NCBI RefSeq assembly: GCF_018138715.1
Contig: NZ_JAGSHX010000006.1
Span: 7,998,001 to 8,062,000, forward strand
Origin: Streptomyces asiaticus
GTDB lineage: Bacteria > Actinomycetota > Actinomycetes > Streptomycetales > Streptomycetaceae
Length of the DNA stretch: 64,000 nucleotides
Reading direction: 5' to 3'
Position numbers and translations under genes: made by a program. Numbering within the stretch: position 1 is the first letter of the stretch; the number at the start of each line of letters is the position of its first letter. The notes beneath the pieces were generated by a model, which was not told where the DNA came from, did no database searches, and was given only the letters and a program-made list of their open reading frames with translations. Shown piece after piece: positions 1 through 64,000 of this stretch.

Positions 1-118
1 AACCGAAGACGTCCGCGTCGGCCGCCCAGGTCTTCCCCGTACGCTTCGTCAGGTACCCCAGCATTTCCCTCTGGACGGCGCCGGAGTCCGGCACCGGCTG
101 GTCGGATGACGTGGTCAT
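1..118 (-). CDS. probable acyl carrier protein, N-terminal part only
   Basis: The reading frame starts at ATG 118..116, with GGGAG just upstream, and runs off the window edge. About 39 residues are visible, including the stretch REMLGYLTKRTGKTW followed by an acidic DADVFG segment. This resembles the helix-1 and loop region of free-standing carrier proteins, but the phosphopantetheine serine lies outside the window. It is the next gene after the Rieske protein (46 bp gap) and on the same strand, so it is probably in the biosynthetic operon. The ACP assignment is inference from a short fragment. Confidence 0.5.
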   Translation of the reverse strand, partial: MTTSSDQPVPDSGAVQREMLGYLTKRTGKTWAADADVFG

Positions 119-164
119 GCCTGTTCTCCCTCGTACTCGTGGACCAGGTCTCGCCGGCCGGTGG

Positions 165-1274
165 TCACTCCTCCGAGCGGCTCGCGCCGGCCCGGGGAGG
201 TCGCGGTGGCACGAGATCGTCCGTGGGTTCGGTGTAGAACTGCTGCGCCCACTGCCGGTACCGGCCGATCGGACCGTCGCCCTTGGCGAGCTTCGGGTGC
301 TCGACATGCTCCTGGTAGTGCCACATCAGCAGGTCCGCGCCGGTGTCGACGCTCGCCACCCGCTGGAGAACGGCGCTGAGCAGCCGGGCGACGGGCATGG
401 CCGCCGCGCGCCCCACCGTCCCGGGCACGCCGGGGATCCCGTTCAGCTCCAGCTTCGTACCGAACCGGAGCTGGATGCGCCCCGGGCCGGTGGGGGTCGC
501 GTGGAGCATCACATGGAGGGTGCCCGCGCCCCGGGGCAGGACCGTGCGCGCCGCGATGGTGGCCAGTCCGATCACCGTGAGCGTGTAGGACTGGCGGAAC
601 CCGCGCATCATGGTGCCGCGGGCGGTCGCGGTGACGGTGCTGGTCGGTTCCCCGGCCACCGGAGCGCCCTCGATGTCGAGACCTTTGAGACCGTGCAACG
701 CCGGCAGATGACCCCAGTCGAAGGCGTTCTCGATGACGTCCTGCGGGTGACCGGCGATGTCGAAGGTGTCGTGGCTGTACGGTTGCCGGTCGTCCATGGG
801 GAAGACCGGGACCTCCCACTGCGGGGGCAGGCCGAGCGCGTGCCACCACACATAGATCGAGCCGTTGGCCTCGCACACCGGGTACTGCGCCAGCGACGCC
901 TTCGGCGGTGGTTTGTCGTAACCGGTGCGCACACAGGTGCCGGCCGGGTCGAACGCGAACCGGTGGAAGGGGCAGACGATGTCCTCGCCCTCGACCGAAC
1001 CGCCGACCCCGAGATGCGCTCCCAGATGCGGGCACCGGGGCCGGACGGCCCGCAGCACGCCCTTGGCCGTGCGGTAGAGGACGACCTCCGTGCCCGCGAG
1101 CGGACGGGTGGTGACGGAGCCGGGGCGCACCTCGTCGGAGAAGGCCAGGCAGAACCATCCGTTCGGATAAGGGAGGGAAGGAGTGCGCAGGCTGTCGGCC
1201 GGGGCCGCGCTGGGCAGGCTGACCCTTCGGGCGTTGAGAAGCTGCTTCACCAGGGGCTTCAGGTGAGGCTTCAC
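165..1274 (-). CDS. Rieske [2Fe-2S] non-heme iron oxygenase
   Basis: 369-residue oxygenase-component-like protein. The Rieske cluster ligands are visible as C81-P-H83 and C101-P-F-H104. A downstream FDWGHLPALH segment fits the D/E-x2-H-x4-H mononuclear iron site, so this should be a hydroxylase or desaturase rather than a simple ferredoxin. The GTG start at 1274 is preceded by GAGGAG seven bases upstream, and that ribosome site overlaps the stop of the P450 gene. No reductase or ferredoxin gene is in view, so electrons must come from elsewhere. By position it is a tailoring oxidase for the polyketide cluster; the substrate is unknown. Confidence 0.85.
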   Translation of the reverse strand: MKPHLKPLVKQLLNARRVSLPSAAPADSLRTPSLPYPNGWFCLAFSDEVRPGSVTTRPLAGTEVVLYRTAKGVLRAVRPRCPHLGAHLGVGGSVEGEDIVCPFHRFAFDPAGTCVRTGYDKPPPKASLAQYPVCEANGSIYVWWHALGLPPQWEVPVFPMDDRQPYSHDTFDIAGHPQDVIENAFDWGHLPALHGLKGLDIEGAPVAGEPTSTVTATARGTMMRGFRQSYTLTVIGLATIAARTVLPRGAGTLHVMLHATPTGPGRIQLRFGTKLELNGIPGVPGTVGRAAAMPVARLLSAVLQRVASVDTGADLLMWHYQEHVEHPKLAKGDGPIGRYRQWAQQFYTEPTDDLVPPRPPRAGASRSEE

Positions 1275-1278
1275 GGCA

Positions 1279-2757
1279 TCACTCCTCGTGCTTCACCGGG
1301 CAGCCGCCGGCGCCCGGTGGCGTGGACGGGTGGGCGGGTGTGGAGGGCTGGGCGGGTGCGGACCGCGGCGTGGCCGCGTGCAGCCCGGCGTCGCCGGTGC
1401 CGCTCGTCCGCCGCTCACTGATCCGCAGGCGCAGCCCGCGCGAACTCAGGCTGGTCTCCACCTTGGGCTCGAACGGCTGGTCGCCGACGGGGGTCAGCTC
1501 CCAGCGGGCGACGATGGCGGTGAGGGCCAGGATGGCCTCGGTGAGGGCGAACTGGTCCCCGATGCACTTGCGCGCCCCGGCGCCGAACGGGATGTAGGCG
1601 GCTCGGTCGGGCTGACCGCCGAGCCAGCGGTCCGGGTCGAACCGGTCGGGCTCGGGGTAGAGGTCGGCCCTGCGGTGCAGCAGGTACGGGCTGAGCACGA
1701 TGGTGCTGCCGCCCTTGAGCCGTACCCCGCCGAGCTCGGTGTCCTGCCGGACCGCGCGGGTCATCATCCAGGCGGGCGGATACAGCCGCAGCGTCTCGGT
1801 CACCACCCGGGCGGTCAGGTCGAGCGAGGGCAGGTGCGCGGGGTCGACCTTCCCGCCGGCCAGGACCTGATGGGTCTCGGCCCGGAGCCGGCGCTGGACG
1901 TCCGGGTTGGTGGCGAGCAGGTGCAGCGCCCAGGCCAGGGTGATGGCCGTGGTCTCCATCCCGCCGAGGAAGAACGTGAGGGCCTCGTCCGCCAGTTCGG
2001 TGTCGCTCAGTTGCTTCTGGCCGTCCTGGCTCTCCTCGTCGACCGCCGCGACCAGCGTGGAGAGCAGGTCGGCATGGTCGGTCGGATCGGCGCGCCGCTC
2101 GGCGATGATCTCCGCGATGGTGGCCGACAGCCGGTTACGGGCCTGGTCGTAGCGCCGCTTCCGCGGAGTCGGCACCCGGCGCAGCAGGGCCGGTGTCATC
2201 ATCCGGCGGAAGAACGCGGTCACGATGGTGGAGGTGTCGGCAAGGGCCCGCCGCATGGTCTCGGCCGGCAGCGAGCCGCTGAACATCGTCTCCATGGTGG
2301 CGCGCGTCGTCAGCGTCATCATTTCCTGGGTGATGTCGAGGACGTCGCCGTCGCGCCAGGATCCCGCCTTCACCTCGGCCGCCCGGGCGAACACCGCCCC
2401 GTACCCGGCGAGCCGGGTGGGGTGGAACGACGGCTGGCACAGCCGCCGCTGCCGCCGGTGCAGGGGGTACGGGCAGGTGGACAGGCCGTCGCCGATGACC
2501 TCGCGGATCCGGTCGTAGATCGGGCCGCCCTTGTCGAAGACACGGTCGTTCAGGAACACCTGCCGGGTCAGGTCCGGATCGCAGATCATCATGGCGGTAC
2601 TCGGGCCCAGCCGGACGCGGACCATCTCGCGGTAGTCGGACAGGGACATGATGAACGCCAGCGGATCGCGGAGCAGGGGCAGTGCGTGGCCCAGCAGTGG
2701 CAGGGCCCGCGGAGCCAGCGGCACCGACGCGGCGGTCGCCGTACTCGTGTCCGTCAT
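1279..2757 (-). CDS. cytochrome P450, tailoring oxidase
   Basis: 492-residue soluble bacterial P450. Visible signatures are the I-helix GGMETT oxygen-binding segment, the ExxR motif (ETLRL) and the heme loop FGAGARKCIG with the proximal cysteine. The ATG start at 2757 overlaps the KASIII-like stop as ATGA, with AAGGAGG upstream, so the two genes are translationally coupled. An upstream TTG at 2763 is possible but less likely. The C-terminus carries a Pro/Ala/Thr-rich tail of about 40 residues that is dispensable in most P450s. It probably oxidises the polyketide product before or after the Rieske enzyme. Confidence 0.93.
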   Translation of the reverse strand: MTDTSTATAASVPLAPRALPLLGHALPLLRDPLAFIMSLSDYREMVRVRLGPSTAMMICDPDLTRQVFLNDRVFDKGGPIYDRIREVIGDGLSTCPYPLHRRQRRLCQPSFHPTRLAGYGAVFARAAEVKAGSWRDGDVLDITQEMMTLTTRATMETMFSGSLPAETMRRALADTSTIVTAFFRRMMTPALLRRVPTPRKRRYDQARNRLSATIAEIIAERRADPTDHADLLSTLVAAVDEESQDGQKQLSDTELADEALTFFLGGMETTAITLAWALHLLATNPDVQRRLRAETHQVLAGGKVDPAHLPSLDLTARVVTETLRLYPPAWMMTRAVRQDTELGGVRLKGGSTIVLSPYLLHRRADLYPEPDRFDPDRWLGGQPDRAAYIPFGAGARKCIGDQFALTEAILALTAIVARWELTPVGDQPFEPKVETSLSSRGLRLRISERRTSGTGDAGLHAATPRSAPAQPSTPAHPSTPPGAGGCPVKHEE

Positions 2758-3782
2758 GACCAACCTCCTTCTGTGTGGGAGCGACCGGCCGGTGCCATGG
2801 CGGCGGGATCGCGGGTGATCTCGAGCAGCGCGGTGGTCCAGCGGAAGCCGACCCCGAAACTCACCACGAGGACGCGGTCCCCGGTCCGCAGCGTGCCGGA
2901 GCGGAACGCCCGGTCGAGGGCGAGCAGGACGTCGGACGGGCCGGCGTGGCCGAGGTGGCGGCCGTAGGTCCAGCTGGTGTCGTCGGCGCGGAGGCCGAGT
3001 GGTGAGCCGCTGAGCAGCATGTCGAGCACGACCGACCCGATCGCGATGGGCACCACGTGCGCGATGTCCGCCGGTTTCACCGCGGCCTCGTCGAGGACGG
3101 CCTCGATGCAGCGGTGGGTGGCCCGCTGAAGGACGTCGATGTGGGGCATGAACCCGGTCTCCTCGACGGGGGACCGCCGGGCGACACCGGTGTGGCCCTC
3201 CCTGGTCCGGGTCTGCGCCTCCAGCCGCGACTCCGTGACATGGGCGGTCGCCACCAGGCGGGCGAAGCCCGTCCCCCGGGTGAGGACGGCGGCGGCGCCG
3301 GCGTCACCGGCCACGTAACCCAACTCCCGGGAATAGCCCCACCGTTCGTCCGGGAACCGGGCGCCGGTCGTGACCAGCGTGGCCTTCGCGTCCGGCCGGG
3401 CGGCGAGGTGGTCGGCCGCGGCGACGAGCGCGGCGGCCCCGCCGTCACTGGCGGCACCGACCTCGATCCCGGCGGTGTCCTTCCCCCCGAGCACCCGCAT
3501 CAGATAGGCCGAGGGCGTGTAGTGGTCCGCGTCCTGGAAGCCTGCGTGCACGAGCAGACTCAAGTCGGCGCCGGCCACGTCCGCGTGGCGCAGTGCCTTG
3601 AGACCGGCCCGGGCCGCCATCTGTGTGGCCGTGTCGTCCTTCGAGACGGCGGCGGAGGTGAATCCGTTGAGCGCCATCATGGAGGGCCGCCCGGTGCCCG
3701 GCCCGCCCGTCGGCTCGTGCTCGGGCCTGATGGGGGGTATCCACGCGCCGGTCCCGGCGATCGTGATGTCCTGCCACAACAC
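2754..3782 (-). CDS. KASIII-like acyltransferase, Cys replaced by Ser
   Basis: 342-residue thiolase-fold protein of the FabH (KASIII) family. The start is GTG 3782 with GGAGGAG upstream. Aligned by eye to FabH, the active-site cysteine falls on Ser in GAASDGG. The usual HQAN histidine motif is absent (VVPIAIGS), and the FabH GN(T/A) position reads GHAGPSD. This Ser/His/Asp pattern recalls KASIII-derived acyltransferases such as DpsC and CerJ, which move an acyl group instead of doing a decarboxylative condensation. It sits 35 bp after the synthase gene and overlaps the P450. Family membership is clear. The acyltransferase role is inference. Confidence 0.8.
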   Translation of the reverse strand: MLWQDITIAGTGAWIPPIRPEHEPTGGPGTGRPSMMALNGFTSAAVSKDDTATQMAARAGLKALRHADVAGADLSLLVHAGFQDADHYTPSAYLMRVLGGKDTAGIEVGAASDGGAAALVAAADHLAARPDAKATLVTTGARFPDERWGYSRELGYVAGDAGAAAVLTRGTGFARLVATAHVTESRLEAQTRTREGHTGVARRSPVEETGFMPHIDVLQRATHRCIEAVLDEAAVKPADIAHVVPIAIGSVVLDMLLSGSPLGLRADDTSWTYGRHLGHAGPSDVLLALDRAFRSGTLRTGDRVLVVSFGVGFRWTTALLEITRDPAAMAPAGRSHTEGGWS

Positions 3783-3798
3783 TGCTGTCTCCTCCGCT

Positions 3799-3834
3799 GT
3801 CACGAAAGGGGCGACTGTCACGAAAGGGGCGACT
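3799..3834 (-). repeat. 18-bp tandem duplication at synthase/KASIII joint
   Basis: Two exact 18-bp copies (3799-3816 and 3817-3834) lie between the synthase and the KASIII-like gene. The TGA stop of the synthase lies in the second copy. The duplication lengthens the intergenic spacer without disturbing either gene. Confidence 0.9.
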
Positions 3835-6800
3835 GGGGAACGCGGGCGCGGGGCCGGACCAGCTCTCCGCTGTGGTCCAAGGCGTGTGCGGTGACCCCGG
3901 TGATACGGGCCAGCACCTTGCCGTGACCGGTCACGGCGGTCAGGTCCCCGGTGGCGAAGTCGCAGTGCAGCCGGATGGCCGGGTGCTCCGCGCTGAGCAG
4001 GCAATCGTTGCCCGGCCCGCCGAGCTCGACCTCGTCGAGACCGGCCATCGGGCCGACCAGTGGCGGGTGGTCGCCGCGCGGTGGCAGCAGCAACAGGTGC
4101 ACCATCGCGTCCAGCAGGATCGCCGGTACGGTCATCCCCGCCAGGGCCGGAGCCCAGGCGGCGTGGTCCAGACCGAACCTGGCGCTGTTCCCGTCCGGCC
4201 CACGGGCGTAATCGCTGGTCCCGGCGAACGGGCCGGTGAGCGAGATCGGCGGGTCGGGGGAGTAGACCGGCATCGCGAACTCGGGTTCGGGGTCGTGGGA
4301 CGAGAAGTCGGGTGGTCCGGCGAGCACGGGATAGCGATCCGCCAGCACGACCGTCGTCTCGCACAGCAGGTCGTTGAAGCGCAGGACCTTGCCGTTCTTG
4401 CCGATCCGGTGCGCCGTCATCCGGACGGCCACCTCGGCGCCGTCCCGCTTCCGGCTGGTGACCCGGGCCTCCACCGCGACGGTGCGCCGCGGTCCGGCGA
4501 GCCTGACCGTGATCGACGTCCGGCAGACGAGACCGCGGAACCCGGTGACCACGAGGTCGGGGCAGAGGGTCGCGGCCGCGGCGGCCGCGGCTTCCAGGGT
4601 GAACGTGCCGGCCAGTGTGTACTCACCGTTGACGCGGTGGTGACGCATCCACCGCCCGTCCCGCTCGGCCAGGGTGTGCGGATCCCAGGTCTTGGTGAAG
4701 ACGGCCCAGCTCTTGCCGCGGTGCAGGACACCGTCGAGCAGCGGACTGGTCAGCGACGGATCCGGCACGGCGGGCGGCGGCGCGTCCGGAGCGGGGATCC
4801 GCGGCTCGCCGGAGGAACCGTAGGTGCTGGTCCCGCCCGGGCCGTAGGTGCTGATCCCACGCCGGGCCAGCAGGACGCGTTCGTCGTCCCGGATGAAGAA
4901 CGCCACCCCGGCGGCCGGTGGCCGGGTCACGGCGGAGAGGAACTGCGCGCATCCCTGCTCGGTGCTGATGTAGGCGTCCATCTGGTTGCGCTTGAGGGTC
5001 TCCCGCATGGTGACGCTGCTGGCGACGCCGACCTCCCGCCAGCCGCTCCAGAGGATCGCCAACTCCCGGTGACCGTCCGGTCCGTGCCGCTGGGCCCAGG
5101 CGCTCGCGTACGCGAGGTACTCGTTGACGGCGCAGTAGTCGATGTCACCGGGCGCGGGCGCGAGCGTCGCCAGGGTGCTGAAGTTGCACCAGATCCGGGG
5201 CGGACGCCCGGCCAGGGCCCGTTTGAGGTTGCGGTAGCCGGTCGCCTTGGTGGCCCGGACCGCCCGGAAATCGGTCAGCGTCTTGGCGTGCAGCGCACGC
5301 GACCGCAGGTCGAGGACGGTGTTGATGAGCAGGTCGATCTGTCCGTGCCGGTCGACGACCTCGTCGAGGACGGCGGTGGTGGCCTCGGCGTCGAGGATGT
5401 CGCACACGCGGTGGTGGACACGGTCCTGGCCGCACAGTTCGGTCAGCCGCCGCACGGTACGGCGTACCTCCAGGCGCGCCTGGGCCTTCTCGTAGGCGGC
5501 GCGCAGCTCGCCCACCGACGCGCCGGGGCGGCTGCGGTGTTCCGCGGCGATGAACTCGGCCTGCGGCGGCAGCGCGTCGTCGCCTTCCGGCAGCGGGGTG
5601 CGGCCGATGACGTACACATGCGGCCGGTCGCTGGTGCGGGCGATCGCGTGGAGGAGCTCGGGGGTGATGCCCCGGGCGCCGCCGAAGGCGACCACGACCG
5701 CGCCGGGCGGCAGCGAGGCGGCTTCCGCCGGGGGCGGTGGAGCGTGGTCGTCGGCGACGGCCAGGGTGAACCAGTCGCCCCCGCGGCAGGCCAGTGTGTG
5801 GGTCGGCACCTGGGCGGCGCCCGCCCGCGCCAGCTGGTCCAGGGCGGTCGCGGCGTCCGGCGCGTCGCTGAGCAGGGTCGCTCCGCCGCACTGCGGGACC
5901 TCGGCCCGGACGGAGCGGACGAGGCCGGTGAACAGCCCGCTCAGCGGGGGTGGCAGATCGTCCGGCACCGCGCCGAGCAGGAGCGCGCCGAGCGAACCGC
6001 CGGTGCGCAGCGCGGGCAGCGCCGCCTGGAGGGTGGTGAACGTGAGGTCCTGAAGGTCCTCCATCCGGGTGGCCTCGGCGTCGTCGCTCCCGTCGTCCTG
6101 GACCGGCAGCCGGGACAGGACCCGGATATGGCGCGGGATGAACGGCAATTCGGCCAGGGCGCCGGGCGCCTCATCGGGCGGGACGTGGGTGGCGGTTCCG
6201 AGGCCCGGCCGCGGTGCCCAGACGGCGATGTCCGGGCCGGTGGCGGCCGCGGCGAGATCCGGGGCGTCGGTGATGACGATGGTGCCCGGCGGGATCGACC
6301 GCGCGGCCGAGCCGTTCCGCGGCGGGGCCGTCGGGACGAATCGGAGGGTCTGGCGGCGGCCGGTGAAGTCCTCGGCGTGTTCCGGACCGGCCGCGTCGGG
6401 CGCGGTAGGTTCCGGCTCGGTGTGTGCGGCAGAGTCCGGCTCGGTGTGTGCGGCAGAGTCCGGCTCGGCGTGTGCGGCAGAGTCCGGTTCGGCGCGCGTG
6501 GTCCGGTCCGGTCCGGTGTGTGCGGCACCCCCCGGCCGGGTGAACCGGATCAGTGGTGATCCGGGGGCGGCGGGCGTCACGACGGTGTCCGCACCGGTGG
6601 AGACGGCCTTGAGGACCGCCAGCAGGGCGTCCAGCGACAGATAGGTGTGTCCGGCGTCGGCCAGTACGGGAAGGGCGTGCCCGGGCGTGGCCGGGCGTCG
6701 CGGATCGGTGGCCTCGACCGCGGTGGAGAGCGAACCCAGGACGGGCAGGTCGTGTTCCAGCGCGGTGGAGAGCCGGGTGACCGCCAGGACGGCGGCACCT

Positions 6801-9800
6801 TCCGCGATGGACCGGCCCTCCGGCACCAGTTCGTCGAGGTGGCGGTCCCAGCCGCTGATGGGCCGCTGGCACACCGCGCCGACGAGGGCGAGGTCGCAGG
6901 CGCGGTGCCGGAGTTGGCGCAGCGCCAGGTCGAGGGCGGTGTGCGCGGAGTCCCGGTGGGCGTAGACGCTGGTGCCCATACCCCGGAAGTCGTAGTAGTT
7001 GGCGGCCCGGCCCGACAGGATGCAGGAGACCGCCCCGGTGAAGTCGTCCTCGTTCAGATCGCCGGGGATCACCCCCTTGGCCTCCGCCATCCCCTTCGCG
7101 AGGTACTCCTTGAGCGTCTGCGCCCGCACCCGGTCGGGCAGGATGTCGAACGTGGTGGCGCACTCGCCGGCGTGCACCCGCAGCGCGGCCCGGGTGTTGT
7201 GCGTGGTCGGCAGCGTCGCTCCCACGACCACCGCCGTGGTGGGCCGAAGGCTGACGCCCGGCTCACCGAGCCGGTCCAGCAGCGGGCCGAGGGCCTGGAG
7301 CATCATCAGGTGGGCGGGGTCCATATGCCGCATGGTCAGCGGCGGGATGCGCACCTCACGCGGGGACGGCAGAGGGTACGGCACACCGAAGCCGGCGTCC
7401 GGGAGCGGGCCGTCACCACTCAGCCAGGCGGGGACCTGGGCGGTGTCCAGGCCGGGCAGATGGGTGTTCCAGCCCACGACGACCAGTTGCTCCGTGTCCG
7501 CGCGAGCCTCACCGCCCCGCCGCCGCGCGGGGGCGGCCGTCGGCACCCGGTCGGACAGGACCACATGCGCGTCCGCCCCTCCGAGGCCGAACGACGACAC
7601 CCCGACCACACGCGGCCGTGTGTCCTCCACCGGCCAGGGCGCGTCCCTGACCGGTACGGTCAGCCGCGTGCCGTCCTCCAGCAGCGGGTGCGGATCGGTG
7701 ACCACGGGCTGACCGGGGACCGCCCCGCGTTCGAGCGCGACCAGCGCGTGCGCGACCGAGACCAGGCCCGCCAGCACACCGGTGTGCCCGAAGACCTGCT
7801 TGTTCGAGGTCAGCAGGCAGGCCCGCTTCCGCGGCCCCAACCGGGAGAGCAGCGAGCGCAGTTCGATCTCGTCGCCCACCGGTGTGCCGGTGCCGTGTGC
7901 CACCACCCAGTCCACGTCGTCGGCCTCGATGCCCGCGTCGGCCCAGGCCCGGGCGATGGCCAGCTCCTGACCGCGCGTGGCCGGAGCGTGAATGCCCTTT
8001 CCCCGGCCGTCGGCGGCGAGACCGGTGCCCCGGATGACACCGAGCACCCGGTCGCCGTCCGCCACGGCCCGTGCGTACGACTTCAGGGTGAGCATGATGG
8101 AGCCCTCACCGATGAGGGTTCCGTCGGCCGCCTTGTCGAAGGGGCGTATCCTGCCGCTCATCGCGATGCCCTGGGCCCGGCAGAAGAGGGTGAACCCGAT
8201 CGGCTCGATCACCGAGGTGCCACCGGCCAGCGCCACATCGCAGGAACCCTCGCGCAGCGCCTTGACCGCCGCGTCCAGCGCGAACAGTCCGCTGGCACAG
8301 GCCGCGTCGAGGGTCAGGTGCTGCGAGTCGTCGGGGATCAGTCCGCGCAGCGCGTCGCGGGAGACGGACGCGGGCAGGTAGGCCTTCGGGTCCCCGCCGT
8401 CGCCACCGTAGTACGCGCTGATCGCGTGGTCGGCCAGCTCGGCCAGCCAGTCACCGTCCTGGTCGGCGGGGATCGCCTCGCGCACCATGCGCCGGTACTC
8501 GTCCCCCAGCACGACACCCTGCGGGCCGAGCCCCGTCTGGTCGTGGATACCGGTGGTCGTGGCGAGCCACCGGTCCGTCGGGCGCCGGTGCACCCCGGCC
8601 AGGGCCTGTACGGCGCAGTGCCGCAGCCAGCGAGTGGTACGCGGCCATCCGGGGCGGCCGACGTTCCCGTCCGGTTCGGCGATCGATGCGGGGTCGGGGA
8701 CGAAGCCGTGGACGTACGCGGCCTCGCGAACGTAGAAGGCGTCGGTTTCCTCCCGGGTGGGCGCCCAGAAGTGCTTCAGGTCGAAGGCGGACGGTTCGCT
8801 GGAGATCAGGGCGCCCTCCCGTAACCGGTCCCAGAACTCCGCCGTGTTGTTCGCGCCGGGCAGGACCAGACCGAGGCCGACCACGGCGACGGCTTCGGGG
8901 TCCGTCTCGGGTGGTTGGTCGGGTGCTGGGGCCGGTGCCGGGTCGGGCGCCGGGTCTGGCGCTTGGTCCTGTGCCGGTGCCGCCACCGGTGCCGGTTCCG
9001 GTGCCTGTGCCTGTGCCTGTGCCTGTGCAGGGCGGGCAGCCTCCGGTTGGCGCCTGGCGGGCCTGCTCACCTGGTCCGCCAGCCTGCTGTGCAGCCGCAG
9101 GCCCTGCATCCCGCCGATGCTGATGCCGCCGTCGGCGACGATGGTCTGCCCGGTGATGAAGCCGGCGTCCTCGTGCAGGAGGTGGACGATCAACTTGGCC
9201 GCCTCCGGTGTCGAGAGGGTACGGCTCATCAGCTCGCTGGCCTCGGCCGGGCCACCTGGCGTCGCCGCCGGGGCGTCCAGGTTGACGACGATTTCGCTCG
9301 CGACGGAGCCCAGCAGCACCGTGTTGACCCGGATGCCCTGGCCGACCAGCTCGAGCGCCAGATAGCGGACCAGCGACTCCAGGGCCGCCTTGGTGACACC
9401 GCCGGGGCCGTAACCCTGAACCGGCTGGTGCGCCCCGACGCTGGAGAGACAGAGGATGCTCGCGCCGTCCCGTCCCGCCATCAGCTCGGCCGCCCGGCGC
9501 GAACAGTGGTAGGCCGCCATCACATTGGTGGACCACGCCCGCTGCCAGTACGTGTCATCGATGTCGAACAGCGGCAGGAAGGCCCCGCCCGCGGCGTTGT
9601 TGATCAGAATGTCCAGGCCGCCGTGGCGCTCCTGGACCAGGTCGAACATCCGGTCGATCTCGCTGGTCTTGGCCACTGAGGCACGGATGAACTCGCAGCT
9701 GTGACCGGCCTGCTCCAGCTCCGCCCGCAGCCGCTCCGCCTGTTCGACCGAGTGGAAGTAGTTGACGATCACGTGGGCCCCGCTCCCCGCCAAGCGGCGC

Positions 9801-9877
9801 ACGATGTCCGCGCCGAGGCTCTTCGCGGCCCCCGTCACCAGGGCGACCCGACCCCGCAGGTTCTCTGTGGAGGTCAT
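3818..9877 (-). CDS. iterative synthase: FabL-type ER, KS, CLF-like KS, KR, DH
   Basis: 2019-residue multidomain synthase. Residues 1-265 form a short-chain reductase with Y-x6-K (YGPGGVTK), the enoyl-reductase spacing of FabI/FabL rather than Y-x3-K. After a Pro/Ala/Gln-rich linker comes a full KS (about 328-772: DAACAS near 524, HGTGT near 661, FGHTG near 696). A second KS-like domain (about 795-1060) has no catalytic cysteine (YAHRDSAH) and no HGTGT, like a chain-length factor. A repeat linker (1131-1155) leads to a KR (about 1390-1650, GGARG and YCAVNEY). Last is a double-hotdog DH (H in HRVNG near 1746, DAMVH near 1923; the usual Pro is Ala). The KS-CLF pairing recalls PfaC of PUFA synthases and HglE-type synthases. 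The start overlaps the AT-ACP stop (ATGA). No AT or ACP is built in. Confidence 0.92.
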   Translation of the reverse strand: MTSTENLRGRVALVTGAAKSLGADIVRRLAGSGAHVIVNYFHSVEQAERLRAELEQAGHSCEFIRASVAKTSEIDRMFDLVQERHGGLDILINNAAGGAFLPLFDIDDTYWQRAWSTNVMAAYHCSRRAAELMAGRDGASILCLSSVGAHQPVQGYGPGGVTKAALESLVRYLALELVGQGIRVNTVLLGSVASEIVVNLDAPAATPGGPAEASELMSRTLSTPEAAKLIVHLLHEDAGFITGQTIVADGGISIGGMQGLRLHSRLADQVSRPARRQPEAARPAQAQAQAQAPEPAPVAAPAQDQAPDPAPDPAPAPAPDQPPETDPEAVAVVGLGLVLPGANNTAEFWDRLREGALISSEPSAFDLKHFWAPTREETDAFYVREAAYVHGFVPDPASIAEPDGNVGRPGWPRTTRWLRHCAVQALAGVHRRPTDRWLATTTGIHDQTGLGPQGVVLGDEYRRMVREAIPADQDGDWLAELADHAISAYYGGDGGDPKAYLPASVSRDALRGLIPDDSQHLTLDAACASGLFALDAAVKALREGSCDVALAGGTSVIEPIGFTLFCRAQGIAMSGRIRPFDKAADGTLIGEGSIMLTLKSYARAVADGDRVLGVIRGTGLAADGRGKGIHAPATRGQELAIARAWADAGIEADDVDWVVAHGTGTPVGDEIELRSLLSRLGPRKRACLLTSNKQVFGHTGVLAGLVSVAHALVALERGAVPGQPVVTDPHPLLEDGTRLTVPVRDAPWPVEDTRPRVVGVSSFGLGGADAHVVLSDRVPTAAPARRRGGEARADTEQLVVVGWNTHLPGLDTAQVPAWLSGDGPLPDAGFGVPYPLPSPREVRIPPLTMRHMDPAHLMMLQALGPLLDRLGEPGVSLRPTTAVVVGATLPTTHNTRAALRVHAGECATTFDILPDRVRAQTLKEYLAKGMAEAKGVIPGDLNEDDFTGAVSCILSGRAANYYDFRGMGTSVYAHRDSAHTALDLALRQLRHRACDLALVGAVCQRPISGWDRHLDELVPEGRSIAEGAAVLAVTRLSTALEHDLPVLGSLSTAVEATDPRRPATPGHALPVLADAGHTYLSLDALLAVLKAVSTGADTVVTPAAPGSPLIRFTRPGGAAHTGPDRTTRAEPDSAAHAEPDSAAHTEPDSAAHTEPEPTAPDAAGPEHAEDFTGRRQTLRFVPTAPPRNGSAARSIPPGTIVITDAPDLAAAATGPDIAVWAPRPGLGTATHVPPDEAPGALAELPFIPRHIRVLSRLPVQDDGSDDAEATRMEDLQDLTFTTLQAALPALRTGGSLGALLLGAVPDDLPPPLSGLFTGLVRSVRAEVPQCGGATLLSDAPDAATALDQLARAGAAQVPTHTLACRGGDWFTLAVADDHAPPPPAEAASLPPGAVVVAFGGARGITPELLHAIARTSDRPHVYVIGRTPLPEGDDALPPQAEFIAAEHRSRPGASVGELRAAYEKAQARLEVRRTVRRLTELCGQDRVHHRVCDILDAEATTAVLDEVVDRHGQIDLLINTVLDLRSRALHAKTLTDFRAVRATKATGYRNLKRALAGRPPRIWCNFSTLATLAPAPGDIDYCAVNEYLAYASAWAQRHGPDGHRELAILWSGWREVGVASSVTMRETLKRNQMDAYISTEQGCAQFLSAVTRPPAAGVAFFIRDDERVLLARRGISTYGPGGTSTYGSSGEPRIPAPDAPPPAVPDPSLTSPLLDGVLHRGKSWAVFTKTWDPHTLAERDGRWMRHHRVNGEYTLAGTFTLEAAAAAAATLCPDLVVTGFRGLVCRTSITVRLAGPRRTVAVEARVTSRKRDGAEVAVRMTAHRIGKNGKVLRFNDLLCETTVVLADRYPVLAGPPDFSSHDPEPEFAMPVYSPDPPISLTGPFAGTSDYARGPDGNSARFGLDHAAWAPALAGMTVPAILLDAMVHLLLLPPRGDHPPLVGPMAGLDEVELGGPGNDCLLSAEHPAIRLHCDFATGDLTAVTGHGKVLARITGVTAHALDHSGELVRPRARVPQSPLS
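6411..6482 (-). repeat. 24-bp tandem repeat in the synthase linker
   Basis: Three 24-bp units (6411-6434, 6435-6458, 6459-6482), followed by a degenerate fourth, encode an eight-residue AEPDSAAH/T repeat between the CLF-like and KR domains. A flexible interdomain linker is the simplest reading. Confidence 0.9.
8919..9040 (-). repeat. short Pro/Ala/Gln repeats in the ER-KS linker
   Basis: Low-complexity hexamer-type repeats encode alternating QAQAQA and DPAPDPAP stretches between the FabL-like domain and the KS. This is a typical flexible interdomain linker and marks the boundary where the reductase was fused to the KS. Confidence 0.8.
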
Positions 9878-11385
9878 CGTCCGGCAGCCCCCGATCGGGC
9901 CTGCACGACGGCCTCCGCGATCCGGCGCAGCGTGCCGACGGTCAGGAGGGAGGAATTCGCCCGCAGAGCGGGCAGCTCGTACCGGTCGGACACCATCCCG
10001 AGCAGGGCGACCTGCTTGAGCGACTCCACACCCAGCTCGGCCTCCAGGCCGTCGTCCTCACCGAGCAGATCGGGCGGGTAGCCCAGGAAGTCGCCGTAGA
10101 GCGTCCGCAACTCCGCCAGCACCGTTTCGTAGTCCAACCCGGCAGAGGACGGCGAGGCGACGGGGGCGACCGCGACCGGGGCGACCGGGGTAGCCGGAGT
10201 CGGAGCCGGAGCCGGAGCCGCGGGGGCCGGGGAGGGGACGGGGGCCACATAGGACACAGGGGCCGCAGGTGATGCGGACACGGCGGACACGGCGGCCCGG
10301 ACCGGCGGCGGATCGGTGACGGGAAGTGTCGCCACCGGTCCGGCCGGCGTGGGCTCACTCACCCGTACGACGGGACCATGACCGTTGCTCGACGGTGCCG
10401 ACGAGCGCGAGCGGAACGGGCCACCGCCGGTGGAATCGGCGACCAGCGCCCGGACGGCCCCGACCGGGTCGCGCTCGCTCAGCGGAACGACACACTGCAC
10501 CCCAGGGATCGACGCCTCGACGAACTTGGTGACGACGGGCCACTCCCCGCACTCGACGAAGGCATCGGCGCCGGCCGCGTGCAGCTCACGGATGGTGTGC
10601 AGCATCCGGACCCGGGAGGTGAGCGCACCGGCGACCAGGTCGACCGGGTCGTCGTCGCCGACGTCCCGCCCCAGCCATGGGGAGCACACCCGCCAGTGCC
10701 CGGCACCGTACGGAACCCGTGGCGCCGATTCCCGCAGGTCGCGCGCGGCCTGCGCCATGGCCGGAGTGTGGGTCGGATGCGGGACGTCGAGTTGGAGACT
10801 TGGCCAGCCGAGCGCGTCGGCCACCCGCTCCACATGCTCGATCAACGCTTCGGGGCCGCTGATGACGCTCTGCCGAGGGGCGTTCTCGCAGGCCAGTACC
10901 AGGTGCGGATGGTTGATCAGCTCGGCGAGCGACTCCGCCCGGCGGCCGTCCACTCCGACCGCGAGCATCTTTCCGCCCCAGCTCCGCCGGGTCAGTACCT
11001 GGGACCGGGCCACGGCCAGCCGCGCGGCGTCCTCCACGGACAGATGCCCCGCGGCGGCCAGGGCCCACAGCTCCCCGATGCTCTGCCCGACGATCGCGAT
11101 GGGCTTGGCACCCTCGGCGATCAGCATATGGTGCGTTGCGATGCTGACCGCGAAGATCTCCAGATATTGCACGTCGGGGCCGCGCCGGTCGCTCGTCTCG
11201 TTCTGTTCGACAAGCCGGGCACTGATGTTGGGCAGCCCCATTTCCTGGGCGGCCTTGTCGATTCGGGACAGCGCTTCACGTACGGCCTCGTAACGGTTGT
11301 GTAAGTCGCACAGAATGCCTCCGCGCGGGGCGGCAACCGTTCCCGGCATGACAAAGACAGAATCCACCACGTGCATCACCCTCAT
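9874..11385 (-). CDS. acyltransferase-ACP didomain protein
   Basis: About 503 residues. The N-terminal part is an FabD-like acyltransferase with nucleophile motif GQSIGE near residue 98 (Gln replaces the common His), a conserved Arg in VARSQ and a PTHTP histidine segment, compatible with malonyl use. A Pro/Ala/Val linker leads to a C-terminal carrier domain with the phosphopantetheine serine in GVESLKQ near 454. The protein supplies the AT and ACP missing from the large synthase, whose start it overlaps by 4 bp. Start choice: ATG 11385 (GGGA six bases upstream) or ATG 11376. The frame stays open to 11544, but that extension lies before the conserved VFVMPGT beginning of AT domains. Confidence 0.88.
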   Translation of the reverse strand: MRVMHVVDSVFVMPGTVAAPRGGILCDLHNRYEAVREALSRIDKAAQEMGLPNISARLVEQNETSDRRGPDVQYLEIFAVSIATHHMLIAEGAKPIAIVGQSIGELWALAAAGHLSVEDAARLAVARSQVLTRRSWGGKMLAVGVDGRRAESLAELINHPHLVLACENAPRQSVISGPEALIEHVERVADALGWPSLQLDVPHPTHTPAMAQAARDLRESAPRVPYGAGHWRVCSPWLGRDVGDDDPVDLVAGALTSRVRMLHTIRELHAAGADAFVECGEWPVVTKFVEASIPGVQCVVPLSERDPVGAVRALVADSTGGGPFRSRSSAPSSNGHGPVVRVSEPTPAGPVATLPVTDPPPVRAAVSAVSASPAAPVSYVAPVPSPAPAAPAPAPTPATPVAPVAVAPVASPSSAGLDYETVLAELRTLYGDFLGYPPDLLGEDDGLEAELGVESLKQVALLGMVSDRYELPALRANSSLLTVGTLRRIAEAVVQARSGAAGR

Positions 11386-11644
11386 CTCCCGTCCCGACTG
11401 CCGGCGATGTTGCATTGGCTTAGCCGGGGCCCTGAAACGCCACGACGGCGCGATGAAATCGACGACATACGTCCGCTTGCTGCGGTATATCGGAGCGGCG
11501 AGCCCAGCGAAATTCGACCCTGGCCACCCATCGTTGGTGGCCATTCCCGCAAATGCGTGACCCTGAAGAGGGTTTTCCTTGCTGATCGGGTTCGCTAATT
11601 AAGGTAACTGTGCTCCTTTCGGGGGGTCAACGATCTTAGGGTTT

Positions 11645-11662
11645 CAGTTTCGGCCTAAACTG
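11645..11662. promoter_or_regulatory. palindrome in the PKS upstream region
   Basis: CAGTTT and AAACTG are separated by 6 bp. It lies in a relatively AT-rich gene-free stretch (about 11386-12079) between the biosynthetic operon and the divergent peptidase gene, so it could be an operator. No specific regulator is identified. Confidence 0.4.
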
Positions 11663-11711
11663 CCTGTGTTCATGACTAGTGAATTACGTGATGCCAGGGG
11701 GCGATTGCGGT

Positions 11712-11727
11712 CTTGTCGCTCGACAAG
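11712..11727. promoter_or_regulatory. CTTGTCG-CT-CGACAAG palindrome
   Basis: Two 7-bp arms around a 2-bp centre, about 330 bp upstream of the AT-ACP start. The shape suits a dimeric repressor such as a TetR protein. The rest of 11386-12079 shows no convincing coding sequence; a 68-codon frame at 11793 has no family resemblance. Confidence 0.4.
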
Positions 11728-12079
11728 GCCTCGTGTTAGCGGCCCCCGGCTGATTATGGCGCTAATGTCCGCAGTGTCCGTTCTGATTTAACATGATGCG
11801 GGTGTTTGAACGTGATACGTCCGGGATTTCGGCCATCTTTCGGAGAATCAATGTGGCCGAGACCGAGTGCTTGCGTACACCAATCAGTTTTTTAGCTGTT
11901 AGTGCTCCAGCTGGATTTCTTCATTTGTGCTGGTCAACGGCTTGGGTGCGGGAAGCGCGGCCCGTGTGGAGCCCCGGGGCCGGCTGCGGGCGAAAATGAT
12001 GTCGCCGGAGGGCCTCGGCCGGTCGAGGATGGGCCGGTCTGCTGCCTCAGTCGCCCGACACCAGGATGGAGAACTCCCC

Positions 12080-13195
12080 GTGATCCTCACCGATCTCTAC
12101 CCCGCCGACCGTCTGGAGCGTGCCCGGGAGGCCGCTGCCGACGCGGGGCTGGGCGCGCTGCTGATCAGTCCCGGCGCCGATCTGCGCTATCTGACGGGTT
12201 ATCACGCTCTTCCCCTGGAGCGGCTCACCTGTCTTGTGCTCCCCGTGGCCGGCGAACCCTTCCTCCTGGTGCCCGAGTTGGAGCGGCCCGCCGCGCTCGC
12301 GTCCCCGGCCGGGAACCTCGGGATCGAGATCACCGGATGGGCCGAGACCGAGGACCCGTATGCCCTCGTCGCGGCCAGGCTGCCCGCCGGTATGGGGCGG
12401 GTCGGGGTGGACAACCATATGTGGGCCGAGAAGGTGGTCGCCTTCCGTGCCGCGCTGCCCGACACCGACCAGGCACTCGCCGGCGAGGTGCTCGGCCGGC
12501 TGCGGATCCGCAAGAGCGAGGCCGAGGCCGAGGCGCTGCGCCGGGCGGGGGCGGCCATTGACCGGGTGCACGCCCGCATGGGTGAGTGGCTGCGCGCCGG
12601 GCGCACCGAACGCGAGGTCGGCCGGGACATCGCGGAGGCCATCGTGACCGAGGGCCATGTGCGGGTCGACTTCGTCATCGTCGGCTCCGGGCCCCACAGC
12701 GCCAGTCCCCACCATGAGCTGTCGGACCGGGTGATCCTGCCCGGTGACCCCGTGGTGGTCGACATCGGGGGGACCACCGAAGACGGCTACTGCTCCGACT
12801 CCACCCGCGATTACGTCGTCGGCGAGCCGCCTGCGGAGTACCGACGGCTGTACGAGGTGCTGTTGACCGCCCAGCGTGCCCAGACCGACGCGGTGCGGCC
12901 CGGTATCACCGCCGAGCAGCTGGACGCGATCGGCCGGGATGTCATCACCGACGCGGGCTTCGGGCCGCACTTCATCCACCGCACCGGTCACGGCATCGGG
13001 CTGGAGACGCATGAGGAGCCCTACATCGTGGCGGGCTCGGCCCTGCCGCTGGAGCCCGGCATGGCCTTCTCCGTCGAGCCGGGCATCTATCTTCCCGACC
13101 GGTTCGGAGCCCGCATCGAGGACATCGTCATCTGTACCGATGACGGTGGGGAGCGGCTCAACCGCACCAGCCGTGAACTGGTCGTACTGCCCTGA
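12080..13195 (+). CDS. M24 family peptidase (Xaa-Pro aminopeptidase/prolidase type)
   Basis: 371-residue creatinase/aminopeptidase-fold protein. The dinuclear metal ligands are visible in the C-terminal domain: D in VVDIGG, D in CSDSTRDY, H in HRTGHGIGLETH, E in SVEPGIY and E in ARIEDI. The N-terminal domain has the typical LLISPGADLRYLTGY opening. The GTG at 12080 is chosen because GGAG lies eight bases upstream and it matches the usual N-terminus. The frame is open back to 11927, but that part looks non-coding. It is probably a cytosolic dipeptidase, transcribed away from the PKS operon; any role in that cluster is unproven. Confidence 0.9.
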   Translation: MILTDLYPADRLERAREAAADAGLGALLISPGADLRYLTGYHALPLERLTCLVLPVAGEPFLLVPELERPAALASPAGNLGIEITGWAETEDPYALVAARLPAGMGRVGVDNHMWAEKVVAFRAALPDTDQALAGEVLGRLRIRKSEAEAEALRRAGAAIDRVHARMGEWLRAGRTEREVGRDIAEAIVTEGHVRVDFVIVGSGPHSASPHHELSDRVILPGDPVVVDIGGTTEDGYCSDSTRDYVVGEPPAEYRRLYEVLLTAQRAQTDAVRPGITAEQLDAIGRDVITDAGFGPHFIHRTGHGIGLETHEEPYIVAGSALPLEPGMAFSVEPGIYLPDRFGARIEDIVICTDDGGERLNRTSRELVVLP

Positions 13196-13252
13196 CCGCC
13201 CTGACCGCCCTGACCGCCCTGACCGCCCTGACCGCCCTGACCGCCCTGACCT
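13190..13252 (+). repeat. 9-bp tandem repeat over the peptidase stop codon
   Basis: About seven copies of CCCTGACCG. Because the period is 9 and each unit contains TGA, the peptidase stop is repeated in frame. In other frames the repeat reads Pro-Asp-Arg, and on the minus strand Gly-Gln-Gly. These are by-products, not proteins. Confidence 0.95.
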
Positions 13253-13453
13253 TCCCCGGGCCGGGTCCGCTCCCGCCGCGGCCGATCAAGTACCGCCGGG
13301 TGCCGAGTCGTTGACAAAGTCGATGAGCGGTAGAAATCTGTCAAAGCATCGCTGCAAAAGATAGACGAAATCACTCAACTCTTGCACTGCGGCTGGCTCG
13401 GCACCAGCGCGGCACCGTCTGGGCCTGCTCAGGGGAAGGATCGAGAAGGCCTC

Positions 13454-16400
13454 ATGAGAAGAAGACATCACGGTCGGCGGTTATCCGCCGGGCTTGTGAC
13501 GGCAGGTCTGCTCACGGTCGGGCTGCTGCCCGTGACAGCCCAGGCCGCAGCGGGAGCCCAGGCCGCAGAGGGAGCCAATCTGGCGCTGGGCAGGCCGGTG
13601 ACGGCCAGTGGGGCACACGGCTCCTACCCGGCGAGCAATGTCACCGACGGCAGCCAGGCCTCCTACTGGGAGGGTCCCGCGGGCTCGTTCCCCCAGTGGG
13701 TGCAGGTCGACCTCGGGACCAAGGCGGACATCGACGAGGTGGCACTGAAGCTCCCCGCGTCGTGGGAGTCCCGCACCGAGACGGTGAGAGTCCTGGCCGG
13801 CCCGGACGGCCAGGACTTCACCACCGTGGTTCCGGACGTGCGCAAGGACTTCTCGCCGTCGTCCGGCAACACGGTGGCGCTCGACGTCGCGGCCGAGGCG
13901 CGGTACGTGCGCGTACAGGTGACCGGCAACACGGGCTGGAACGCCGCCCAGCTCTCCGAGGTGGAGGTGCGCGGGGAGGCCGGCGGAAACCCGCCCACGG
14001 GCACCAACCTGGCCCTGCGCAAGCCGATCGAGGCGTCGTCGACCACCCAGGACTACGTCGCGAGCCACGCCAACGACGGCAGCACCTCCACATACTGGGA
14101 GGCGAGCGGCCAGTCCTCGACGCTGACCGCGAAGCTCGGCGCCGACGCCGATCTGACCGGCGTCGTCGTCAAGCTGAACCCCGATCCCGTCTGGTCCACC
14201 CGGTCGCAGAGCATCCAGGTGCTGGGACGGGCGGCCGGAGAGTCCGGTTTCACCTCGCTGAAGGACCGGGCCGACTACACCTTCAGCCCGTCGCAGAACA
14301 AGAACACGGTGACCATCCCGGTCACGGGACGGTACGCGGACGTACGGCTGCACTTCTCCGGCAACACCGGCGCCGGCGGAGGACAGGTCGCCGAGTTCGA
14401 GGTCGTCGGCACGGCCGCACCCGCGCCCGACCTGACCGTCACCGAACTCGCCTGGTCGCCCGAGTCGCCCTCCGAGGCGGACGCGGTCACCGTCGAGGCG
14501 ACGGTCCGCAACGCCGGGACGGCCGCCGCGCCCGCGACCACGGTGAACGTCAGCCTCGAGGGCACGGCCGCCGGCAGCGGCGCCGTCGGCGCGCTCGCGC
14601 CGGGCGCGTCACAGAAGGTGCCGGTCAAGGTCGGTAAGCGGCCCATGGGCAGCTACACCGTCTCCGCCGTCGTCGACCCGGCCGACACGGTCCCTGAGCT
14701 CGACAACACCAACAACAGCCGCAACGCAGCCTCGAAGCTGGTCATCGGCCAGGCCCCCGGACCGGACCTGGAGGTCACCGGCATCACCACCAACCCCGCC
14801 GGCCCGGCCGTCGGCGCCAAGGTCACCTTCACCGTCGCGGTGCACAACAGGGGGACGAGCGCGGTGCCCGCCGGATCGGTCACCCGGCTCACCGTCGGCG
14901 GGACCACGCTGAACGGCACGGCGGGCACCATCCCGGCCGGTGGCACGGCCACCGTGGCCATCGGCGGCGACTGGACCGCCACCAGCGGGGGAGCGACGCT
15001 CACCGCGACGGCCGACGCCACCGACACCGTCGCCGAGACCAACGAGGACAACAACACCTTCACCCGCTCCCTCGTCGTCGGACGCGGCGCCGCCGTGCCG
15101 TACACCGAGTACGAGGCGGAGGACGGCCGGTACGACGGCACCCTGCTGACGACGGACGCCAAGCGCACCTTCGGGCACACCAACTTCGCCACCGAGTCCT
15201 CGGGGCGCGAATCGGTCCGGCTCGACACCAGCGGTCAGTACGTGGAGTTCACCTCCACCACGCCGTCCAACTCGATCGTCGTCCGCAACTCGATCCCGGA
15301 CGCGGCGGGCGGTGGCGGCAGGGAGGCGACCATCAGCCTCTACGCGGACGGCACCTTCGTCCGCAAACTCACCCTGTCCTCCAAGCACAGCTGGCTCTAC
15401 GGCACCACCGACGACCCGGAGGGCCTGACCAACCGGCCCGGCGGCGACGCCCGGCGGCTGTTCGACGAGTCCCACGCCCTGCTCACCGACACCTACCCGC
15501 CGGGTACGAAGTTCCGGCTCCAGCGGGATTCCGGTGACGACGCGGCCTTCTACATCATCGACCTGGTCGATCTGGAGCAGGTCGCGGCACCCGCCGCCAA
15601 GCCCGCCGAGTGCGTCTCCATCACCGACTACGGGGCCGTGCCCGACGACGGCATCGACGACGCGGACGCCATCCAGCGCGCCGTCACCGCGGACCAGGAG
15701 GGCGCGATCCCCTGCGTATGGATCCCCGCGGGCCAGTGGCGCCAGGAGAAGAAGATCCTGACCGACGACCCGCAGAACCAGGGCCAGTACAACCAGATGG
15801 GTATCCGGGACGTCACCATCCGCGGTGCCGGGATGTGGCACTCCCAGCTCTACTCGCTCATCCCGCCCCAGGAAGCGGGTGGCATCAACCACCCTCACGA
15901 GGGCAACTTCGGCTTCGACATCGACGACAACACCAAGATCTCCGACATCGCCATCTTCGGCTCCGGCACCATCCGCGGCGGCGACGGCGGTGCCGAGGGC
16001 GGTGTCGGGCTCAACGGCCGCTTCGGCAAGAACACCAAGATCACCAATGTGTGGATCGAGCACGCCAACGTCGGCGCCTGGGTCGGCCGCGACTACTCCA
16101 ACATCCCCGCGCTGTGGGGGCCCGGTAACGGCCTCGAGCTCAGCGGCGTACGGATCCGCAACACCTACGCCGACGGCGTCAACTTCACCAACGGCACCCG
16201 CAACTCGACCGTGTACAACTCCTCGTTCCGCAACACCGGTGACGACTCACTCGCCGTCTGGGCCAACAAGTATGTGAAGGACACCTCGACGGACATCGGC
16301 CACGACAACCACTTCCGCAACAACACCGTCCAACTGCCCTGGCGGGCCAACGGCATCGCGGTCTACGGCGGCTACGGCAACACGATCGAGAACAACCTGA

Positions 16401-16855
16401 TCTCCGACACCATGAACTACCCGGGGATCATGCTGGCCACCGACCACGACCCGCTGCCCTTCTCGGGCGAGACGCTCATCGCCAACAACGGCCTGTACCG
16501 CACGGGCGGCGCGTTCTGGGGCGAGGCGCAGGAGTTCGGCGCGATCACCCTGTTCGCCCAGGGGCAGGACATCCCGGGGGTCACGATCCGCGACACCGAC
16601 ATCCACGACTCCACCTACGACGGCATCCAGTTCAAGACGGGCGGCGGCGCGATGCCCGGCGTCCGGATCGGACACGTCACCATCGACAAGTCCAACAACG
16701 GGTCCGGGATCCTCGCGATGGGCGGGGCGCGCGGCGACGCCACGCTGACGAACGTGAGGATCACCAACTCGACTCAGGGCGATGTGGTGAAGGAGCCCGG
16801 CTCGCAGTTCGTGATCAACGGCTCCGCGAACCGGTCCTCCGCATCGCGCGATTGA
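13454..16855 (+). CDS. secreted GH87 alpha-1,3-glucanase (mutanase type), multimodular
   Basis: 1133 residues. A signal peptide is visible at the N-terminus (RRR start, hydrophobic core, AQA). Next come two F5/8-type (discoidin-like) sugar-binding domains (about 30-175 and 180-320), two CARDB-like beta domains (about 325-540), a CBM6-like module starting YEAEDG (about 550-700) and a right-handed beta-helix catalytic domain. In that domain YADGVNF and TGDDSLAVW place an Asp 23 residues before an Asp-Asp pair, matching the GH87 catalytic triad spacing. The ATG 13454 start has GAGAAGG upstream. Codon 10 is TTA (13481-13483), so translation probably needs the bldA tRNA. Likely substrate: alpha-1,3-glucan of fungal walls or biofilms. 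Confidence 0.87.
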   Translation: MRRRHHGRRLSAGLVTAGLLTVGLLPVTAQAAAGAQAAEGANLALGRPVTASGAHGSYPASNVTDGSQASYWEGPAGSFPQWVQVDLGTKADIDEVALKLPASWESRTETVRVLAGPDGQDFTTVVPDVRKDFSPSSGNTVALDVAAEARYVRVQVTGNTGWNAAQLSEVEVRGEAGGNPPTGTNLALRKPIEASSTTQDYVASHANDGSTSTYWEASGQSSTLTAKLGADADLTGVVVKLNPDPVWSTRSQSIQVLGRAAGESGFTSLKDRADYTFSPSQNKNTVTIPVTGRYADVRLHFSGNTGAGGGQVAEFEVVGTAAPAPDLTVTELAWSPESPSEADAVTVEATVRNAGTAAAPATTVNVSLEGTAAGSGAVGALAPGASQKVPVKVGKRPMGSYTVSAVVDPADTVPELDNTNNSRNAASKLVIGQAPGPDLEVTGITTNPAGPAVGAKVTFTVAVHNRGTSAVPAGSVTRLTVGGTTLNGTAGTIPAGGTATVAIGGDWTATSGGATLTATADATDTVAETNEDNNTFTRSLVVGRGAAVPYTEYEAEDGRYDGTLLTTDAKRTFGHTNFATESSGRESVRLDTSGQYVEFTSTTPSNSIVVRNSIPDAAGGGGREATISLYADGTFVRKLTLSSKHSWLYGTTDDPEGLTNRPGGDARRLFDESHALLTDTYPPGTKFRLQRDSGDDAAFYIIDLVDLEQVAAPAAKPAECVSITDYGAVPDDGIDDADAIQRAVTADQEGAIPCVWIPAGQWRQEKKILTDDPQNQGQYNQMGIRDVTIRGAGMWHSQLYSLIPPQEAGGINHPHEGNFGFDIDDNTKISDIAIFGSGTIRGGDGGAEGGVGLNGRFGKNTKITNVWIEHANVGAWVGRDYSNIPALWGPGNGLELSGVRIRNTYADGVNFTNGTRNSTVYNSSFRNTGDDSLAVWANKYVKDTSTDIGHDNHFRNNTVQLPWRANGIAVYGGYGNTIENNLISDTMNYPGIMLATDHDPLPFSGETLIANNGLYRTGGAFWGEAQEFGAITLFAQGQDIPGVTIRDTDIHDSTYDGIQFKTGGGAMPGVRIGHVTIDKSNNGSGILAMGGARGDATLTNVRITNSTQGDVVKEPGSQFVINGSANRSSASRD

Positions 16856-16877
16856 GCGCCGCGCCCGGGACGTCCGA

Positions 16878-16916
16878 CCGCTGCCCCGGAAGGCGCGATG
16901 CCTTCCGGGGCAGCGG
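16878..16916 (+). terminator. strong hairpin terminator
   Basis: A perfect 17-bp stem (16878-16894 with 16900-16916) around a 5-base loop, 22 bp after the glucanase stop. Rho-independent-like in stem strength but without a T run, as is common in Streptomyces. Confidence 0.85.
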
Positions 16917-16922
16917 GCGGCT

Positions 16923-16997
16923 CTACACCGCGCCGTCGATGAAGGCGGCGCGGATGCCGTCGACGTCGGAGCCGAGCAGGCCCAGCGTCGTCGCGCA
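16923..16997 (-). pseudogene. C-terminal remnant of a TetR-family regulator
   Basis: A minus-strand frame of 24 codons ends with VDGIRAAFIDGAV and a TAG stop, a tail typical of TetR regulators found divergent to siderophore-interacting proteins. No DNA-binding domain is present: upstream of the remnant comes a stop and then the operator-like sequence. The body of the gene seems deleted. The short length makes the family call tentative. Confidence 0.45.
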
Positions 16998-17015
16998 CTA
17001 TCGCATTTAATCGAG

Positions 17016-17033
17016 AACGCGTACTATCGCGTT
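17016..17033. promoter_or_regulatory. AACGCG-N6-CGCGTT operator-like palindrome
   Basis: Perfect 6-bp arms, with a related ACTATCGC copy at 16998-17005. It lies in the promoter region of the siderophore-interacting gene and would suit the TetR regulator whose remnant is next to it. Confidence 0.5.
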
Positions 17034-17095
17034 TTGGTCCATCGTGGCCGTCCAACTGCCCCCGCATCCACCCGATTTCTCCGAGGAGCACTCCC

Positions 17096-17785
17096 GTGCC
17101 CACACTGCTGGATCCGGTCCTGGACCTGCTGATGCTCCGCGGCACCGTCACCGAGGCCGAGCCGATCGCCGCCCGTATGCGCCGGCTGCGTATCGAGGGC
17201 GACGCCCTCGCCGGGCTCGATGTCCGTCCCGGGCAGCAGGTGCGCGTCCTGGTCGGCTCCGGGCTGACCCGTCGTACGTACTCCGTGTGGCGCTACGACC
17301 CCTCCGGCGCCGTCGAGTTGTGCGTGCTGGACCACGCGGGAGCGGGGCCGGGGGCGCGCTGGGGCGGCGGCGTCGAGGTCGGTGAGCGGGTGCGGCTGGG
17401 CAAGCCCGAGGGGTCGTTCACGCTGCGGCCCGAGGCCGCCCATCATGTCTTCGTCGGGGAGGAGACGGCGTCCGTCGCCTTCGGCGCGATGCTGGCCGCA
17501 CTGCCGCCCGGGGCGCGCGTCTCCGGGTGTGTGGAGACGGATACGGCCGCGGACCGGCTGCCGCTGGCCCACTCCGACCGCCTCAACTGGCTTACCAGGG
17601 GCGGCACTTCACTCCCGGACGCGGTGCGGCGCCTTGCCCCGGAGCCGGGCGGGATCGCCTACGTCGCCGGGGAGGCCCGGACCGTGCAGCGGGTGCGGCA
17701 GGTGCTCGTCCGGGAGGCGGGCTGGGACCGGCGCGCGGTGCTCACCAAGCCGTTCTGGACGCCGGGGAAGCGGGGGCTGGAGTAG
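17096..17785 (+). CDS. siderophore-interacting FAD-binding protein
   Basis: 229 residues of the SIP/ViuB-like flavoreductase family, which use NAD(P)H to reduce ferric siderophores in the cytoplasm. The FAD-binding RxYS segment (RRTYSVWRYD), a following Gly-rich strand and the family C-terminal KPFWTPGKRG are visible. The GTG 17096 start has GAGGAG seven bases upstream. It stands alone, with its probable TetR partner reduced to a remnant, so it may be constitutively expressed. Confidence 0.85.
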   Translation: MPTLLDPVLDLLMLRGTVTEAEPIAARMRRLRIEGDALAGLDVRPGQQVRVLVGSGLTRRTYSVWRYDPSGAVELCVLDHAGAGPGARWGGGVEVGERVRLGKPEGSFTLRPEAAHHVFVGEETASVAFGAMLAALPPGARVSGCVETDTAADRLPLAHSDRLNWLTRGGTSLPDAVRRLAPEPGGIAYVAGEARTVQRVRQVLVREAGWDRRAVLTKPFWTPGKRGLE

Positions 17786-17828
17786 GAGTCGGCTCTGGAC
17801 GGTTCGCCGTGGCCGCGCCCATCGTCTC

Positions 17829-17848
17829 CTAGCTTGCTAGGATGCTAG
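17829..17848 (+). promoter_or_regulatory. three CTAG motifs at 8-bp spacing; promoter of RHH gene
   Basis: CTAG occurs at 17829, 17837 and 17845, exactly 8 bp apart, forming overlapping near-palindromes. A TAGGAT -10-like hexamer (17838-17843) lies about 15 bp before the GTG start, so the transcript may be nearly leaderless. Ribbon-helix-helix dimers usually bind such half-site arrays, hence autoregulation is likely. Confidence 0.55.
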
Positions 17849-17858
17849 CATCGCACTC

Positions 17859-18038
17859 GTGGGTGACAGGGAAGTCAAGCAGTTCAACGTGTACCTGCCG
17901 ATCGAGCTGATCAAGCAGGTCAAGTACCACGCCATCGAGTCGGGCATGTCGTTGTCGGCGCTGGTCGCCGACGCACTGCGCGCCTACCTCGACGACGCCC
18001 ATGGGGACGAACAGCAATCGATCGAGGAGGAGAGCTGA
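17859..18038 (+). CDS. small ribbon-helix-helix DNA-binding protein
   Basis: 59 residues starting at GTG 17859. It begins with the strand [19 protein letters not shown] and continues with a helix containing [17 protein letters not shown], the beta-alpha-alpha pattern of CopG/Arc-type repressors and antitoxins. It ends in an acidic tail. The next gene (VOC protein) starts 1 bp after the stop, so the pair is one operon. The partner is not a recognisable toxin, which makes an autoregulated repressor of the VOC gene more likely than a toxin-antitoxin module. Confidence 0.8.
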
Positions 18039-18039
18039 C

Positions 18040-18384
18040 ATGGCGACCGAAGGAATCGAGGCCGTGTTCCTGACGACCCACAACTGGGGCACGTCGGCGA
18101 GGTTCTTCCAGGCGCTCGGGTACGAGCTGGAGTTCGCGACCGACCACAACTCCGGTCAGCTCCGCAACGGTGACGGGCCGTACGTCTTCATCTCCGAGGT
18201 CCCCGAGGACCGGGAGCCCCAGACACGGATCGTGCTGAAGGTGGCGGACGCGGACGGGTTCCGTCCCGACCCCGCCGTCGAGGTGGTCACGCCGTTCGAG
18301 GACACCCATTACGGGACCAGGGAGATGACCGTCCGCGACCCCGACGGGCGCCTGTGGAGCCTCCAGGCCCCCGCCAAGAGCTGA
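18040..18384 (+). CDS. VOC (glyoxalase/bleomycin-resistance) family protein
   Basis: 114 residues with one VOC unit: an N-terminal VFLTTHNWGTSARFFQALGYE strand-helix and a C-terminal VRDPDGRLWSLQ strand, with the Glu/Gln-type metal or ligand positions at the end. The ATG 18040 start follows GAGGAGGAG, which lies inside the end of the RHH gene. Such proteins bind or modify small electrophiles or antibiotics; the ligand is unknown. The RHH neighbour suggests inducible control. Confidence 0.8.
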   Translation: MATEGIEAVFLTTHNWGTSARFFQALGYELEFATDHNSGQLRNGDGPYVFISEVPEDREPQTRIVLKVADADGFRPDPAVEVVTPFEDTHYGTREMTVRDPDGRLWSLQAPAKS

Positions 18385-18415
18385 CCTCGGCGCAACTCGA
18401 CGAAAGGGGAACACC

Positions 18416-19273
18416 GTGATGGACGAGCAGACCGGGGCGCCGGACAGCACCGCGGTGCGGACCGCCCTCTGGCGGGCGATGCACGTCCAGGTCGACCCGC
18501 CACCGCATGTGTTCGAGGACGAGATCGGCCTGCGGCTGGCGGCCCCCGACGCCGACTGGCGCCGCCGCCCCGACATGGACCCGGACACCACCAGAGGGTT
18601 CCGGGCGGCCATGGTGGCCCGCGCCCGTTTCATCGAGGACCTGATCGATGAGCGGGCCGACCACGGCGTCACCCAGTACGTCATCCTGGGAGCCGGTCTG
18701 GACACCTTCGCCCAGCGCAGGCCGGAGGCCGGCTCCCGGGTACGGGTCTTCGAGGTCGACCAGCCCGGCCCGCAGGCATGGAAGCGCCATCGCCTGGACG
18801 AACTCGGCTATGGCGTCCCCGACTGGCTGCGCCTGGTGCCGGTCGACTTCGAGGCGAGCGAAGACTGGCTGAAGCAGCTGGCCGCGGACGGTTTCGAGAC
18901 CGGCAGACCCTCGGTCATCGTCTCCACCGGTGTCAGCATGTACCTCACGGAAGACGCCATCGCGGCCACCCTGCGCCAGATCGCCGGGCTCGCACCCGGC
19001 TCGACGCTCGCCATGACCTTCCTGCTGCCGGTCGAACTTCTCGACGCCGCCGACCGCCCCGGCTTCCGGGCGAGCATGGAAGGCGCGCGGGCATCCGGAA
19101 CGCCGTTCATCAGCCTCTACAAACCGCCCGAGATGCTGGAACTGGCCCGCGAAGCCGGTTTCACGGACGTCCGGCATGTGTCGGGAGCCTCGCTCGCCGA
19201 GCGCTACTTCGCCGATCGCACCGACGGCCTCCGCCCGTCGAGCGGAGAAGACCTGCTGCTGGCCACCACCTGA
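18416..19273 (+). CDS. SAM-dependent methyltransferase, LCMT/PPM1-like family
   Basis: 285 residues. The ILGAGLDTFAQRR segment is the SAM-binding motif of the leucine-carboxyl-methyltransferase-like family common in actinomycetes, followed by FEVDQPG (acidic ribose contact) and STGVSMYL. The GTG 18416 or ATG 18419 start has AAAGGGG upstream. It follows the VOC gene by 31 bp and may share its transcript. The substrate cannot be read from the sequence. Confidence 0.8.
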   Translation: MMDEQTGAPDSTAVRTALWRAMHVQVDPPPHVFEDEIGLRLAAPDADWRRRPDMDPDTTRGFRAAMVARARFIEDLIDERADHGVTQYVILGAGLDTFAQRRPEAGSRVRVFEVDQPGPQAWKRHRLDELGYGVPDWLRLVPVDFEASEDWLKQLAADGFETGRPSVIVSTGVSMYLTEDAIAATLRQIAGLAPGSTLAMTFLLPVELLDAADRPGFRASMEGARASGTPFISLYKPPEMLELAREAGFTDVRHVSGASLAERYFADRTDGLRPSSGEDLLLATT

Positions 19274-19329
19274 CGCGCACGGCCGGATCAGCGCCCTCCA
19301 TGGCGATCCGGGCTTAGGCGATCCGGGCT

Positions 19330-19932
19330 TTAGGAGACACGCAATGCCCGGCGCCAGTAGTCGGTGACGGTGTGGCGCAGCCGTGCGGTGTCGACGGTGC
19401 GGGGGTCGAGGAGGTGTTGCAGGCCGATCCCGCGCAGCTGTCCGAGGACCGCGATGGCGACGTCGTCGGGGTCGATGTCCGTGCGTACGTCGCCGTCGGC
19501 GATCCCGGCGGCGACATCGGTGCGCAGATCGGAGCGGAATGCCTCGTCGCGCTCGCGGAAGATCGGGGCCAGTTCGGACGCGGTGGCCGCTTCGGCCCAC
19601 AGCAGCAGGAAGGCCCGGTTCATCGTTCCGGCGCTTCCGGAGGCGCCGATATAGCCGTCGACGAGCCGCAGGAGCCGGTCCAGCCCGGGTGGGAGGTCAG
19701 CGAGCCCGGGGACGAAGCCGGCCTGGGTCGCGCGGGCCAGTCGCTCGATCAGGGCCTGCTTGGACCCGAAGTGATGGGTGACGATCCCGCGGCTGTACCC
19801 TGCCTGTTCGCCGACCCGTGCCAGCGTCAGCGACCGCACACCGTGCTCGACGACCAGTTCGGCGGCGGCGTTGAGCAGCGCGGCCTCGGCCTGGGCGCGG
19901 CGCTCCTGCTGGGTACGGCGAGGGGTGACCAT
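19330..19932 (-). CDS. TetR-family transcriptional regulator
   Basis: 200 residues with an N-terminal HTH (LARVGEQAGYSRGIVTHHFGSKQALIERL) and a divergent ligand-binding helical domain. ATG 19932 lies about 7 bp from a TAGGAT-like -10 (19939-19944 on the complement), so the message is probably leaderless. An operator-like palindrome lies just upstream. It is convergent with the methyltransferase and divergent from the DHFR-like gene; either could be a target. Confidence 0.9.
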   Translation of the reverse strand: MVTPRRTQQERRAQAEAALLNAAAELVVEHGVRSLTLARVGEQAGYSRGIVTHHFGSKQALIERLARATQAGFVPGLADLPPGLDRLLRLVDGYIGASGSAGTMNRAFLLLWAEAATASELAPIFRERDEAFRSDLRTDVAAGIADGDVRTDIDPDDVAIAVLGQLRGIGLQHLLDPRTVDTARLRHTVTDYWRRALRVS

Positions 19933-19952
19933 GCGGATATCCTAACAAGGTA

Positions 19953-19974
19953 ACTTGTGTGTCGGCCGACAAGT
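19953..19974. promoter_or_regulatory. operator-like palindrome ACTTGT...ACAAGT
   Basis: Outer arms ACTTGT (19953-19958) and ACAAGT (19969-19974) flank the perfect inner palindrome TGTCGGCCGACA (19960-19971). It overlaps the expected -35 region of the TetR gene, as expected for autorepression. Confidence 0.6.
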
Positions 19975-20068
19975 ATGCGGTGATCACGGCGGTCCTCTGC
20001 GATGATCCTGAGCCGTCCATGGGCAGCGGGCGCGATGAGTTCGGGCGGCGGATCGGGTCTGCCCTGAC

Positions 20069-20683
20069 ATGACTCGAATCATCGCTGACATCTCGGTCTC
20101 CCTCGACGGCTTCGTCACCGGGCCCGACCCCGGCCCGGACAGCGCCCTGGGCGCCGGTGGCGAGGCCCTGCACACCTGGGCGTTCTCCGACGACCCCGAC
20201 GACCGCCGGGTCCTGCGCGAGGGGACCGTCCGCTCGGGCGCCGTCGTCCTCGGCCGCCGGCTCTTCGACGTGGTCGACGCGCCGGGCGGCTGGGACGACT
20301 CGATCGGCTACGGCGCCGGCGAGGTCGGCAAGCCCGCGTTCGTCGTGGTGACGAGCGCGCCGCCGGAGTCGGTGCGCCTCACCGACCTCGACTGGACGTT
20401 CGTCACCACCGGTCTGCCCGACGCCGTGGCCGTCGCGCGCGAGCGCGCCGAGGCGGCGTCGTCGGACAGCGGCAAGGACCTCGACGTCGTCCTCATGGGC
20501 GGCGGCGCCACGGTCGGCTCGGCGATCGGGGCCGGGCTGGTCGACGTCCTGTCGCTGCACCTCGCGCCCGTCCTGCTGGGCGCCGGAACGCCGCTGTTCA
20601 CCGGCGGAGCGCCGCGCACACTGGTCCAGCGGAGCGTGACCCCGACAACGACCGCGACCCATCTGACCTACGACCTCCTCTGA
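20069..20683 (+). CDS. dihydrofolate-reductase-like (RibD C-terminal fold) protein
   Basis: 204 residues starting MTRIIADISVSLDGFVTGP, the standard opening of the stress-related DHFR/RibD-C family, with a GGGATVGSAI nucleotide-binding segment and a PVLLGAGTPLF strand near the C-terminus. It probably uses NADPH to reduce a pteridine- or flavin-precursor-like compound, but members rarely have known substrates. It is divergent from the TetR gene across 136 bp. Confidence 0.85.
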   Translation: MTRIIADISVSLDGFVTGPDPGPDSALGAGGEALHTWAFSDDPDDRRVLREGTVRSGAVVLGRRLFDVVDAPGGWDDSIGYGAGEVGKPAFVVVTSAPPESVRLTDLDWTFVTTGLPDAVAVARERAEAASSDSGKDLDVVLMGGGATVGSAIGAGLVDVLSLHLAPVLLGAGTPLFTGGAPRTLVQRSVTPTTTATHLTYDLL

Positions 20684-20713
20684 CGGCGTCCGGCGTCGTC
20701 GCGGAGCCACCAC

Positions 20714-21172
20714 TCAGGTTGTTTCGCGTTTGGTGTGGAGGACTTCGCGGGCCTGTTCGGCGGCGCGGGTGATGCTCTCGCTGATGAAGTCGAGGAAGCG
20801 GGCGATGTTCTCCAGGCGGGCGGCCGCGGGGGTGTGGGGGCCGAGGGCGGCGATGCCTTGGCGTGCGGTTTCGACGAGCTGGTCGTTGGACCGGGCGCTG
20901 GCGATCGTCGCCTGGTGGAAGAGCTCGTCGTCGACGACGTAGCGGTCGCGGCGGCGCTCGTCGCGCTCCCGGCGGACGAGGCTCTGGCTCTCCAGGAAGG
21001 CGATCGCCTTGGAGACGGACGCCGGGCTGACCTGGAGGCGCTGCGAGAGCTGGGACGCGGTGAGGCTGCCGGCGTCGGTGGTGAACAGGCAGGTCAGCAC
21101 CCGGGCCGTCACCTTGGGCAGGCCCGAGGCCATGAGGACGGTGGTGAGCGTCTCCTCGTACTCGGCCACGGC
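20714..21172 (-). pseudogene. HTH regulator, N-terminus missing
   Basis: About 152 residues from AVAEYEETLTTVLMASGL to the end show a winged-helix domain (LTASQLSQRLQVSPASVSKAIAFLE, RRDRYVV) and a C-terminal helix. This matches the second half of Streptomyces regulators normally found divergent from DUF4097 genes. The usual N-terminal part is absent: upstream of about 21172 the DNA is the coding strand of a DUF4097 gene in the opposite direction. No convincing start exists at the joint, so the gene is probably dead. Confidence 0.7.
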
Positions 21173-21186
21173 CTCGGCGTCGCCGC

Positions 21187-21481
21187 GAGCGTCCGCCTCA
21201 CCGTGCTCGACGGTGACGTCGAGGTCGGCAGGCTGGGCGGCCCCGCGGAGATCAGCGCCGCGCGGGGTGACATCCGGATCGCCGAGGCGGTGCGCGGCAG
21301 GGTCGTGCTCCGCACCCAGTCCGGCGACATCTCGGTCGGCGCCGCGGCCGGCGTCTCGGCCACCCTGGACGCCGACACCGGCTACGGCCGCATCAGCAAC
21401 GCCCTCAAGAACGACGGCACCGCCGAACTCGACATCCGTGCCACCACCTCCCGAGGCGACATCACCGCCCGCAGCCATTGA
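21187..21481 (+). pseudogene. C-terminal fragment of a DUF4097 beta-repeat protein
   Basis: About 96 codons on the plus strand (VRLTVLDGDVEVGRL through TSRGDITARSH) show the repeating short beta strands (GDIRI, GDISVG, GDITA) of DUF4097 proteins. The N-terminal two-thirds are missing, and the fragment meets the truncated regulator head to head near 21175-21187. It is best explained by one deletion that removed the shared promoter and both N-termini. Confidence 0.65.
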
Positions 21482-21568
21482 CATGTTCACGGGCCATCCT
21501 TAGGGTCCTGGCCATCCTGTCCGTATTTGGGAACTGCGTTCTCATCCATGAACAGAAGAGGTCATCGG

Positions 21569-22762
21569 ATGGCACGAACCAGAACCGCGTTACTCAGTGT
21601 TCTCGCCCTGCTGGCCGGTCTGCTGAGCCTTCAGCTCGGCGGACCGGCCCCGCGGGCGACGGCCGCGCCGGCCGCCTTCACCCATCCCGGGGTGCTGGTG
21701 AGCCGGGCCCAACTCGACTACGCCCGCTCGAAGGTGCAGGCCGGTCAGCAGCCCTGGAAGGCCGCTTACGACAACATGATGGGCAGCTCCTACGCCTCGC
21801 TGTCGCGCACCCCCCAACCGCGCGCCGTCGTGGAGTGCGGCTCGTCGTCCAACCCCAACCACGGGTGCACCGAGGAGCGCCAGGACGCCATCGCGGCCTA
21901 CACCGACGCGCTCGCCTGGTACTTCACCCGGGACAGCAAGTACGCCAAGAAGTCGATCGAGATCATGGACGCCTGGTCCGCCACGATCACCGATCACACC
22001 AACAGCAACGCCCCGCTCCAGTCCGGCTGGTCCGGCGCCACCTGGCCGCGCGCCGCCGAGATCATCAAGTACACCTACGACGGCGGCTGGCCGGGCGCCG
22101 GCCGCTTCGCCACCATGCTGCGGAACGTGTACCTCCCCGAGGTGAGCAACGGCTCGGCCACCACCAAGAACGGCAACTGGGAACTGGTGATGACCGAGGC
22201 GGCCATCGGCATCGCGGTCTTCCTCGACGACCGCTCCGCCTACGACAAGGCGGTCAGTACCTACCTCGACCGCGTCCCGGCGTACATATACCTGACCAGC
22301 GACGGCGATCTGCCCAAGCCGCCCGCGGACAGCAGCATCGACACCAAGGCCGAGATCATCAAGTACTGGCAGGGCCAGAGCACCTTCGCCGACGGTCTCG
22401 CCCAGGAGACCTGCCGCGACTTCGGGCACACCGGCTGGGGCATCGCCTCCATCGCCGACATCGCGGAGACCAGCCGCATCCAGGGCCAGGACCTCTACCC
22501 GAAGATCCAGGACCGGCTGCGCTACGCACTGGGCTTCCACACCGCCTACGAGAACGGCACCGCCGTGCCGTCCTGGCTGTGCGGCGGATCCGTCAAGAAG
22601 GGCCTGGACCAGGTCACCGAGGTCGGCTTCAACGCCCTCCACAACCGCCTCGGCATCAGCATGTCCAACGCCCAGAAGTACACCGAGGCCCACCGCCCGT
22701 CCGGCACCGACAACTACTTCAACGCCTGGACGACCCTCACCCACGCGGACAACCCGTCCTGA
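21569..22762 (+). CDS. secreted alginate-lyase-family protein
   Basis: 397 residues with a signal peptide (hydrophobic core LLSVLALLAGLLSLQL, cleavage near ATAAP). The body is the alpha/alpha-barrel alginate lyase domain: LAWYFTRDSKYAKKSIEIMDAWS, NGNWELVMTEAAIGIAVFLDD and a C-terminal CRDFGHTGWGIASIADIAE with the candidate catalytic His. The ATG 21569 start has AGAGG seven bases upstream; an in-frame ATG at 21548 lacks one. Codon 8 is TTA (21590-21592), which implies bldA-dependent translation. The substrate could be alginate or another uronate polymer. Confidence 0.85.
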   Translation: MARTRTALLSVLALLAGLLSLQLGGPAPRATAAPAAFTHPGVLVSRAQLDYARSKVQAGQQPWKAAYDNMMGSSYASLSRTPQPRAVVECGSSSNPNHGCTEERQDAIAAYTDALAWYFTRDSKYAKKSIEIMDAWSATITDHTNSNAPLQSGWSGATWPRAAEIIKYTYDGGWPGAGRFATMLRNVYLPEVSNGSATTKNGNWELVMTEAAIGIAVFLDDRSAYDKAVSTYLDRVPAYIYLTSDGDLPKPPADSSIDTKAEIIKYWQGQSTFADGLAQETCRDFGHTGWGIASIADIAETSRIQGQDLYPKIQDRLRYALGFHTAYENGTAVPSWLCGGSVKKGLDQVTEVGFNALHNRLGISMSNAQKYTEAHRPSGTDNYFNAWTTLTHADNPS

Positions 22763-22772
22763 CCGACCGGTG

Positions 22773-22806
22773 CCCCGGCCCCCCCGCTACCGCCGGGGGG
22801 CCGGGG
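22773..22806 (+). terminator. hairpin terminator after alginate lyase
   Basis: A 12-bp perfect GC stem (22773-22784 with 22795-22806) around a 10-base loop, 10 bp past the stop codon. Confidence 0.8.
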
Positions 22807-22888
22807 TGCGGGAGCGGTAGACGACGTAGGGCCTGGTGAGGTAGCCGACGGGGGCGGTGAAGGTGTGGACGAGGCGGCTGAAGGGCCG
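22787..22888 (-). pseudogene. possible C-terminal coding remnant of unknown protein
   Basis: A minus-strand frame reads FSRLVHTFTAPVGYLTRPYVVYRS before a TAG stop, a protein-like composition. Further coding-like sequence (SYRPTGNQRDAVTAIRR) continues upstream in another frame, to about 22960. No family could be assigned and no start is visible, so this may be a decayed gene or chance. Confidence 0.3.
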
Positions 22889-22973
22889 GAGGGCGCCGGA
22901 TGGCGGTGACCGCGTCCCGCTGGTTGCCGGTGGGTCTGTAGGAGTTTGGGGGCGAAGCAGAGCTGGACGGCGA

Positions 22974-23564
22974 TCAGCCGGGCAGGGGCGGGGGTGACCC
23001 CTCCTCGGACCCGATCAGTGAGCGGGCCACCGCGAGCGCCGCCCTGTGGCGTTCCGCCTGTCGGCCGCCCAGTTCGCGTCCGCGTGCCACGGCCATGATC
23101 ACGGCGGACAGGGCCAGCCGTGCGCGCATCGTGCCCTCGGGCCCTTCGCCGGTGGCCAGTGCGCGGGTCAGGTCGTCCAGCCGCTGCTGGAGTGTGCGGG
23201 CGGCGGCCAGGCCGCGCAGGGCGTGCTCGTTGAGCTGGGCGCAGACCAGCGAGGCGCCGTGCTCGCCGCGGACCAGGGCGTCGAACCGCTCGATGGCTCG
23301 CATGCGGGTCGCGGCGGAAGGCGGGTGGGCGCGTGCGGACTCGATGATGACGTCGAGCGCCGGGAGCAGTTCTTCGTAGGAGCTGGTGAGCAGTTCCTCC
23401 TTGTTGGCGAAGTGGTGCAGGACGGCCTGCCTGGTGACCCCCGCCTCCTTGGCGACCTGGGTCAACGAGGTCAGCTCATAGCCCTGTTCGGTGAACAGTT
23501 CCAGCGCGATGGCCCGTACGCGTCGACGCGTGTCGGTGCGCCTCCGGTCGGCTTGCTCTCCCAT
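22974..23564 (-). CDS. TetR-family transcriptional regulator
   Basis: 196 residues. The N-terminal HTH reads YELTSLTQVAKEAGVTRQAVLHHFANKEELL; the C-terminal helical domain ends in a Pro-rich tail. It is divergent from the SDR gene across 38 bp that holds a palindrome, the classic arrangement for a TetR repressor controlling its neighbour. Confidence 0.9.
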   Translation of the reverse strand: MGEQADRRRTDTRRRVRAIALELFTEQGYELTSLTQVAKEAGVTRQAVLHHFANKEELLTSSYEELLPALDVIIESARAHPPSAATRMRAIERFDALVRGEHGASLVCAQLNEHALRGLAAARTLQQRLDDLTRALATGEGPEGTMRARLALSAVIMAVARGRELGGRQAERHRAALAVARSLIGSEEGSPPPLPG

Positions 23565-23573
23565 GAAAACTGC

Positions 23574-23585
23574 CTTACTGGTAAG
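23574..23585. promoter_or_regulatory. CTTAC-TG-GTAAG operator in the TetR/SDR intergene
   Basis: Perfect 5-bp arms centred between the two divergent genes. It is the only palindrome in the 38-bp gap and the probable binding site of the TetR protein at 22974-23564. Confidence 0.65.
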
Positions 23586-23602
23586 TCAGGTATTCTGCCC
23601 GC

Positions 23603-24428
23603 ATGAACGGCACAGAGAGCAACGTACCCGCCGGTGGCAGCGGAGTGCCCCCGGCGATTCCCGACGAAGGGCTTGCGGGTCGGCGCGCGCTGGTCACCGG
23701 CGGAAGCCGCGGGCTCGGCGCGGCGATCGTGCGGCGACTCGCCGCGGCGGGCGCGACCGTGTTCGCGGCGGCCAGAACGGCACCGCCCGAGGGTTCACTG
23801 CCGGCGCGGTTCTTCACCGCGGACCTCGCGGACCCCGACGGAGCACGACAGCTGGCGGAGCGGGTGCGCGACGCCGCGGGCGGGGTGGACATCCTCATCG
23901 ACAACGCGGGAGCCGGCAGCGCCCCGGCGGACACGCTGACCCGGTCGCAGGAAACCTGGCGGTCGGAACCTCGAGGTCAATTTGCTGTCCGCGGTCCGGC
24001 TGGACCAGGAACTGGTCCCGGGCATGGTGGAGCGCGGCTCGGGGGTCGTGGTGCATGTCTCGTCCATCGCGAGCCACCTGCCACAGCCGGGCCAGGCCGC
24101 CTACGCGGCGGCCAAGGCCGCCATGAACAGCTACAGCCGCTCGCTCGCGGCCGAGGTCGGCCCGGCCGGGGTGCGGGTGGTGTGCGTCCTGCCGGGCTTC
24201 ATCGCCACCCCGGGGGCGATCGCGCACCATCAGAAGATCGCCGACAGCCAGGGGGTTCCGCTGGAGGAGGCGCAGCGCGATCTCGCGGCGCGGCTGAACG
24301 TGCCGATGAACCGCCCCGGAACCCCCGAGGACGCCGCCGAGTTGGTCGCGTTCCTGGCGTCGGAGCGGGCGCGCTGGCTCACCGGATCCCAGTTCCGCGT
24401 CGACGGAGGCATCCTCGCTCAGGTGTGA
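23603..24428 (+). pseudogene. short-chain dehydrogenase with a frameshift
   Basis: The N-terminal half reads in one frame (TGGSRGLGAAIV cofactor motif, NAG in IDNAGAG). The C-terminal half reads in the next frame from about 23966 (NLEVNLLSAV, catalytic S in VSSIAS, YAAAK, RVDGGI). Removing one base of the GG at 23965-23966 restores a complete ~274-residue FabG-type SDR across TWRSNLEVN. Either the gene carries a recent frameshift or the base is a sequencing error; both halves are otherwise intact. It is divergent from and probably repressed by the TetR gene. Confidence 0.8.
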
Positions 24429-24582
24429 CGCCCGGCCCCGTCACGCGGGCGGACGCGTGGGGCCGTCCTCGACCGGAGTGCGCACGACGTTCGAGTGTTC
24501 GTCTGGACGAGGCTCGAGCGGAGGGTGCGCCAACGGGCCCTGGCGACCTACCCCGGTCGTATCCACACCACGCGAGGCACTC

Positions 24583-24810
24583 ATGGTTCGTACAAGCCGT
24601 CTGGTCACCGCTGCCGTCGTCGCCGCGGCGGCGCTCCTGCCGCTGGGGGTGTCAGCCGCTCCTGCCCATGCCGACGACGAGGCGTGCGCCGAATACCTCG
24701 AAGGGCAGGGGCGGGACGATGACGCCCTTCAGGAAGCATGCGAGGCCGGTGCCGCGGGGAACGGCCCGGAGTGCGTGAGGATTCTCGTCGGACAGGGCCG
24801 ACCGGAATAC
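24583..24810 (+). pseudogene. small secreted protein, C-terminus replaced
   Basis: Starts at ATG 24583 with a clear signal peptide (SRLVTAAVVAAAALLPLGVSAAPAHA), then a short Cys-containing mature part (DEACAEYLEGQ...ECVRILVGQG). After about residue 72 the frame has no stop and runs through the kinase gene in the wrong frame, so the normal end of the protein is missing. Streptomyces encode many such small secreted Cys-containing proteins of unknown role. Confidence 0.6.
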
Positions 24811-24826
24811 AGGGACCGGCAGACTG

Positions 24827-25351
24827 GTGCTGCTCGGCGGGCCTCCGGCATCCGGAAAGTCAACCGTCGCGGAAATCATTTCCTCGACTGCCGCACGGCC
24901 CGCCGTCCACCTGCATACGGACTCCTTTTACGTATGGATACGGTCGGGTTTCGTTCCGCCGTATCTTCCGGACGCCCGACGCCAGAACGAGGTTGTGCAA
25001 AACGTCATGACCGACGCGGCGTGCGCATACGCCGCGGGCGGCTACGACGTCATTTTGGACGGCATTCTTGGGCCGTGGCTCCTGGAATCGTTCCGTGCCG
25101 TATGCCGGGAGCGCGATCTCGGTCTCTCCTACATCGTCCTGCGGCCGGGCCTGGACGTGGTGCTCTCACGAGCGAGCGGGCGCGAGGAGCGGCAACTCAA
25201 GGAAGTCGAACCGATCGTCGGCTTGTACGGAGCGTTCGAGAACCTCGGAGCGCTCGAGAGCCATGTGATCGACTCAAGCACCCAGCGTGTCGAGCAGACC
25301 GCCGAGGAAATCGCGGTCGGGCTGCGGGCAGGCCATTTCACGCTGCGGTAA
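24827..25351 (+). CDS. P-loop small-molecule kinase (AAA/Cpt-like)
   Basis: 174 residues opening VLLGGPPASGKSTVAE, a Walker A motif, followed by HTDSFYVW and YDVILDGIL, as in chloramphenicol-phosphotransferase-like and related small-molecule kinases. The only available start is GTG 24827, only two codons before the first P-loop strand. Upstream in frame the sequence GTGRL looks coding but is cut off by a stop at 24776. The native start was probably lost at the joint with the secreted-protein gene, so expression is uncertain. Confidence 0.65.
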   Translation: MLLGGPPASGKSTVAEIISSTAARPAVHLHTDSFYVWIRSGFVPPYLPDARRQNEVVQNVMTDAACAYAAGGYDVILDGILGPWLLESFRAVCRERDLGLSYIVLRPGLDVVLSRASGREERQLKEVEPIVGLYGAFENLGALESHVIDSSTQRVEQTAEEIAVGLRAGHFTLR

Positions 25352-25386
25352 TCGCTGCCGTGCCGCCAACGGTCCGGCGGCAGGAA

Positions 25387-25833
25387 TCAACGCTCCGGAG
25401 AGAACTCCGGCAGCACGCCCTTGGTGAGCAGGAAGCATCCGTACGGCCTGTCCTCGCCCGTGATGACCACCGCGAACGCGGACCGGGCGCGTGCGTAGAA
25501 CGCGTGGCGCTCGACCGTCTCCACCGCCACGGGGCGGCCCGATGCCTCCTCCGCGGCGGCGATGAAGTCCGTCTGCACGGGCGGCTCGGCGGTGGCGTCG
25601 CCGACGACCCCCATCCTCGCGACGGGCTCGGGGACGAACGTGTCGAGCGGCAGCAGCCCGAGCACCGCCCGGCCCGCCGAGACGACGTCGGTGCCGTCCA
25701 GCCGGATCACACGGTCGTTCACGGAGTGCGCGGGGAAGTTCCTGTCGACGATGGCGATGGTGTCTCCGTGTCCCATCCGCGCGAGCGTGTACAGCAGGTC
25801 CGGGGTCAGGAGCGGGTCGAGTCCCTTGAGCAC
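25387..25833 (-). CDS. RbsD/FucU family sugar mutarotase
   Basis: 148 residues of the FucU type: LTPDLLYTLARMGHGDTIAIVDRNFPA with the catalytic His region near the N-terminus, and ERHAFYARARSAFAVVITGE near the C-terminus. Such enzymes interconvert alpha and beta anomers of L-fucose or similar sugars. It follows the GH106-like gene by 6 bp, so the anomer released by that hydrolase is the likely substrate. Confidence 0.88.
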   Translation of the reverse strand: MLKGLDPLLTPDLLYTLARMGHGDTIAIVDRNFPAHSVNDRVIRLDGTDVVSAGRAVLGLLPLDTFVPEPVARMGVVGDATAEPPVQTDFIAAAEEASGRPVAVETVERHAFYARARSAFAVVITGEDRPYGCFLLTKGVLPEFSPER

Positions 25834-25839
25834 GTCGGA

Positions 25840-28677
25840 TCACCTTTCCGTGATCGAGGATGAGCGGGGGCCGGAGCCGAAACCGTCCGGGGAGGCGCCG
25901 GGGTTCGGGATCCTGAGCGCGTGGCGCAGCAGTGGCGGCGCGAGCAGCCCGCACGGCTCGGGCTCGGCGCGGAGCCCGGTGCCGGCGTAGTACCGGTTGG
26001 CCGCCGACGGCGCGACCCGGATGCGGAGTTCGTTCCCCCCGGGCCGCAGGGCGTCGGCGGGGATCGTGACGCGGTACGGCGCCCAGGCGCGCTCCGCCAC
26101 CCGCATGCCGTTCACGGACACGGCCACGGCTCCGGCGACGGCCGGGAGCGTCAGCTCCAGGGGGACCGGCGTGTCGAGCTCGATCCGCCGCACATAGTCG
26201 GCGGTGCCCGCGAACGCCGGAAGGCCCTGCCGCTCCCAGCCGCATGTCACCGCGATGTCGCGGCGGGTGCCCGCCTCCTCGTACGCGTCCTCGGCGACCT
26301 CGAGCAGCCAGCCGGATTCGAGCGGCTCCGGCGCCGACCATTCCGGTGTGCCGGGACCGGCCGCGGCCTCGGAATCCCCCGGGGCGCCCGCCCGGCCGGA
26401 AGCGGGCTCCGCGTCCCCGTGCACACGCAACAGGCGCAGCGCGTTCCGCTCCAGCCGCAGCACGACCGGGCTCTCGGCTGCTTCGAGGGTGCGCACGGCG
26501 CCGTCGGCGGCGTCCCACTCCTCGATGTGCCAGGGCCCGTCGGGCAGCAGGAGTTCCACCGTGCCCTCGGTCTCGGTGAAGCACGCGAAGCGGAAGCCGT
26601 CGGCCGCGTCCGAGCCGCCGCGCCAGCGCACCGCCGAGCCCGCGGGCACGCGCAGCGTTGGCTCGGTCCGCGCACGCTGTGCGGCGAGCCCGCGCAGGAC
26701 CGCCTCCTCGGGGACCGCGTGGAACATCTCCACGGCGGGGGCGAGGTCCGCCCAGTCCTCGGCGGCGGTCTGTGGGCCTTCCTGGTAGACGGCGGGGGTC
26801 GCGCCGCTTCCGAGTACCCGTACGCCCGATTCGGTCAGGCGGCGAAGCCGGCGCATCGAGGCCGCCGAGCGCAGCGTTGTCACGGCGGGGAGCACGAGCG
26901 CCCGGTACCGGCGGTCCCCGATCCACATCGAGCCTTCCTCCACGGCGGCGGCCTCGAGATCGCGTTCGTCCACGAGGTGGAAGCCCACCCGGGACTCGGT
27001 GAGCGCGCGGGCCCACTCGCCCAGCGCCGACGCCTGATCGCCGAGCTGACCGGCGGTCCACACCGTACGCAACGGGTACAGGACCGCCACGTCGCTCTGG
27101 GGTGACACCGGTTCGAGGAATTCGCTCAGCCGCGCGCTCTCGAGCGCGAACCGCGGGTGATGATCGGCGAACCACGGCTCGAAGTTGATGCCCGGGGGGA
27201 AGTCGAAGCGCGGATTCCGCAGCGACTCGTGATCGTCTCCATGGCCGTGGGTCTGGTAGAAGCCGTGGAAGATCATCTGTCGCATGCCCTGGAGATGGTG
27301 GTTGATCGCCGTGGTGCGCAACTCCTGCAAGGTGAGCCCCCAATGGCCGGACCACGGGGTGCCGCCGTCGGGCGGGGTGACGAAGTACTGCTCGACCATC
27401 GTCCCGCCGCGGCCGTGGTGGCGGGCGACCGAGTCGCCGAACACGGGGCTGAGCTGCACCAGGGCGTCCTGTGCGTCCACCGCGGTGAGATCGCGGTAGC
27501 CGTCGACGCCGAAGTGGTCGAGCCCGAAGTTCACCCGCAGGTCCCAGTTCGCGAACGCGGTGTCGAGCGCCCAGCCGCCGACGTGCCCGAGGACTTCATG
27601 GCCGGACTGGCGCAGGCCGTGGGCGTGGCTCCAGCTGCGCAGCCTGCCGAGGAACGTCTCCATCGCGCAGCCGCTGAAGTGCTCGTAGAACTGGGCGCGG
27701 AGGCTCAGCCGCTCCGGGTCGTCCCCGTCGAGCACGGCGGCGAGCACCTGGGGGGTCCGCCCGCCCCAGCGCTCCCGGATCGAGACGGCCAGGCTCTCGT
27801 GGAACGGCATCGCCGAACGCAGGTCTCCGGTGCGCTCCGCCCAGTCGTAGAACACGGCGTGCGGCTGGTCGAAGAACATATAGGCGACGGTGGAGCCGAA
27901 GAAGTCGCCCAGGGCGTCGGCGAAGGGCTGGTAACCGGCCTCGATGAAGCGATCGACCGCGACCGGGTCGACGGGGTTGACCAGCCGGGAGGTCGCGCAG
28001 CGGGCGGAGACGAACACGATCGCCTCCGCGCCGTCGGGCACGGGCTCGACGAGGCGGACATGGCATCCGTCGGAGGCGCCGTCCACGCGGTCGACGAGCT
28101 CGGGCCGCTCGGCGGCCGCGCCCTGCTCCCCTTCCGCGGCTTCCACGGTTCCTATGGCTTCCGCGGCTTCCGCGGTTTCCACGACGAGCGCGTACTCGAC
28201 CCGCCAGTCGGCCCAGGCGACGACGCCGCCCTCGTAGTGCCAGTCCATCGCGGCCGGGCCGAGGTTCTCCGTCGCCGAGCGGATCCCGCTGAGCGATCCC
28301 TCGCTCCCGCCCGCGGGGATCCGCACCCAGAACAGATGCCGTTCGCGCAGCTCGTCGTGCCCGGTCACGGCCCGGCCCGCGGCGTGGCCGGTCTGCCAGT
28401 TGTAGTCGTCGTAGATTCCGACGATCATGCCGAGTCCGGCGGCTGTTTCGACGGCCGTACGGCACGCGGCGAGGTAGTCGTCGTCCAGGTAGCCCTCGAT
28501 CGGGTACGACAACCGCGCCTGCACCTGGAAGCTCCGGATCCCGGCGTCGTGCATCTGCCGCACCTGGGCGCGGATCGTGTCCTCGTCGGGCAGCCGGTGC
28601 CAGAACCAGTAGGCGGCGGGCGCGTGCCAGGGGTCCGGGTTCCGGAAGCGGCGCAGCGCGGTCTCATGTGCGGACAC
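25840..28677 (-). CDS. GH106-like glycosidase, putative alpha-L-rhamnosidase
   Basis: 945 residues. It begins FRNPDPWHAPAAYWFWHRLPDEDTIRAQVRQM, the characteristic opening of GH106-type enzymes, with a barrel-like middle (HVGGWALDTAFANWDLRVNFG) and C-terminal beta-sandwich modules (YVRRIELDTPVPLEL, GGNELRIRV). No signal peptide is visible, so it should act on imported oligosaccharides. The GTG 28677 start has GAGGAG upstream; the longer frame to 29403 is the shadow of the permease. Rhamnosidase activity is inferred from the family; the FucU neighbour fits release of a 6-deoxyhexose. Confidence 0.75.
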   Translation of the reverse strand: MSAHETALRRFRNPDPWHAPAAYWFWHRLPDEDTIRAQVRQMHDAGIRSFQVQARLSYPIEGYLDDDYLAACRTAVETAAGLGMIVGIYDDYNWQTGHAAGRAVTGHDELRERHLFWVRIPAGGSEGSLSGIRSATENLGPAAMDWHYEGGVVAWADWRVEYALVVETAEAAEAIGTVEAAEGEQGAAAERPELVDRVDGASDGCHVRLVEPVPDGAEAIVFVSARCATSRLVNPVDPVAVDRFIEAGYQPFADALGDFFGSTVAYMFFDQPHAVFYDWAERTGDLRSAMPFHESLAVSIRERWGGRTPQVLAAVLDGDDPERLSLRAQFYEHFSGCAMETFLGRLRSWSHAHGLRQSGHEVLGHVGGWALDTAFANWDLRVNFGLDHFGVDGYRDLTAVDAQDALVQLSPVFGDSVARHHGRGGTMVEQYFVTPPDGGTPWSGHWGLTLQELRTTAINHHLQGMRQMIFHGFYQTHGHGDDHESLRNPRFDFPPGINFEPWFADHHPRFALESARLSEFLEPVSPQSDVAVLYPLRTVWTAGQLGDQASALGEWARALTESRVGFHLVDERDLEAAAVEEGSMWIGDRRYRALVLPAVTTLRSAASMRRLRRLTESGVRVLGSGATPAVYQEGPQTAAEDWADLAPAVEMFHAVPEEAVLRGLAAQRARTEPTLRVPAGSAVRWRGGSDAADGFRFACFTETEGTVELLLPDGPWHIEEWDAADGAVRTLEAAESPVVLRLERNALRLLRVHGDAEPASGRAGAPGDSEAAAGPGTPEWSAPEPLESGWLLEVAEDAYEEAGTRRDIAVTCGWERQGLPAFAGTADYVRRIELDTPVPLELTLPAVAGAVAVSVNGMRVAERAWAPYRVTIPADALRPGGNELRIRVAPSAANRYYAGTGLRAEPEPCGLLAPPLLRHALRIPNPGASPDGFGSGPRSSSITER

Positions 28678-28736
28678 GGGTGTCAGCTCCTCGAGCGGCG
28701 GCGAGGTCTGTATGGGCCTCGCCGCCACCAGGTCGG

Positions 28737-30308
28737 TCAGCGTTCGGTGCGGTCGGCCACGTGCCTGACGGCCGGGTCGGGACTCGGGAGCCCGGTGGTG
28801 TTCTCCTCGGGCTGGGCGTCCCCCGCGGTCACGAGCGAGTAGTCGGGCTTCGGGTCCAGCCGGAGCCCGAACGTGAGGATCGCGTAGAGCGCGGCGCCGA
28901 GCACCAGGGCGATGACGATGCCGAGCCCGCTCGATCCGAACACGCCGGTGCGGCCCTTCTCGGTGAGGAGGAAGCCCGTGATCTTCGCGAAGTTCGGGTC
29001 GGAGCTGGTCACGAGGCCGAGACCGACGACGGTTCCGGTGACCAGGCTGAGAATCGCGGTCCAGCGCCCGTCGCGGCCGCCGTAGCCGCGCGGGTTCGCC
29101 ATGTCGGTGTTCCAGCCCATGCGGCGCTGCCGGATGAAGTCGATGAGCTGGATGCCGCCCATGGTGCCCATCATCACGGCGATGAGCGACAGGAAGGACT
29201 GGAACGTCGCGAGGAACGAGGTGGAGATGAACAGCAGGTAGAAGGCGCCCGCCGCGATGATGATCGCGTTGATCGCGGTCGTCACGGAGCGGCGCAGCGG
29301 TACGCCGACGGCCATGAGCGCGAGGCCGGAGCTGTACATGCCGGTGATGGCGGCCGAAACGAGCGAGATGACGATCACGACGGAGAAGGGAACGAAGAAC
29401 CACATCGGCAGGAGCGCGGTGAGCGCCCCGATCGGGTCGGACGCGGTGGCGGCACCGAGCTTGGAATCCCCGCCGACGAGCAGCGCGCCCACGGCGAGGA
29501 GGATGACGACCGGCAGGCTGAGCCCGGTGACCGTCCAGCCGATCACGCCGCGCGCCGGGGTGTCGCGCGGGAGGTAACGGGCGAAGTCCCCGCCGTAGTT
29601 GAGGAAGCCGAGGCCGACGAGGGTCATCGCCATGATGATGCCGCCGATGAACACCAGCGGTCCGCCCGCGGGGGTGTCACCGAGGTGCGCCCATTCGATC
29701 TCGGGCACCATGAATCCGAGGAACGCGACCGTCATGATGCCGGTCACCCAGGAGATCCAGACCTCGACCTTCATGATGAGCTCGTGGCCGAGGACGGAGA
29801 CCGTCATCGTCAGGGCGAGCACGAGCACGAACCACAGCACGATCGTGGAGGTGGCGCTCGACCCGTCCGCGTCGGCGAACGCCGACGACCACAGCTTCGC
29901 GAACAGGTTCGCACCGGTGGTCGAGGCAAGGGTGATGATCGTCACCTTCCAGCCCATATTGGACAGGTAGGCGAAGAACGCGGGGATCCTGTTGCCCTTC
30001 ATGCCGAACGCGAAGCGCGTCTGGGCGAGGGTCGGCAGTCCCGTGCGGGGTCCGCCGACCGCGAGGATGCCGACGAGGGTGGCCGATATGAGGTAGCCGG
30101 CGGTCCCGGCGACGATCGTCTGCCAGACGTTCAGCCCGAGGCCGAAGACGAAGATGCCGTAGCTGATGCCGAGGATCGAGATGTTCCAGGCGAACCACAC
30201 GGCGAACAGGCCCCGCGGCTTTCCGCGCCGTTCGGCATCGGGAACGGGATTGACGCCGTTCGATTCGACGGTCGTGCCTCTACGACCTTGCTGAGCCTCA
30301 CTGCTCAT
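28737..30308 (-). CDS. NCS1-family permease
   Basis: 523 residues with about 12 hydrophobic segments and the NCS1 N-terminal pattern (WFAWNISILGISYGIFVFGLGL, then LPTLAQTRFAFGMKGNRIPA). The family normally imports nucleobases, hydantoins or related small compounds with sodium or protons. Here it lies upstream of a glycosidase and a sugar mutarotase on the same strand, so either the operon handles a glycosylated nucleobase-like compound or the transporter's substrate range is wider. The family call is firm, the substrate open. Confidence 0.85.
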   Translation of the reverse strand: MSSEAQQGRRGTTVESNGVNPVPDAERRGKPRGLFAVWFAWNISILGISYGIFVFGLGLNVWQTIVAGTAGYLISATLVGILAVGGPRTGLPTLAQTRFAFGMKGNRIPAFFAYLSNMGWKVTIITLASTTGANLFAKLWSSAFADADGSSATSTIVLWFVLVLALTMTVSVLGHELIMKVEVWISWVTGIMTVAFLGFMVPEIEWAHLGDTPAGGPLVFIGGIIMAMTLVGLGFLNYGGDFARYLPRDTPARGVIGWTVTGLSLPVVILLAVGALLVGGDSKLGAATASDPIGALTALLPMWFFVPFSVVIVISLVSAAITGMYSSGLALMAVGVPLRRSVTTAINAIIIAAGAFYLLFISTSFLATFQSFLSLIAVMMGTMGGIQLIDFIRQRRMGWNTDMANPRGYGGRDGRWTAILSLVTGTVVGLGLVTSSDPNFAKITGFLLTEKGRTGVFGSSGLGIVIALVLGAALYAILTFGLRLDPKPDYSLVTAGDAQPEENTTGLPSPDPAVRHVADRTER

Positions 30309-30605
30309 GGAAGGGCGCCTTTCGACGTATGGAGATGTGGGGAGGAGCGGATGGCCTAGCTTCGGGCTTCGAGCTCGGGGACGTCGGGGGTGCGTGCTCG
30401 GGGGGTGCGCGTTCGGGGGCGTGTCGACCGCGTCCGGGGGCGACGCGGCTCCGGGTGAGACGTGCGCCGTGCGCGCTGACCGCCGTCGCGCCCGCGGTGG
30501 GAGGCGTGTACGGCGATGAGGCGGAGCGCTAAGCGGCGGGGTGGGCCGCTAAACCGTCGGCCCTCGGGGCCCGCGGTGGGCGGTCGTAGCGTACGCTCAT
30601 CGCCG

Positions 30606-30619
30606 GGAAAACCATTTCC
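30606..30619. promoter_or_regulatory. GGAAA-ACCA-TTTCC operator-like site
   Basis: A 5-bp inverted repeat with a 4-bp spacer lies in the 399-bp gap between the permease and the divergent LacI gene, about 90 bp before the LacI start. LacI-type dimers bind sites of this size. A second candidate is CGCTAAGCG near 30528. TAGCAT at 30674-30679 could be the LacI gene's -10. Confidence 0.45.
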
Positions 30620-30707
30620 GAACCCAAGCACGGCAGCCCCTGCCACGTCAATGGGTCGTCGAGACCGTCCTGATAGCATCGGCCGGCCGGAATCAGGGGA
30701 GTTCAGG

Positions 30708-31679
30708 ATGGGCGCGCGCATAGGCTTGAAGGACGTGGCACTGCGCGCGGGGGTGTCAGTGCCGACGGCGAGCCGGGTGCTGTCCGGCGTTCAGCGCAAT
30801 GTCGATCCGGAGCTGGCGCTGCGGGTGCGGAACGCCTGCGAGGAACTGGGCTACCGGGTGAACGCGGCGGCGCGGGCGCTGCGGATTCAGTCGACGGATT
30901 CCCTGGCCCTTGTCGTTCCGGCGATCGCGAACGCGTACTTCGCGGAGCTGGTGTCGGCGTATTCGCGCCGCCTGGACCTCGAGGGCAAGCGGCTGGTGAC
31001 CATCGACACGGGCGAGAGCCCGGAGACCGAGCAGCGCCAGCTCGGCGCCATGGACCGGGTGCTGGTGGACGCGGTGCTCGTGGTGCCCGCGGCGTTCGAG
31101 CGCAGTGGCGCGGCGATCACGGAACTCGCGCGGTCCAACCGGGTCGTGCAGGTCGACCGCCGCGCACGAGGCGTCGAAGCGCCGTCGGTACGGCTCGACA
31201 ACGCGGCGGGGGTCCGCCTGCTCGTGGAACACCTGCGGGCGCGGGGCCGCCGCAGCATCCTGATGGTCGACGCCCAGGAGGACTCCTCGTCGAGCATCGA
31301 GCGCACCGCCGCGTTCCGCGCGCTCGCCGGGCCGGACGACCGGGTGCTGGAAATGCCGAACTTCACGGTGGCGAGCGGCACCGACGCGGCGAAGCTCCTG
31401 CTCGCGAACCCCGGCGACACAGACGCGATCATCTGCACCGCCGACACGGTCGCGCTCGGGCTGCTGACGGCGCTTCAGCACGCCGGTAAGCGCGTGCCCG
31501 CCGAGTACGCGATCACGAGCTTCGACGGTACGTACCTCTCCGACACCGCCGCGCCGGGGCTCACCACCCTGGGCTCGACCGCCGAGCGCATGGTCGAGGC
31601 GTCCCTCGCCCTACTCGACGGCGGCAGCGATGACGTCGTCCTGAAACCCGAGCTCGTGGTCCGTGGTTCCAGCGGCTGA
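30708..31679 (+). CDS. LacI-family transcriptional regulator
   Basis: 323 residues. The N-terminal HTH reads GLKDVALRAGVSVPTASRVLSGVQRNV, with the hinge helix AARALRI; the C-terminal part is a periplasmic-binding-protein-like sugar sensor (LALVVPAIANAYFAELVSAY, TSFDGTYLS). The ATG 30708 is chosen because it sits at the canonical HTH start; the frame is open further upstream. Divergent from permease-glycosidase-FucU, it is the likely repressor of that cluster with a sugar inducer. Confidence 0.92.
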   Translation: MGARIGLKDVALRAGVSVPTASRVLSGVQRNVDPELALRVRNACEELGYRVNAAARALRIQSTDSLALVVPAIANAYFAELVSAYSRRLDLEGKRLVTIDTGESPETEQRQLGAMDRVLVDAVLVVPAAFERSGAAITELARSNRVVQVDRRARGVEAPSVRLDNAAGVRLLVEHLRARGRRSILMVDAQEDSSSSIERTAAFRALAGPDDRVLEMPNFTVASGTDAAKLLLANPGDTDAIICTADTVALGLLTALQHAGKRVPAEYAITSFDGTYLSDTAAPGLTTLGSTAERMVEASLALLDGGSDDVVLKPELVVRGSSG

Positions 31680-31690
31680 CCGCGGACGGG

Positions 31691-31727
31691 GCGGGGGCAT
31701 GGGCGCCCTCCGGACCCATGCCCCCGC
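31691..31727. terminator. bidirectional hairpin between lacI-type gene and MIB operon
   Basis: A 13-bp perfect stem (31691-31703 with 31715-31727) around an 11-base loop. It lies between two convergent genes and can end both transcripts. Confidence 0.85.
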
Positions 31728-31759
31728 CCGCGGGAAGGCCGCGGGACGGCGGCCGACGG

Positions 31760-32656
31760 TCAGACGCGGTCGGCCGCGATGAGCAGGTACTGGAAGGAAC
31801 CGTCCTTGTAGGAGTTGATGAACGCCTTCTCAATGCCCGTGACCAGTGAGGACGTGGCCCGCAACTCCCAGTACGGCAGGGTCGCGGGGGTGAGGTCGAT
31901 GACGGCCTGCGGTACGAGGCGGTTGTCGGCCATGGCGCGCAGGTATTCCCGGCGGGAGTGGATGTTGCACTCGAAGTGCGCGTTGATCAGGGAGACATAC
32001 TTCGAGGGCTGGCCGTAACGCGGGTTCCAGCAGCCGGTGATGGTCACGTAGCGCCCGCCGGTCGCGAGGATGCGGGAGTGCTCGGCGAAGAGGTCTCCCA
32101 GGTCGACGTACATGCTCGACTCGTTGTTCCACGAGGCCGCGGCCCGCCCGGTCTCGAAGGGCGTACCGAGCATGTCGCAGACGCGGGCGTGGACATGGTC
32201 CTCGATGCCGAGTTCGCGGGCGCGCTGGTTGGCGAAGTCGGCCTGCTTGGCCGACAGTGTGACGCCCTCGACCCGGCACCCGAAGCGCTGGTGTGCCATG
32301 ACCATCGAGCCGCCGCGGCCGCAGCCGGCGTCAACGAGCGTGTCGTCACGTTCAATCGGGCCGAGGTGGTCCAGGAGGAGTTCGGCCTGTGCCGACTCCA
32401 GGCGGTGGAGCTCGGCGATCAACTTCTTCTCGTAAGCGCCGTCGCCGGTGTCGCCGAGGGCGCCGCGGTCGACGTCTCCAATGCCGTAGTGGTGGTGGTA
32501 TAGGCCGTCGACATCGCCGAGACGCAGGTTCACGGGCCTGGCCTCGCGGTCCCAGTAACGGGCGATGTCCCCCTGGTAGGGGGTCGCCGGGGCGGGGATG
32601 AACATGGCGGCGCCGGAGGAGGTGGCGACGTCGGCGCTGAAGTCGGTGCTGGTCAC
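31760..32656 (-). CDS. geranyl diphosphate 2-C-methyltransferase
   Basis: 298 residues. A SAM-binding motif LVDAGCGRGGS and an N-terminal YWDREARPVNLRLGDVDGLYHHHYGIG are characteristic of GPP C2-methyltransferases, which make 2-methyl-GPP for 2-methylisoborneol. The start is GTG 32656, 17 bp after the synthase stop. The open frame upstream to 33565 is antisense-free shadow of the synthase gene. It forms a two-gene operon with the synthase. Product: the earthy odorant 2-methylisoborneol. Confidence 0.93.
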   Translation of the reverse strand: MTSTDFSADVATSSGAAMFIPAPATPYQGDIARYWDREARPVNLRLGDVDGLYHHHYGIGDVDRGALGDTGDGAYEKKLIAELHRLESAQAELLLDHLGPIERDDTLVDAGCGRGGSMVMAHQRFGCRVEGVTLSAKQADFANQRARELGIEDHVHARVCDMLGTPFETGRAAASWNNESSMYVDLGDLFAEHSRILATGGRYVTITGCWNPRYGQPSKYVSLINAHFECNIHSRREYLRAMADNRLVPQAVIDLTPATLPYWELRATSSLVTGIEKAFINSYKDGSFQYLLIAADRV

Positions 32657-32673
32657 AGATGGTTCCGTTCTTC

Positions 32674-33846
32674 TTACCAGAAATCGGGCAGGCTGTAGCG
32701 GAAGGTATTGGTCTGGTGCCAGTAGTGGTTGCCGTCGACCCACGCGGCCACGCCCCGGAGAAAGCGCTGCGCGGTCGGGACGGGAAAGGCGACGGCCACG
32801 GCCGCGGCTTCGGCCTCGAAGTCGTGCATGAGGTCGTTGTGGACTTCGACCGCCTTCAGATAGGCGTCGCGGTCGGAGAGGCCCTCGCGTTCGGCGATCA
32901 CCACGGGCAGGTTCAGATGCCGGCCTGGGCCGGCGAGTTCCTTGGTGTACGAGTACAGGTCGTTCACGATGGTGGTGGCGTTCCCGGCGAGCGCGATGAC
33001 CCGCTGCATGGCGGGCTGGGCGTGCAGATCGGCCGGTAGTTCGTAGCCGCCGACGCTGTCGGTGATGGTGGGGCACGGGCGGAAGTTGTTGAACTGGCGC
33101 ATGGCCAGGTACTCCCACACCTCGGGGACGTGGTCCGTCTGCGCCCAGGCGGCCTCGGCGAGGTACCCCATGTGCAGACGGGCCATGTCGTGCCGGAACC
33201 GGTCGGCCTGGGACGGGCTGGACGCCTGGACGAAGTACTCCATGGCGGAGCGGTAGGCGCGCCGGGGCGCGTCCGAGTGGAGCGACTCCGCCCACCGCGG
33301 CTGGTACTCCCGCGTCGTGTGCAGGGCGTCCAGGGCGGTGTGCGCCAGCAGAAGGCGTCCGCCGAGGCCGATGGGCGAGCCGCCGTGGTCCTCGCAGTAG
33401 CAGTCGTCCACCGCGTTCTCCGCCACCATCAGGCGTGTGGCGAGCATCAGATGGTCGACGGTGGGGGCGTCCGGATGGCAGGCGACCATGTAGCGCCCCA
33501 CGGAGAAGCCGTCGAACTGCTCCTCCCACTCCTCGGGGTACAGGTCGACCTCGTCCAGCGCCCAAGCCTTGATCCTGCGGCTGACCTCCTCCACCCGCCC
33601 GGGGTCGGGCTCCGGCACCGGGTGGTGATAGAGCCCCGGGATCGGGTTGCCTTCCGCCGGAACCGCCGCCGACGGCGTCGGTGGCGCCGGTGGCGTCGGC
33701 GGCTCCTCGCGCCGGGCCAGGCGCAGACCTGCCGTGCCGAGGCCGCTCGGACCACGCAGGATCCGTGCGACGTCGGCGTTCGCCCCGGAGCGGGAAGCGG
33801 CCGCAGGCAGGCGCGATTGCGGAGGGGAAGGCTCAGGGGCGGGCAT
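32674..33846 (-). CDS. 2-methylisoborneol synthase (class I terpene cyclase)
   Basis: 390 residues. A low-complexity Pro-rich N-terminal region of about 65 residues, typical of MIB synthases, precedes the cyclase domain. The metal-binding motif DDCYCED (residues 147-153) and the second motif NDLYSYTKE are both intact, and FNNFRPCPTITDSVGGYE matches the family. The ATG 33846 start has GAGGAG six bases upstream. It cyclises 2-methyl-GPP to 2-methylisoborneol, working with the methyltransferase downstream. The cyclic-nucleotide-binding (EshA-like) gene that often precedes it in Streptomyces is not here. Confidence 0.95.
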   Translation of the reverse strand: MPAPEPSPPQSRLPAAASRSGANADVARILRGPSGLGTAGLRLARREEPPTPPAPPTPSAAVPAEGNPIPGLYHHPVPEPDPGRVEEVSRRIKAWALDEVDLYPEEWEEQFDGFSVGRYMVACHPDAPTVDHLMLATRLMVAENAVDDCYCEDHGGSPIGLGGRLLLAHTALDALHTTREYQPRWAESLHSDAPRRAYRSAMEYFVQASSPSQADRFRHDMARLHMGYLAEAAWAQTDHVPEVWEYLAMRQFNNFRPCPTITDSVGGYELPADLHAQPAMQRVIALAGNATTIVNDLYSYTKELAGPGRHLNLPVVIAEREGLSDRDAYLKAVEVHNDLMHDFEAEAAAVAVAFPVPTAQRFLRGVAAWVDGNHYWHQTNTFRYSLPDFW

Positions 33847-34209
33847 GCATGGCTCCTCGGTGGGGTGGGGTGGCTGGTTGCGTGCGTGTCACCGGGAAAG
33901 GGGAAGGGGGCAAACGTCCAGGAATCCGGCCAGATCCGCAGGAACACTAGCGGCTGGTGCGCCCAGTTGGCCCTGAGAAGCCATTGACATTAACTCGATA
34001 AGATGATCTAGACCCGCGCGATGTTTGCCCGGGTGGCCGACGGCCCGAGGGGCTCAGTCGCTCAGTCGCGATTTCTGCATCTATAAATCAGATCGCCTTC
34101 CACGGAAACATCTGTTGGACAGAACTACGGCCATGTCCAAGGATCCCTCGTGCGGTGGCCCGGTCAACGCGACACCGGGATGGACCACCGCCTGAGTGGA
34201 GGCTGAACG
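33847..34209. promoter_or_regulatory. divergent promoter region, MIB operon and monooxygenase operon
   Basis: A 363-bp gap with no convincing gene and an AT-rich core at about 33983-34015. TTGACA at 33984-33989 is a possible plus-strand -35. On the complement, TAGTGT near 33948 could serve the MIB operon as a -10. These are visual guesses; no operator was recognised. Confidence 0.4.
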
Positions 34210-35505
34210 TTGAGTGAAGAGACCGAAGTAGTCGTCGTCGGGGCGGGCCAGGCGGGCGTGGCGATGAGCGAGCACCTGGGGGCCCACGGTGTGCCGCACA
34301 TCGTCCTGGAGCGGCACCGTATCGCCGAGCGGTGGCGGTCGGAGCGGTGGGATTCCCTGGTGGCGAACGGGCCCGCGTGGCACGACCGGTTCCCGGGGCT
34401 GGAGTTCTCCGACGTCGACCCCGCCGTCCACCCCGACGCCTTCGCCTCCAAGGACCAGATCGCGGACTACTTCGTCACGTACGCCGAGAAGATCGGTGCC
34501 CCGATCCGGTGCGGTGTCGAGGTGACCTCGGTGCGCAGGCCCCCCGGTCGGCCCGGCTTCCGGGTCGAGACGTCGGAGGGCCCCATCGACGCGCGCTTCG
34601 TCGTGGCCGCGACCGGACCGTTCCAGCGGCCCGTGATCCCGCCCATCGTCCCGGACGGCGCCGTTCCCGCGCAGATCCACTCCAGCGCGTACCGCAACCC
34701 GGGGCAGCTCCCCGAGGGCGCGGTGCTCGTGGTCGGGGCCGGGTCCTCGGGGGTGCAGATCGCCGATGAGCTGCGCCGGTCCGGCCGCCGGGTCCTCCTC
34801 TCCGTCGGTCCGCACGACCGTCCCGCCCGCGAGTACCGCGGACGCGACTTCTGCTGGTGGCTCGGTGTGCTCGGGCGCTGGGACGCGGAGACGCCTCCGC
34901 AGGGGGCCGAACACGTCACCATCGCGGTGAGCGGCGCGCGCGGCGGCCACACCGTGGACTTCCGCGCCCTGGCCGCCGACGGCATCGAGCTCGTGGGCCT
35001 GACCGCGTCCTACGACGACGGTGTGCTGCGCTTCGCGCCGGATCTCGCCACCAACATCGCGCTCGGCGACGCCAAGTACCTCGAACTCCTCCGGGCGGCC
35101 GACGAGTACGTCGAGCGCAATGGGCTCGACCTCCCCGAGGAGCCGGCGGCCCACGTCCTCGGGCCGGACCCGGCAGGCGTGGCCGACCCCCGGCTGGAGC
35201 TCGACCTGGCCGGGGCCGGGGTCACCTCGATCGTCTGGGCGACAGGCTTCGCCACCGACTACAGCTGGCTCGAGGTCGACGCGTTCGACGAGCACGGGCG
35301 GCCGGACCAGCGGCGCGGTGTGTCGTCCGAGCCCGGCGTCTACTTCCTGGGCCTGCCCTGGCTGTCCCGCCGCGGATCGAGCTTCATCTGGGGCGTCTGG
35401 CACGACGCCCGCTACGTGGCCGACCACATCACGACCCAGCGGGGCTACCTCGCGTACGGCGCCGGCGACCGGCCCGGCGCCACGCCGACCGCCTGGAAGA
35501 ACTGA
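34210..35505 (+). CDS. flavin-containing monooxygenase-like oxidoreductase
   Basis: 431 residues with an N-terminal FAD motif VVVVGAGQAGVAMSEHL and a second dinucleotide motif VLVVGAGSSGVQIADELRRSG for NADPH, the CzcO/Baeyer-Villiger/FMO-like layout. ATGF appears as WATGFATDYSWL near the C-terminus. The TTG 34210 start has GAGG seven bases upstream. First gene of a tight operon with RidA, DUF1028 and M20 proteins, so it probably starts catabolism by N- or C-oxygenation of a nitrogen compound. The substrate is unknown. Confidence 0.85.
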   Translation: MSEETEVVVVGAGQAGVAMSEHLGAHGVPHIVLERHRIAERWRSERWDSLVANGPAWHDRFPGLEFSDVDPAVHPDAFASKDQIADYFVTYAEKIGAPIRCGVEVTSVRRPPGRPGFRVETSEGPIDARFVVAATGPFQRPVIPPIVPDGAVPAQIHSSAYRNPGQLPEGAVLVVGAGSSGVQIADELRRSGRRVLLSVGPHDRPAREYRGRDFCWWLGVLGRWDAETPPQGAEHVTIAVSGARGGHTVDFRALAADGIELVGLTASYDDGVLRFAPDLATNIALGDAKYLELLRAADEYVERNGLDLPEEPAAHVLGPDPAGVADPRLELDLAGAGVTSIVWATGFATDYSWLEVDAFDEHGRPDQRRGVSSEPGVYFLGLPWLSRRGSSFIWGVWHDARYVADHITTQRGYLAYGAGDRPGATPTAWKN

Positions 35506-35525
35506 GCAGCAACGAGGAGCAGATG

Positions 35526-36005
35526 ATGACCTCCACGAGCGAGGGCCGCCGGGCGAAGGCCGCCAAGGCCCCGATCGTCGCCGGCGGGCACACCCGGATC
35601 CGCCCGTTCAACACCCGCGACACCTATCCCGAGCAGAACCTCGACAACGACCTCTGTCAGGCCGTCGTCGCGGGAAACACCGTGTACGTCCGGGGCCAGA
35701 TCGGCCAGAACCTCGACACCAGCGAGTCGGTGGGCATCGGCGACGCCGGGGCGCAGGCCGAACAGGCCATGGCGAACATCGCGATGCTGCTCGAAGAGGC
35801 GGGCAGCCGGATGGAGCACCTGGTCAAGCTGACCATCTATCTGGTCGACCCGCGCTACCGCGAGGCGGTGTACCGCACCGTGGGCCGCTGGACCAAGGGC
35901 GTCCACCCGATCTCCACCGGGCTGGTGGTGTCGGCCCTGGCGCGTCCGGAGTGGCTGTGCGAGATCGACGCCGTCGCCGTGCTCCCCGAGGAGGTGCGGG
36001 CATGA
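35526..36005 (+). CDS. RidA/YjgF-family protein
   Basis: 159 residues with the RidA fold: VVAGNTVYVRGQIGQ, AQAEQAMANIAMLLEEAGSRMEHLVKLTIYLVD and a C-terminal CEIDAVAV. An N-terminal extension of about 30 residues precedes the domain. The conserved Arg of enamine/imine deaminases is not in its usual place (LVDPRYREAVY lies where RidA has xxRxx), so a hydrolytic role is likely but unproven. GAGGAG lies six bases before ATG 35526. The stop overlaps the next start (ATGA). Confidence 0.85.
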   Translation: MTSTSEGRRAKAAKAPIVAGGHTRIRPFNTRDTYPEQNLDNDLCQAVVAGNTVYVRGQIGQNLDTSESVGIGDAGAQAEQAMANIAMLLEEAGSRMEHLVKLTIYLVDPRYREAVYRTVGRWTKGVHPISTGLVVSALARPEWLCEIDAVAVLPEEVRA

Positions 36006-36676
36006 CGTTCTCCCTGGTGGTCCGTGACGGCGAACGGTTCGGCATCGTGGCCAGCTCGTCCAGTCCCGCGGTCGCCGCCCGGGTCGCCCATCTGCGGCCC
36101 GGGGTCGGCGCGGCGGCTTCGCAGAACATCACCGACCCCACGCTCGGCACCAGCCTGCTGGAGGAGCTGGCGGACCACGGCGACGCGGAACGCGCCCTGG
36201 CCGGTGTCACCGGCGCGGCGCGCAACGCGACGTCCATCGCCTACCGTCAGCTGACCGTGGTGGGCCGCTCCGGGCCCGGAGTCGCCCACAGCGGGTCGCA
36301 CACCCTGGGCAGGTACGCCTCGGCCACCGCCGAGGGCGCGGTGGCGGCCGGCAACATGCTGTGCGGTGAGCACATCCCCGGCGTCCTCCTCGACGCGTAC
36401 TCCGCCGCCACCGGGGAGCTGGAGGAGCGGCTGGTCATCGCCCTGAAGGCGGCCGTCGCGGCCGGTGGCGAGGAGGGGCCGGTGCACTCCGCGGGCCTCG
36501 CGGTCGTCGCGGACGTGGACTGGCGGGTGACCGATCTGCGGGTGGACTGGGCCGACGACCCCGTCGACCGGCTCGCCGAACTCCTCGCCGTCTGGCTGCC
36601 GCAGCGGGACGACTACGTACGCCGTGGACTCGATCCCGCCTCCGCCCCCTCGTACGGCGTGCCGGGCGATCGGTGA
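36002..36676 (+). CDS. DUF1028 family protein (Ntn-hydrolase-like)
   Basis: 224 residues. It opens MTFSLVVRDGERFGIVASSSSPAVAARV, with GVGAAASQNITDPTLG and AAGNMLCG in the middle, the conserved pattern of DUF1028. These proteins share the Ntn-hydrolase fold and often sit in catabolic operons with amidohydrolases and RidA. Some members carry a peptidoglycan-binding tail; this one does not. Overlaps on both sides (ATGA, then GTGA) imply equal expression with its neighbours. Confidence 0.82.
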   Translation: MTFSLVVRDGERFGIVASSSSPAVAARVAHLRPGVGAAASQNITDPTLGTSLLEELADHGDAERALAGVTGAARNATSIAYRQLTVVGRSGPGVAHSGSHTLGRYASATAEGAVAAGNMLCGEHIPGVLLDAYSAATGELEERLVIALKAAVAAGGEEGPVHSAGLAVVADVDWRVTDLRVDWADDPVDRLAELLAVWLPQRDDYVRRGLDPASAPSYGVPGDR

Positions 36677-37845
36677 GGGAGGCGATGGAGGCGATGGGGA
36701 CGTCGGGGCCGCTGAAAGAGGCCGCCCGGCGTGCGGTCGACCGGCACGCCGAGGAGCTGATCCGGCTCTCCGAGCGGCTGCACGCCGACCCGGAGACCGC
36801 CTGGGAGGAACACCGGGCGGCGGCCGCCGTACCCGAGCCGCTGGACCGCGCCGGATTCGACGTCACCGCGTCCTATCTGGGCCTGGACACCGCCTTCCAC
36901 GCCCGGTTCGGCAGCGGGCCGGTCCGGATCGCGCTGTGCGCCGAGTACGACGCGCTGCCCGGCCTCGGCCACGCGTGCGGGCACAATCTCATCGCGGCGA
37001 GCTCGGTCGGCGCCGCGCTGGGCCTGGCCGCCGTCGCCGACGACGCGGGCCTCACCGTCGAGGTCTACGGCACCCCGGCGGAGGAGGGCGGCGGCGGCAA
37101 GATCGAGATGCTCGACCGGGGCGCCTTCGCCGGGGTGGACCTCGCGATGATGGCGCACCCGGCGCCGGTCGACGTCGCCGAGGCCCGTCCGTTCGCGGTC
37201 AGCCACTCCAAGATCTCCTACACCGGCAGGTCCGCGCACGCCGCGGCCTACCCCGAGGCCGGGGTCAACGCGGCCGACGCCTTCACCGTGGCCCAGGTCG
37301 CCATCGGGCTGCTCCGCCAGCAACTGCCGTCCTCCGCCCGGGTGCACGGCGTGGTGACCCACGCCGGGGACGCCCCGAACGCCATCCCGGAGCGGACCAC
37401 CGGCCGCTGGTACGTCAGGGCGGAGACCCTCGCCGAACTGGCCGGGCTCGAACCACGGGTCGTGCGGGCCTTCGAGGCGGGCGCCCTCGCCACCGGGTGC
37501 GAGCTGGAGATCGAGCCGGAGAGCAAGCCGTACGCGGAGTTCCGTAACGATGAGACCGCCCTCGGCCACTACCGCGCGAACGCCCTCGCCCTGGGGCGGG
37601 AGTTCGCGCCGCCCGGGCAGGCCGCCCGGATGAACCGCGCCTCCACCGACATGGGCAACGTCTCGCAGGTGGTGCCCGCCATCCACCCCTACATCGGCAT
37701 CGGCTCGCTGCCCGCCACCAACCACCAGCACGAGTTCGCCGCGTTCTGCGTGGGCGGGACGGCCCAGCGGGCGCTGCTCGACGGGGCGACGGCGCTGGCC
37801 TGGACCGGTGTGGACCGGAGCCCGGCCCGAGACGCCGGCCACTGA
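36673..37845 (+). CDS. M20-family amidohydrolase (AbgB/aminoacylase type)
   Basis: 390 residues. Metal-binding M20 features are visible: CAEYDALPGLGHACGHN, TPAEEGGGGKIEM and a C-terminal NHQHEFA. The lid domain includes HSKISYTGRSAHAAAYPEAG. The closest pattern is the p-aminobenzoyl-glutamate hydrolase/N-acyl amino acid deacylase group. GTG 36673 overlaps the previous stop; ATG 36685 or 36694 are alternatives. It likely hydrolyses an amide made or exposed by the upstream enzymes. Confidence 0.87.
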   Translation: MREAMEAMGTSGPLKEAARRAVDRHAEELIRLSERLHADPETAWEEHRAAAAVPEPLDRAGFDVTASYLGLDTAFHARFGSGPVRIALCAEYDALPGLGHACGHNLIAASSVGAALGLAAVADDAGLTVEVYGTPAEEGGGGKIEMLDRGAFAGVDLAMMAHPAPVDVAEARPFAVSHSKISYTGRSAHAAAYPEAGVNAADAFTVAQVAIGLLRQQLPSSARVHGVVTHAGDAPNAIPERTTGRWYVRAETLAELAGLEPRVVRAFEAGALATGCELEIEPESKPYAEFRNDETALGHYRANALALGREFAPPGQAARMNRASTDMGNVSQVVPAIHPYIGIGSLPATNHQHEFAAFCVGGTAQRALLDGATALAWTGVDRSPARDAGH

Positions 37846-37903
37846 CCGAGGCGGCACCCGCACAGCTCCGGCTTCTTCCACCCCATCCCCAAGGAGGCGC
37901 GCA

Positions 37904-39265
37904 ATGCCCACCACTCACACCGACGTCACCACGACCGAGGTCGAGGTGGCCACCGACGCCGTCGCCCTGCGCAGAAGCGTTGCCGCGGGAGCCGTCGGCG
38001 TGTTCGTGCACTGGTTCGACTGGGCCGCCTACGCCTATCTCGCCGGTACGGTCGCGACCGTGTTCTTCCCGGACGAGAACAGCACCACAGGACTGCTCGC
38101 CGTGTTCGGCGTGTTCGCCGTGTCCTTCGGCATCCGGCCCATCGGTGCCATGGTGTTCGGGCCGCTCGGCGACCGGATCGGCCGCAAGCGCACACTGTCG
38201 CTGGTCATCTTCATGATGTCCGGCGCGACCCTGACCATCGGTCTGCTGCCCGGCTACGCCGCGATCGGGGTCGGCGCCCCGGTGCTCCTGGTGATCCTGC
38301 GTCTGATCCAGGGATTCGCGGCGGGCGGTGAGTTCGGCAGCGCGGCGAGCTTCCTCGCCGAGAGCTCCCCCCGGCGCCATCGCGGATTCGGGGTGAGCTG
38401 GCTTGAGGTCGGCTCCCTGCTGGGCTTCCTCGCCGGTTCGTGTCTCTACCTGCTGCTGTCGACGGGGCTCGACGAGGCCCAGCTGACCTCCTGGGGCTGG
38501 CGCGTCCCCTTCCTCATCTCCGCACCGCTCGGCGTCATCGGTTTCATCATCCGCAACAAGATCGAGGACACCCCCGAGTACCGGACGCTCGAGGCCAACG
38601 ACGCCGTGCCGCGCACCCCCGTACGGGAGCTGCTCCGCCACCACAAGCGGCAGCTGCTCCAGGCGGCGGGCCTGATGGCGGCCATGCACGTGCCCTTCTA
38701 CGCGGTGCTGACGTACCTGGTCACCTACGAGACCGACCACCTGGGGCACTCGGCCGGCAGCGCCGCCCTGCTGTCCACGGCGATCTCGCTGCTGGGGCTG
38801 GTGCTGGTCCCGGTGTTCGGGCTGCTGTCCGACCGCGTGGGACGCAAACCGGTCTTCGTCGGCGCCACCGCGGCCCTCCTGGTCGCCGCCACCCCCGCGT
38901 TCCTCCTCATGCGGACCGGGCTCGCCGGAACCTGGACCGCCGGACTGCTGCTCGGCGTGATCCTCGCCGCGATCCTCGGCACCTACGCCGTGTGGTCGGC
39001 GGAGATCTTCCCCACCCGCACCCGCCAGAGCGGCCTGTCCATCGCCTACAACCTCACTGCCGCCCTGTTCGCCGGCACGGTGCCGTACCTGATGACCGTG
39101 CTCATCTCCGCGACCGGCTCCACCCTGCTGCCCGGCCCCTATCTGATGGTGTTCGCCGCCGGCGGCCTCGTCGCCGCCCTGTCCCTGAAGGAGACCAAAG
39201 GGTCCGCCCTGCTGCGCCCCGAGGACGTCGCCGACGCGCCCTCTGCACCCCCTGAGCGCCACTAG
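37904..39265 (+). CDS. MHS-family MFS transporter
   Basis: 453 residues with about 12 membrane segments. The family markers are GPLGDRIGRKRTL in loop 2-3, RLIQGFAAGGEFGSAASFLAE, and a second DRVGRKP. MHS members are proton symporters for organic acids, betaines or aromatic acids. AAGGAGG lies before ATG 37904. As the last gene of the monooxygenase operon it is the probable importer of the operon's substrate. An inverted repeat follows. Confidence 0.9.
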   Translation: MPTTHTDVTTTEVEVATDAVALRRSVAAGAVGVFVHWFDWAAYAYLAGTVATVFFPDENSTTGLLAVFGVFAVSFGIRPIGAMVFGPLGDRIGRKRTLSLVIFMMSGATLTIGLLPGYAAIGVGAPVLLVILRLIQGFAAGGEFGSAASFLAESSPRRHRGFGVSWLEVGSLLGFLAGSCLYLLLSTGLDEAQLTSWGWRVPFLISAPLGVIGFIIRNKIEDTPEYRTLEANDAVPRTPVRELLRHHKRQLLQAAGLMAAMHVPFYAVLTYLVTYETDHLGHSAGSAALLSTAISLLGLVLVPVFGLLSDRVGRKPVFVGATAALLVAATPAFLLMRTGLAGTWTAGLLLGVILAAILGTYAVWSAEIFPTRTRQSGLSIAYNLTAALFAGTVPYLMTVLISATGSTLLPGPYLMVFAAGGLVAALSLKETKGSALLRPEDVADAPSAPPERH

Positions 39266-39270
39266 GGGGA

Positions 39271-39413
39271 TGTCCGGCGGATCTTGGCGCCTGCGGCGGG
39301 CTGCTCCCCTCCCCGCCCCTTCCCGAAACTGGGGCTCCGCCCCAGACCCCGGGGTCCAGGGGCGGAGTCCCTGGTAACGGGAAGGGGCGGGGAGGGGAAA
39401 GATCCGCCGGACA
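39271..39413. terminator. long nested inverted repeat element
   Basis: Outer arms of 15 bp (39271-39285 with 39399-39413) and inner arms of 20 bp (39306-39325 with 39378-39397) are perfect, with small hairpins inside. The whole can fold into one long rod. It lies between the MHS gene and the LysR gene and probably ends the operon. The nested design also resembles repeated intergenic palindromes in actinomycete genomes. Confidence 0.75.
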
Positions 39414-39504
39414 CCCTGTAGGCGCCGCCGCATAGGGTCGATACCCGCCGCCGCATAAGGTCGGCACCGGCATGGACACCGATCACCAGGCGCGAGGGCC
39501 ACGC

Positions 39505-40428
39505 ATGACGTCACCGGTGGGTTTCACCCTCCTGCAACTCCGCTACTTCCTCGTCGCCGCCGAACGCGGTTCGATGACGGAGGCGTCGGGGGCGCTCCAC
39601 ATCGCCCAGTCCGCCGTGTCCGCGGCCATCCACAACCTGGAGCGCGATCTGCGGGTGCAGCTGTTCATCCGCCGCAGGGGCCGGGGACTGACCCTGACGC
39701 CCGCGGGGGAGCGGCTTCAGAGCCACGCGCGGGAGCTGCTGGCCCGCGCGCGTGAGGTCGAGCGGGAGGCTCGGGGAGACGGTGAGACGATCTCCGGGCC
39801 GGTGGCCGTCGGCTGCTTCGTGACGCTGGCCCCGTACTATCTGCCGCCCCTGTTCAGCGAATGCACCCGCCGCTACCCGGGCATCGAGATCGACGTGGTG
39901 GAGGCGGAGACGGATCAGCTCGTCGAGGCCCTGGGCGCGGGGCGCATCGACTTCGCCCTCACCTACGGCCTCGGTCTGTCGGCCGAGCCGGACCTGTGCG
40001 GCGAGACGATCGCGCGGGCCCCGGCCTACGTCATCGTCCCCGCCGATCACCCCCTGGCCCGGCAGGGCACCGTGGAGCTGGCCGAACTGTCCGCGGAACC
40101 CCTCGTCCTGCTCGACCTGCCGCACAGCCGCGACTACTTCCGCTCGCTGGTGGCCGCCACCGGCACCGCGCCCGATGTCCGCTACCGCACCCGGAGCTAT
40201 GAAACGGTGCGTTCCCTGGTGGCCCGGGGGCTCGGATACTCCGTGCTGAACCAGCGGCCGGCGACCAGCCAGACCTACGGCGGCGGCGAGATCGCGGAAC
40301 TGGAGCTGCGGGACGGAAGCCCCCCGCTCGAAGTCAAGATCGCCTCGGTGAAGGGCATGACCCAGACCGCCCGCGCCCAGGCCGTGATGGGGCTGCTGCG
40401 GGAGGTGGCCGCCGCCACGATCCCGTGA
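39505..40428 (+). CDS. LysR-family transcriptional regulator
   Basis: 307 residues. The N-terminal winged HTH reads LLQLRYFLVAAERGSMTEASGALHIAQSAVSAAIHNLERDL; the C-terminal part is a periplasmic-binding-like sensor (GPVAVGCFVTLAPYYLPPL, DLPHSRDYF). ATG 39505 has GAGG seven bases upstream; ATG 39472 is an alternative. It is on the same strand as the catabolic operon but behind the inverted repeat, so it has its own promoter. It is a candidate activator of that operon. Confidence 0.9.
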   Translation: MTSPVGFTLLQLRYFLVAAERGSMTEASGALHIAQSAVSAAIHNLERDLRVQLFIRRRGRGLTLTPAGERLQSHARELLARAREVEREARGDGETISGPVAVGCFVTLAPYYLPPLFSECTRRYPGIEIDVVEAETDQLVEALGAGRIDFALTYGLGLSAEPDLCGETIARAPAYVIVPADHPLARQGTVELAELSAEPLVLLDLPHSRDYFRSLVAATGTAPDVRYRTRSYETVRSLVARGLGYSVLNQRPATSQTYGGGEIAELELRDGSPPLEVKIASVKGMTQTARAQAVMGLLREVAAATIP

Positions 40429-40441
40429 CGGGCGGTGTGCG

Positions 40442-41410
40442 TCAGGCGGTCGGTCCGCGGCGCTCCCCGTGGGTGGCTGCCCGGCCGCCGTCGTCGGCGT
40501 GTGTCCGGGCCACGAGGAGAGCGATGTCGTCCTCCGGGGGAGCGTCCGTGGTCATCCTCGCGATGACGCGGGCGCACAGGTCCTCGCGGCTCGCCGAGGG
40601 GCGTTGCAGCGCGGCGAGCAGCCGGTCGAGACCTGCGTCGATGTCGCCGTGCCGGGTCTCCACCAGCCCGTCGGTGAAGGAGGCGAGCAGACTCCCCTCG
40701 GGGAGCTCCAGGTCGACGGATTCGTACGCTCCGGTGCCGATGCCGAGCGGCGGGCCCACCGGTGTGTCGGCGATCCTGGCGTGGCCGTCGGGGGCCACCA
40801 GCATCGGTGGCGGATGCCCGGCGCGCGCCAGGGTGCAGACGCGGGTGGCCGGGTCGTAGACGGCGTAGAGGCAGGTCCCGCCGGTGATCGACGAGTACTC
40901 CGGGGACCAGGTGCCCGCCTCGGCGAGCCGGGCGGTGACCTTGTCCAGGTGGTCGAGCAGTTCCGCGGGGTGCTGGTCGAGGGCGGCGAGGGTGTGGACC
41001 GCGGTGCGCATCCTGCCCATGGCGGCGGCGGCGTTGATGCCATGGCCGATGATATCGCCGATGACCAGGGCGATCCGGTCGCCCGGCAGCTCGATGGCGT
41101 CCATCCAGTCCCCGCCCACCCCTTCGTGCCGGTCGGAGGGCAGATAGCGGCCGGCCAGGTCCACCGCGGCGCCGCCCGACAGCTCCTGCGGCAGGAGGCT
41201 GCGCTGGAGGGCGAGGGCGGCGGCCCGCTCCCGTGCGTAGCGGCGGGCGTTGTCCAGGCTCAGCGCCGCCTGGACGCAGAGTTCCTCGGCCAGCAGCAGA
41301 TCGTCCTGGGTGAAGGGCACGGCGTTGTCGGTCCGCGTGAACACGGCGATGCCGAGGATGGTGCCGTCGGAGCTCAGGAGGGCGAGGGCCGGAGCGGGTG
41401 CCTCGGGCAC
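40442..41410 (-). CDS. SpoIIE-type PP2C phosphatase, probably 5'-truncated
   Basis: About 320 residues. The remains of a GAF domain (ILGIAVFTRTDNAVPFTQDDLLLAEELC) lead to a complete PP2C/RsbU domain with GGDWMDAIEL, IGDIIGHGINAAA and FTDGLVETR metal-binding Asp positions. Relatives normally carry a full GAF and often a PAS domain upstream. Here the frame continues to 41623 without family resemblance or a ribosome site, so the front is probably lost. The start at GTG 41410 is only the first start inside the recognisable part. Such phosphatases act on anti-anti-sigma factors. Confidence 0.7.
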   Translation of the reverse strand: MPEAPAPALALLSSDGTILGIAVFTRTDNAVPFTQDDLLLAEELCVQAALSLDNARRYARERAAALALQRSLLPQELSGGAAVDLAGRYLPSDRHEGVGGDWMDAIELPGDRIALVIGDIIGHGINAAAAMGRMRTAVHTLAALDQHPAELLDHLDKVTARLAEAGTWSPEYSSITGGTCLYAVYDPATRVCTLARAGHPPPMLVAPDGHARIADTPVGPPLGIGTGAYESVDLELPEGSLLASFTDGLVETRHGDIDAGLDRLLAALQRPSASREDLCARVIARMTTDAPPEDDIALLVARTHADDGGRAATHGERRGPTA

Positions 41411-41647
41411 GTCCGCGAAGCCGGGCCGGTATCCGCTTCGCCTCGGGATCGGCCCCGGCTCTACGCGCCATCCCGATACCCTCCGTAGCGCCGATATCGG
41501 TCGATACTCTGCGAAAAGGGTAACGCGCCCGGGCGGTGGCCGGGGCTTCGCCGATCGGAGTGGCCGGCCACCGATGAGTTCGGCGACCGGGCGGGGTCTG
41601 CACCTGTAGAACGCCCGCCACACACCTGATCAGGAAGGGATCACGGC

Positions 41648-42334
41648 ATGACCGCCAACGCACTGCCGCCCGTCGTGGACGCAGACACCTGGCAGCGTGA
41701 GCTCGAAGCGCTGCGGGTCCGGGAGAAGGCCGCGACCCGGGAACTCGACGCGATCGCCGCCCAGCGACGCCGCCTGCCGATGGTCGAGATGCCCGACTAC
41801 ACCCTCGAGGGCGAGGACGGACCGGTTCGGCTGGTGGACCTCTTCGACGGCAGGAAGCAGCTGATCGTCTACCACCACATGTGGTTCCCGGGCGAGAAGT
41901 GGCAGTGCCCGGGCTGCACGGGGTTCACCTCGCAGTTCACCAGGCTGGAGTTCCTGGGCAACTACGACGCCCGGTTCGTCATCGTCACCCAGGGCCCGAT
42001 CGACGAGGCACTCGCCTACAGGCGGCGGGTCGGGAACACGATGGCCTGGTACTCCACGGCGAACAGCCCGTTCGGCACCGACGTCGGCGCCCCGCCCGGC
42101 GGCGGATTCGCCGTCAATGTCTTCCTGCGCGACGGCGACACCGTCTACCGCACCTGGCACACCAACGGCCGTGGCACCGAGCAGCTCAGCCACTCCTTCG
42201 CGCTGATCGACCTGTTGCCGTACGGGCGGCAGGAGGAATGGCAGGACTCGCCCGACGGGTGGCCACAGCAGCCCACTTACAGCCGGTGGGCCGGCTCCGA
42301 GGACATCGCCGCGCTCTACGGCCAGGGCACATGA
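41648..42334 (+). CDS. DUF899 thioredoxin-like protein
   Basis: 228 residues. An N-terminal helix (WQRELEALRVREKAATRELDAIAAQRRRLPMV) is followed by a thioredoxin-like domain with CPGC in KWQCPGCTGFTSQF, and the family C-terminal pattern (FALIDLLPYGRQEEWQDSP). Proteins of this family are abundant in actinomycetes and have no firm function; a redox role is inferred from the CxxC. The ATG 41648 start has GGGA upstream. Confidence 0.85.
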   Translation: MTANALPPVVDADTWQRELEALRVREKAATRELDAIAAQRRRLPMVEMPDYTLEGEDGPVRLVDLFDGRKQLIVYHHMWFPGEKWQCPGCTGFTSQFTRLEFLGNYDARFVIVTQGPIDEALAYRRRVGNTMAWYSTANSPFGTDVGAPPGGGFAVNVFLRDGDTVYRTWHTNGRGTEQLSHSFALIDLLPYGRQEEWQDSPDGWPQQPTYSRWAGSEDIAALYGQGT

Positions 42335-42346
42335 GGGTGGCCGACG

Positions 42347-42775
42347 TCAGGCAGGTGAGGGCGGGGCCTCCTCGTTGAGCTGTCGCAGCAGGCCGAGCAG
42401 GGTGGCCCGGTCCGCGGACGGGAGGGGTGAGAAGCACTCCTCCAGGACCTTCTGGCTGACCTGGTGGCCGGCGGCCAGGGTCTGTTCGCCGGTGGGGGTG
42501 AGGCGGTGTTCCATGCGGCGTCCGTGGCCCGGCCTGCGCTCCACCAGTCCCTGGGCGGCCAGGCGGCCCACGAGCGCTCCGAACGCCTGCTCGCTCTGGA
42601 ACGTCACCGCGGCCAGTTCGCGTGCCGAGGCTCCGGGCCGGCCGCTGATGGCGCGCAGCGCGTCCCACTGCGCCAGCGTCGTACCGACCTCGCCCAGCGC
42701 ACTGTCCAGCGCTCGGTGCTGTCGGTACTGCGCCTGCTTGACCGCGCGCCCCAGAACCTGCACATCAGCATCCAT
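42347..42775 (-). CDS. MarR-family transcriptional regulator
   Basis: 142 residues with a winged helix (SARELAAVTFQSEQAFGALVGRLAAQGLVERRPG) and wing HGRRMEHRLTPTG. It is divergent from the alpha/beta hydrolase gene, with a palindrome between them, so it probably represses the hydrolase and itself until an aromatic or oxidant ligand binds. Confidence 0.9.
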   Translation of the reverse strand: MDADVQVLGRAVKQAQYRQHRALDSALGEVGTTLAQWDALRAISGRPGASARELAAVTFQSEQAFGALVGRLAAQGLVERRPGHGRRMEHRLTPTGEQTLAAGHQVSQKVLEECFSPLPSADRATLLGLLRQLNEEAPPSPA

Positions 42776-42797
42776 GCCGTAAGTCTACCCGCAATGA

Positions 42798-42824
42798 AAC
42801 TAGCTTAATTAAAGAAGCTTAGTT
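42798..42824. promoter_or_regulatory. AT-rich inverted repeat, MarR operator candidate
   Basis: AACTAGCTT and AAGCTTAGTT face each other across an AT-rich centre, with one unpaired base in the right arm. Very low GC for this genome; it lies just before the hydrolase start at 42837. Confidence 0.65.
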
Positions 42825-42836
42825 ACAGTCTGATCC

Positions 42837-43643
42837 ATGGCAACGGACATGAACTCCCTTGCGGCCGCGGCCGCGTGCGACGACCTGGACCTCACCCTCT
42901 CCGAGTCGGGCACCGGCCGCCCGGTGCTCGTCCTGCACGGAGGCGGCGGGCCCGCCACGGTCGCCGGTATCGCCGCACACCTCTCGCGCACCGCGCACAC
43001 GCTCGCGCCCGTGCACCCCGGCTGGGAGGGGACGCCCCGCCCCGACTGGCTGACCGGCGTGGACGATCTGGCCCTGGCCTATCTGCACCTCCTGCACGAC
43101 CGCGGCCTGCGCGACGCCCTGGTCATCGGGTCCTCGCTCGGCGGCTGGATCGCGGCCGAGATGGCGGTACGGGACACCGCGGGTGTCATCGGCGGCCTCG
43201 TCCTGATCGACGCGGTCGGGGTGGATATCCCCGGCGAGCCGATCACGGACTTCTTCGCCCTGGATCCCCGCGGTGTGGCGGAGCACTCCTGGCACGACCC
43301 GGACCGCTACTACGTGGACCCCGCCGACATACCGGCTGATCAAACTGCCATCCGGCAGGCCAACATGGCCACCATGCGCGTGCTCGCGGGCGAGCCGTAT
43401 ATGCACGACGCGAAACTGCTGCGCCGTCTGCACCGTGTGGACACACCGGCACTCCTGCTGTGGGGGGAGAGCGACCGCGTGGTCACACCGGCCTACGGCG
43501 CCGCCTACGCCGCGGCCTTCGGCAACGCCCGCTTCGAGGTCATCCCCCGAGCCGGCCATCTGCCCCAGATCGAACAGCCCGAGGCCACGCTCGCCCTGAT
43601 CGACGCCCACGCCCGGCGCACGGCCGACTCCACCGCCGCCTGA
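42837..43643 (+). CDS. alpha/beta-fold hydrolase
   Basis: 268 residues. Oxyanion loop LHGGGGP near the N-terminus, nucleophile elbow GSSLGGW, acid in LLWGESDRVV and catalytic His in RAGHLPQIEQP. A single-domain cytosolic esterase or C-C bond hydrolase; substrate unknown. No clear ribosome site precedes ATG 42837; ATG 42849 is a second choice. Control by the divergent MarR gene is likely. Confidence 0.88.
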   Translation: MATDMNSLAAAAACDDLDLTLSESGTGRPVLVLHGGGGPATVAGIAAHLSRTAHTLAPVHPGWEGTPRPDWLTGVDDLALAYLHLLHDRGLRDALVIGSSLGGWIAAEMAVRDTAGVIGGLVLIDAVGVDIPGEPITDFFALDPRGVAEHSWHDPDRYYVDPADIPADQTAIRQANMATMRVLAGEPYMHDAKLLRRLHRVDTPALLLWGESDRVVTPAYGAAYAAAFGNARFEVIPRAGHLPQIEQPEATLALIDAHARRTADSTAA

Positions 43644-43650
43644 GGTCCGG

Positions 43651-43706
43651 GTGGACGAGCCCTGGTGGACGAGCCCTGGTGGACACGTTCTGGTGGACGA
43701 GCTCCA
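43651..43706. repeat. 14-bp tandem repeat
   Basis: Four 14-bp units starting GTGGAC: two identical (43651-43664, 43665-43678) and two diverged. The array begins right after the hydrolase stop and reaches the broken end of the TetR fragment. Confidence 0.85.
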
Positions 43707-44200
43707 GCCGAGTGCGACCAGTGCGGCGCGGAGTTCGTCGAGGGTGTGGCGGGTGAGTTCGGTGAGCGTCTGCTTGCCCGCCGGATCGGCCCACTGGTCG
43801 AAGGCGTCGCAGAAGGCGCGGATGCCGAGTTCGGCGGCGAGGCTCGCGGTCGGTTCTGATACGCCGCGCTTGTGGAGCGCGTCCGTCACGGCCTCGGCGA
43901 GTTTGGCGCGCTTCAGGGCGGAGCGCTCCTGTAGTTCGGTGTTACCGGCGATGACCGGGCGGAGCCTGGCGCCGACGTCGCGGCGGTCGTCGGTGAAGGT
44001 GGCGGTCAGGGCGTCGAGGGCCGCGCGGAACGCTTCGAGCGGTGTGGCCGGGCCGGGCGCCGCGTCGATCACGTCGGCGAGGAGCCGGGTGTGCGTGTCC
44101 TGGCCGGCGAAGAGCACTTCCCGCTTGTCGCGGAAGTGCCGGAAGAAGGTGGTCTTGGTCAGACCGGCTCGATCGGCGACTTCACCACCGGCTGACGCCG
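43707..44200 (-). pseudogene. TetR-family regulator truncated at both ends
   Basis: A minus-strand frame shows the second half of a TetR HTH (EVADRAGLTKTTFFRHFRDKREVLF) and a helical C-terminal domain down to DELRAALVALG. The first ~30 residues and a start are missing before about 44200. At the other end the stop is gone: the frame runs through the 14-bp repeats and on antisense to the hydrolase. Confidence 0.7.
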
Positions 44201-44301
44201 ACGGGCGTGGCCGACGCGAGCCGTGGCAGCCAAGCGCCGGAACCGCTTCCACACCCGCGCCCAGGCCGGCCGGTGGCCGGCACGGCCTGGGCGCGGGCGC
44301 G

Positions 44302-44454
44302 TCAGTTGAAGAGCACCATGTAGGACGAGGTGAGGCCCGAGGCCAGCCAGAACGATCCGCCGGCGATACCGACGAGGATCAGTACTGCCAGCGCGCTGTC
44401 TATCTTTTCCACCAGCGGGGACGGAGGCCGAGGCTCCAGGTCATGTTCACTCAT
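44302..44454 (-). CDS. small single-span membrane protein
   Basis: 50 residues from ATG 44454: a charged, Pro-rich N-terminus (MSEHDLEPRPPSPLVEKID), then one hydrophobic helix (SALAVLILVGIAGGSFWLASGL) and a short tail. Too short for a family call. The ribosome site is weak (GGGCGG). The upstream stretch 44455-44790 (336 bp) shows no convincing gene or RNA. Confidence 0.5.
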   Translation of the reverse strand: MSEHDLEPRPPSPLVEKIDSALAVLILVGIAGGSFWLASGLTSSYMVLFN

Positions 44455-44790
44455 CCGCCCAACATATGCCAAGAAGTAGGTGTGTGCGGCGGCCTGTTGA
44501 GGTTTCCGTGACCGCAGGTTGTCCCGAAAGTCACCGGGCGTCCGCCGAAACGGGATCATCGCCGCGAGCGAAGAGGCTGGCGGGTTCACGACGTCACCGC
44601 CCGCCTCGGGCCGCGGCGGCCGGGTCAAGGCGGGTCAAGCGGTGGCACGGCCCGTTTCCGTGCGACGCCCCTCTGCCGCCGGCCGTTCCCCCCGCGGGCT
44701 TGAACCACGTGCCCCGACCCTGAACTCGTGCGCGCGGCGACGCGGCACGCATGAGCCCAGAGTCGCGGGGCACTCACGGGCGCGACGCGG

Positions 44791-45225
44791 TCAGGCGTCC
44801 GTCGGCGTGGTGGTGGTCGTGCCGATGCGCGGCAGGACGACGATGAGCACGGCTGCCGCGGCGAGCAGGTGCAGCACTTCGAGAGCCACGACGGTCAGGG
44901 CCTGGTCGGCGCCCACCAGCGGCCCGACGAGTAACACCACCACGGCGACGGTCACGATCACGGCGAAGGTACGCGTCGGCTGGGCCGTGCGGCGCGCGAT
45001 GAGCAGCGCGACGGTGCCGCCGACCAGGCTCACCAGGAAGGCCGCGAGGCACGCCTGGACCGCGGTGACGGTGCTCTCGGTGCCGGACATGGTGACGTCG
45101 AAGTCGGCTCCGGCGGCGTCGAAGATCAGGTAGCCGACGAGGACGGCGACCGCCGCGGCCAGGGCCGCGGGTATGACGAGGCGGGCGATGGCGGCGGTGG
45201 GGCGGGTGGATGTGGTGTCGGTCAT
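44791..45225 (-). CDS. four-span membrane protein (DUF6069-like)
   Basis: 144 residues with four hydrophobic segments (LVIPAALAAAVAVLVGYLIF; VQACLAAFLVSLVGGTVALLI; FAVIVTVAVVVLLVGPLVG; VALEVLHLLAAAAVLIVVLP) and the ALEVLHLLAA pattern in the last one. Such proteins are common in actinobacteria and have no known function. It stands alone. Confidence 0.75.
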   Translation of the reverse strand: MTDTTSTRPTAAIARLVIPAALAAAVAVLVGYLIFDAAGADFDVTMSGTESTVTAVQACLAAFLVSLVGGTVALLIARRTAQPTRTFAVIVTVAVVVLLVGPLVGADQALTVVALEVLHLLAAAAVLIVVLPRIGTTTTTPTDA

Positions 45226-45416
45226 GGAACTTCTTCCGTGGATGGGGAAAGTGGGTGGTGGGCAGCCCCGCGGGTCGGGTGGAGCAGGAGTGCGGGGCAG
45301 TTTTGGGCCACGTCATTCTGCTTGTTGATCGTTTCGGAGGGCGCGCTTCCGGCCACGGGCCGACCACCGGCGGACATGGCGAAGCCCCCGAGGCCTTGGG
45401 GCGAATTCCAGGGGTC

Positions 45417-45995
45417 GTTGCAACACAGTGATCAACTGGCTGTTGCCAGGAGCTTAGCGAGACGCTCGGCTGGGGTTTCCCAGCCGAGCGTTTTGCGTGG
45501 GCGGCTATTCAGTTCGGCGGCCACTGTGTCCAGTTCCTCGCGGGTGTAGCGGGCCAGGTCGGTGCTCTTGGGGAAGTACTGCCGCAGCAGGCCGTTCGTG
45601 TTCTCGCTCGAGCCGCGCTGCCAGGGGCTGCCGGGGTCGCAGAAGGAGACCGGCATGTCGGTGGCGGTGCTGAACTGTTTGTGCAGGGCCATCTCGGAGC
45701 CCTGGTCCCAGGTGAGGGAGCGTCTGAGCTGGGCCGGGAGGGTCGAGACGGCCTGGACGAGGGCGTCGCGGACCTGGGCGGGCTGGCGGCCGTCGGGCAG
45801 GTGGACCAGGACGACGAATCTGGTGGTGCGTTCGACGAGGGTGCCGATCGCTGACTTGTGGGCCTTGCCGATGATGAGGTCGCCCTCCCAGTGTCCGGGG
45901 ATCGCGCGGTCTGTGGCTTCGGAGGGCCGTTCGCTGATCATCACCATGTCCTGGGCCATGCGGGGCTGGCGCCGGTAGGCGTACACCCCCTCGTG
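45417..45995 (-). mobile_element. IS30-family insertion sequence remnant
   Basis: Holds the 3' two-thirds of an IS30-type transposase and one apparent end next to GTTGCAACACAGTG (about 45417-45430). The 5' part of the transposase and the other end are missing; the element stops inside a solute-binding-protein gene near 45995. Not capable of moving on its own. Confidence 0.75.
45432..45986 (-). pseudogene. IS30-type transposase, N-terminus missing
   Basis: 184 codons contain the DDE catalytic core: D in HWEGDLIIGK, D in LTWDQGSEM and E in RGSSENTNGLLRQYFPK, ending with the usual ELNSRPRKTLGWETPAERL. The N-terminal HTH and linker (about 150-200 residues) are absent, so the protein is non-functional. 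Confidence 0.85.
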
Positions 45996-46093
45996 CCCCG
46001 GGCGAGGACGGGGGTGCCGAGGTTGATGGAGGCGCGGAGCACTCCGGTGGGGGCGAGGTCGCGGGCGAGCGCGGTGCTGTCGGTGATCTCCAT
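45996..46093 (-). pseudogene. N-terminal fragment of a solute-binding protein gene
   Basis: From ATG 46093 the frame reads MEITDSTALARDLAPTGVLRASINLGTPVLA, the start of a cytosolic-looking amino-acid-type substrate-binding protein (PTGVLRA.INLGNPVLA pattern). After about 30 codons it runs into the IS30 remnant. The rest of the gene is not on the far side of the element. Confidence 0.6.
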
Positions 46094-46126
46094 GGGCCGG
46101 GTCTGGAAACGGCCGGTGTCACCGAC

Positions 46127-47365
46127 TCACAGCCGGACGACGATCAGGGCGATGTCGTCGCGTCCGCCGTCTGCCACGCCGAGGCGGGAGAGCAGGGTGT
46201 CGGCCAGCTGGTCGGGGCTGAGAGAGGTGTGGCGGCCGAGGGTGTCGGTGAGGCGGCGCAGCCCGACGTCGATGTCCTCGTCACGGCGTTCGATGAGTCC
46301 GTCGGTGTAGAGCACGAGGGTGTCGCCCGGGGTGTAGGACACGGTGGCCTGAGGGCGGGGGAGGTGGTCGGTGACAAGGCCCAGCGGAGGGTTGGTGGCC
46401 TGGTCGAGCAGGTCGGCGGTGCCGTCCGGCCGGGCCAGGACCGGTGGCGGGTGGCCGGCGCTGGTGTAGGTGATGCGCTGCCGGCGGGTGTCGACGACGG
46501 CCTTGGCCGCGGTCGTGGCCAGCGCGCCCTCGAAGGTGCGGGCGTAGAGGCTCAGGACGTCCATCGCTCTGCCGGGCTCGCTGATGGCGCGGACGGCGGC
46601 GGACAGGGCGCTGCGGAGCATACCCATGACGGCGGCGGCCTCCAGGCCGTGGCCGACCACATCGCCGACCGCGACGGTGAAGGTGTCCGGGGACAGGTCC
46701 ACCACGTCGTACCAGTCGCCGCACACATTGAGCGACCGGGCGGCGGGCATGTAGCGCACGGCGATTTCGCGGTGTCCGGCCAGGTCCGGGGAGTGCAGCA
46801 TGGCCTCCTGGAGGGTGAGGGCGGTGCGGCGCTCCCGGTCGTGGGCCTCGCGGAGTTCCTCGTTGAGGTGCTGGAGTTCCCGCGCCCGCGTGTACAGCTC
46901 GGCCTCCATCGCCTCGCGTTCCCCGCCCGCCTCCGGCTTCGGGCGCGGCGGGCGGGTCAGCACGAACTCGGTCATGTCCTCCACCCGGTGGATGATCCAC
47001 CGCACCTCTCCGTCGGGTCCGAGGACGGGTGTGTTCATGGGCGACCACCACTTGGCCCGGAACACTCCCGGCCGCCCGGAGATGGGGATGTCGTACTTCT
47101 GCACCGCCATCGTGTCCGCCTGCTTCGTGCGCAGGACCCGCTGGAGAGAGGCGTCCAGATTGCGCACCCCGTCGGCGTCCGGGTCCGCCGGATTGTCGGG
47201 GTGGACCTCGAAGAGGTAGTGGCCGATCAGCTCCTCCCTGGTCCGGCCCGTGGCCCGCAGATAGGCCTCGTTGACCTCGACGACCACCAGGTCGGGGGTC
47301 AGCACCAGATAAGGACTGGGTGTGACGGCGAACACCGCCTGGTAGTCGATCCGCGGTGCGCTCAC
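46127..47365 (-). CDS. PAS-SpoIIE PP2C-type phosphatase
   Basis: 412 residues. An N-terminal PAS domain (YQAVFAVTPSPYLVLTPDLVVVEVNEAYLRATGRTREELIGH) is followed by a coiled-coil linker (ELQHLNEELREAHDRERRTALTLQEAML) and an RsbU/SpoIIE domain with GDWYDVV, VGDVVGHGLEAAAVM, YTDGLIERRDEDID and GGRDDIALIVV. All metal-binding Asp motifs look intact. It probably dephosphorylates an anti-anti-sigma factor in response to a PAS signal. Confidence 0.9.
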   Translation of the reverse strand: MSAPRIDYQAVFAVTPSPYLVLTPDLVVVEVNEAYLRATGRTREELIGHYLFEVHPDNPADPDADGVRNLDASLQRVLRTKQADTMAVQKYDIPISGRPGVFRAKWWSPMNTPVLGPDGEVRWIIHRVEDMTEFVLTRPPRPKPEAGGEREAMEAELYTRARELQHLNEELREAHDRERRTALTLQEAMLHSPDLAGHREIAVRYMPAARSLNVCGDWYDVVDLSPDTFTVAVGDVVGHGLEAAAVMGMLRSALSAAVRAISEPGRAMDVLSLYARTFEGALATTAAKAVVDTRRQRITYTSAGHPPPVLARPDGTADLLDQATNPPLGLVTDHLPRPQATVSYTPGDTLVLYTDGLIERRDEDIDVGLRRLTDTLGRHTSLSPDQLADTLLSRLGVADGGRDDIALIVVRL

Positions 47366-47398
47366 AGCCTTCTCCCGTCCGGCCCGACTCCTGTCTCA

Positions 47399-47430
47399 AT
47401 TCCGATTCTCGACTATTCCGATTCTCGACG
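47399..47430. repeat. 16-bp direct repeat upstream of the phosphatase gene
   Basis: Two adjacent near-identical 16-bp copies (15 of 16 match), 34 bp before the phosphatase start. The position suggests a role in its promoter. The remaining 280 bp to the next gene show no coding sequence; GAAC at 47600 and CGTC at 47621 loosely resemble an ECF-sigma promoter. Confidence 0.6.
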
Positions 47431-47712
47431 ATGCGGCCCGCCCTGAGCGACGGACCGTCGGCTCGCCGATCACCGAGGACGCCAACCGGACGGCTCGCGT
47501 ACCCGGCCATCTGACGCCGACCGGCCCTGTCGCGCCCCGTCGGCTGCCGGGGCGCTGTGCCGGTTGTGGAGCGATCTTGTGAGATTCGGACACATTTTTG
47601 AACCTCGTCCACCGGTTGTTCGTCCTCCAGTGCTGGACTACCGGGATGTCTTCGCGACGGAGCGAAGCCCCCGCGTCATGAACCGCACCACGAGCGAATG
47701 GACAGGCACACC

Positions 47713-48597
47713 ATGGGGCGACACCGACGAATATCCCGGCTTCCCCGGACCACGCTGGCGTCACGAGCGGCGCTGGCCGCGGGGGCACTCGTGCCGACGA
47801 TCGCCTCGGTGGGGTCGGCTCACGCGGCCACCCCGCAGGCGGCGATCTGCACCTCGGACCAGCCGGGGCTCGCCGACAAGCTCTCCGAGGACATCAACGC
47901 GGCACTGGACGGCTCCACCGCCACGACGGCGATCAGCCTCCACGACCGCACCACGAACACCACCTGCACGCTTGACGCGGACCGGACGTTCGACTCCGCG
48001 AGCACGGTCAAGGTGACCGTGCTCGGCACGCTGCTGTGGGACGCGCAGAAGGACGGCCGCGCCCTGACGCAGGAGGAGAAGGACCGTGTCACCGCCATGA
48101 TCACGAAGTCCGACAACGATGCCACCACGGCGCTGTGGAAGCAGCTCGGGGCGGACAAGATCAACGGATTCCTCCAGGCCGCGGGGATGACCGACACCGT
48201 CCTCGACGGCGAGGGGCACTGGGGGCTCACCCAGATCACGGCCAACGACGAGGAGAAGCTCCTCAACCTGGTGACCCACGCGAACCCGGTGCTCAGCGAG
48301 GACTCCCGCGGCTACATCCTGAAGCTGACGAGCGAGGTCATCCCCTCGCAGCGCTGGGGGACCCCGGCCGGCGCGCCGGGCGACGCACAGGTGCATGTGA
48401 AGAACGGCTGGCTGGAGCGGGCCACGAACGGCTGGCGGGTGCACAGCCTCGGCGCCTTCACCGGCGGCGACCATGACTACACGATCACGGTGCTCTCGCA
48501 GGACAACGCCACGATGGACGACGGCATCGCCAACATCGAGGGCGTCGCCCGCGCGGTCCACCGGGACCTCAACGCGCCCGCGCCCAGCGCGCGCTAG
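47713..48597 (+). CDS. secreted class A beta-lactamase-like serine hydrolase
   Basis: About 294 residues. An Arg-rich N-terminus and hydrophobic segment ending SAHA form a secretion signal. The motifs of the penicilloyl-serine fold are S-x-x-K in DSASTVKV, SDN in KSDNDAT and a KTG-equivalent written KNG in VHVKNGW. True class A beta-lactamases usually have KTG or KSG and a Glu in an omega loop that is not obvious here, so resistance activity is doubtful. ATG 47713 or 47698 may be the start. Confidence 0.8.
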   Translation: MGRHRRISRLPRTTLASRAALAAGALVPTIASVGSAHAATPQAAICTSDQPGLADKLSEDINAALDGSTATTAISLHDRTTNTTCTLDADRTFDSASTVKVTVLGTLLWDAQKDGRALTQEEKDRVTAMITKSDNDATTALWKQLGADKINGFLQAAGMTDTVLDGEGHWGLTQITANDEEKLLNLVTHANPVLSEDSRGYILKLTSEVIPSQRWGTPAGAPGDAQVHVKNGWLERATNGWRVHSLGAFTGGDHDYTITVLSQDNATMDDGIANIEGVARAVHRDLNAPAPSAR

Positions 48598-48777
48598 CCG
48601 GGGTCAGGAGGCCCGGGTGTGGTGGTCCGCTTGCGGGCGTCGGCCCGGGCCGGGCCCTCGTTGATCAGCCGGTCCGACCGCGTGGTCGCGTTGGTCCGAC
48701 TGACGATGTACGTTCGCTCACGCCGACAACGTCAGTGCGACAGACGTTTGTTGAGCGGACTCCATGAAAGGAACACC

Positions 48778-49527
48778 TTGCCCACCACCACACTGCGGAT
48801 TCCCACCCCGGACGGTCAGGCCGACGCTTTCGCCGCCTTCCCCGAGGGTGGCGAGCGGCACCCCGGGGTGCTGCTGTACCCGGACGCCTTCGGCATCCGG
48901 CCCGTGCTGCGGGAGATGGCCCGCGAACTGGCCGGGCACGGGTACTACGTGCTCGTCCCCAACTTCCTCTACCGGCACGGACCGGCACCGGTGATCGAAC
49001 TTCCCGAGCACATCGGGGAGGAGATCCGGCCCGCGGTCATCGGCCAACTGATGCCCCTGATCGAGGCGCACACCACCGAACGGATCCTGCGCGACGCCGA
49101 TGCCTACCTGAGGTTCCTCACCACCCGGCCCGAGGTCGGCGCCGGACCGGTCGGTGTGATCGGCTACTGCATAGGCGCCGCCCTGGCGATGCGCACCGCG
49201 ACGGCCCACCCCGGCCAGGTGGCCGCCGTCGCCGGATTCCACCCCGGCTTCCTGGTGACCGACGCGCCCGACAGCCCGCACCGCCTCGTCCCCGGCCTCA
49301 CCGCCCACGCCCACATCGGCCTCGCCGAAGGCGATATGTCGCCCGAGGCCATCGGCGAACTCAACCAGGCACTGGACGCCGCGGGTGTCGGCTACACCAC
49401 CGAGATCTACCCCGGCACCGTCCACGGCTTCACCATGGCCGACACCGACGCCTTCAGCCCCTCGGCGCTGCGACGCCACTGGGACCGGCTGCTCCCGCTC
49501 CTGGACCGCGCCCTGGCAGGCGGCTGA
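48778..49527 (+). CDS. dienelactone hydrolase family protein
   Basis: 249 residues. The catalytic triad is visible: Cys in VIGYCIGAALA, Asp in GLAEGDMSPE and His in GTVHGFTMAD. The TTG 48778 start has AAAGGA five bases upstream and matches the family N-terminus (TTTLRIPTPDGQADAFAAFP); the frame is open to 48619 without family resemblance. Acts in the cytosol on lactones or esters. Confidence 0.87.
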   Translation: MPTTTLRIPTPDGQADAFAAFPEGGERHPGVLLYPDAFGIRPVLREMARELAGHGYYVLVPNFLYRHGPAPVIELPEHIGEEIRPAVIGQLMPLIEAHTTERILRDADAYLRFLTTRPEVGAGPVGVIGYCIGAALAMRTATAHPGQVAAVAGFHPGFLVTDAPDSPHRLVPGLTAHAHIGLAEGDMSPEAIGELNQALDAAGVGYTTEIYPGTVHGFTMADTDAFSPSALRRHWDRLLPLLDRALAGG

Positions 49528-49603
49528 GGGGGCTCCGGCCCGGAGAGCGAACCTGAGGGGCGGATTTTCCGTGGTCCACCCCCTTCACGCATCCGGTGCA
49601 TGC

Positions 49604-49617
49604 ACTGTATACACAGT
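49604..49617. promoter_or_regulatory. ACTGT-ATAC-ACAGT GntR operator
   Basis: A perfect 5-bp inverted repeat with a 4-bp centre, ending 2 bp before the ATG of the GntR gene. Its size and place suit autorepression by the GntR/FadR-type protein encoded next. Confidence 0.75.
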
Positions 49618-49619
49618 AT

Positions 49620-50324
49620 ATGAGCCGAGAAGACAGAGGCCGCCGCGGTGATGCCCAAGGCGCCGACGCCCTCACCGACGAGCTGCGCCGGCTGATCGTC
49701 GAGGGCGTCTACCCGCCGGGCCACCGACTGGTCCAGGACGAACTCGCCGACCGGTTCGGGGTGAGCCGCATCCCGCTGCGGGAGGCCATGCGCACCCTCG
49801 CGAGCGAGGGTCTGCTGCGCTCGACGCCGGGCCGCGGCACGTTCGTCACGGTGCTGGACCTCGAGGAGATCGACGAGATCTACAACCTGCGGCGGCTCAT
49901 CGAGCCGAGTTTCGCCGAGCATGTCACCGAGCGGGTCTCCCGGCGCGACATCAGCCGGTTCGAGGAGATGGCGACCGCGATGGAGCGGGCCGCGGGGTCC
50001 GGCGCCGATATCTGGTCGCGGACGAACCTCGCGTTCCACCTGGACATGTACCGGCTGTCCCGGCTGCCCATGCGCTACGAGATCATCTCGCAGATGTACC
50101 ACCGGCTGGAGCCGTACTCCCGGTTCTACGTCCATGGCACCTCGGCGTACGGCCGGGTCCACCATGAGCACGCCGCGATGGTCCAGGCGCTGGCCGACGG
50201 GGACGCGGAGGAGCTGGCCCGGCAGATCACGGCGCATATCGACGGCGGCCAGGAAGGGCTCCACACGGCCTGGGAGAACAGCAGCGGTGCCCTCCAGGCG
50301 TACTGGGCGGAGTCGGCCCGGTGA
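49620..50324 (+). CDS. GntR/FadR-family transcriptional regulator
   Basis: 234 residues. The N-terminal winged HTH reads DELADRFGVSRIPLREAMRTLASEGLL; the all-helical C-terminal FCD domain has metal-ligand-like positions (NLAFHLDMYRLS, HHEHAAMVQAL, ITAHIDGG). It heads the 5-oxoproline operon and overlaps pxpA by GTGA. Probably a local repressor relieved by 5-oxoproline or a related acid. Confidence 0.92.
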   Translation: MSREDRGRRGDAQGADALTDELRRLIVEGVYPPGHRLVQDELADRFGVSRIPLREAMRTLASEGLLRSTPGRGTFVTVLDLEEIDEIYNLRRLIEPSFAEHVTERVSRRDISRFEEMATAMERAAGSGADIWSRTNLAFHLDMYRLSRLPMRYEIISQMYHRLEPYSRFYVHGTSAYGRVHHEHAAMVQALADGDAEELARQITAHIDGGQEGLHTAWENSSGALQAYWAESAR

Positions 50325-51124
50325 CCGCCCTCGCGCTCAACACCGATGTGGGCGAGGGGTTCGGGGTCTGGGGACCGGCCGACGAGGGCGAGCTGCTGGA
50401 CCAGGTCACCGCGGCCAACGTGGCCTGCGGATTCCACGCCGGGGACCCCGACATCCTGCGCCGCACCTGCGAGGCGGGCACCGCCCGGGGCGTGGCCATC
50501 GGGGCCCAGGTCTCCTACCGCGACCTGGCCGGTTTCGGCCGCCGCTTCATCGAGGTGCCGCCGGCCACGCTGGTCAACGAACTCCTGTACCAGATGGGCG
50601 CGTTGGAGGTGTTCGCCCGGCTCGCGGGCGGTCGCGTCGGCTATGTGAAGGCCCATGGCGCGCTCTACAACGCGGCGGCCCGGCACACCGGGCACGCGGC
50701 CGCGATCGTCGAGGCCGTCGCCCTCTACGACCGCACGCTGCCGCTGCTGTGCCAGCCGCGCACCGCGGTCTGGGAGCGGGCGCTGGAGGCCGGGGTACGT
50801 CCGCTGGCCGAGGGGTTCATCGACCGCGGCTACACCGACGAGGGGCTGCTGGTGCCCAGGTCCGCGCCCGGTGCCCTGATCACCGACCCGGCCGAGGCGG
50901 CCGAACGCGCCCTGCGGATGGCGGAGTCGGGGACGGTGGTCTCGGTGAGCGGCAGCGTCGTACGGATCGCCCCGGACGGCGGCGAGCTGGCCGCGCTGTG
51001 CGTGCACAGCGACACCCCGGGCGCGGTGGGGCTGGCCGCCGCCGTACGGGAGGCGCTGGCGTCCGGGGGTGTCGCGGTGGGCCCGCCCGGTGCCGCCGCG
51101 GACCGGGTCGGGGCGCGGTCGTGA
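50321..51124 (+). CDS. pxpA: 5-oxoprolinase subunit A (LamB/YcsF family)
   Basis: 267 residues. Family signature NTDVGEGFG...NVACGFHAGDP at the N-terminus and GYVKAHGALYN in the middle. With PxpB and PxpC it forms the ATP-dependent 5-oxoprolinase that opens 5-oxo-L-proline to L-glutamate in the cytosol. Overlaps with the GntR stop and the pxpB start show translational coupling. Confidence 0.93.
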   Translation: MTALALNTDVGEGFGVWGPADEGELLDQVTAANVACGFHAGDPDILRRTCEAGTARGVAIGAQVSYRDLAGFGRRFIEVPPATLVNELLYQMGALEVFARLAGGRVGYVKAHGALYNAAARHTGHAAAIVEAVALYDRTLPLLCQPRTAVWERALEAGVRPLAEGFIDRGYTDEGLLVPRSAPGALITDPAEAAERALRMAESGTVVSVSGSVVRIAPDGGELAALCVHSDTPGAVGLAAAVREALASGGVAVGPPGAAADRVGARS

Positions 51125-51834
51125 CCGCGGCGGACGCGATGTCCGTGAACGTCACGGCTGTGGACGTCGCGTCTGTGGACGTCGCGTCTGTGAACGTCAC
51201 GTCGAGCGAAACGATTCTGCGGAGGGCCGGCGACCGGGGCTGGCTGATCGAGTGCGCGGACCGGCACCCCGCCGAGGTCGCCACCTCGATCCGCGCCCAG
51301 CCCTGGGCGTCGGGGCTGCGGGAGGTCGTGCCCGCCGCCAGGACCGTGCTGGTGGTGGCGGAGACCGCGGCCGGGATGGGCAAGCTCGCCGCCGGACTGC
51401 GCACCGTGCTCGACGGGCCCGGCGCCCGCCCCACCGGACCACCGCCCGGCAGGCGGATCGTGATCCCGGTCCGCTACGACGGACCCGACCTGCCCGGGGT
51501 CGCCGAACGCCTCGGCCTGGCCCCGGACGAGGTGGCCCGCAGGCACAGCGCGGGCGAGCACCGGGTCGGCTTCTTCGGCTTCGCGCCCGGCTTCGCGTAT
51601 CTGGACGGCGTACCGGAGAGCCTCCGGCTGCCCCGGCTGTCCAGCCCGCGCCCGAGAGTGGCCGCCGGGGTGGTGGCCATCGCCGGGAACCAGACGGTGG
51701 TCTACCCCGGCGGAACCCCCGGCGGCTGGCACCAGATCGGCGTCACCACCGCCCGGCTGTGGGACGTGACGGCCGAACCGCCCAACCGGCTCGCGGTCGG
51801 CGACCGGATCGTCTTCGAGGTGGTGGCGCCATGA
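51121..51834 (+). CDS. pxpB: 5-oxoprolinase subunit B (KipI-like)
   Basis: 237 residues. Carboxyltransferase-like domain with IPVRYDGPDLPGVAERLGL, HRVGFFGFAPGFAYLDGVP and GNQTVVYPGGTPGGWHQIG. The conserved part starts near residue 28 (SETILRRAGDRGWLIE). Before it lies an odd repeat of four 5-residue units (VNVTA/VDVAS), each beginning with an in-frame GTG, so translation could start at any of five GTGs. Overlaps pxpA (GTGA) and pxpC (ATGA). Confidence 0.92.
   Translation: MTAADAMSVNVTAVDVASVDVASVNVTSSETILRRAGDRGWLIECADRHPAEVATSIRAQPWASGLREVVPAARTVLVVAETAAGMGKLAAGLRTVLDGPGARPTGPPPGRRIVIPVRYDGPDLPGVAERLGLAPDEVARRHSAGEHRVGFFGFAPGFAYLDGVPESLRLPRLSSPRPRVAAGVVAIAGNQTVVYPGGTPGGWHQIGVTTARLWDVTAEPPNRLAVGDRIVFEVVAP
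51145..51204 (+). repeat. 15-bp tandem repeat in pxpB 5' end
   Basis: Four 15-bp units (51145-51159, 51160-51174, 51175-51189, 51190-51204), each starting with GTG in frame. They encode a Val-rich N-terminal extension unlike other PxpB proteins. Confidence 0.9.
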
Positions 51835-52769
51835 CGGTCACCTCCGCCGCGCCGGGCCGCTGGGTCCGCACCCGGCACCGGTCGCCGGACCCCGGCACCG
51901 GCCCCGAGCCCGCCGTCCTGAGGGTCGTCGCGGCGGGGCCGGCGGCCAGCGTGCAGGACCTGGGCCGTCCGGGGCTGGCGCATCTGGGCGTGCCCGCCTC
52001 CGGTCCTGCCGACCGGCGCAGCTTCCGGCTCGCCAACAGGCTGGTCGGGAACCCGGAGGACACCCCGGCCCTGGAGGTCACCCTCGGCGGCCTCGCGATC
52101 ACCCTCTCCACCACCCGCCATGTGGCGGTCACCGGGGCCCCGGCGCCGCTGACGGTCGACGGGGTGCCGGTCGAGGGCGCGCCGCGGCTGCGGCTCCGTG
52201 CCGGATCGGTGCTCGCCGTCGGCCGCCCCTGGGCGGGCTGCCGCACCTACCTCGCCGTCTCCGGCGGGATCGAGGCGGAGCGGGTGCTGGGGTCGGCCTC
52301 GCGCGACTCCCTCACCGGGCTCGGCCCCGACCCGGTGCGCGCCGGGGCGGAGTACGGCCTCGGCCCGGTGCGCCCGGTTCCGGCGGTCCCGCTGGAGCTG
52401 GCGTTCAGCGTCGTCCCGTGCGGCGGCCCGGCCACCGTCCGGTTCCGCTGGGGCCCGCGGCACGAGCTGTTCGACGCCGCGGACCGGCACCGGCTCACCA
52501 CCACGCCCTGGCGGGTCTCCGCCGAGTGCGACCGGGTGGGCGCGCGGCTGACCGGGCCGCCGCTGGCCATCGGCTCGGTCGACCTGCCCAGCGAGGGGAC
52601 GGTGCGCGGCGCCATCCAGGTGCCGCCGTCGGGCGAGCCGATCGTCTTCCTCGCCGACCATCCGGTCACCGGCGGCTACCCCGTCATCGGGGTGGTCACC
52701 GACGCCGACATCGATCTCGTCGGGCAGACCCTCCCCGGGGACGAGCTCCGGCTCGTCCCCGTCCACTGA
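51831..52769 (+). CDS. pxpC: 5-oxoprolinase subunit C (KipA-like)
   Basis: 312 residues. Biotin-dependent carboxyltransferase-like domain: VQDLGRPGLAHLGVPASGPADRRSF at the N-terminus, CRTYLAVSGGI in the middle, and IQVPPSGEPIVFLADHPVTGGYPVIG near the end. An N-terminal extension of about 30 residues (Pro/Arg-rich) precedes the domain. Works with PxpA and PxpB. Confidence 0.93.
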   Translation: MTVTSAAPGRWVRTRHRSPDPGTGPEPAVLRVVAAGPAASVQDLGRPGLAHLGVPASGPADRRSFRLANRLVGNPEDTPALEVTLGGLAITLSTTRHVAVTGAPAPLTVDGVPVEGAPRLRLRAGSVLAVGRPWAGCRTYLAVSGGIEAERVLGSASRDSLTGLGPDPVRAGAEYGLGPVRPVPAVPLELAFSVVPCGGPATVRFRWGPRHELFDAADRHRLTTTPWRVSAECDRVGARLTGPPLAIGSVDLPSEGTVRGAIQVPPSGEPIVFLADHPVTGGYPVIGVVTDADIDLVGQTLPGDELRLVPVH

Positions 52770-52829
52770 ACCCCCGTCCACTGCCCCCGCCCCCTGACAC
52801 ACCCTGAGAAACCTCGAGGAGACACTCAC

Positions 52830-53282
52830 ATGACCGCTCAGCCCGACTCCCTCGTCCCCTTCCACCTGGCCATCCCGGTGGACGACATCGACGCCGCCCG
52901 GGAGTTCTACGGCAAGGTGCTCGGCTTCGCCGAGGGCCGCTCGGACACCAAGTGGATCGACTGGAACTTCGGTGGCCACCAGGTCGTCACCCACCAGGTC
53001 GGCGACGGCCCGTCCGGGACGCCGCGCGACGGCGTCGCCGGGACCAACCCGGTCGACGGCCACCAGGTGCCGGTGCCGCACTTCGGCCTGGTGCTGCCGG
53101 TGCCGGAGTTCCAGAAGCTGGCCGAGCGGCTCACCGCGGCGGGCACGGAGTTCGTGATCGAGCCGTACGTCCGCTTCCAGGGCGAGCCCGGTGAGCAGTG
53201 GACGATGTTCTTCCTCGACCCGGCGGGCAACGCGCTGGAGTTCAAGGCGTTCGCCGACCTCGGACAGCTCTTCGCCGTCTGA
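52830..53282 (+). CDS. VOC-family protein
   Basis: 150 residues with an N-terminal [25 protein letters not shown] and a C-terminal [14 protein letters not shown]; His at the first and Glu at the second position fit metal ligands of glyoxalase-type dioxygenases or lyases. It follows pxpC by 60 bp with GAGGAG upstream and precedes the transporter. Many relatives annotated as glyoxalase have no known substrate; one acting on a glutamate-derived or glutathione-derived compound would fit this operon. Confidence 0.85.
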
Positions 53283-53502
53283 TCCGCCATCCGTCCGGCG
53301 GTCCTCATCCGCCCGGCGACCTCACCGACCCACCACCGACGCACCGCCGACCCACCGGCGCGGCGGCGCCCGGCCCGGCAGGACGACGGTCATCAGCAGG
53401 AGGACTGGTCCCGCGGATGACCGTCGTACGGGCCCCCGGCGCCGTACCGGCGGCACTGACAGCACATCCCGGCCAAAGGACATGTCAGACCCGGAGGAAC
53501 CC

Positions 53503-54837
53503 ATGACGAGCGTATCAACGGCCTCAACGGCACCCGGAGACACCGGGGACGCGGCCGCCGTGGCCACCGCGGCGCGCGGCGGCCCGCGCCGGGCGGCGGT
53601 GGCGGCGGCCGCCGGCACGGCCATCGAGTACTACGAGTTCGGCGTCTACAGCTATCTGGCCGTGGTCATCGGCCCGCACTTCTTTCCCGGGGACGACCCC
53701 ACCGCCGCCCTGCTGGCCACGCTCGCGGTGTTCGGCAGCGCGTTCCTGATGCGGCCGCTGGGCGGCATCGTGCTCGGCCGGCTCGGGGACCGGGTGGGCC
53801 GCAAGCCCGTACTGATCCTCACCGTGACCGGGATGGGCGGCGCCACCGCGGCCGTCGGGCTGCTGCCCACGGCCGAGGCCGTCGGCGTGGCCGCGCCCGT
53901 CGCCCTGCTGGTGGTGCGGCTCGCGCAGGGGTTCTTCGCGGGCGGTGAGGTGACCGGTTCGGCCACCTATCTCGCCGAGTCGGCCCCGGCGGGGCGGCGC
54001 GGCTTCTTCGGGGCCTTCACCCCGGTCGGGGTGGCCCTTGGCGGCGGGGCCGCGGCGCTGGTCGCGGGCGTCACCACGACCGCGCTGAGCGAGCGCCAGC
54101 TCGAAGCCTGGGGGTGGCGGATACCGTTCCTGCTCTCGTTGCCCCTGATCGCCGTCGCCCTGATCGCCCGCAATCGGCTCGCGGACTCCGAGAGCTTCCT
54201 CGCGGCGAAGTCGGAGCGGGCGACGGCCAAGGCGCCGCTGACCGAGGTGTTCACCCGCCACCGCGGCCCGGTGCTGAAGGTGACCCTGCTGGCCATCGGC
54301 TCCAACTGCGGCTACTGGGTCGGCCTGATCTTCATGAACATCTACCTGACCACCGACCTCGGCTACCCCAAGGGCTCCACCTTCTGGATCATGGGCGGGA
54401 TCAGCCTGTTCGTGGCCGTCCTGATGCCGGTGTGCGGGGCGCTGTCGGACCGGTGGGGCCGCAAGCGGCTCATCACGGTCGGCTTCGCCGGGTACGCGGT
54501 CCTGGTCGTCCCCGCCATGCTGGTCATGGGTCTTGGCAGCTTCCCGCTCGCCGTCGCGGCCATGGTGGTGCTGGCCCTGCCGATGCCGATCGTCCAGTCC
54601 GTCACGTACCCGACCTACGCCGAGCTGTTCCCGACCCGGGTGCGGTACACCGGGCTCTCGTTCAGCTTCAACATCGGCACCATCGTCGGCGGCGGGCTCA
54701 GCCCCTATCTGTCCACCTGGCTGATCTCGGCCACCGGCAGTCTGCTCGCCCCGGGCTTCCTGCTGATGGCGGCCGTGGTGGTCGCCCTGCTGACGCTGCG
54801 CACCGTCACCGAGTCCAGCCACGGGGAACTGGCGTGA
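53503..54837 (+). CDS. MHS-family MFS transporter
   Basis: 444 residues, about 12 membrane segments. Markers: [19 protein letters not shown] in segment 1, [35 protein letters not shown] and [15 protein letters not shown] lies five bases before ATG 53503; ATG 53482 is an alternative. By position the importer of 5-oxoproline, glutamate-like acids or a precursor. The stop overlaps the next start (GTGA). Confidence 0.9.
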
Positions 54838-55658
54838 CGGCCCCCGCCCCTTCGGGAGACGGCCTTCCCGGCGACGTCCCCGCCACCCCGGCGGCGCTGC
54901 GGCGCCTGGTGGCGGACGGGCGGTGGACCGGGCCCACGGCCGGTCTGCTGGACGGGTACCAGCAGGCCAACCTCGTGATCGTCCCGCGCGACCTGGCCTT
55001 CGACTTCCTGCTGTACTGCACCCGCAACCCGGCGCCCTGCCCCGTTCTCGCCGTCACCGAGCCGGGCGACCCGGTGGTGCGGCTCGGCACGACCGTCGCC
55101 GACCTGCGGACGGACCTGCCGCGCTACCGGGTCTGGCACGACGGCGAACTGGCCGCCGAGCCACCCGACATCACCGCCCACTGGCGCCCGGACGCGGTCG
55201 GCTTCCTCCTCGGTTGCAGCCACACCTTCGAGGGCCCGCTGCGGGCGGCGGGCGTCCCGGTCCGGTACGCCCCGGAGTCCGCGGCGCCGCCCGTCTACGT
55301 CACCGACGTGGCCACCCGCCCCGCCGGACGGCTGTCCGGACCGCTGGTGGTCAGCATGCGCGCGATACCGGCCCGGCTGGTGGCGCGCGCCGTGGAGATC
55401 ACCGCCCGCTATCCGGCCGGGCACGGGGCGCCGGTGCACATCGGCGACCCGGCCGCGCTCGGCATCGCCGACCTGGCCCGGCCGGACTTCGGCCCCTCCC
55501 CGGTCGTCGAGGACGGTGACGTCCCGGTGTTCTGGGCCTGCGGGGTGACACCCCAACTGGCGCTCCCCGCCACCCGGGCCCCGTACGCCATCACCCACTA
55601 CCCGGGCCATATGTTCGTCTTCGACCACACCGTCGACGCGGGCCCGGCACCGGGGTGA
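54834..55658 (+). CDS. DUF1445 / D-glutamate cyclase family protein
   Basis: 274 residues. The family pattern is clear: [65 protein letters not shown] and [12 protein letters not shown]. One mammalian homologue converts D-glutamate to 5-oxo-D-proline; bacterial members lie widely in pxp operons and are called hydro-lyases. Here it could feed or balance the 5-oxoproline pool. The stop lies inside a 30-bp duplication. Confidence 0.88.
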
Positions 55659-55703
55659 ACGGGCCATCCGCGTCCGGCACCGGGGTGAGCGGGCCCTCCG
55701 CGG
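55644..55703. repeat. 30-bp tandem duplication over the DUF1445 stop
   Basis: Copies at 55644-55673 and 55674-55703 differ at three positions. The stop codon of the DUF1445 gene lies in the first copy and is repeated in the second. Confidence 0.85.
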
Positions 55704-55719
55704 TCCGGCGGCGGGTGTT

Positions 55720-57186
55720 TCAGGGAGCGATGCCCACGCCGTCGATCCGGCTCCAGGACCGCTCCTGGGCGGACGTCATGGCCGGCCAGGTCAGTCCGCC
55801 CGGCCGGGGCCGGACATGGGAGGCGTAGGGCCTGGGGTGGAAGGCGGGGTCGTAGAAGCACCCGGTGCCGTAGACGCGGTCGAACGTGGCGCACGCGGAC
55901 GCGATGGACCGCGGTGTGGGCTTGTTTCCGGTGCGCGCCCAGGAGTCGAGCGCGGCGATGGAATCTGCGTACTCGGCATTGCTCAGCTCGCTGTGTTCGC
56001 TCTCCCTGGTGAAGGTCTGTACGACGTTCTTCCCGCGGCGCGCGCCATCGACGGTCGCCCGGTACGCCGACTCGTGCTCGACGAACGCCGTGGGGTCGTC
56101 GATGGCGTGCATCGTCAGCACCGGGATGGACACGCGCCCGGTGAGATCGCTGTCGTAGGAGAGGTCACGCCGGGCGTCGGGGGCGGCGGAGAAGCGCTCC
56201 ACACCCGCGTTCAGCGCCGTGTCGTCGTGTGAACCGGAGTACCACACGCCCTGGTTGCCGAACGGATTGCGGTCGCCGAGCCGGCTGTGCACGATGTCGC
56301 GGAAGGTGAACACCGAGAACCGCAGGTGGGACTCCAGCGTCCGCTCCGGAAGGCGTGTGACGGCGAGGATGTCGTCGAGGTTGCGCTGCTGCGACGCGGT
56401 GCGTTCCCCGGGGGCGGAGGCGTAGCCGGTGCACTCCTGAAGGCGGGCGCGCAGCCCGGCCGTCGTCAGGGCCGACCCGGGGCGCAGCCCCTGCCACAGC
56501 GGGTACTGGGGCTCGTCGGGGCGGGGCAGGTTGCGGCAGTAGTACTGGTAGACCACGCGCAGATCGACGCGGTAGTCGTAGCCGCGGGAGCCGCCGCCCA
56601 GGACACCGCTGGTGAGGAGGGCGCCGTCGTAGGGGCCGTTCTTCCTGCCGTACGTCTCCACGACCTTGGCGGCGACGTTTCCGCCCCAGGACTGGCCGTG
56701 TACATAGGTCCGTTCGGGCTTGCCGAAGTCCGCCACGAACAGGCGGCGCAGATTCTCCGTGTCGGCGGCCGCCATGCGCGTGCCGTAGCCACCTCGCCGA
56801 TACGACGAGCCCGCCCAGGCGTAGCCCTCGGACACCATCACCGACCAGCGGTCCAGGTCGCCGACGCTCCGCTCGGGATCGGAGCCGTCGCCCAGGTCGG
56901 GACCGCCGTGGGAGTGGACGATCAGCGACCCGTTCCACTTCTTCGGAATGGCGATCGCGTAGTACGCCCCGTTGCCGTCCTTGCCCGTGTAACACGTGGC
57001 CTTGTCGCCCACGCTCGCCGGGCACGCGACCGGCGCGGGGCGCGGCTGGGCCGCCTGCACCGGACCGGCACTGCCCAGCGTCCCCGCGACGACGCCCGCG
57101 ATGCCGACGGTCGACGCCACGGTGCGCCGCATACGCGTCAGGCTTCGCAGAAGGGAGGAGGGCACGTTCCGACTCGAGCTGTGCAC
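55720..57186 (-). CDS. secreted alpha/beta hydrolase
   Basis: 488 residues. Signal peptide MRRTVASTVGIAGVVAGTLGSAGPVQA, preceded by a 22-residue leader if GTG 57186 is used (AGGAG seven bases upstream). Nucleophile motif GQSWGGN, acid region HAIDDPTAFVEH and a C-terminal SEHSEL histidine. The YYAIAIPKKWNGSLIVHSHGGP opening suits a large extracellular esterase or peptidase-like hydrolase. The exact family was not recognised. Confidence 0.78.
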   Translation of the reverse strand: MHSSSRNVPSSLLRSLTRMRRTVASTVGIAGVVAGTLGSAGPVQAAQPRPAPVACPASVGDKATCYTGKDGNGAYYAIAIPKKWNGSLIVHSHGGPDLGDGSDPERSVGDLDRWSVMVSEGYAWAGSSYRRGGYGTRMAAADTENLRRLFVADFGKPERTYVHGQSWGGNVAAKVVETYGRKNGPYDGALLTSGVLGGGSRGYDYRVDLRVVYQYYCRNLPRPDEPQYPLWQGLRPGSALTTAGLRARLQECTGYASAPGERTASQQRNLDDILAVTRLPERTLESHLRFSVFTFRDIVHSRLGDRNPFGNQGVWYSGSHDDTALNAGVERFSAAPDARRDLSYDSDLTGRVSIPVLTMHAIDDPTAFVEHESAYRATVDGARRGKNVVQTFTRESEHSELSNAEYADSIAALDSWARTGNKPTPRSIASACATFDRVYGTGCFYDPAFHPRPYASHVRPRPGGLTWPAMTSAQERSWSRIDGVGIAP

Positions 57187-57294
57187 AGCAACGCTCCTGA
57201 CCTCGGTGGCGCTCCCTCGCGCCAGGCGTTGTGATGTTAAGGACACCTGTTCTGCCGACACCATTGAGCAGGGAGTTCTGTTCTTAACGTGCAC

Positions 57295-57355
57295 GGCCCT
57301 CAATGCGCACGGCTCTCACATGGCCGGCTCTCACGTGCCCGGCTCTCATGTGCAC
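57295..57355. repeat. 15-bp tandem repeat between divergent genes
   Basis: Three 15-bp units GGCTCTCAYRTGSMC (57311-57325, 57326-57340, 57341-57355), preceded by a related 16-bp unit at 57295-57310. They lie 34-94 bp before the AraC start, in the shared promoter region. Confidence 0.85.
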
Positions 57356-57388
57356 GGCCGACGGAGGCCGTGGTGCTGCAATGGACAC

Positions 57389-58294
57389 ATGTCCCTCGAC
57401 GAGCTCCGCACCCTGCTGGCCCGGCATGCCCGGCCCGACTGGACCACCGCCATCGACGGCGTCCTCGTCTCGAAGGTCGACCGGCCGGATCCGCCGGCGC
57501 CCGCCATGTCCGGCATGGTGCTCGCGGTCATCGCCCAGGGCAGCAAACGCCTCGCGCTGGGCGACCGGGTCTACGCCTACGGACCCGGGCAGTATCTGGT
57601 GGCATCCGTCGACCTGCCCGTCACGGGGCAGTTCACCCAGGCCGACCCCGAGCAGCCGGCCCTCGGCTTCGGCCTCACGCTGGAGCCGTCCGCCGTCGCC
57701 GAGCTGCTGTTGCAAGCCGGGCCCGGAGACACGCCCCGCGCGGGTGGAGGTGTTCCGTCGGGGATCGCCGTCAGCGAGGCCTCGGCAGCGCTGCTCGACG
57801 CGGTGGTCCGGCTGCTGCGCCTGCTCGACGAGCCCCGCGACCGGGCGGTACTGGCGCCGCTGGTCAAGCGCGAGATCCTGTGGCGCGTGATCACCGGTGA
57901 GCAGGGGGCGACGGTTCGGCAGCTCGGCTTGGCCGACAGCGGCCTCAGCCATATCTCCCGGGCCGTGCGCTGGATCCGCGAGCACTACGCGGAGCCGTTC
58001 CGGGTCGAGGACGTGGCGCGCCGGTCCGGTATGAGTGTCTCCGCCTTCTACCGCAACTTCCAGGCGGTGACCGCGATGAGCCCCATCCAGTTCCAGAAGC
58101 AGATCCGGCTCCAGGAGGCCCGGCTGCTGCTCGCCACCCACCCGAACGACGTCACCGGGGTCGGTCAGCGGGTCGGCTATGACAATCCGTCGCAGTTCAG
58201 CCGGGAGTACCGCCGCCAGTTCGGCGCACCCCCGAGCCGGGACGCGGCCCGCCTGCGGAGCACCGTGGGCACTCCCGCGGGCGTCCTGCCCTGA
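57389..58294 (+). CDS. AraC-family transcriptional regulator
   Basis: 301 residues. An N-terminal cupin-like sensor (SGMVLAVIAQGSKRLALGDRVYAYGPGQYLV) of the AraC_N type leads to a C-terminal double HTH (FRVEDVARRSGMSVSAFYRNFQAVTAMSPIQFQKQIRLQEAR; GVGQRVGYDNPSQFSREYRRQFG). ATG 57389 is the start that keeps the sensor whole; no strong ribosome site is visible. It probably activates the SDR gene downstream. Confidence 0.9.
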   Translation: MSLDELRTLLARHARPDWTTAIDGVLVSKVDRPDPPAPAMSGMVLAVIAQGSKRLALGDRVYAYGPGQYLVASVDLPVTGQFTQADPEQPALGFGLTLEPSAVAELLLQAGPGDTPRAGGGVPSGIAVSEASAALLDAVVRLLRLLDEPRDRAVLAPLVKREILWRVITGEQGATVRQLGLADSGLSHISRAVRWIREHYAEPFRVEDVARRSGMSVSAFYRNFQAVTAMSPIQFQKQIRLQEARLLLATHPNDVTGVGQRVGYDNPSQFSREYRRQFGAPPSRDAARLRSTVGTPAGVLP

Positions 58295-58336
58295 GCGGGG
58301 CCGGGCCACCGGGAGGATCGTGCATGCGCGGGCGAG

Positions 58337-58348
58337 GATAGTTCTATC
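58337..58348. promoter_or_regulatory. GATAG-TT-CTATC palindrome before the SDR gene
   Basis: A perfect 5-bp inverted repeat 102 bp before the SDR start and 43 bp after the AraC stop. A possible regulator site, or part of the SDR promoter. Confidence 0.4.
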
Positions 58349-58449
58349 GTTTCCGCAGGTCGGAGCGGTGCAATGGGAGTGCAAGCCATCCCGCGGAGCA
58401 GGAGTCGCCTGTTCCTCCGCGGATCCCACCACATCGCAGGGGCCACACC

Positions 58450-59199
58450 ATGAACACCGTTCTGATCACTGGTACGTCGTCCGGGTACGGCCGGGAGACC
58501 GCCCGCCACTTCCACGAGCGGGGGTGGAACGTCATCGCCACCATGCGGACGCCACGGCCGGGCGTCTTCCCCGAGTCGGACCGGCTCCGCGTCGTCGAGC
58601 TCGACGTGACCAGGCCCGAGAGCATCGCCGCCGCGTTGGAGGCGGCGGGGCCCATCGACGCCCTGGTCAACAACGCGGGCATCCCGTCGATGGGCGTGTT
58701 CGAGGGCATCTCGATGGCCCATGTGCGGGAGGTGTTCGAGACCAACACCTTCGGTGTGATGGCGACGACCCGGGCCGTGCTGCCCCAGTTCCGCGAGCGC
58801 GGCTCCGGCGTGGTGGTCAACGTGACCTCCAGCGTGGTGCTGGGACACATGCCGCTCACGGCCGTCTACAAGGCGAGCAAGACGGCCGTCGAGGGTTTCA
58901 CCTCGTCCCTCGCGCTCGAACTCGCGCCCTTCGGTGTGCGGGCGAAGACGGTCGAGCCGGGCGCCTGCCTGACGACGAACTTCGGAGCCAGGTTGACGAA
59001 CGATGTCCCGCTGGAGGAGCAGGTCCCGGCGCCCTACGCGGCGTTCGCGAAGAAGGCCATGGACGACTTCGCGGGCCAGGACGTGTTCACCAAGGAGAGC
59101 GACGTCGCGGAGACGGTGTGGCGAGCCGTGCACGACACCACCGGCCAACTGCGCTTCCCGGCCGGTCCCGACGCGGTCCGGCTCGACCAGGCGAAGTGA
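58450..59199 (+). CDS. short-chain dehydrogenase/reductase
   Basis: 249 residues of the classical SDR type: TGTSSGYGRETA cofactor motif, NNAG in LVNNAGIPS, catalytic Ser in NVTSSV and YKASK. The AraC-then-SDR order is common for inducible oxidoreductases. Substrate unknown. Confidence 0.9.
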   Translation: MNTVLITGTSSGYGRETARHFHERGWNVIATMRTPRPGVFPESDRLRVVELDVTRPESIAAALEAAGPIDALVNNAGIPSMGVFEGISMAHVREVFETNTFGVMATTRAVLPQFRERGSGVVVNVTSSVVLGHMPLTAVYKASKTAVEGFTSSLALELAPFGVRAKTVEPGACLTTNFGARLTNDVPLEEQVPAPYAAFAKKAMDDFAGQDVFTKESDVAETVWRAVHDTTGQLRFPAGPDAVRLDQAK

Positions 59200-59335
59200 C
59201 CCGCCGGCGGGCGCGGCGAGCGGCGGGACGGTGATCCGGCGCGGACGGCGATCCTGCCTGGACGGTGATCCGGCGCGAACGGGGCGGAACCCGCCGGAGG
59301 TCCCGCCCCGTCCCCTGTGCGTCAGGTGCCGGCCG

Positions 59336-60973
59336 TCAGAAGCGGTCCGGGGAGCGCTGCGGAAGCGGGGCCCCGGGACGGACGTCCCGCTTCCGGTCCC
59401 CCTGGGAGCCGCCGTTCGAGTCGCCCGTCGCCTCGCAGGTCACGTCCTTCGTCGGCAGCTTGCCGGTGGTCAGGTAGTCCGCCACCGTGCCGTCCGTGCA
59501 CGCGTTGCCGCTCGGGTAGACGCCGTGGCCCTCGCCGCCGAGGACCGTCAGCATCCTCGAGCCCTTCAGATCGGCGTGCAGGGCCTGACCGCTCGGCAGC
59601 GGGGTCTGGGAGTCCCACTCGTTCTGCACGACCAGCGAGCCGACCTTGTTGTTCACGACGGTGGCCCGCTCGACCGACCTGTCCCAGAACGCACAGGGCT
59701 TGATGCTGGACGCGAAGTCGCCGTAGAGCGGATAGCGACCCTTGTCCTCGATGGCGTCCCGCCGGTAGCTCTCGGGGTCGCGGGACCAGGCGGCCGAGTT
59801 GTCGTTGCACACCACGGCCCAGAAGCTCGCGGTCATGTTGTCGGCCGGTACATCGGCGGCGCGGGCGGCCAGGCCCGGCGTTCCGGCCGGATCCGGGAGC
59901 TTCTCCGCGGAGGCGGGCCGGCCGGCCGCGGCCTTCTTCAGCTCCACGACCAGGTCGGTGCCCTCCCGCACACTGAAGACCGCGCGGCGCATCATGCTCC
60001 GGACGTCGTCGCCGGTGTACTTCTCCCCGTCCATCTCGATGGGCTTCTCGTTCGCCCGCTGGACCAGGTCCCAGAACGTCCGGTCGACCTTCTTCGGAGT
60101 GTCGCCGAGGCCGTACTTCGCGGAACGCGCGGCGGCCCATTCGGTCCACCGGTCGAACGCGGGCTCGGCACCCTCCGCCCACCACTGGATCATCTTCCGC
60201 CAGGCGCGCGCCGGATCGACCGCGCTGTCCACCACGACCCGGTCGGCCCGGCTCGGGAACAGCTGGGTGTAGACGGCGCCGAGGTACGTCCCGTACGAGT
60301 AGCCGAAGTACGAGAGCTTCTTCTCGCCGAGGACCGCCCGGAGCAGATCCATGTCCCGCGCCGTGTTGCGCGTGGTGATGTGCTTGAGCATGGCGCCCGA
60401 CTTCGTACGGCACTTGCGCGCGACATCCCGCGCCCAGGCGACGTCCTTGTCGAATGCCGCCTCCTTGTACGGCCGCAGCCAGTTCTCCTCCTCCGTCGTC
60501 AGGCCGCAGGTGACGGGCGTGCTCCGGCCCACCCCGCGCGGGTCGAAGCCGATGAGGTCGTAACGCTGCCGCACGGACTCGGGCAGCACGTCCTTCATCT
60601 GTAACGGCATGTCGAGCCCCGGTCCGCCGGGGCCACCGGGGTTGGCGAGCAGCACGCCGTGCCGCTTGTCCGGTGTGGTGGTCTTGATCCGGGATATGGC
60701 CATGTCGATCCGCTTGCCGCCGGGAGCCCGGTAGTCCAGCGGGACCTTGATCGTCGCGCACTGGTACGCCGCCGGTTTGTCGGCCTCGCACCGCTGCCAC
60801 TTCGGCTTCTGCTTGATGTACGGGTCCAGGGCGCTCGCGGTGGCGGACGCCGGGGCGGTACCGGTCTGAGCGGTGCCGACCTGGGCGGCGCCGGCCGTGG
60901 AGGTGGCGAGCGCGGGAGCCAACGTTGCCGTGACACCGACGGCCAACAGCGGCGCGAGACCTCGTCTACGCAC
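59336..60973 (-). CDS. secreted tripeptidyl-aminopeptidase-like alpha/beta hydrolase
   Basis: 545 residues with an N-terminal signal peptide (RRRGLAPLLAVGVTATLAPALATSTAGA). Typical of the Streptomyces SlpD/SlpE/Tap-type mycelial peptidases: HGVLLANPGGPGG oxyanion loop, YFGYSYGTYLG nucleophile, Asp in NEWDSQTP and His in GEGHGVYP. GTG 60973 has AAGGA eight bases upstream. Removes N-terminal tripeptides from secreted proteins in known relatives. The C-terminal tail is disordered-looking. Confidence 0.87.
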   Translation of the reverse strand: MRRRGLAPLLAVGVTATLAPALATSTAGAAQVGTAQTGTAPASATASALDPYIKQKPKWQRCEADKPAAYQCATIKVPLDYRAPGGKRIDMAISRIKTTTPDKRHGVLLANPGGPGGPGLDMPLQMKDVLPESVRQRYDLIGFDPRGVGRSTPVTCGLTTEEENWLRPYKEAAFDKDVAWARDVARKCRTKSGAMLKHITTRNTARDMDLLRAVLGEKKLSYFGYSYGTYLGAVYTQLFPSRADRVVVDSAVDPARAWRKMIQWWAEGAEPAFDRWTEWAAARSAKYGLGDTPKKVDRTFWDLVQRANEKPIEMDGEKYTGDDVRSMMRRAVFSVREGTDLVVELKKAAAGRPASAEKLPDPAGTPGLAARAADVPADNMTASFWAVVCNDNSAAWSRDPESYRRDAIEDKGRYPLYGDFASSIKPCAFWDRSVERATVVNNKVGSLVVQNEWDSQTPLPSGQALHADLKGSRMLTVLGGEGHGVYPSGNACTDGTVADYLTTGKLPTKDVTCEATGDSNGGSQGDRKRDVRPGAPLPQRSPDRF

Positions 60974-61130
60974 GAAATCGTTCCTTCCGGTCGCGTATCG
61001 GGACAGGAACGATCATTCAGGTGGTGTGCGCCGGGGAACATCGGCCGTGCGTCCCCAACTCCCCTCCCTCTTGGGAGGGATGTGACGGCCGTGTGTGGTC
61101 CCATGGTTGTACGGCCCGCCCGGGCTGCCC

Positions 61131-62585
61131 TCAGGGTTGGGGCACCTCCTTGCCATTGACGAACACCCGCCGGAAGGTCAGGTCGTCCGTGTGGGTGACG
61201 CTGTCGGGGTCGCGGATGCCGGTGAACGCGGAGCGGGAGACGTGCACACCGCGCAGATGGTCCGTCTCCAGGCCCACCAGCCGCAGCACGGTCTGGGCGC
61301 CGTCGATCTCCATGCGGTCCAGGTGGATGTTCCGCACGGACACCGGCAGCGTCCCGCCCTCGCCCCCGTTGTAGTCCATGGTCACGAAGGCGATGTCCCG
61401 TTCCACGCCCTGCCCGGTGAAGTTCCGGACGTGCACACCGTCGATGGAGCCGCCGCGCTTCTTGTTCGCCTTGACGTACAGCGCGTACTTGACGGGATAA
61501 CGGCCGGGGAAGTCCGGTGGGTTGATCTCGCAGTCCTCGGCGAAGACGTCACGCACCCCGCCGGACATCTCGCTGCCCACCGTCATCCCGCCCCAGCGGC
61601 CGGAGAACCGGCAGTCGCGCACGACGATGTTCCTGCTCGGCACGCCGACCCGGTGGCCGTCCTCGTCCCGGCCGGACTTGACGGCCACGCAGTCGTCGTT
61701 GGTGTTGAACCGGCAGCCGGTGATGAGCACATCGGAGCAGCACTCGGGGTCGCAGCCGTCGGTGTTGTAGAGCGTGCTGTCCACGGTGATGTCGCGCACG
61801 GTGACGTTGCTGGAGAGCACCGGATGTACGGTCCACATCGGCGGATCGACGATGGTCAGGCCGCTGACCAGGACATTGCGGCAGCGGTAGAACTGCACCA
61901 TCTTCGGCCGCAGATGGTGGCCGTCGCCGAAGACGCGCCGCGCCACCGGCACCCCCGTGGAGCCCATCTCGCGCAGCAGCTTCTGGTCGTCCCCCTGCGG
62001 TCCGCTGTCGCGGTACCAGCTCTCCCACGGCCCGAGCCGCGCCTGCCCGTCGAGGGTGCCGCGGCCGGTGACCGCCACGTCCCGCTCGCCGTACGCGTAG
62101 ATGAAGGGCGAGTAGTTGTAGGCCTCGGTGCCCTCCCAGCGGGTGAGCACCACCGGCAGGAAGTCGCGCGGATCGGGGCTGAAGGCGATGGTGGCGCCCT
62201 CGGTGACATGCAGGTCCACCCGGCTGCGCAGATGGATCGCGCCGGTGAGGAAGCGGCCCTCGGGGACGACGACATGGCCGCCGCCCGCGCGGTGGCAGGC
62301 GGCGATGGCGGCCCGGAACGCCGCGGTGTTCATCGTCCGCCCGTCGCCGACCGCGCCGTAGTCGGTGACCCTGAACGTACGCCGGGGGAAGGCGGGCGGC
62401 CTGATCCGGGCCAGGATCCCCGGCACCGCGCGCCACGCCCCGGTGTAGGCGGCGGCCGCGCCGGTGTGCGGGGTGGCCGTGCCCGTGTGCGGGGTGGCCG
62501 CGTACGCCTGCTCCGGGAGCAGCGCGCCCGCCGCCAGCAGACCGCCGGTGCGCAGCGCCGCGCGGCGGGAAGGTCTCGGATGCAT
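61131..62585 (-). CDS. secreted GH28 polygalacturonase-family enzyme
   Basis: 484 residues. The signal is of Tat type (SRRAALRTGGLLAAGALL). The beta-helix catalytic domain has the GH28 motifs NTDGCD, NDDC and GHH-like FGDGHH plus a later YVKAN. A short Thr/Ala-rich repeat (ATPHTG) follows the signal. The ATG 62585 start has GGAGG six bases upstream. Hydrolyses polygalacturonate or a related uronan outside the cell. Confidence 0.88.
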   Translation of the reverse strand: MHPRPSRRAALRTGGLLAAGALLPEQAYAATPHTGTATPHTGAAAAYTGAWRAVPGILARIRPPAFPRRTFRVTDYGAVGDGRTMNTAAFRAAIAACHRAGGGHVVVPEGRFLTGAIHLRSRVDLHVTEGATIAFSPDPRDFLPVVLTRWEGTEAYNYSPFIYAYGERDVAVTGRGTLDGQARLGPWESWYRDSGPQGDDQKLLREMGSTGVPVARRVFGDGHHLRPKMVQFYRCRNVLVSGLTIVDPPMWTVHPVLSSNVTVRDITVDSTLYNTDGCDPECCSDVLITGCRFNTNDDCVAVKSGRDEDGHRVGVPSRNIVVRDCRFSGRWGGMTVGSEMSGGVRDVFAEDCEINPPDFPGRYPVKYALYVKANKKRGGSIDGVHVRNFTGQGVERDIAFVTMDYNGGEGGTLPVSVRNIHLDRMEIDGAQTVLRLVGLETDHLRGVHVSRSAFTGIRDPDSVTHTDDLTFRRVFVNGKEVPQP

Positions 62586-62607
62586 GGCCTGCCTCCTTGG
62601 CAACGCT

Positions 62608-64000
62608 CTAGCTGACGGAGATCCGGTCCAGGTCGGGCGCGGACTCGGTGTCGTTGGCGATCCTGATGGTGTTGGCGCCGGGCTTCAGGGTGACGGGGAG
62701 GGTGGTCGTGCGTGGCGTGGTGTTCCCGGTGTCGGTCACCGTGACCGTGGCCGCCGGGCCGCCGTTGACGCTCACCAGGAACGAGCGGGTGCCGTTGACC
62801 GTGTAGTCGAGGTGCAGGGTGTGCTCGCCGCCTTCGGGGACGACCACATCGGGGAACACCATGGCCGCCTGCTCGCTGCCGCCGATGTTGCGCACCTTCT
62901 CACCCCCGGAGCAGGGCCCGCAGCTGGTGATGCCCGTGCTGCCGAACTGGTTGGCCGAGTCCTCCGCCTCCCGGGCCCACGTCCGGCCGGCGGGCAGGGG
63001 CCGCACCCGGACCTGGTCCGAGACCGACTTCTGCCGGCCGAGCAGCGCGTAGTCCGCCGTGACGGGGATGTCGGCCGACCCCGCGTCCTGGCCGGGCGGG
63101 GAGGTGACGGTCCAGGTGCCCCGCACCGTCTGGCCGAGCCGCAGCGACCGGGCCGTCACCGGCCCGCCGTCCGCGGTCCAGCCGGCCGGCAGCCGGGGGG
63201 CGAGGCTGACGTTGTCGAGCTGCTCGTCGTCGTCCAGCCGGAGCGTGGCCGTGACGGTGAGGGACCGTCGCCCGGGGCCGACCCATTGCAGACCGTGGGG
63301 CCGTACGGTGAGCGTGGTCTTGGGGGTGTACGAGGCCGGGGGCAGCGGGGCCACCGCGATCCGGTCAAGACCGGGGCCGCGGCGGGCGGTGCTGAACACC
63401 TTCACCGTATTGGCACCGGCCTTGAGCGGCACGGAGACCGCCGTGCTCTCCGGCGCGTCGGGGCTGTCCGCGGCCACGGGCACCTCGATCGGTGCCGCGC
63501 CGTTGACACTCACCGACAGGGAGGCGTCGGCCGGGGTGGTGTCATCCAACTGGAGCCGGTAGTCGCCCTGTTCGGGCGCGCGGACGTCGCGGTACGTCAC
63601 GGAGTTGCGCGGTCCGCCGCCGAGGCCGTCGACGCGCCGGCCACCCGAGCAGGCGCCGCACGCCACGGAGTGGGCCGCGCCCGACGGCCGGTTCTGCCGT
63701 GCCTCCGCCTCCAGCGGCAGCGCGGTGCGGGTGGTCTTCGAGCGGCCGTACGCCACCTGGATCTCGTCGATGCGCAGCTGGTCGTAGAACTCCGGCGCCT
63801 GCGGACCGCCCCACAGACTGCGCACCTCCAGCTTCAGATAGCGGGCGGTCCGGTCGCCGATGTCGATGGTGCGCACCCCGCGCGCACTGGGCAGTGTGCC
63901 CGAGCGCACCTGGGTCCAGCGCTTGCCGTCGCCGCTGGCGTAGACGCGGTAGTCCTTGATGCGCGCGGAGTCCTCGGGGCGGCCGAAGGACGACCGGGCG
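62608..64000 (-). CDS. large carbohydrate-binding protein, C-terminal part
   Basis: The frame is open to the window edge, so the N-terminal part lies beyond 64000. Visible from the edge: the end of an F5/8-type domain (KDYRVYASGDGKRWTQV, RYLKLEVRS), a CBM6/35-like beta-sandwich (EAEARQNRPSG...), an NEW3-like domain (TLTVRPHGLQWVGPGRRSLTVTATL) and a second CBM6/35-like domain (REAEDSANQFGSTG...). Similar tails occur on Streptomyces glycosidases. The catalytic part, if any, is outside. It ends 22 bp before the GH28 start and is probably co-transcribed with it. Confidence 0.8.
   Translation of the reverse strand, partial: ARSSFGRPEDSARIKDYRVYASGDGKRWTQVRSGTLPSARGVRTIDIGDRTARYLKLEVRSLWGGPQAPEFYDQLRIDEIQVAYGRSKTTRTALPLEAEARQNRPSGAAHSVACGACSGGRRVDGLGGGPRNSVTYRDVRAPEQGDYRLQLDDTTPADASLSVSVNGAAPIEVPVAADSPDAPESTAVSVPLKAGANTVKVFSTARRGPGLDRIAVAPLPPASYTPKTTLTVRPHGLQWVGPGRRSLTVTATLRLDDDEQLDNVSLAPRLPAGWTADGGPVTARSLRLGQTVRGTWTVTSPPGQDAGSADIPVTADYALLGRQKSVSDQVRVRPLPAGRTWAREAEDSANQFGSTGITSCGPCSGGEKVRNIGGSEQAAMVFPDVVVPEGGEHTLHLDYTVNGTRSFLVSVNGGPAATVTVTDTGNTTPRTTTLPVTLKPGANTIRIANDTESAPDLDRISVS

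Follow-up and report, generated by a model that had tools for sequence, protein, structure and literature searches.

The question raised by this locus is what product a compact, two-protein polyketide synthase, encoded in a 64,000-nucleotide stretch of Streptomyces DNA (the window hereinafter, meaning the whole stretch analysed), might make. The host lies close to the S. violaceusniger clade, the nearest named proteins coming from S. asiaticus and S. iranensis. All the genes of the locus lie on the minus strand. The first, galA (gbnA; 9874..11376), codes for a 500-aa AT-ACP protein; its stop side is at 9874 and its candidate starts are 11376, 11385 and 11544, of which the first agrees with an identical database protein (P0123) of 500 aa. 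It overlaps by 4 bp, in an ATGA junction, with galB (gbnB; 3818..9877), an ORF with zero internal stops coding for a 2019-aa protein that combines SDR (of the enoyl-reductase type), KS, CLF-like, KR and DH domains. These are followed by galC (gbnC; 2754..3782) for a KASIII-like protein, galD (gbnD; 1279..2757) for a cytochrome P450 (PF00067, E 1.1e-76), galE (gbnE; 165..1274) for a Rieske oxygenase-like protein (PF00355 and PF19298) and a carrier protein gene at the left edge of the window. Thus, the reading frames and the junction bear out the initial annotation as regards both the overlapping synthase pair and the KASIII-like, P450, Rieske and ACP genes on the same strand.

We propose, with a probability of roughly 95%, that this locus corresponds to the galbonolide (rustmicin) cluster galA–E, a known iterative PKS. 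Aligned over 1724 columns, the synthase is 80% identical to the S. galbus protein E5DHQ1, which is deposited as a beta-ketoacyl synthase and which we take to be the published GalB of that species. Both fall, along with Micromonospora proteins, in a single clade of 44 of the 120 sequences compared, with a support of 1.0. The gene order is likewise shared: galB-C-D-E recurs in all 20 galbonolide-clade loci whose right flank is present (with extra genes in between in L039), while galA lies upstream of galB in 19 of 20 relatives, the remaining contig (L023) ending at the position of galA. Such a recurrence among close relatives indicates that the layout is not a matter of chance. In S. galbus, galC–E presumably encode proteins of the same KASIII-like, P450 and Rieske types, with GalD being the P450 and GalE the Rieske protein.

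The experimental literature, to the extent that its text was accessible, ties this gene set to a product. Knocking out gbnB in strain AgN23 leads to the loss of galbonolides A, B, E and G, and the pathway of that strain is drawn as gbnA–E plus gbnH–K in the available portion of the report (PMC11463028). A second partially available source states that galABCDE suffice for galbonolide B while galGHIJK are required for A, and places the galbonolide core in strain 11-1-2 as well (PMC11074319); the m/z of 365.2315 that it reports has C21H32O5 as the sole CHO formula within 5 ppm, which corresponds to seven C3 units. Strains ADI96-02 and ADI97-07 are both credited with a galbonolide cluster in the accessible part of a third (PMC7093587); our locus scan recovered the former with all ten genes (L036), while the latter is absent from the 78 loci of the scan. 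Hence, the remark of the initial annotation that no described product was known for the layout does not hold, as the galA–E set, by GalB identity, synteny and literature, makes galbonolides; it had itself named a characterized cluster of the same layout and known product as evidence to the contrary, and galbonolide galA–E is such a cluster. The locus resembles its S. galbus and AgN23 (gbnA–E) counterparts in gene order and in pairing an AT-ACP protein with a single synthase. The striking layout is therefore ordinary among galbonolide producers, and the product class is thereby settled, though the cluster could be silent in this host.

On a 556-aa reading of GalA, Pfam places the AT domain (PF00698) at 79–346 and the PP-binding domain (PF00550) at 478–545. 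The AT motif GQSIGE is found in 17 of 18 galbonolide-clade relatives (GQSVGE in L039) and the ACP motif GVESL in all 18, while the AT specificity motif, HPTH, differs from the textbook forms and matches neither. In GalB, Pfam recovers adh_short_C2 (16–252), ketoacyl-synt (best stretch 521–603), Ketoacyl-synt_C (612–723) and KR (1396–1614), with PKS_DH_N scoring 26.3 bits, slightly below the 27-bit cut-off. The KS domain has the residues Cys527-His661-His698. The region at about 795–1120 aligns with the protein's own KS over 137 columns (hhalign probability 96.2%), placing Arg975 opposite the KS cysteine; no cysteine occurs at 975 or either neighbouring position in any of the 29 homologous rows, although one is present five residues on in L025 and L031. 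Searched alone against PDB sequences, this region retrieves one weak KS match (E 7.6e-5). The profile comparison and the missing active-site cysteine support its assignment as a CLF-like domain. The N-terminal SDR finds the enoyl-ACP reductase 3oic as its best PDB match (E 3.7e-38), and its Tyr156-x6-Lys163 aligns with the Tyr-x6-Lys of that enzyme, with the tyrosine kept in 28 and the lysine in all 29 of the homologous rows. These matches support the FabL type that had been suggested for the fused reductase at the outset.

The iterative use of a single module has been published for the galbonolide synthase family. In our model, GalC would load a propionyl starter via an acyl-serine onto the carrier or the KS, the AT of GalA would charge its own ACP with methylmalonyl, and the GalB KS, together with the CLF-like domain devoid of the active-site cysteine, would carry out six extensions on that one ACP. 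The KR, DH and N-terminal FabL-type SDR domains of GalB would be used as programmed in each round, the chain would leave as a 14-membered lactone, and GalD and GalE would then oxidize this lactone. As galbonolides are unsaturated, oxygenated macrolactones, the extent of reduction must be set separately for each cycle. The earlier picture of a compact, fully reducing iterative system with its carrier on the AT protein thus stands in being compact, iterative, highly reducing and so placed as to the carrier, but not in the word fully, if reduction in every cycle was meant.

The role of GalC as the starter loader merits closer scrutiny. Among PDB sequences its best matches are to a daunorubicin PKS chain, 4xs7 (E 1.2e-34), which we take to be DpsC, followed by CerJ (2.7e-31) and ChlB3 (2.2e-26). 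Its Ser112-His279-Asp284 triad is found in all 23 aligned rows. The equivalent triad of DpsC, the priming ketosynthase of daunorubicin biosynthesis, is S118-H297-D302; according to the accessible part of the source it self-acylates, and DpsC is tied to propionate priming (PMC12664062). GalC resembles DpsC in this triad and in full-length similarity, although DpsC serves a type II PKS and the partner of GalC is a type I iterative synthase. The presence of a DpsC-type triad fits a C21 product built from seven C3 units, and we see GalC as the probable propionyl primer by these sequence criteria. That it instead acts as a KASIII acyltransferase of the CerJ/ChlB3 kind, releasing or esterifying the chain, appears rather unlikely to us: CerJ and ChlB3 do rank among its best PDB matches, and no member of the thioesterase family occurs among the 25 scanned genes closest to the operon, but the daunorubicin PKS chains outscore both and share the serine nucleophile of GalC, where CerJ has a cysteine, and an all-C3 C21 skeleton needs a propionyl start. 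When GalC was used to query 12 other genomes, 11 of them gave matches, all at no more than 37% identity. A DpsC-like starter loader inside a type I iterative system would be a small, testable point of use.

The locus departs from its relatives in the branch supplying methoxymalonyl-ACP. The carrier protein gene (minus strand, 97 aa; PF00550 and synteny) occupies positions 1..118 and runs on past the left edge of the window, where it is open, to window position -175, being whole in the genome; its product is 59–91% identical to the same-position ACP of 19 relatives. Next to it, a nine-codon tail (118..144, minus strand) resembles the 3' terminus of the gene for the 3-hydroxyacyl-CoA dehydrogenase-like protein in the methoxymalonyl-ACP operon: 7 of its 9 residues equal the C-terminus of the intact gene of L019 and L020, and it runs in frame into the ACP start as it does there, its assignment leaning on position, as the tail alone gives an E of about 2. 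The dehydrogenase, acyl-CoA dehydrogenase, FkbH-like and methyltransferase genes were not found in the 84 kb searched, which hold the ACP alone, while the five methoxymalonyl-ACP genes are complete in 15 of 20 relatives and are reported, in the accessible literature, for S. galbus and AgN23. These genes are not needed for galbonolide B, as stated in the available part of that report (PMC11074319). With all but the ACP missing, the main product should be of the galbonolide B type, and such products are expected unless the genome's other methoxymalonyl loci help.

The same synthase might still yield galbonolide A if the lone ACP were loaded by another FkbH-type locus, a scenario that strikes us as doubtful. 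The genome has four FkbH loci, three of them with all five gene types, and the ACP persists as an intact ORF. Against this, the four loci show at most 70% identity to the genes of L020, which rules out that any is a relocated gal set, and the ACP shares only 46–58% identity with its counterparts in the three nearest. The dN/dS ratio of the lone ACP lies close to 1 in comparisons with L019, L020 and L027, as opposed to 0.20–0.37 for galA, galC, galD and galE against the same loci, but drops to 0.47 with L022 and 0.56 with L030. With 8–17 of its 96 residues differing from the compared relatives, these ratios are by themselves too small a sample and too uneven to offer more than a hint of relaxed constraint. 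A strain in which most of the methoxymalonyl branch has been lost would be a second small, testable point of use.

That GalB merely resembles galbonolide synthases and is in fact a lipid synthase of the PUFA or HglE kind, as yet undescribed, is extremely improbable: the GalB KS does match the PfaA model and PDB chain 6riw ("ORF10"), presumably the KS-CLF of PfaC, and the CLF-like domain does follow the KS, but neither an ACP array nor a PfaD-like flavin ER is seen in the 45 genes scanned out of 72 called (window plus 20 kb to the left), and the identity to the galbonolide clade is high and the synteny shared. The PP-binding domains comprise one on the AT protein and one free-standing ACP, with no tandem array, and the missing array and close galbonolide kinship rule out the PUFA/Hgl family. 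The PUFA synthases (PfaA–D) are likewise iterative type I systems and have, after the KS, a KS-like (CLF) domain that lacks the active-site cysteine; the galbonolide-type synthase differs from them in having one ACP, on the AT protein, and, as its ER, an SDR that is part of the KS protein. Similarly, the initial annotation had allowed for a complete modular PKS just outside the window, of which these genes would be fragments. None was found: the scanned genes over those 84 kb include no other PKS, and among 150 of the 208 KS candidates the nearest other one lies about 0.24 Mb past the right end of the window, which speaks against this option.

The same genome codes for a divergent second AT-ACP/SDR-KS-CLF-KR-DH system (L111; G000:C6, about 1.459–1.470 Mb), with the two-protein architecture of the gal locus at 31–32% identity. 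No gene of L111 matches GalC at an E of 1e-3, and a literature search, thin on subscription papers, found no described product for a system of this type. At slightly less than even odds, we consider small iterative synthases of the AT-ACP plus SDR-KS-CLF-KR-DH type to form a broad family, in which the galbonolide synthase is one characterized branch and the L111 branch, with its separate KR/DH-like protein and SnoaL-type cyclase gene, would make a different reduced polyketide, undescribed as far as we found. This widespread paralogous branch, unmatched to a product, is the remaining point of use. Only L111, and not the gal locus, has the additional KR/DH-like protein, of 800 aa, along with SnoaL, SDR and P450 genes.

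The locus occupies the left end of the window (bases 7998001-8062000 of a contig that makes up 10.1 Mb of the 11.88-Mb genome), where genes for an AT-ACP, a 2019-residue synthase, a KASIII-like protein, a P450, a Rieske protein and an ACP lie on the minus strand, the last continuing past the window's left edge. The start codon of the synthase lies inside the stop codon of the AT-ACP gene (ATGA). Pfam, PDB sequence searches, profile comparison and residue conservation bear out the SDR-KS-CLF-like-KR-DH reading of the synthase in the initial annotation. The N-terminal SDR domain, whose nearest PDB sequence is an enoyl-ACP reductase, carries a Tyr-x6-Lys motif, and the Cys-His-His of the KS domain is conserved in 29/29 homologous rows (a 30th, the second ORF of locus L040, is unrelated and was left out of the count). 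Profile comparison matches the degenerate KS-like domain, which has no active-site Cys, to the KS of the same protein (96.2%). A KR domain is present, and the DH-like C-terminal part, slightly below the Pfam cut-off, has His1747, Asp1923 and His1927 invariant in all 14 aligned synthase sequences.

Protein searches with the synthase recovered 2871 relatives among 7999 candidates scored; among the 120 matches listed, those with >70% identity come from Streptomyces, Embleya, Micromonospora and further contigs. One of them, sharing 80% identity with the window's synthase over a 1724-column alignment, is the beta-ketoacyl synthase E5DHQ1 (2048 aa) of Streptomyces galbus, one of the organisms of galbonolide work, whose galC, D and E products we take to be the KASIII-like, P450 and Rieske proteins. 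Knockout of gbnB in strain AgN23 reportedly eliminates galbonolides A, B, E and G; there, gbnA-E are assigned to the macrolide and gbnH-K to methoxymalonate (PMC11463028). A second study reports galABCDE to be enough for galbonolide B, and galbonolide A to require galGHIJK (PMC11074319). The gene set in these accounts is the same as the window's gal genes. Thus, the locus is a known kind of system with a known product class: the layout was observed correctly, but the accompanying claim that it has no described product gives way to a characterised cluster, and the initial interpretation is only partly supported.

Scanning genome contigs yielded 78 loci, of which 32 (L019-L049 and L083) had genes called; 22 of these contain a galbonolide-clade galA, galB or both, and synteny was counted on 20, L029 and L044 being truncated at contig ends. 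The galB-C-D-E order is kept in 20/20, with extra genes between them in L039, and galA is upstream of galB in 19, the exception (L023) being a contig end at that point. All five methoxymalonyl genes, in the order dehydrogenase-ACP-acyl-CoA dehydrogenase-FkbH-methyltransferase, are present in 15 of the 20; L022 is without FkbH and the methyltransferase, L026 without FkbH, L027 without the methyltransferase, L030 retains an intact ACP amid fragments, and L039 has none. In Streptomyces sp. NBC_01237, galA-E and a complete methoxymalonyl set reside on a 1.6-Mb linear plasmid (L113, NZ_CP108509.1:1101495-1134973).

In a PDB sequence comparison, GalC comes closest to daunorubicin PKS chains (4xs7 and others), presumably DpsC, followed by CerJ, a KASIII (9z38) and ChlB3. 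Its Ser112, His279 and Asp284, found in 23/23 rows, align with the DpsC triad, given as S118-H297-D302 in a study that describes self-acylation and acyl hand-over to ACP, tied to propionate priming (PMC12664062). For the feature reported at m/z 365.2315 and predicted as galbonolide B (PMC11074319), the sole CHO-only formula within 5 ppm is C21H32O5, equivalent to seven C3 units if all carbons derive from propionate and methylmalonate. Together, the triad and this formula suggest that GalC supplies a propionyl start, with six methylmalonyl extensions then proceeding on the GalA ACP.

Across 84 kb (the window and 20 kb to its left), a search at E 1e-4 returned the ACP alone from the methoxymalonyl set. 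Nine codons left between galE and the ACP resemble the end of the dehydrogenase gene and sit at its usual place. On the left, a Sir2-type gene has 93-94% matches close to the operon of both L019 and L020, indicating that the flank is common to the three loci and that the genes in between were lost from the window copy. The flank adjoining the lost genes is also decaying, with a 196-aa chimeric nitrile hydratase remnant (L013:19198-19788; -802 to -212 relative to the window's left end) assembled from parts of what are three individual ORFs in L020. The L019 and L020 counterparts of the lone ACP differ from it at 11 and 9 residues, respectively, with dN close to dS, and from each other at 2, a hint of relaxed constraint. 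Contrary to this, dN/dS is 0.47 against L022 and 0.56 against L030, and in L027, where four of the five genes survive, the ACP is 13 residues away from that of L019. In Streptomyces samsunensis (L030) the ACP, likewise retained among broken neighbours, is little changed (3-6 residues versus L019, L020 and L022). Four further FkbH loci lie elsewhere in the genome, three with all five gene types, so galbonolide A may arise by cross-supply; none is closer than 70% to gal-type genes.

Besides many AT domains of larger PKSs, a GalA search of the genome found one other full-length AT-ACP (33% identity, C6:1468287-1469783). It belongs to a second, divergent system at about 1.457-1.470 Mb of contig C6 (L111:697-10814 and L114:10895-13685), which also includes a 2032-residue SDR-KS-CLF-KR-DH protein with 32% identity to GalB, a KR/DH-like protein of 800 residues, and SnoaL, SDR and P450 genes; a squalene-hopene cyclase cluster adjoins it. 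Of 8000 candidates scored, 280 are related to the 800-residue protein at E 1e-3; none of the 120 matches listed bears an informative name. In a FastTree phylogeny of 120 GalB-type proteins, the midpoint root separates the window synthase from that of L111, with 58 and 62 tips on its two sides. An undescribed product is plausibly to be sought in the L111 branch rather than the window's.

Elsewhere in the window, a 945-aa ORF (25840-28677) has no Pfam match at E 1e-6. Near the gal cluster, a 1119-aa protein (13496-16855) combines alpha-1,3-glucanase catalytic, F5/8-type and CARDB domains. A terpene synthase gene (PF19086) adjoins a methyltransferase gene at 31760-33618, a pairing known from 2-methylisoborneol loci.
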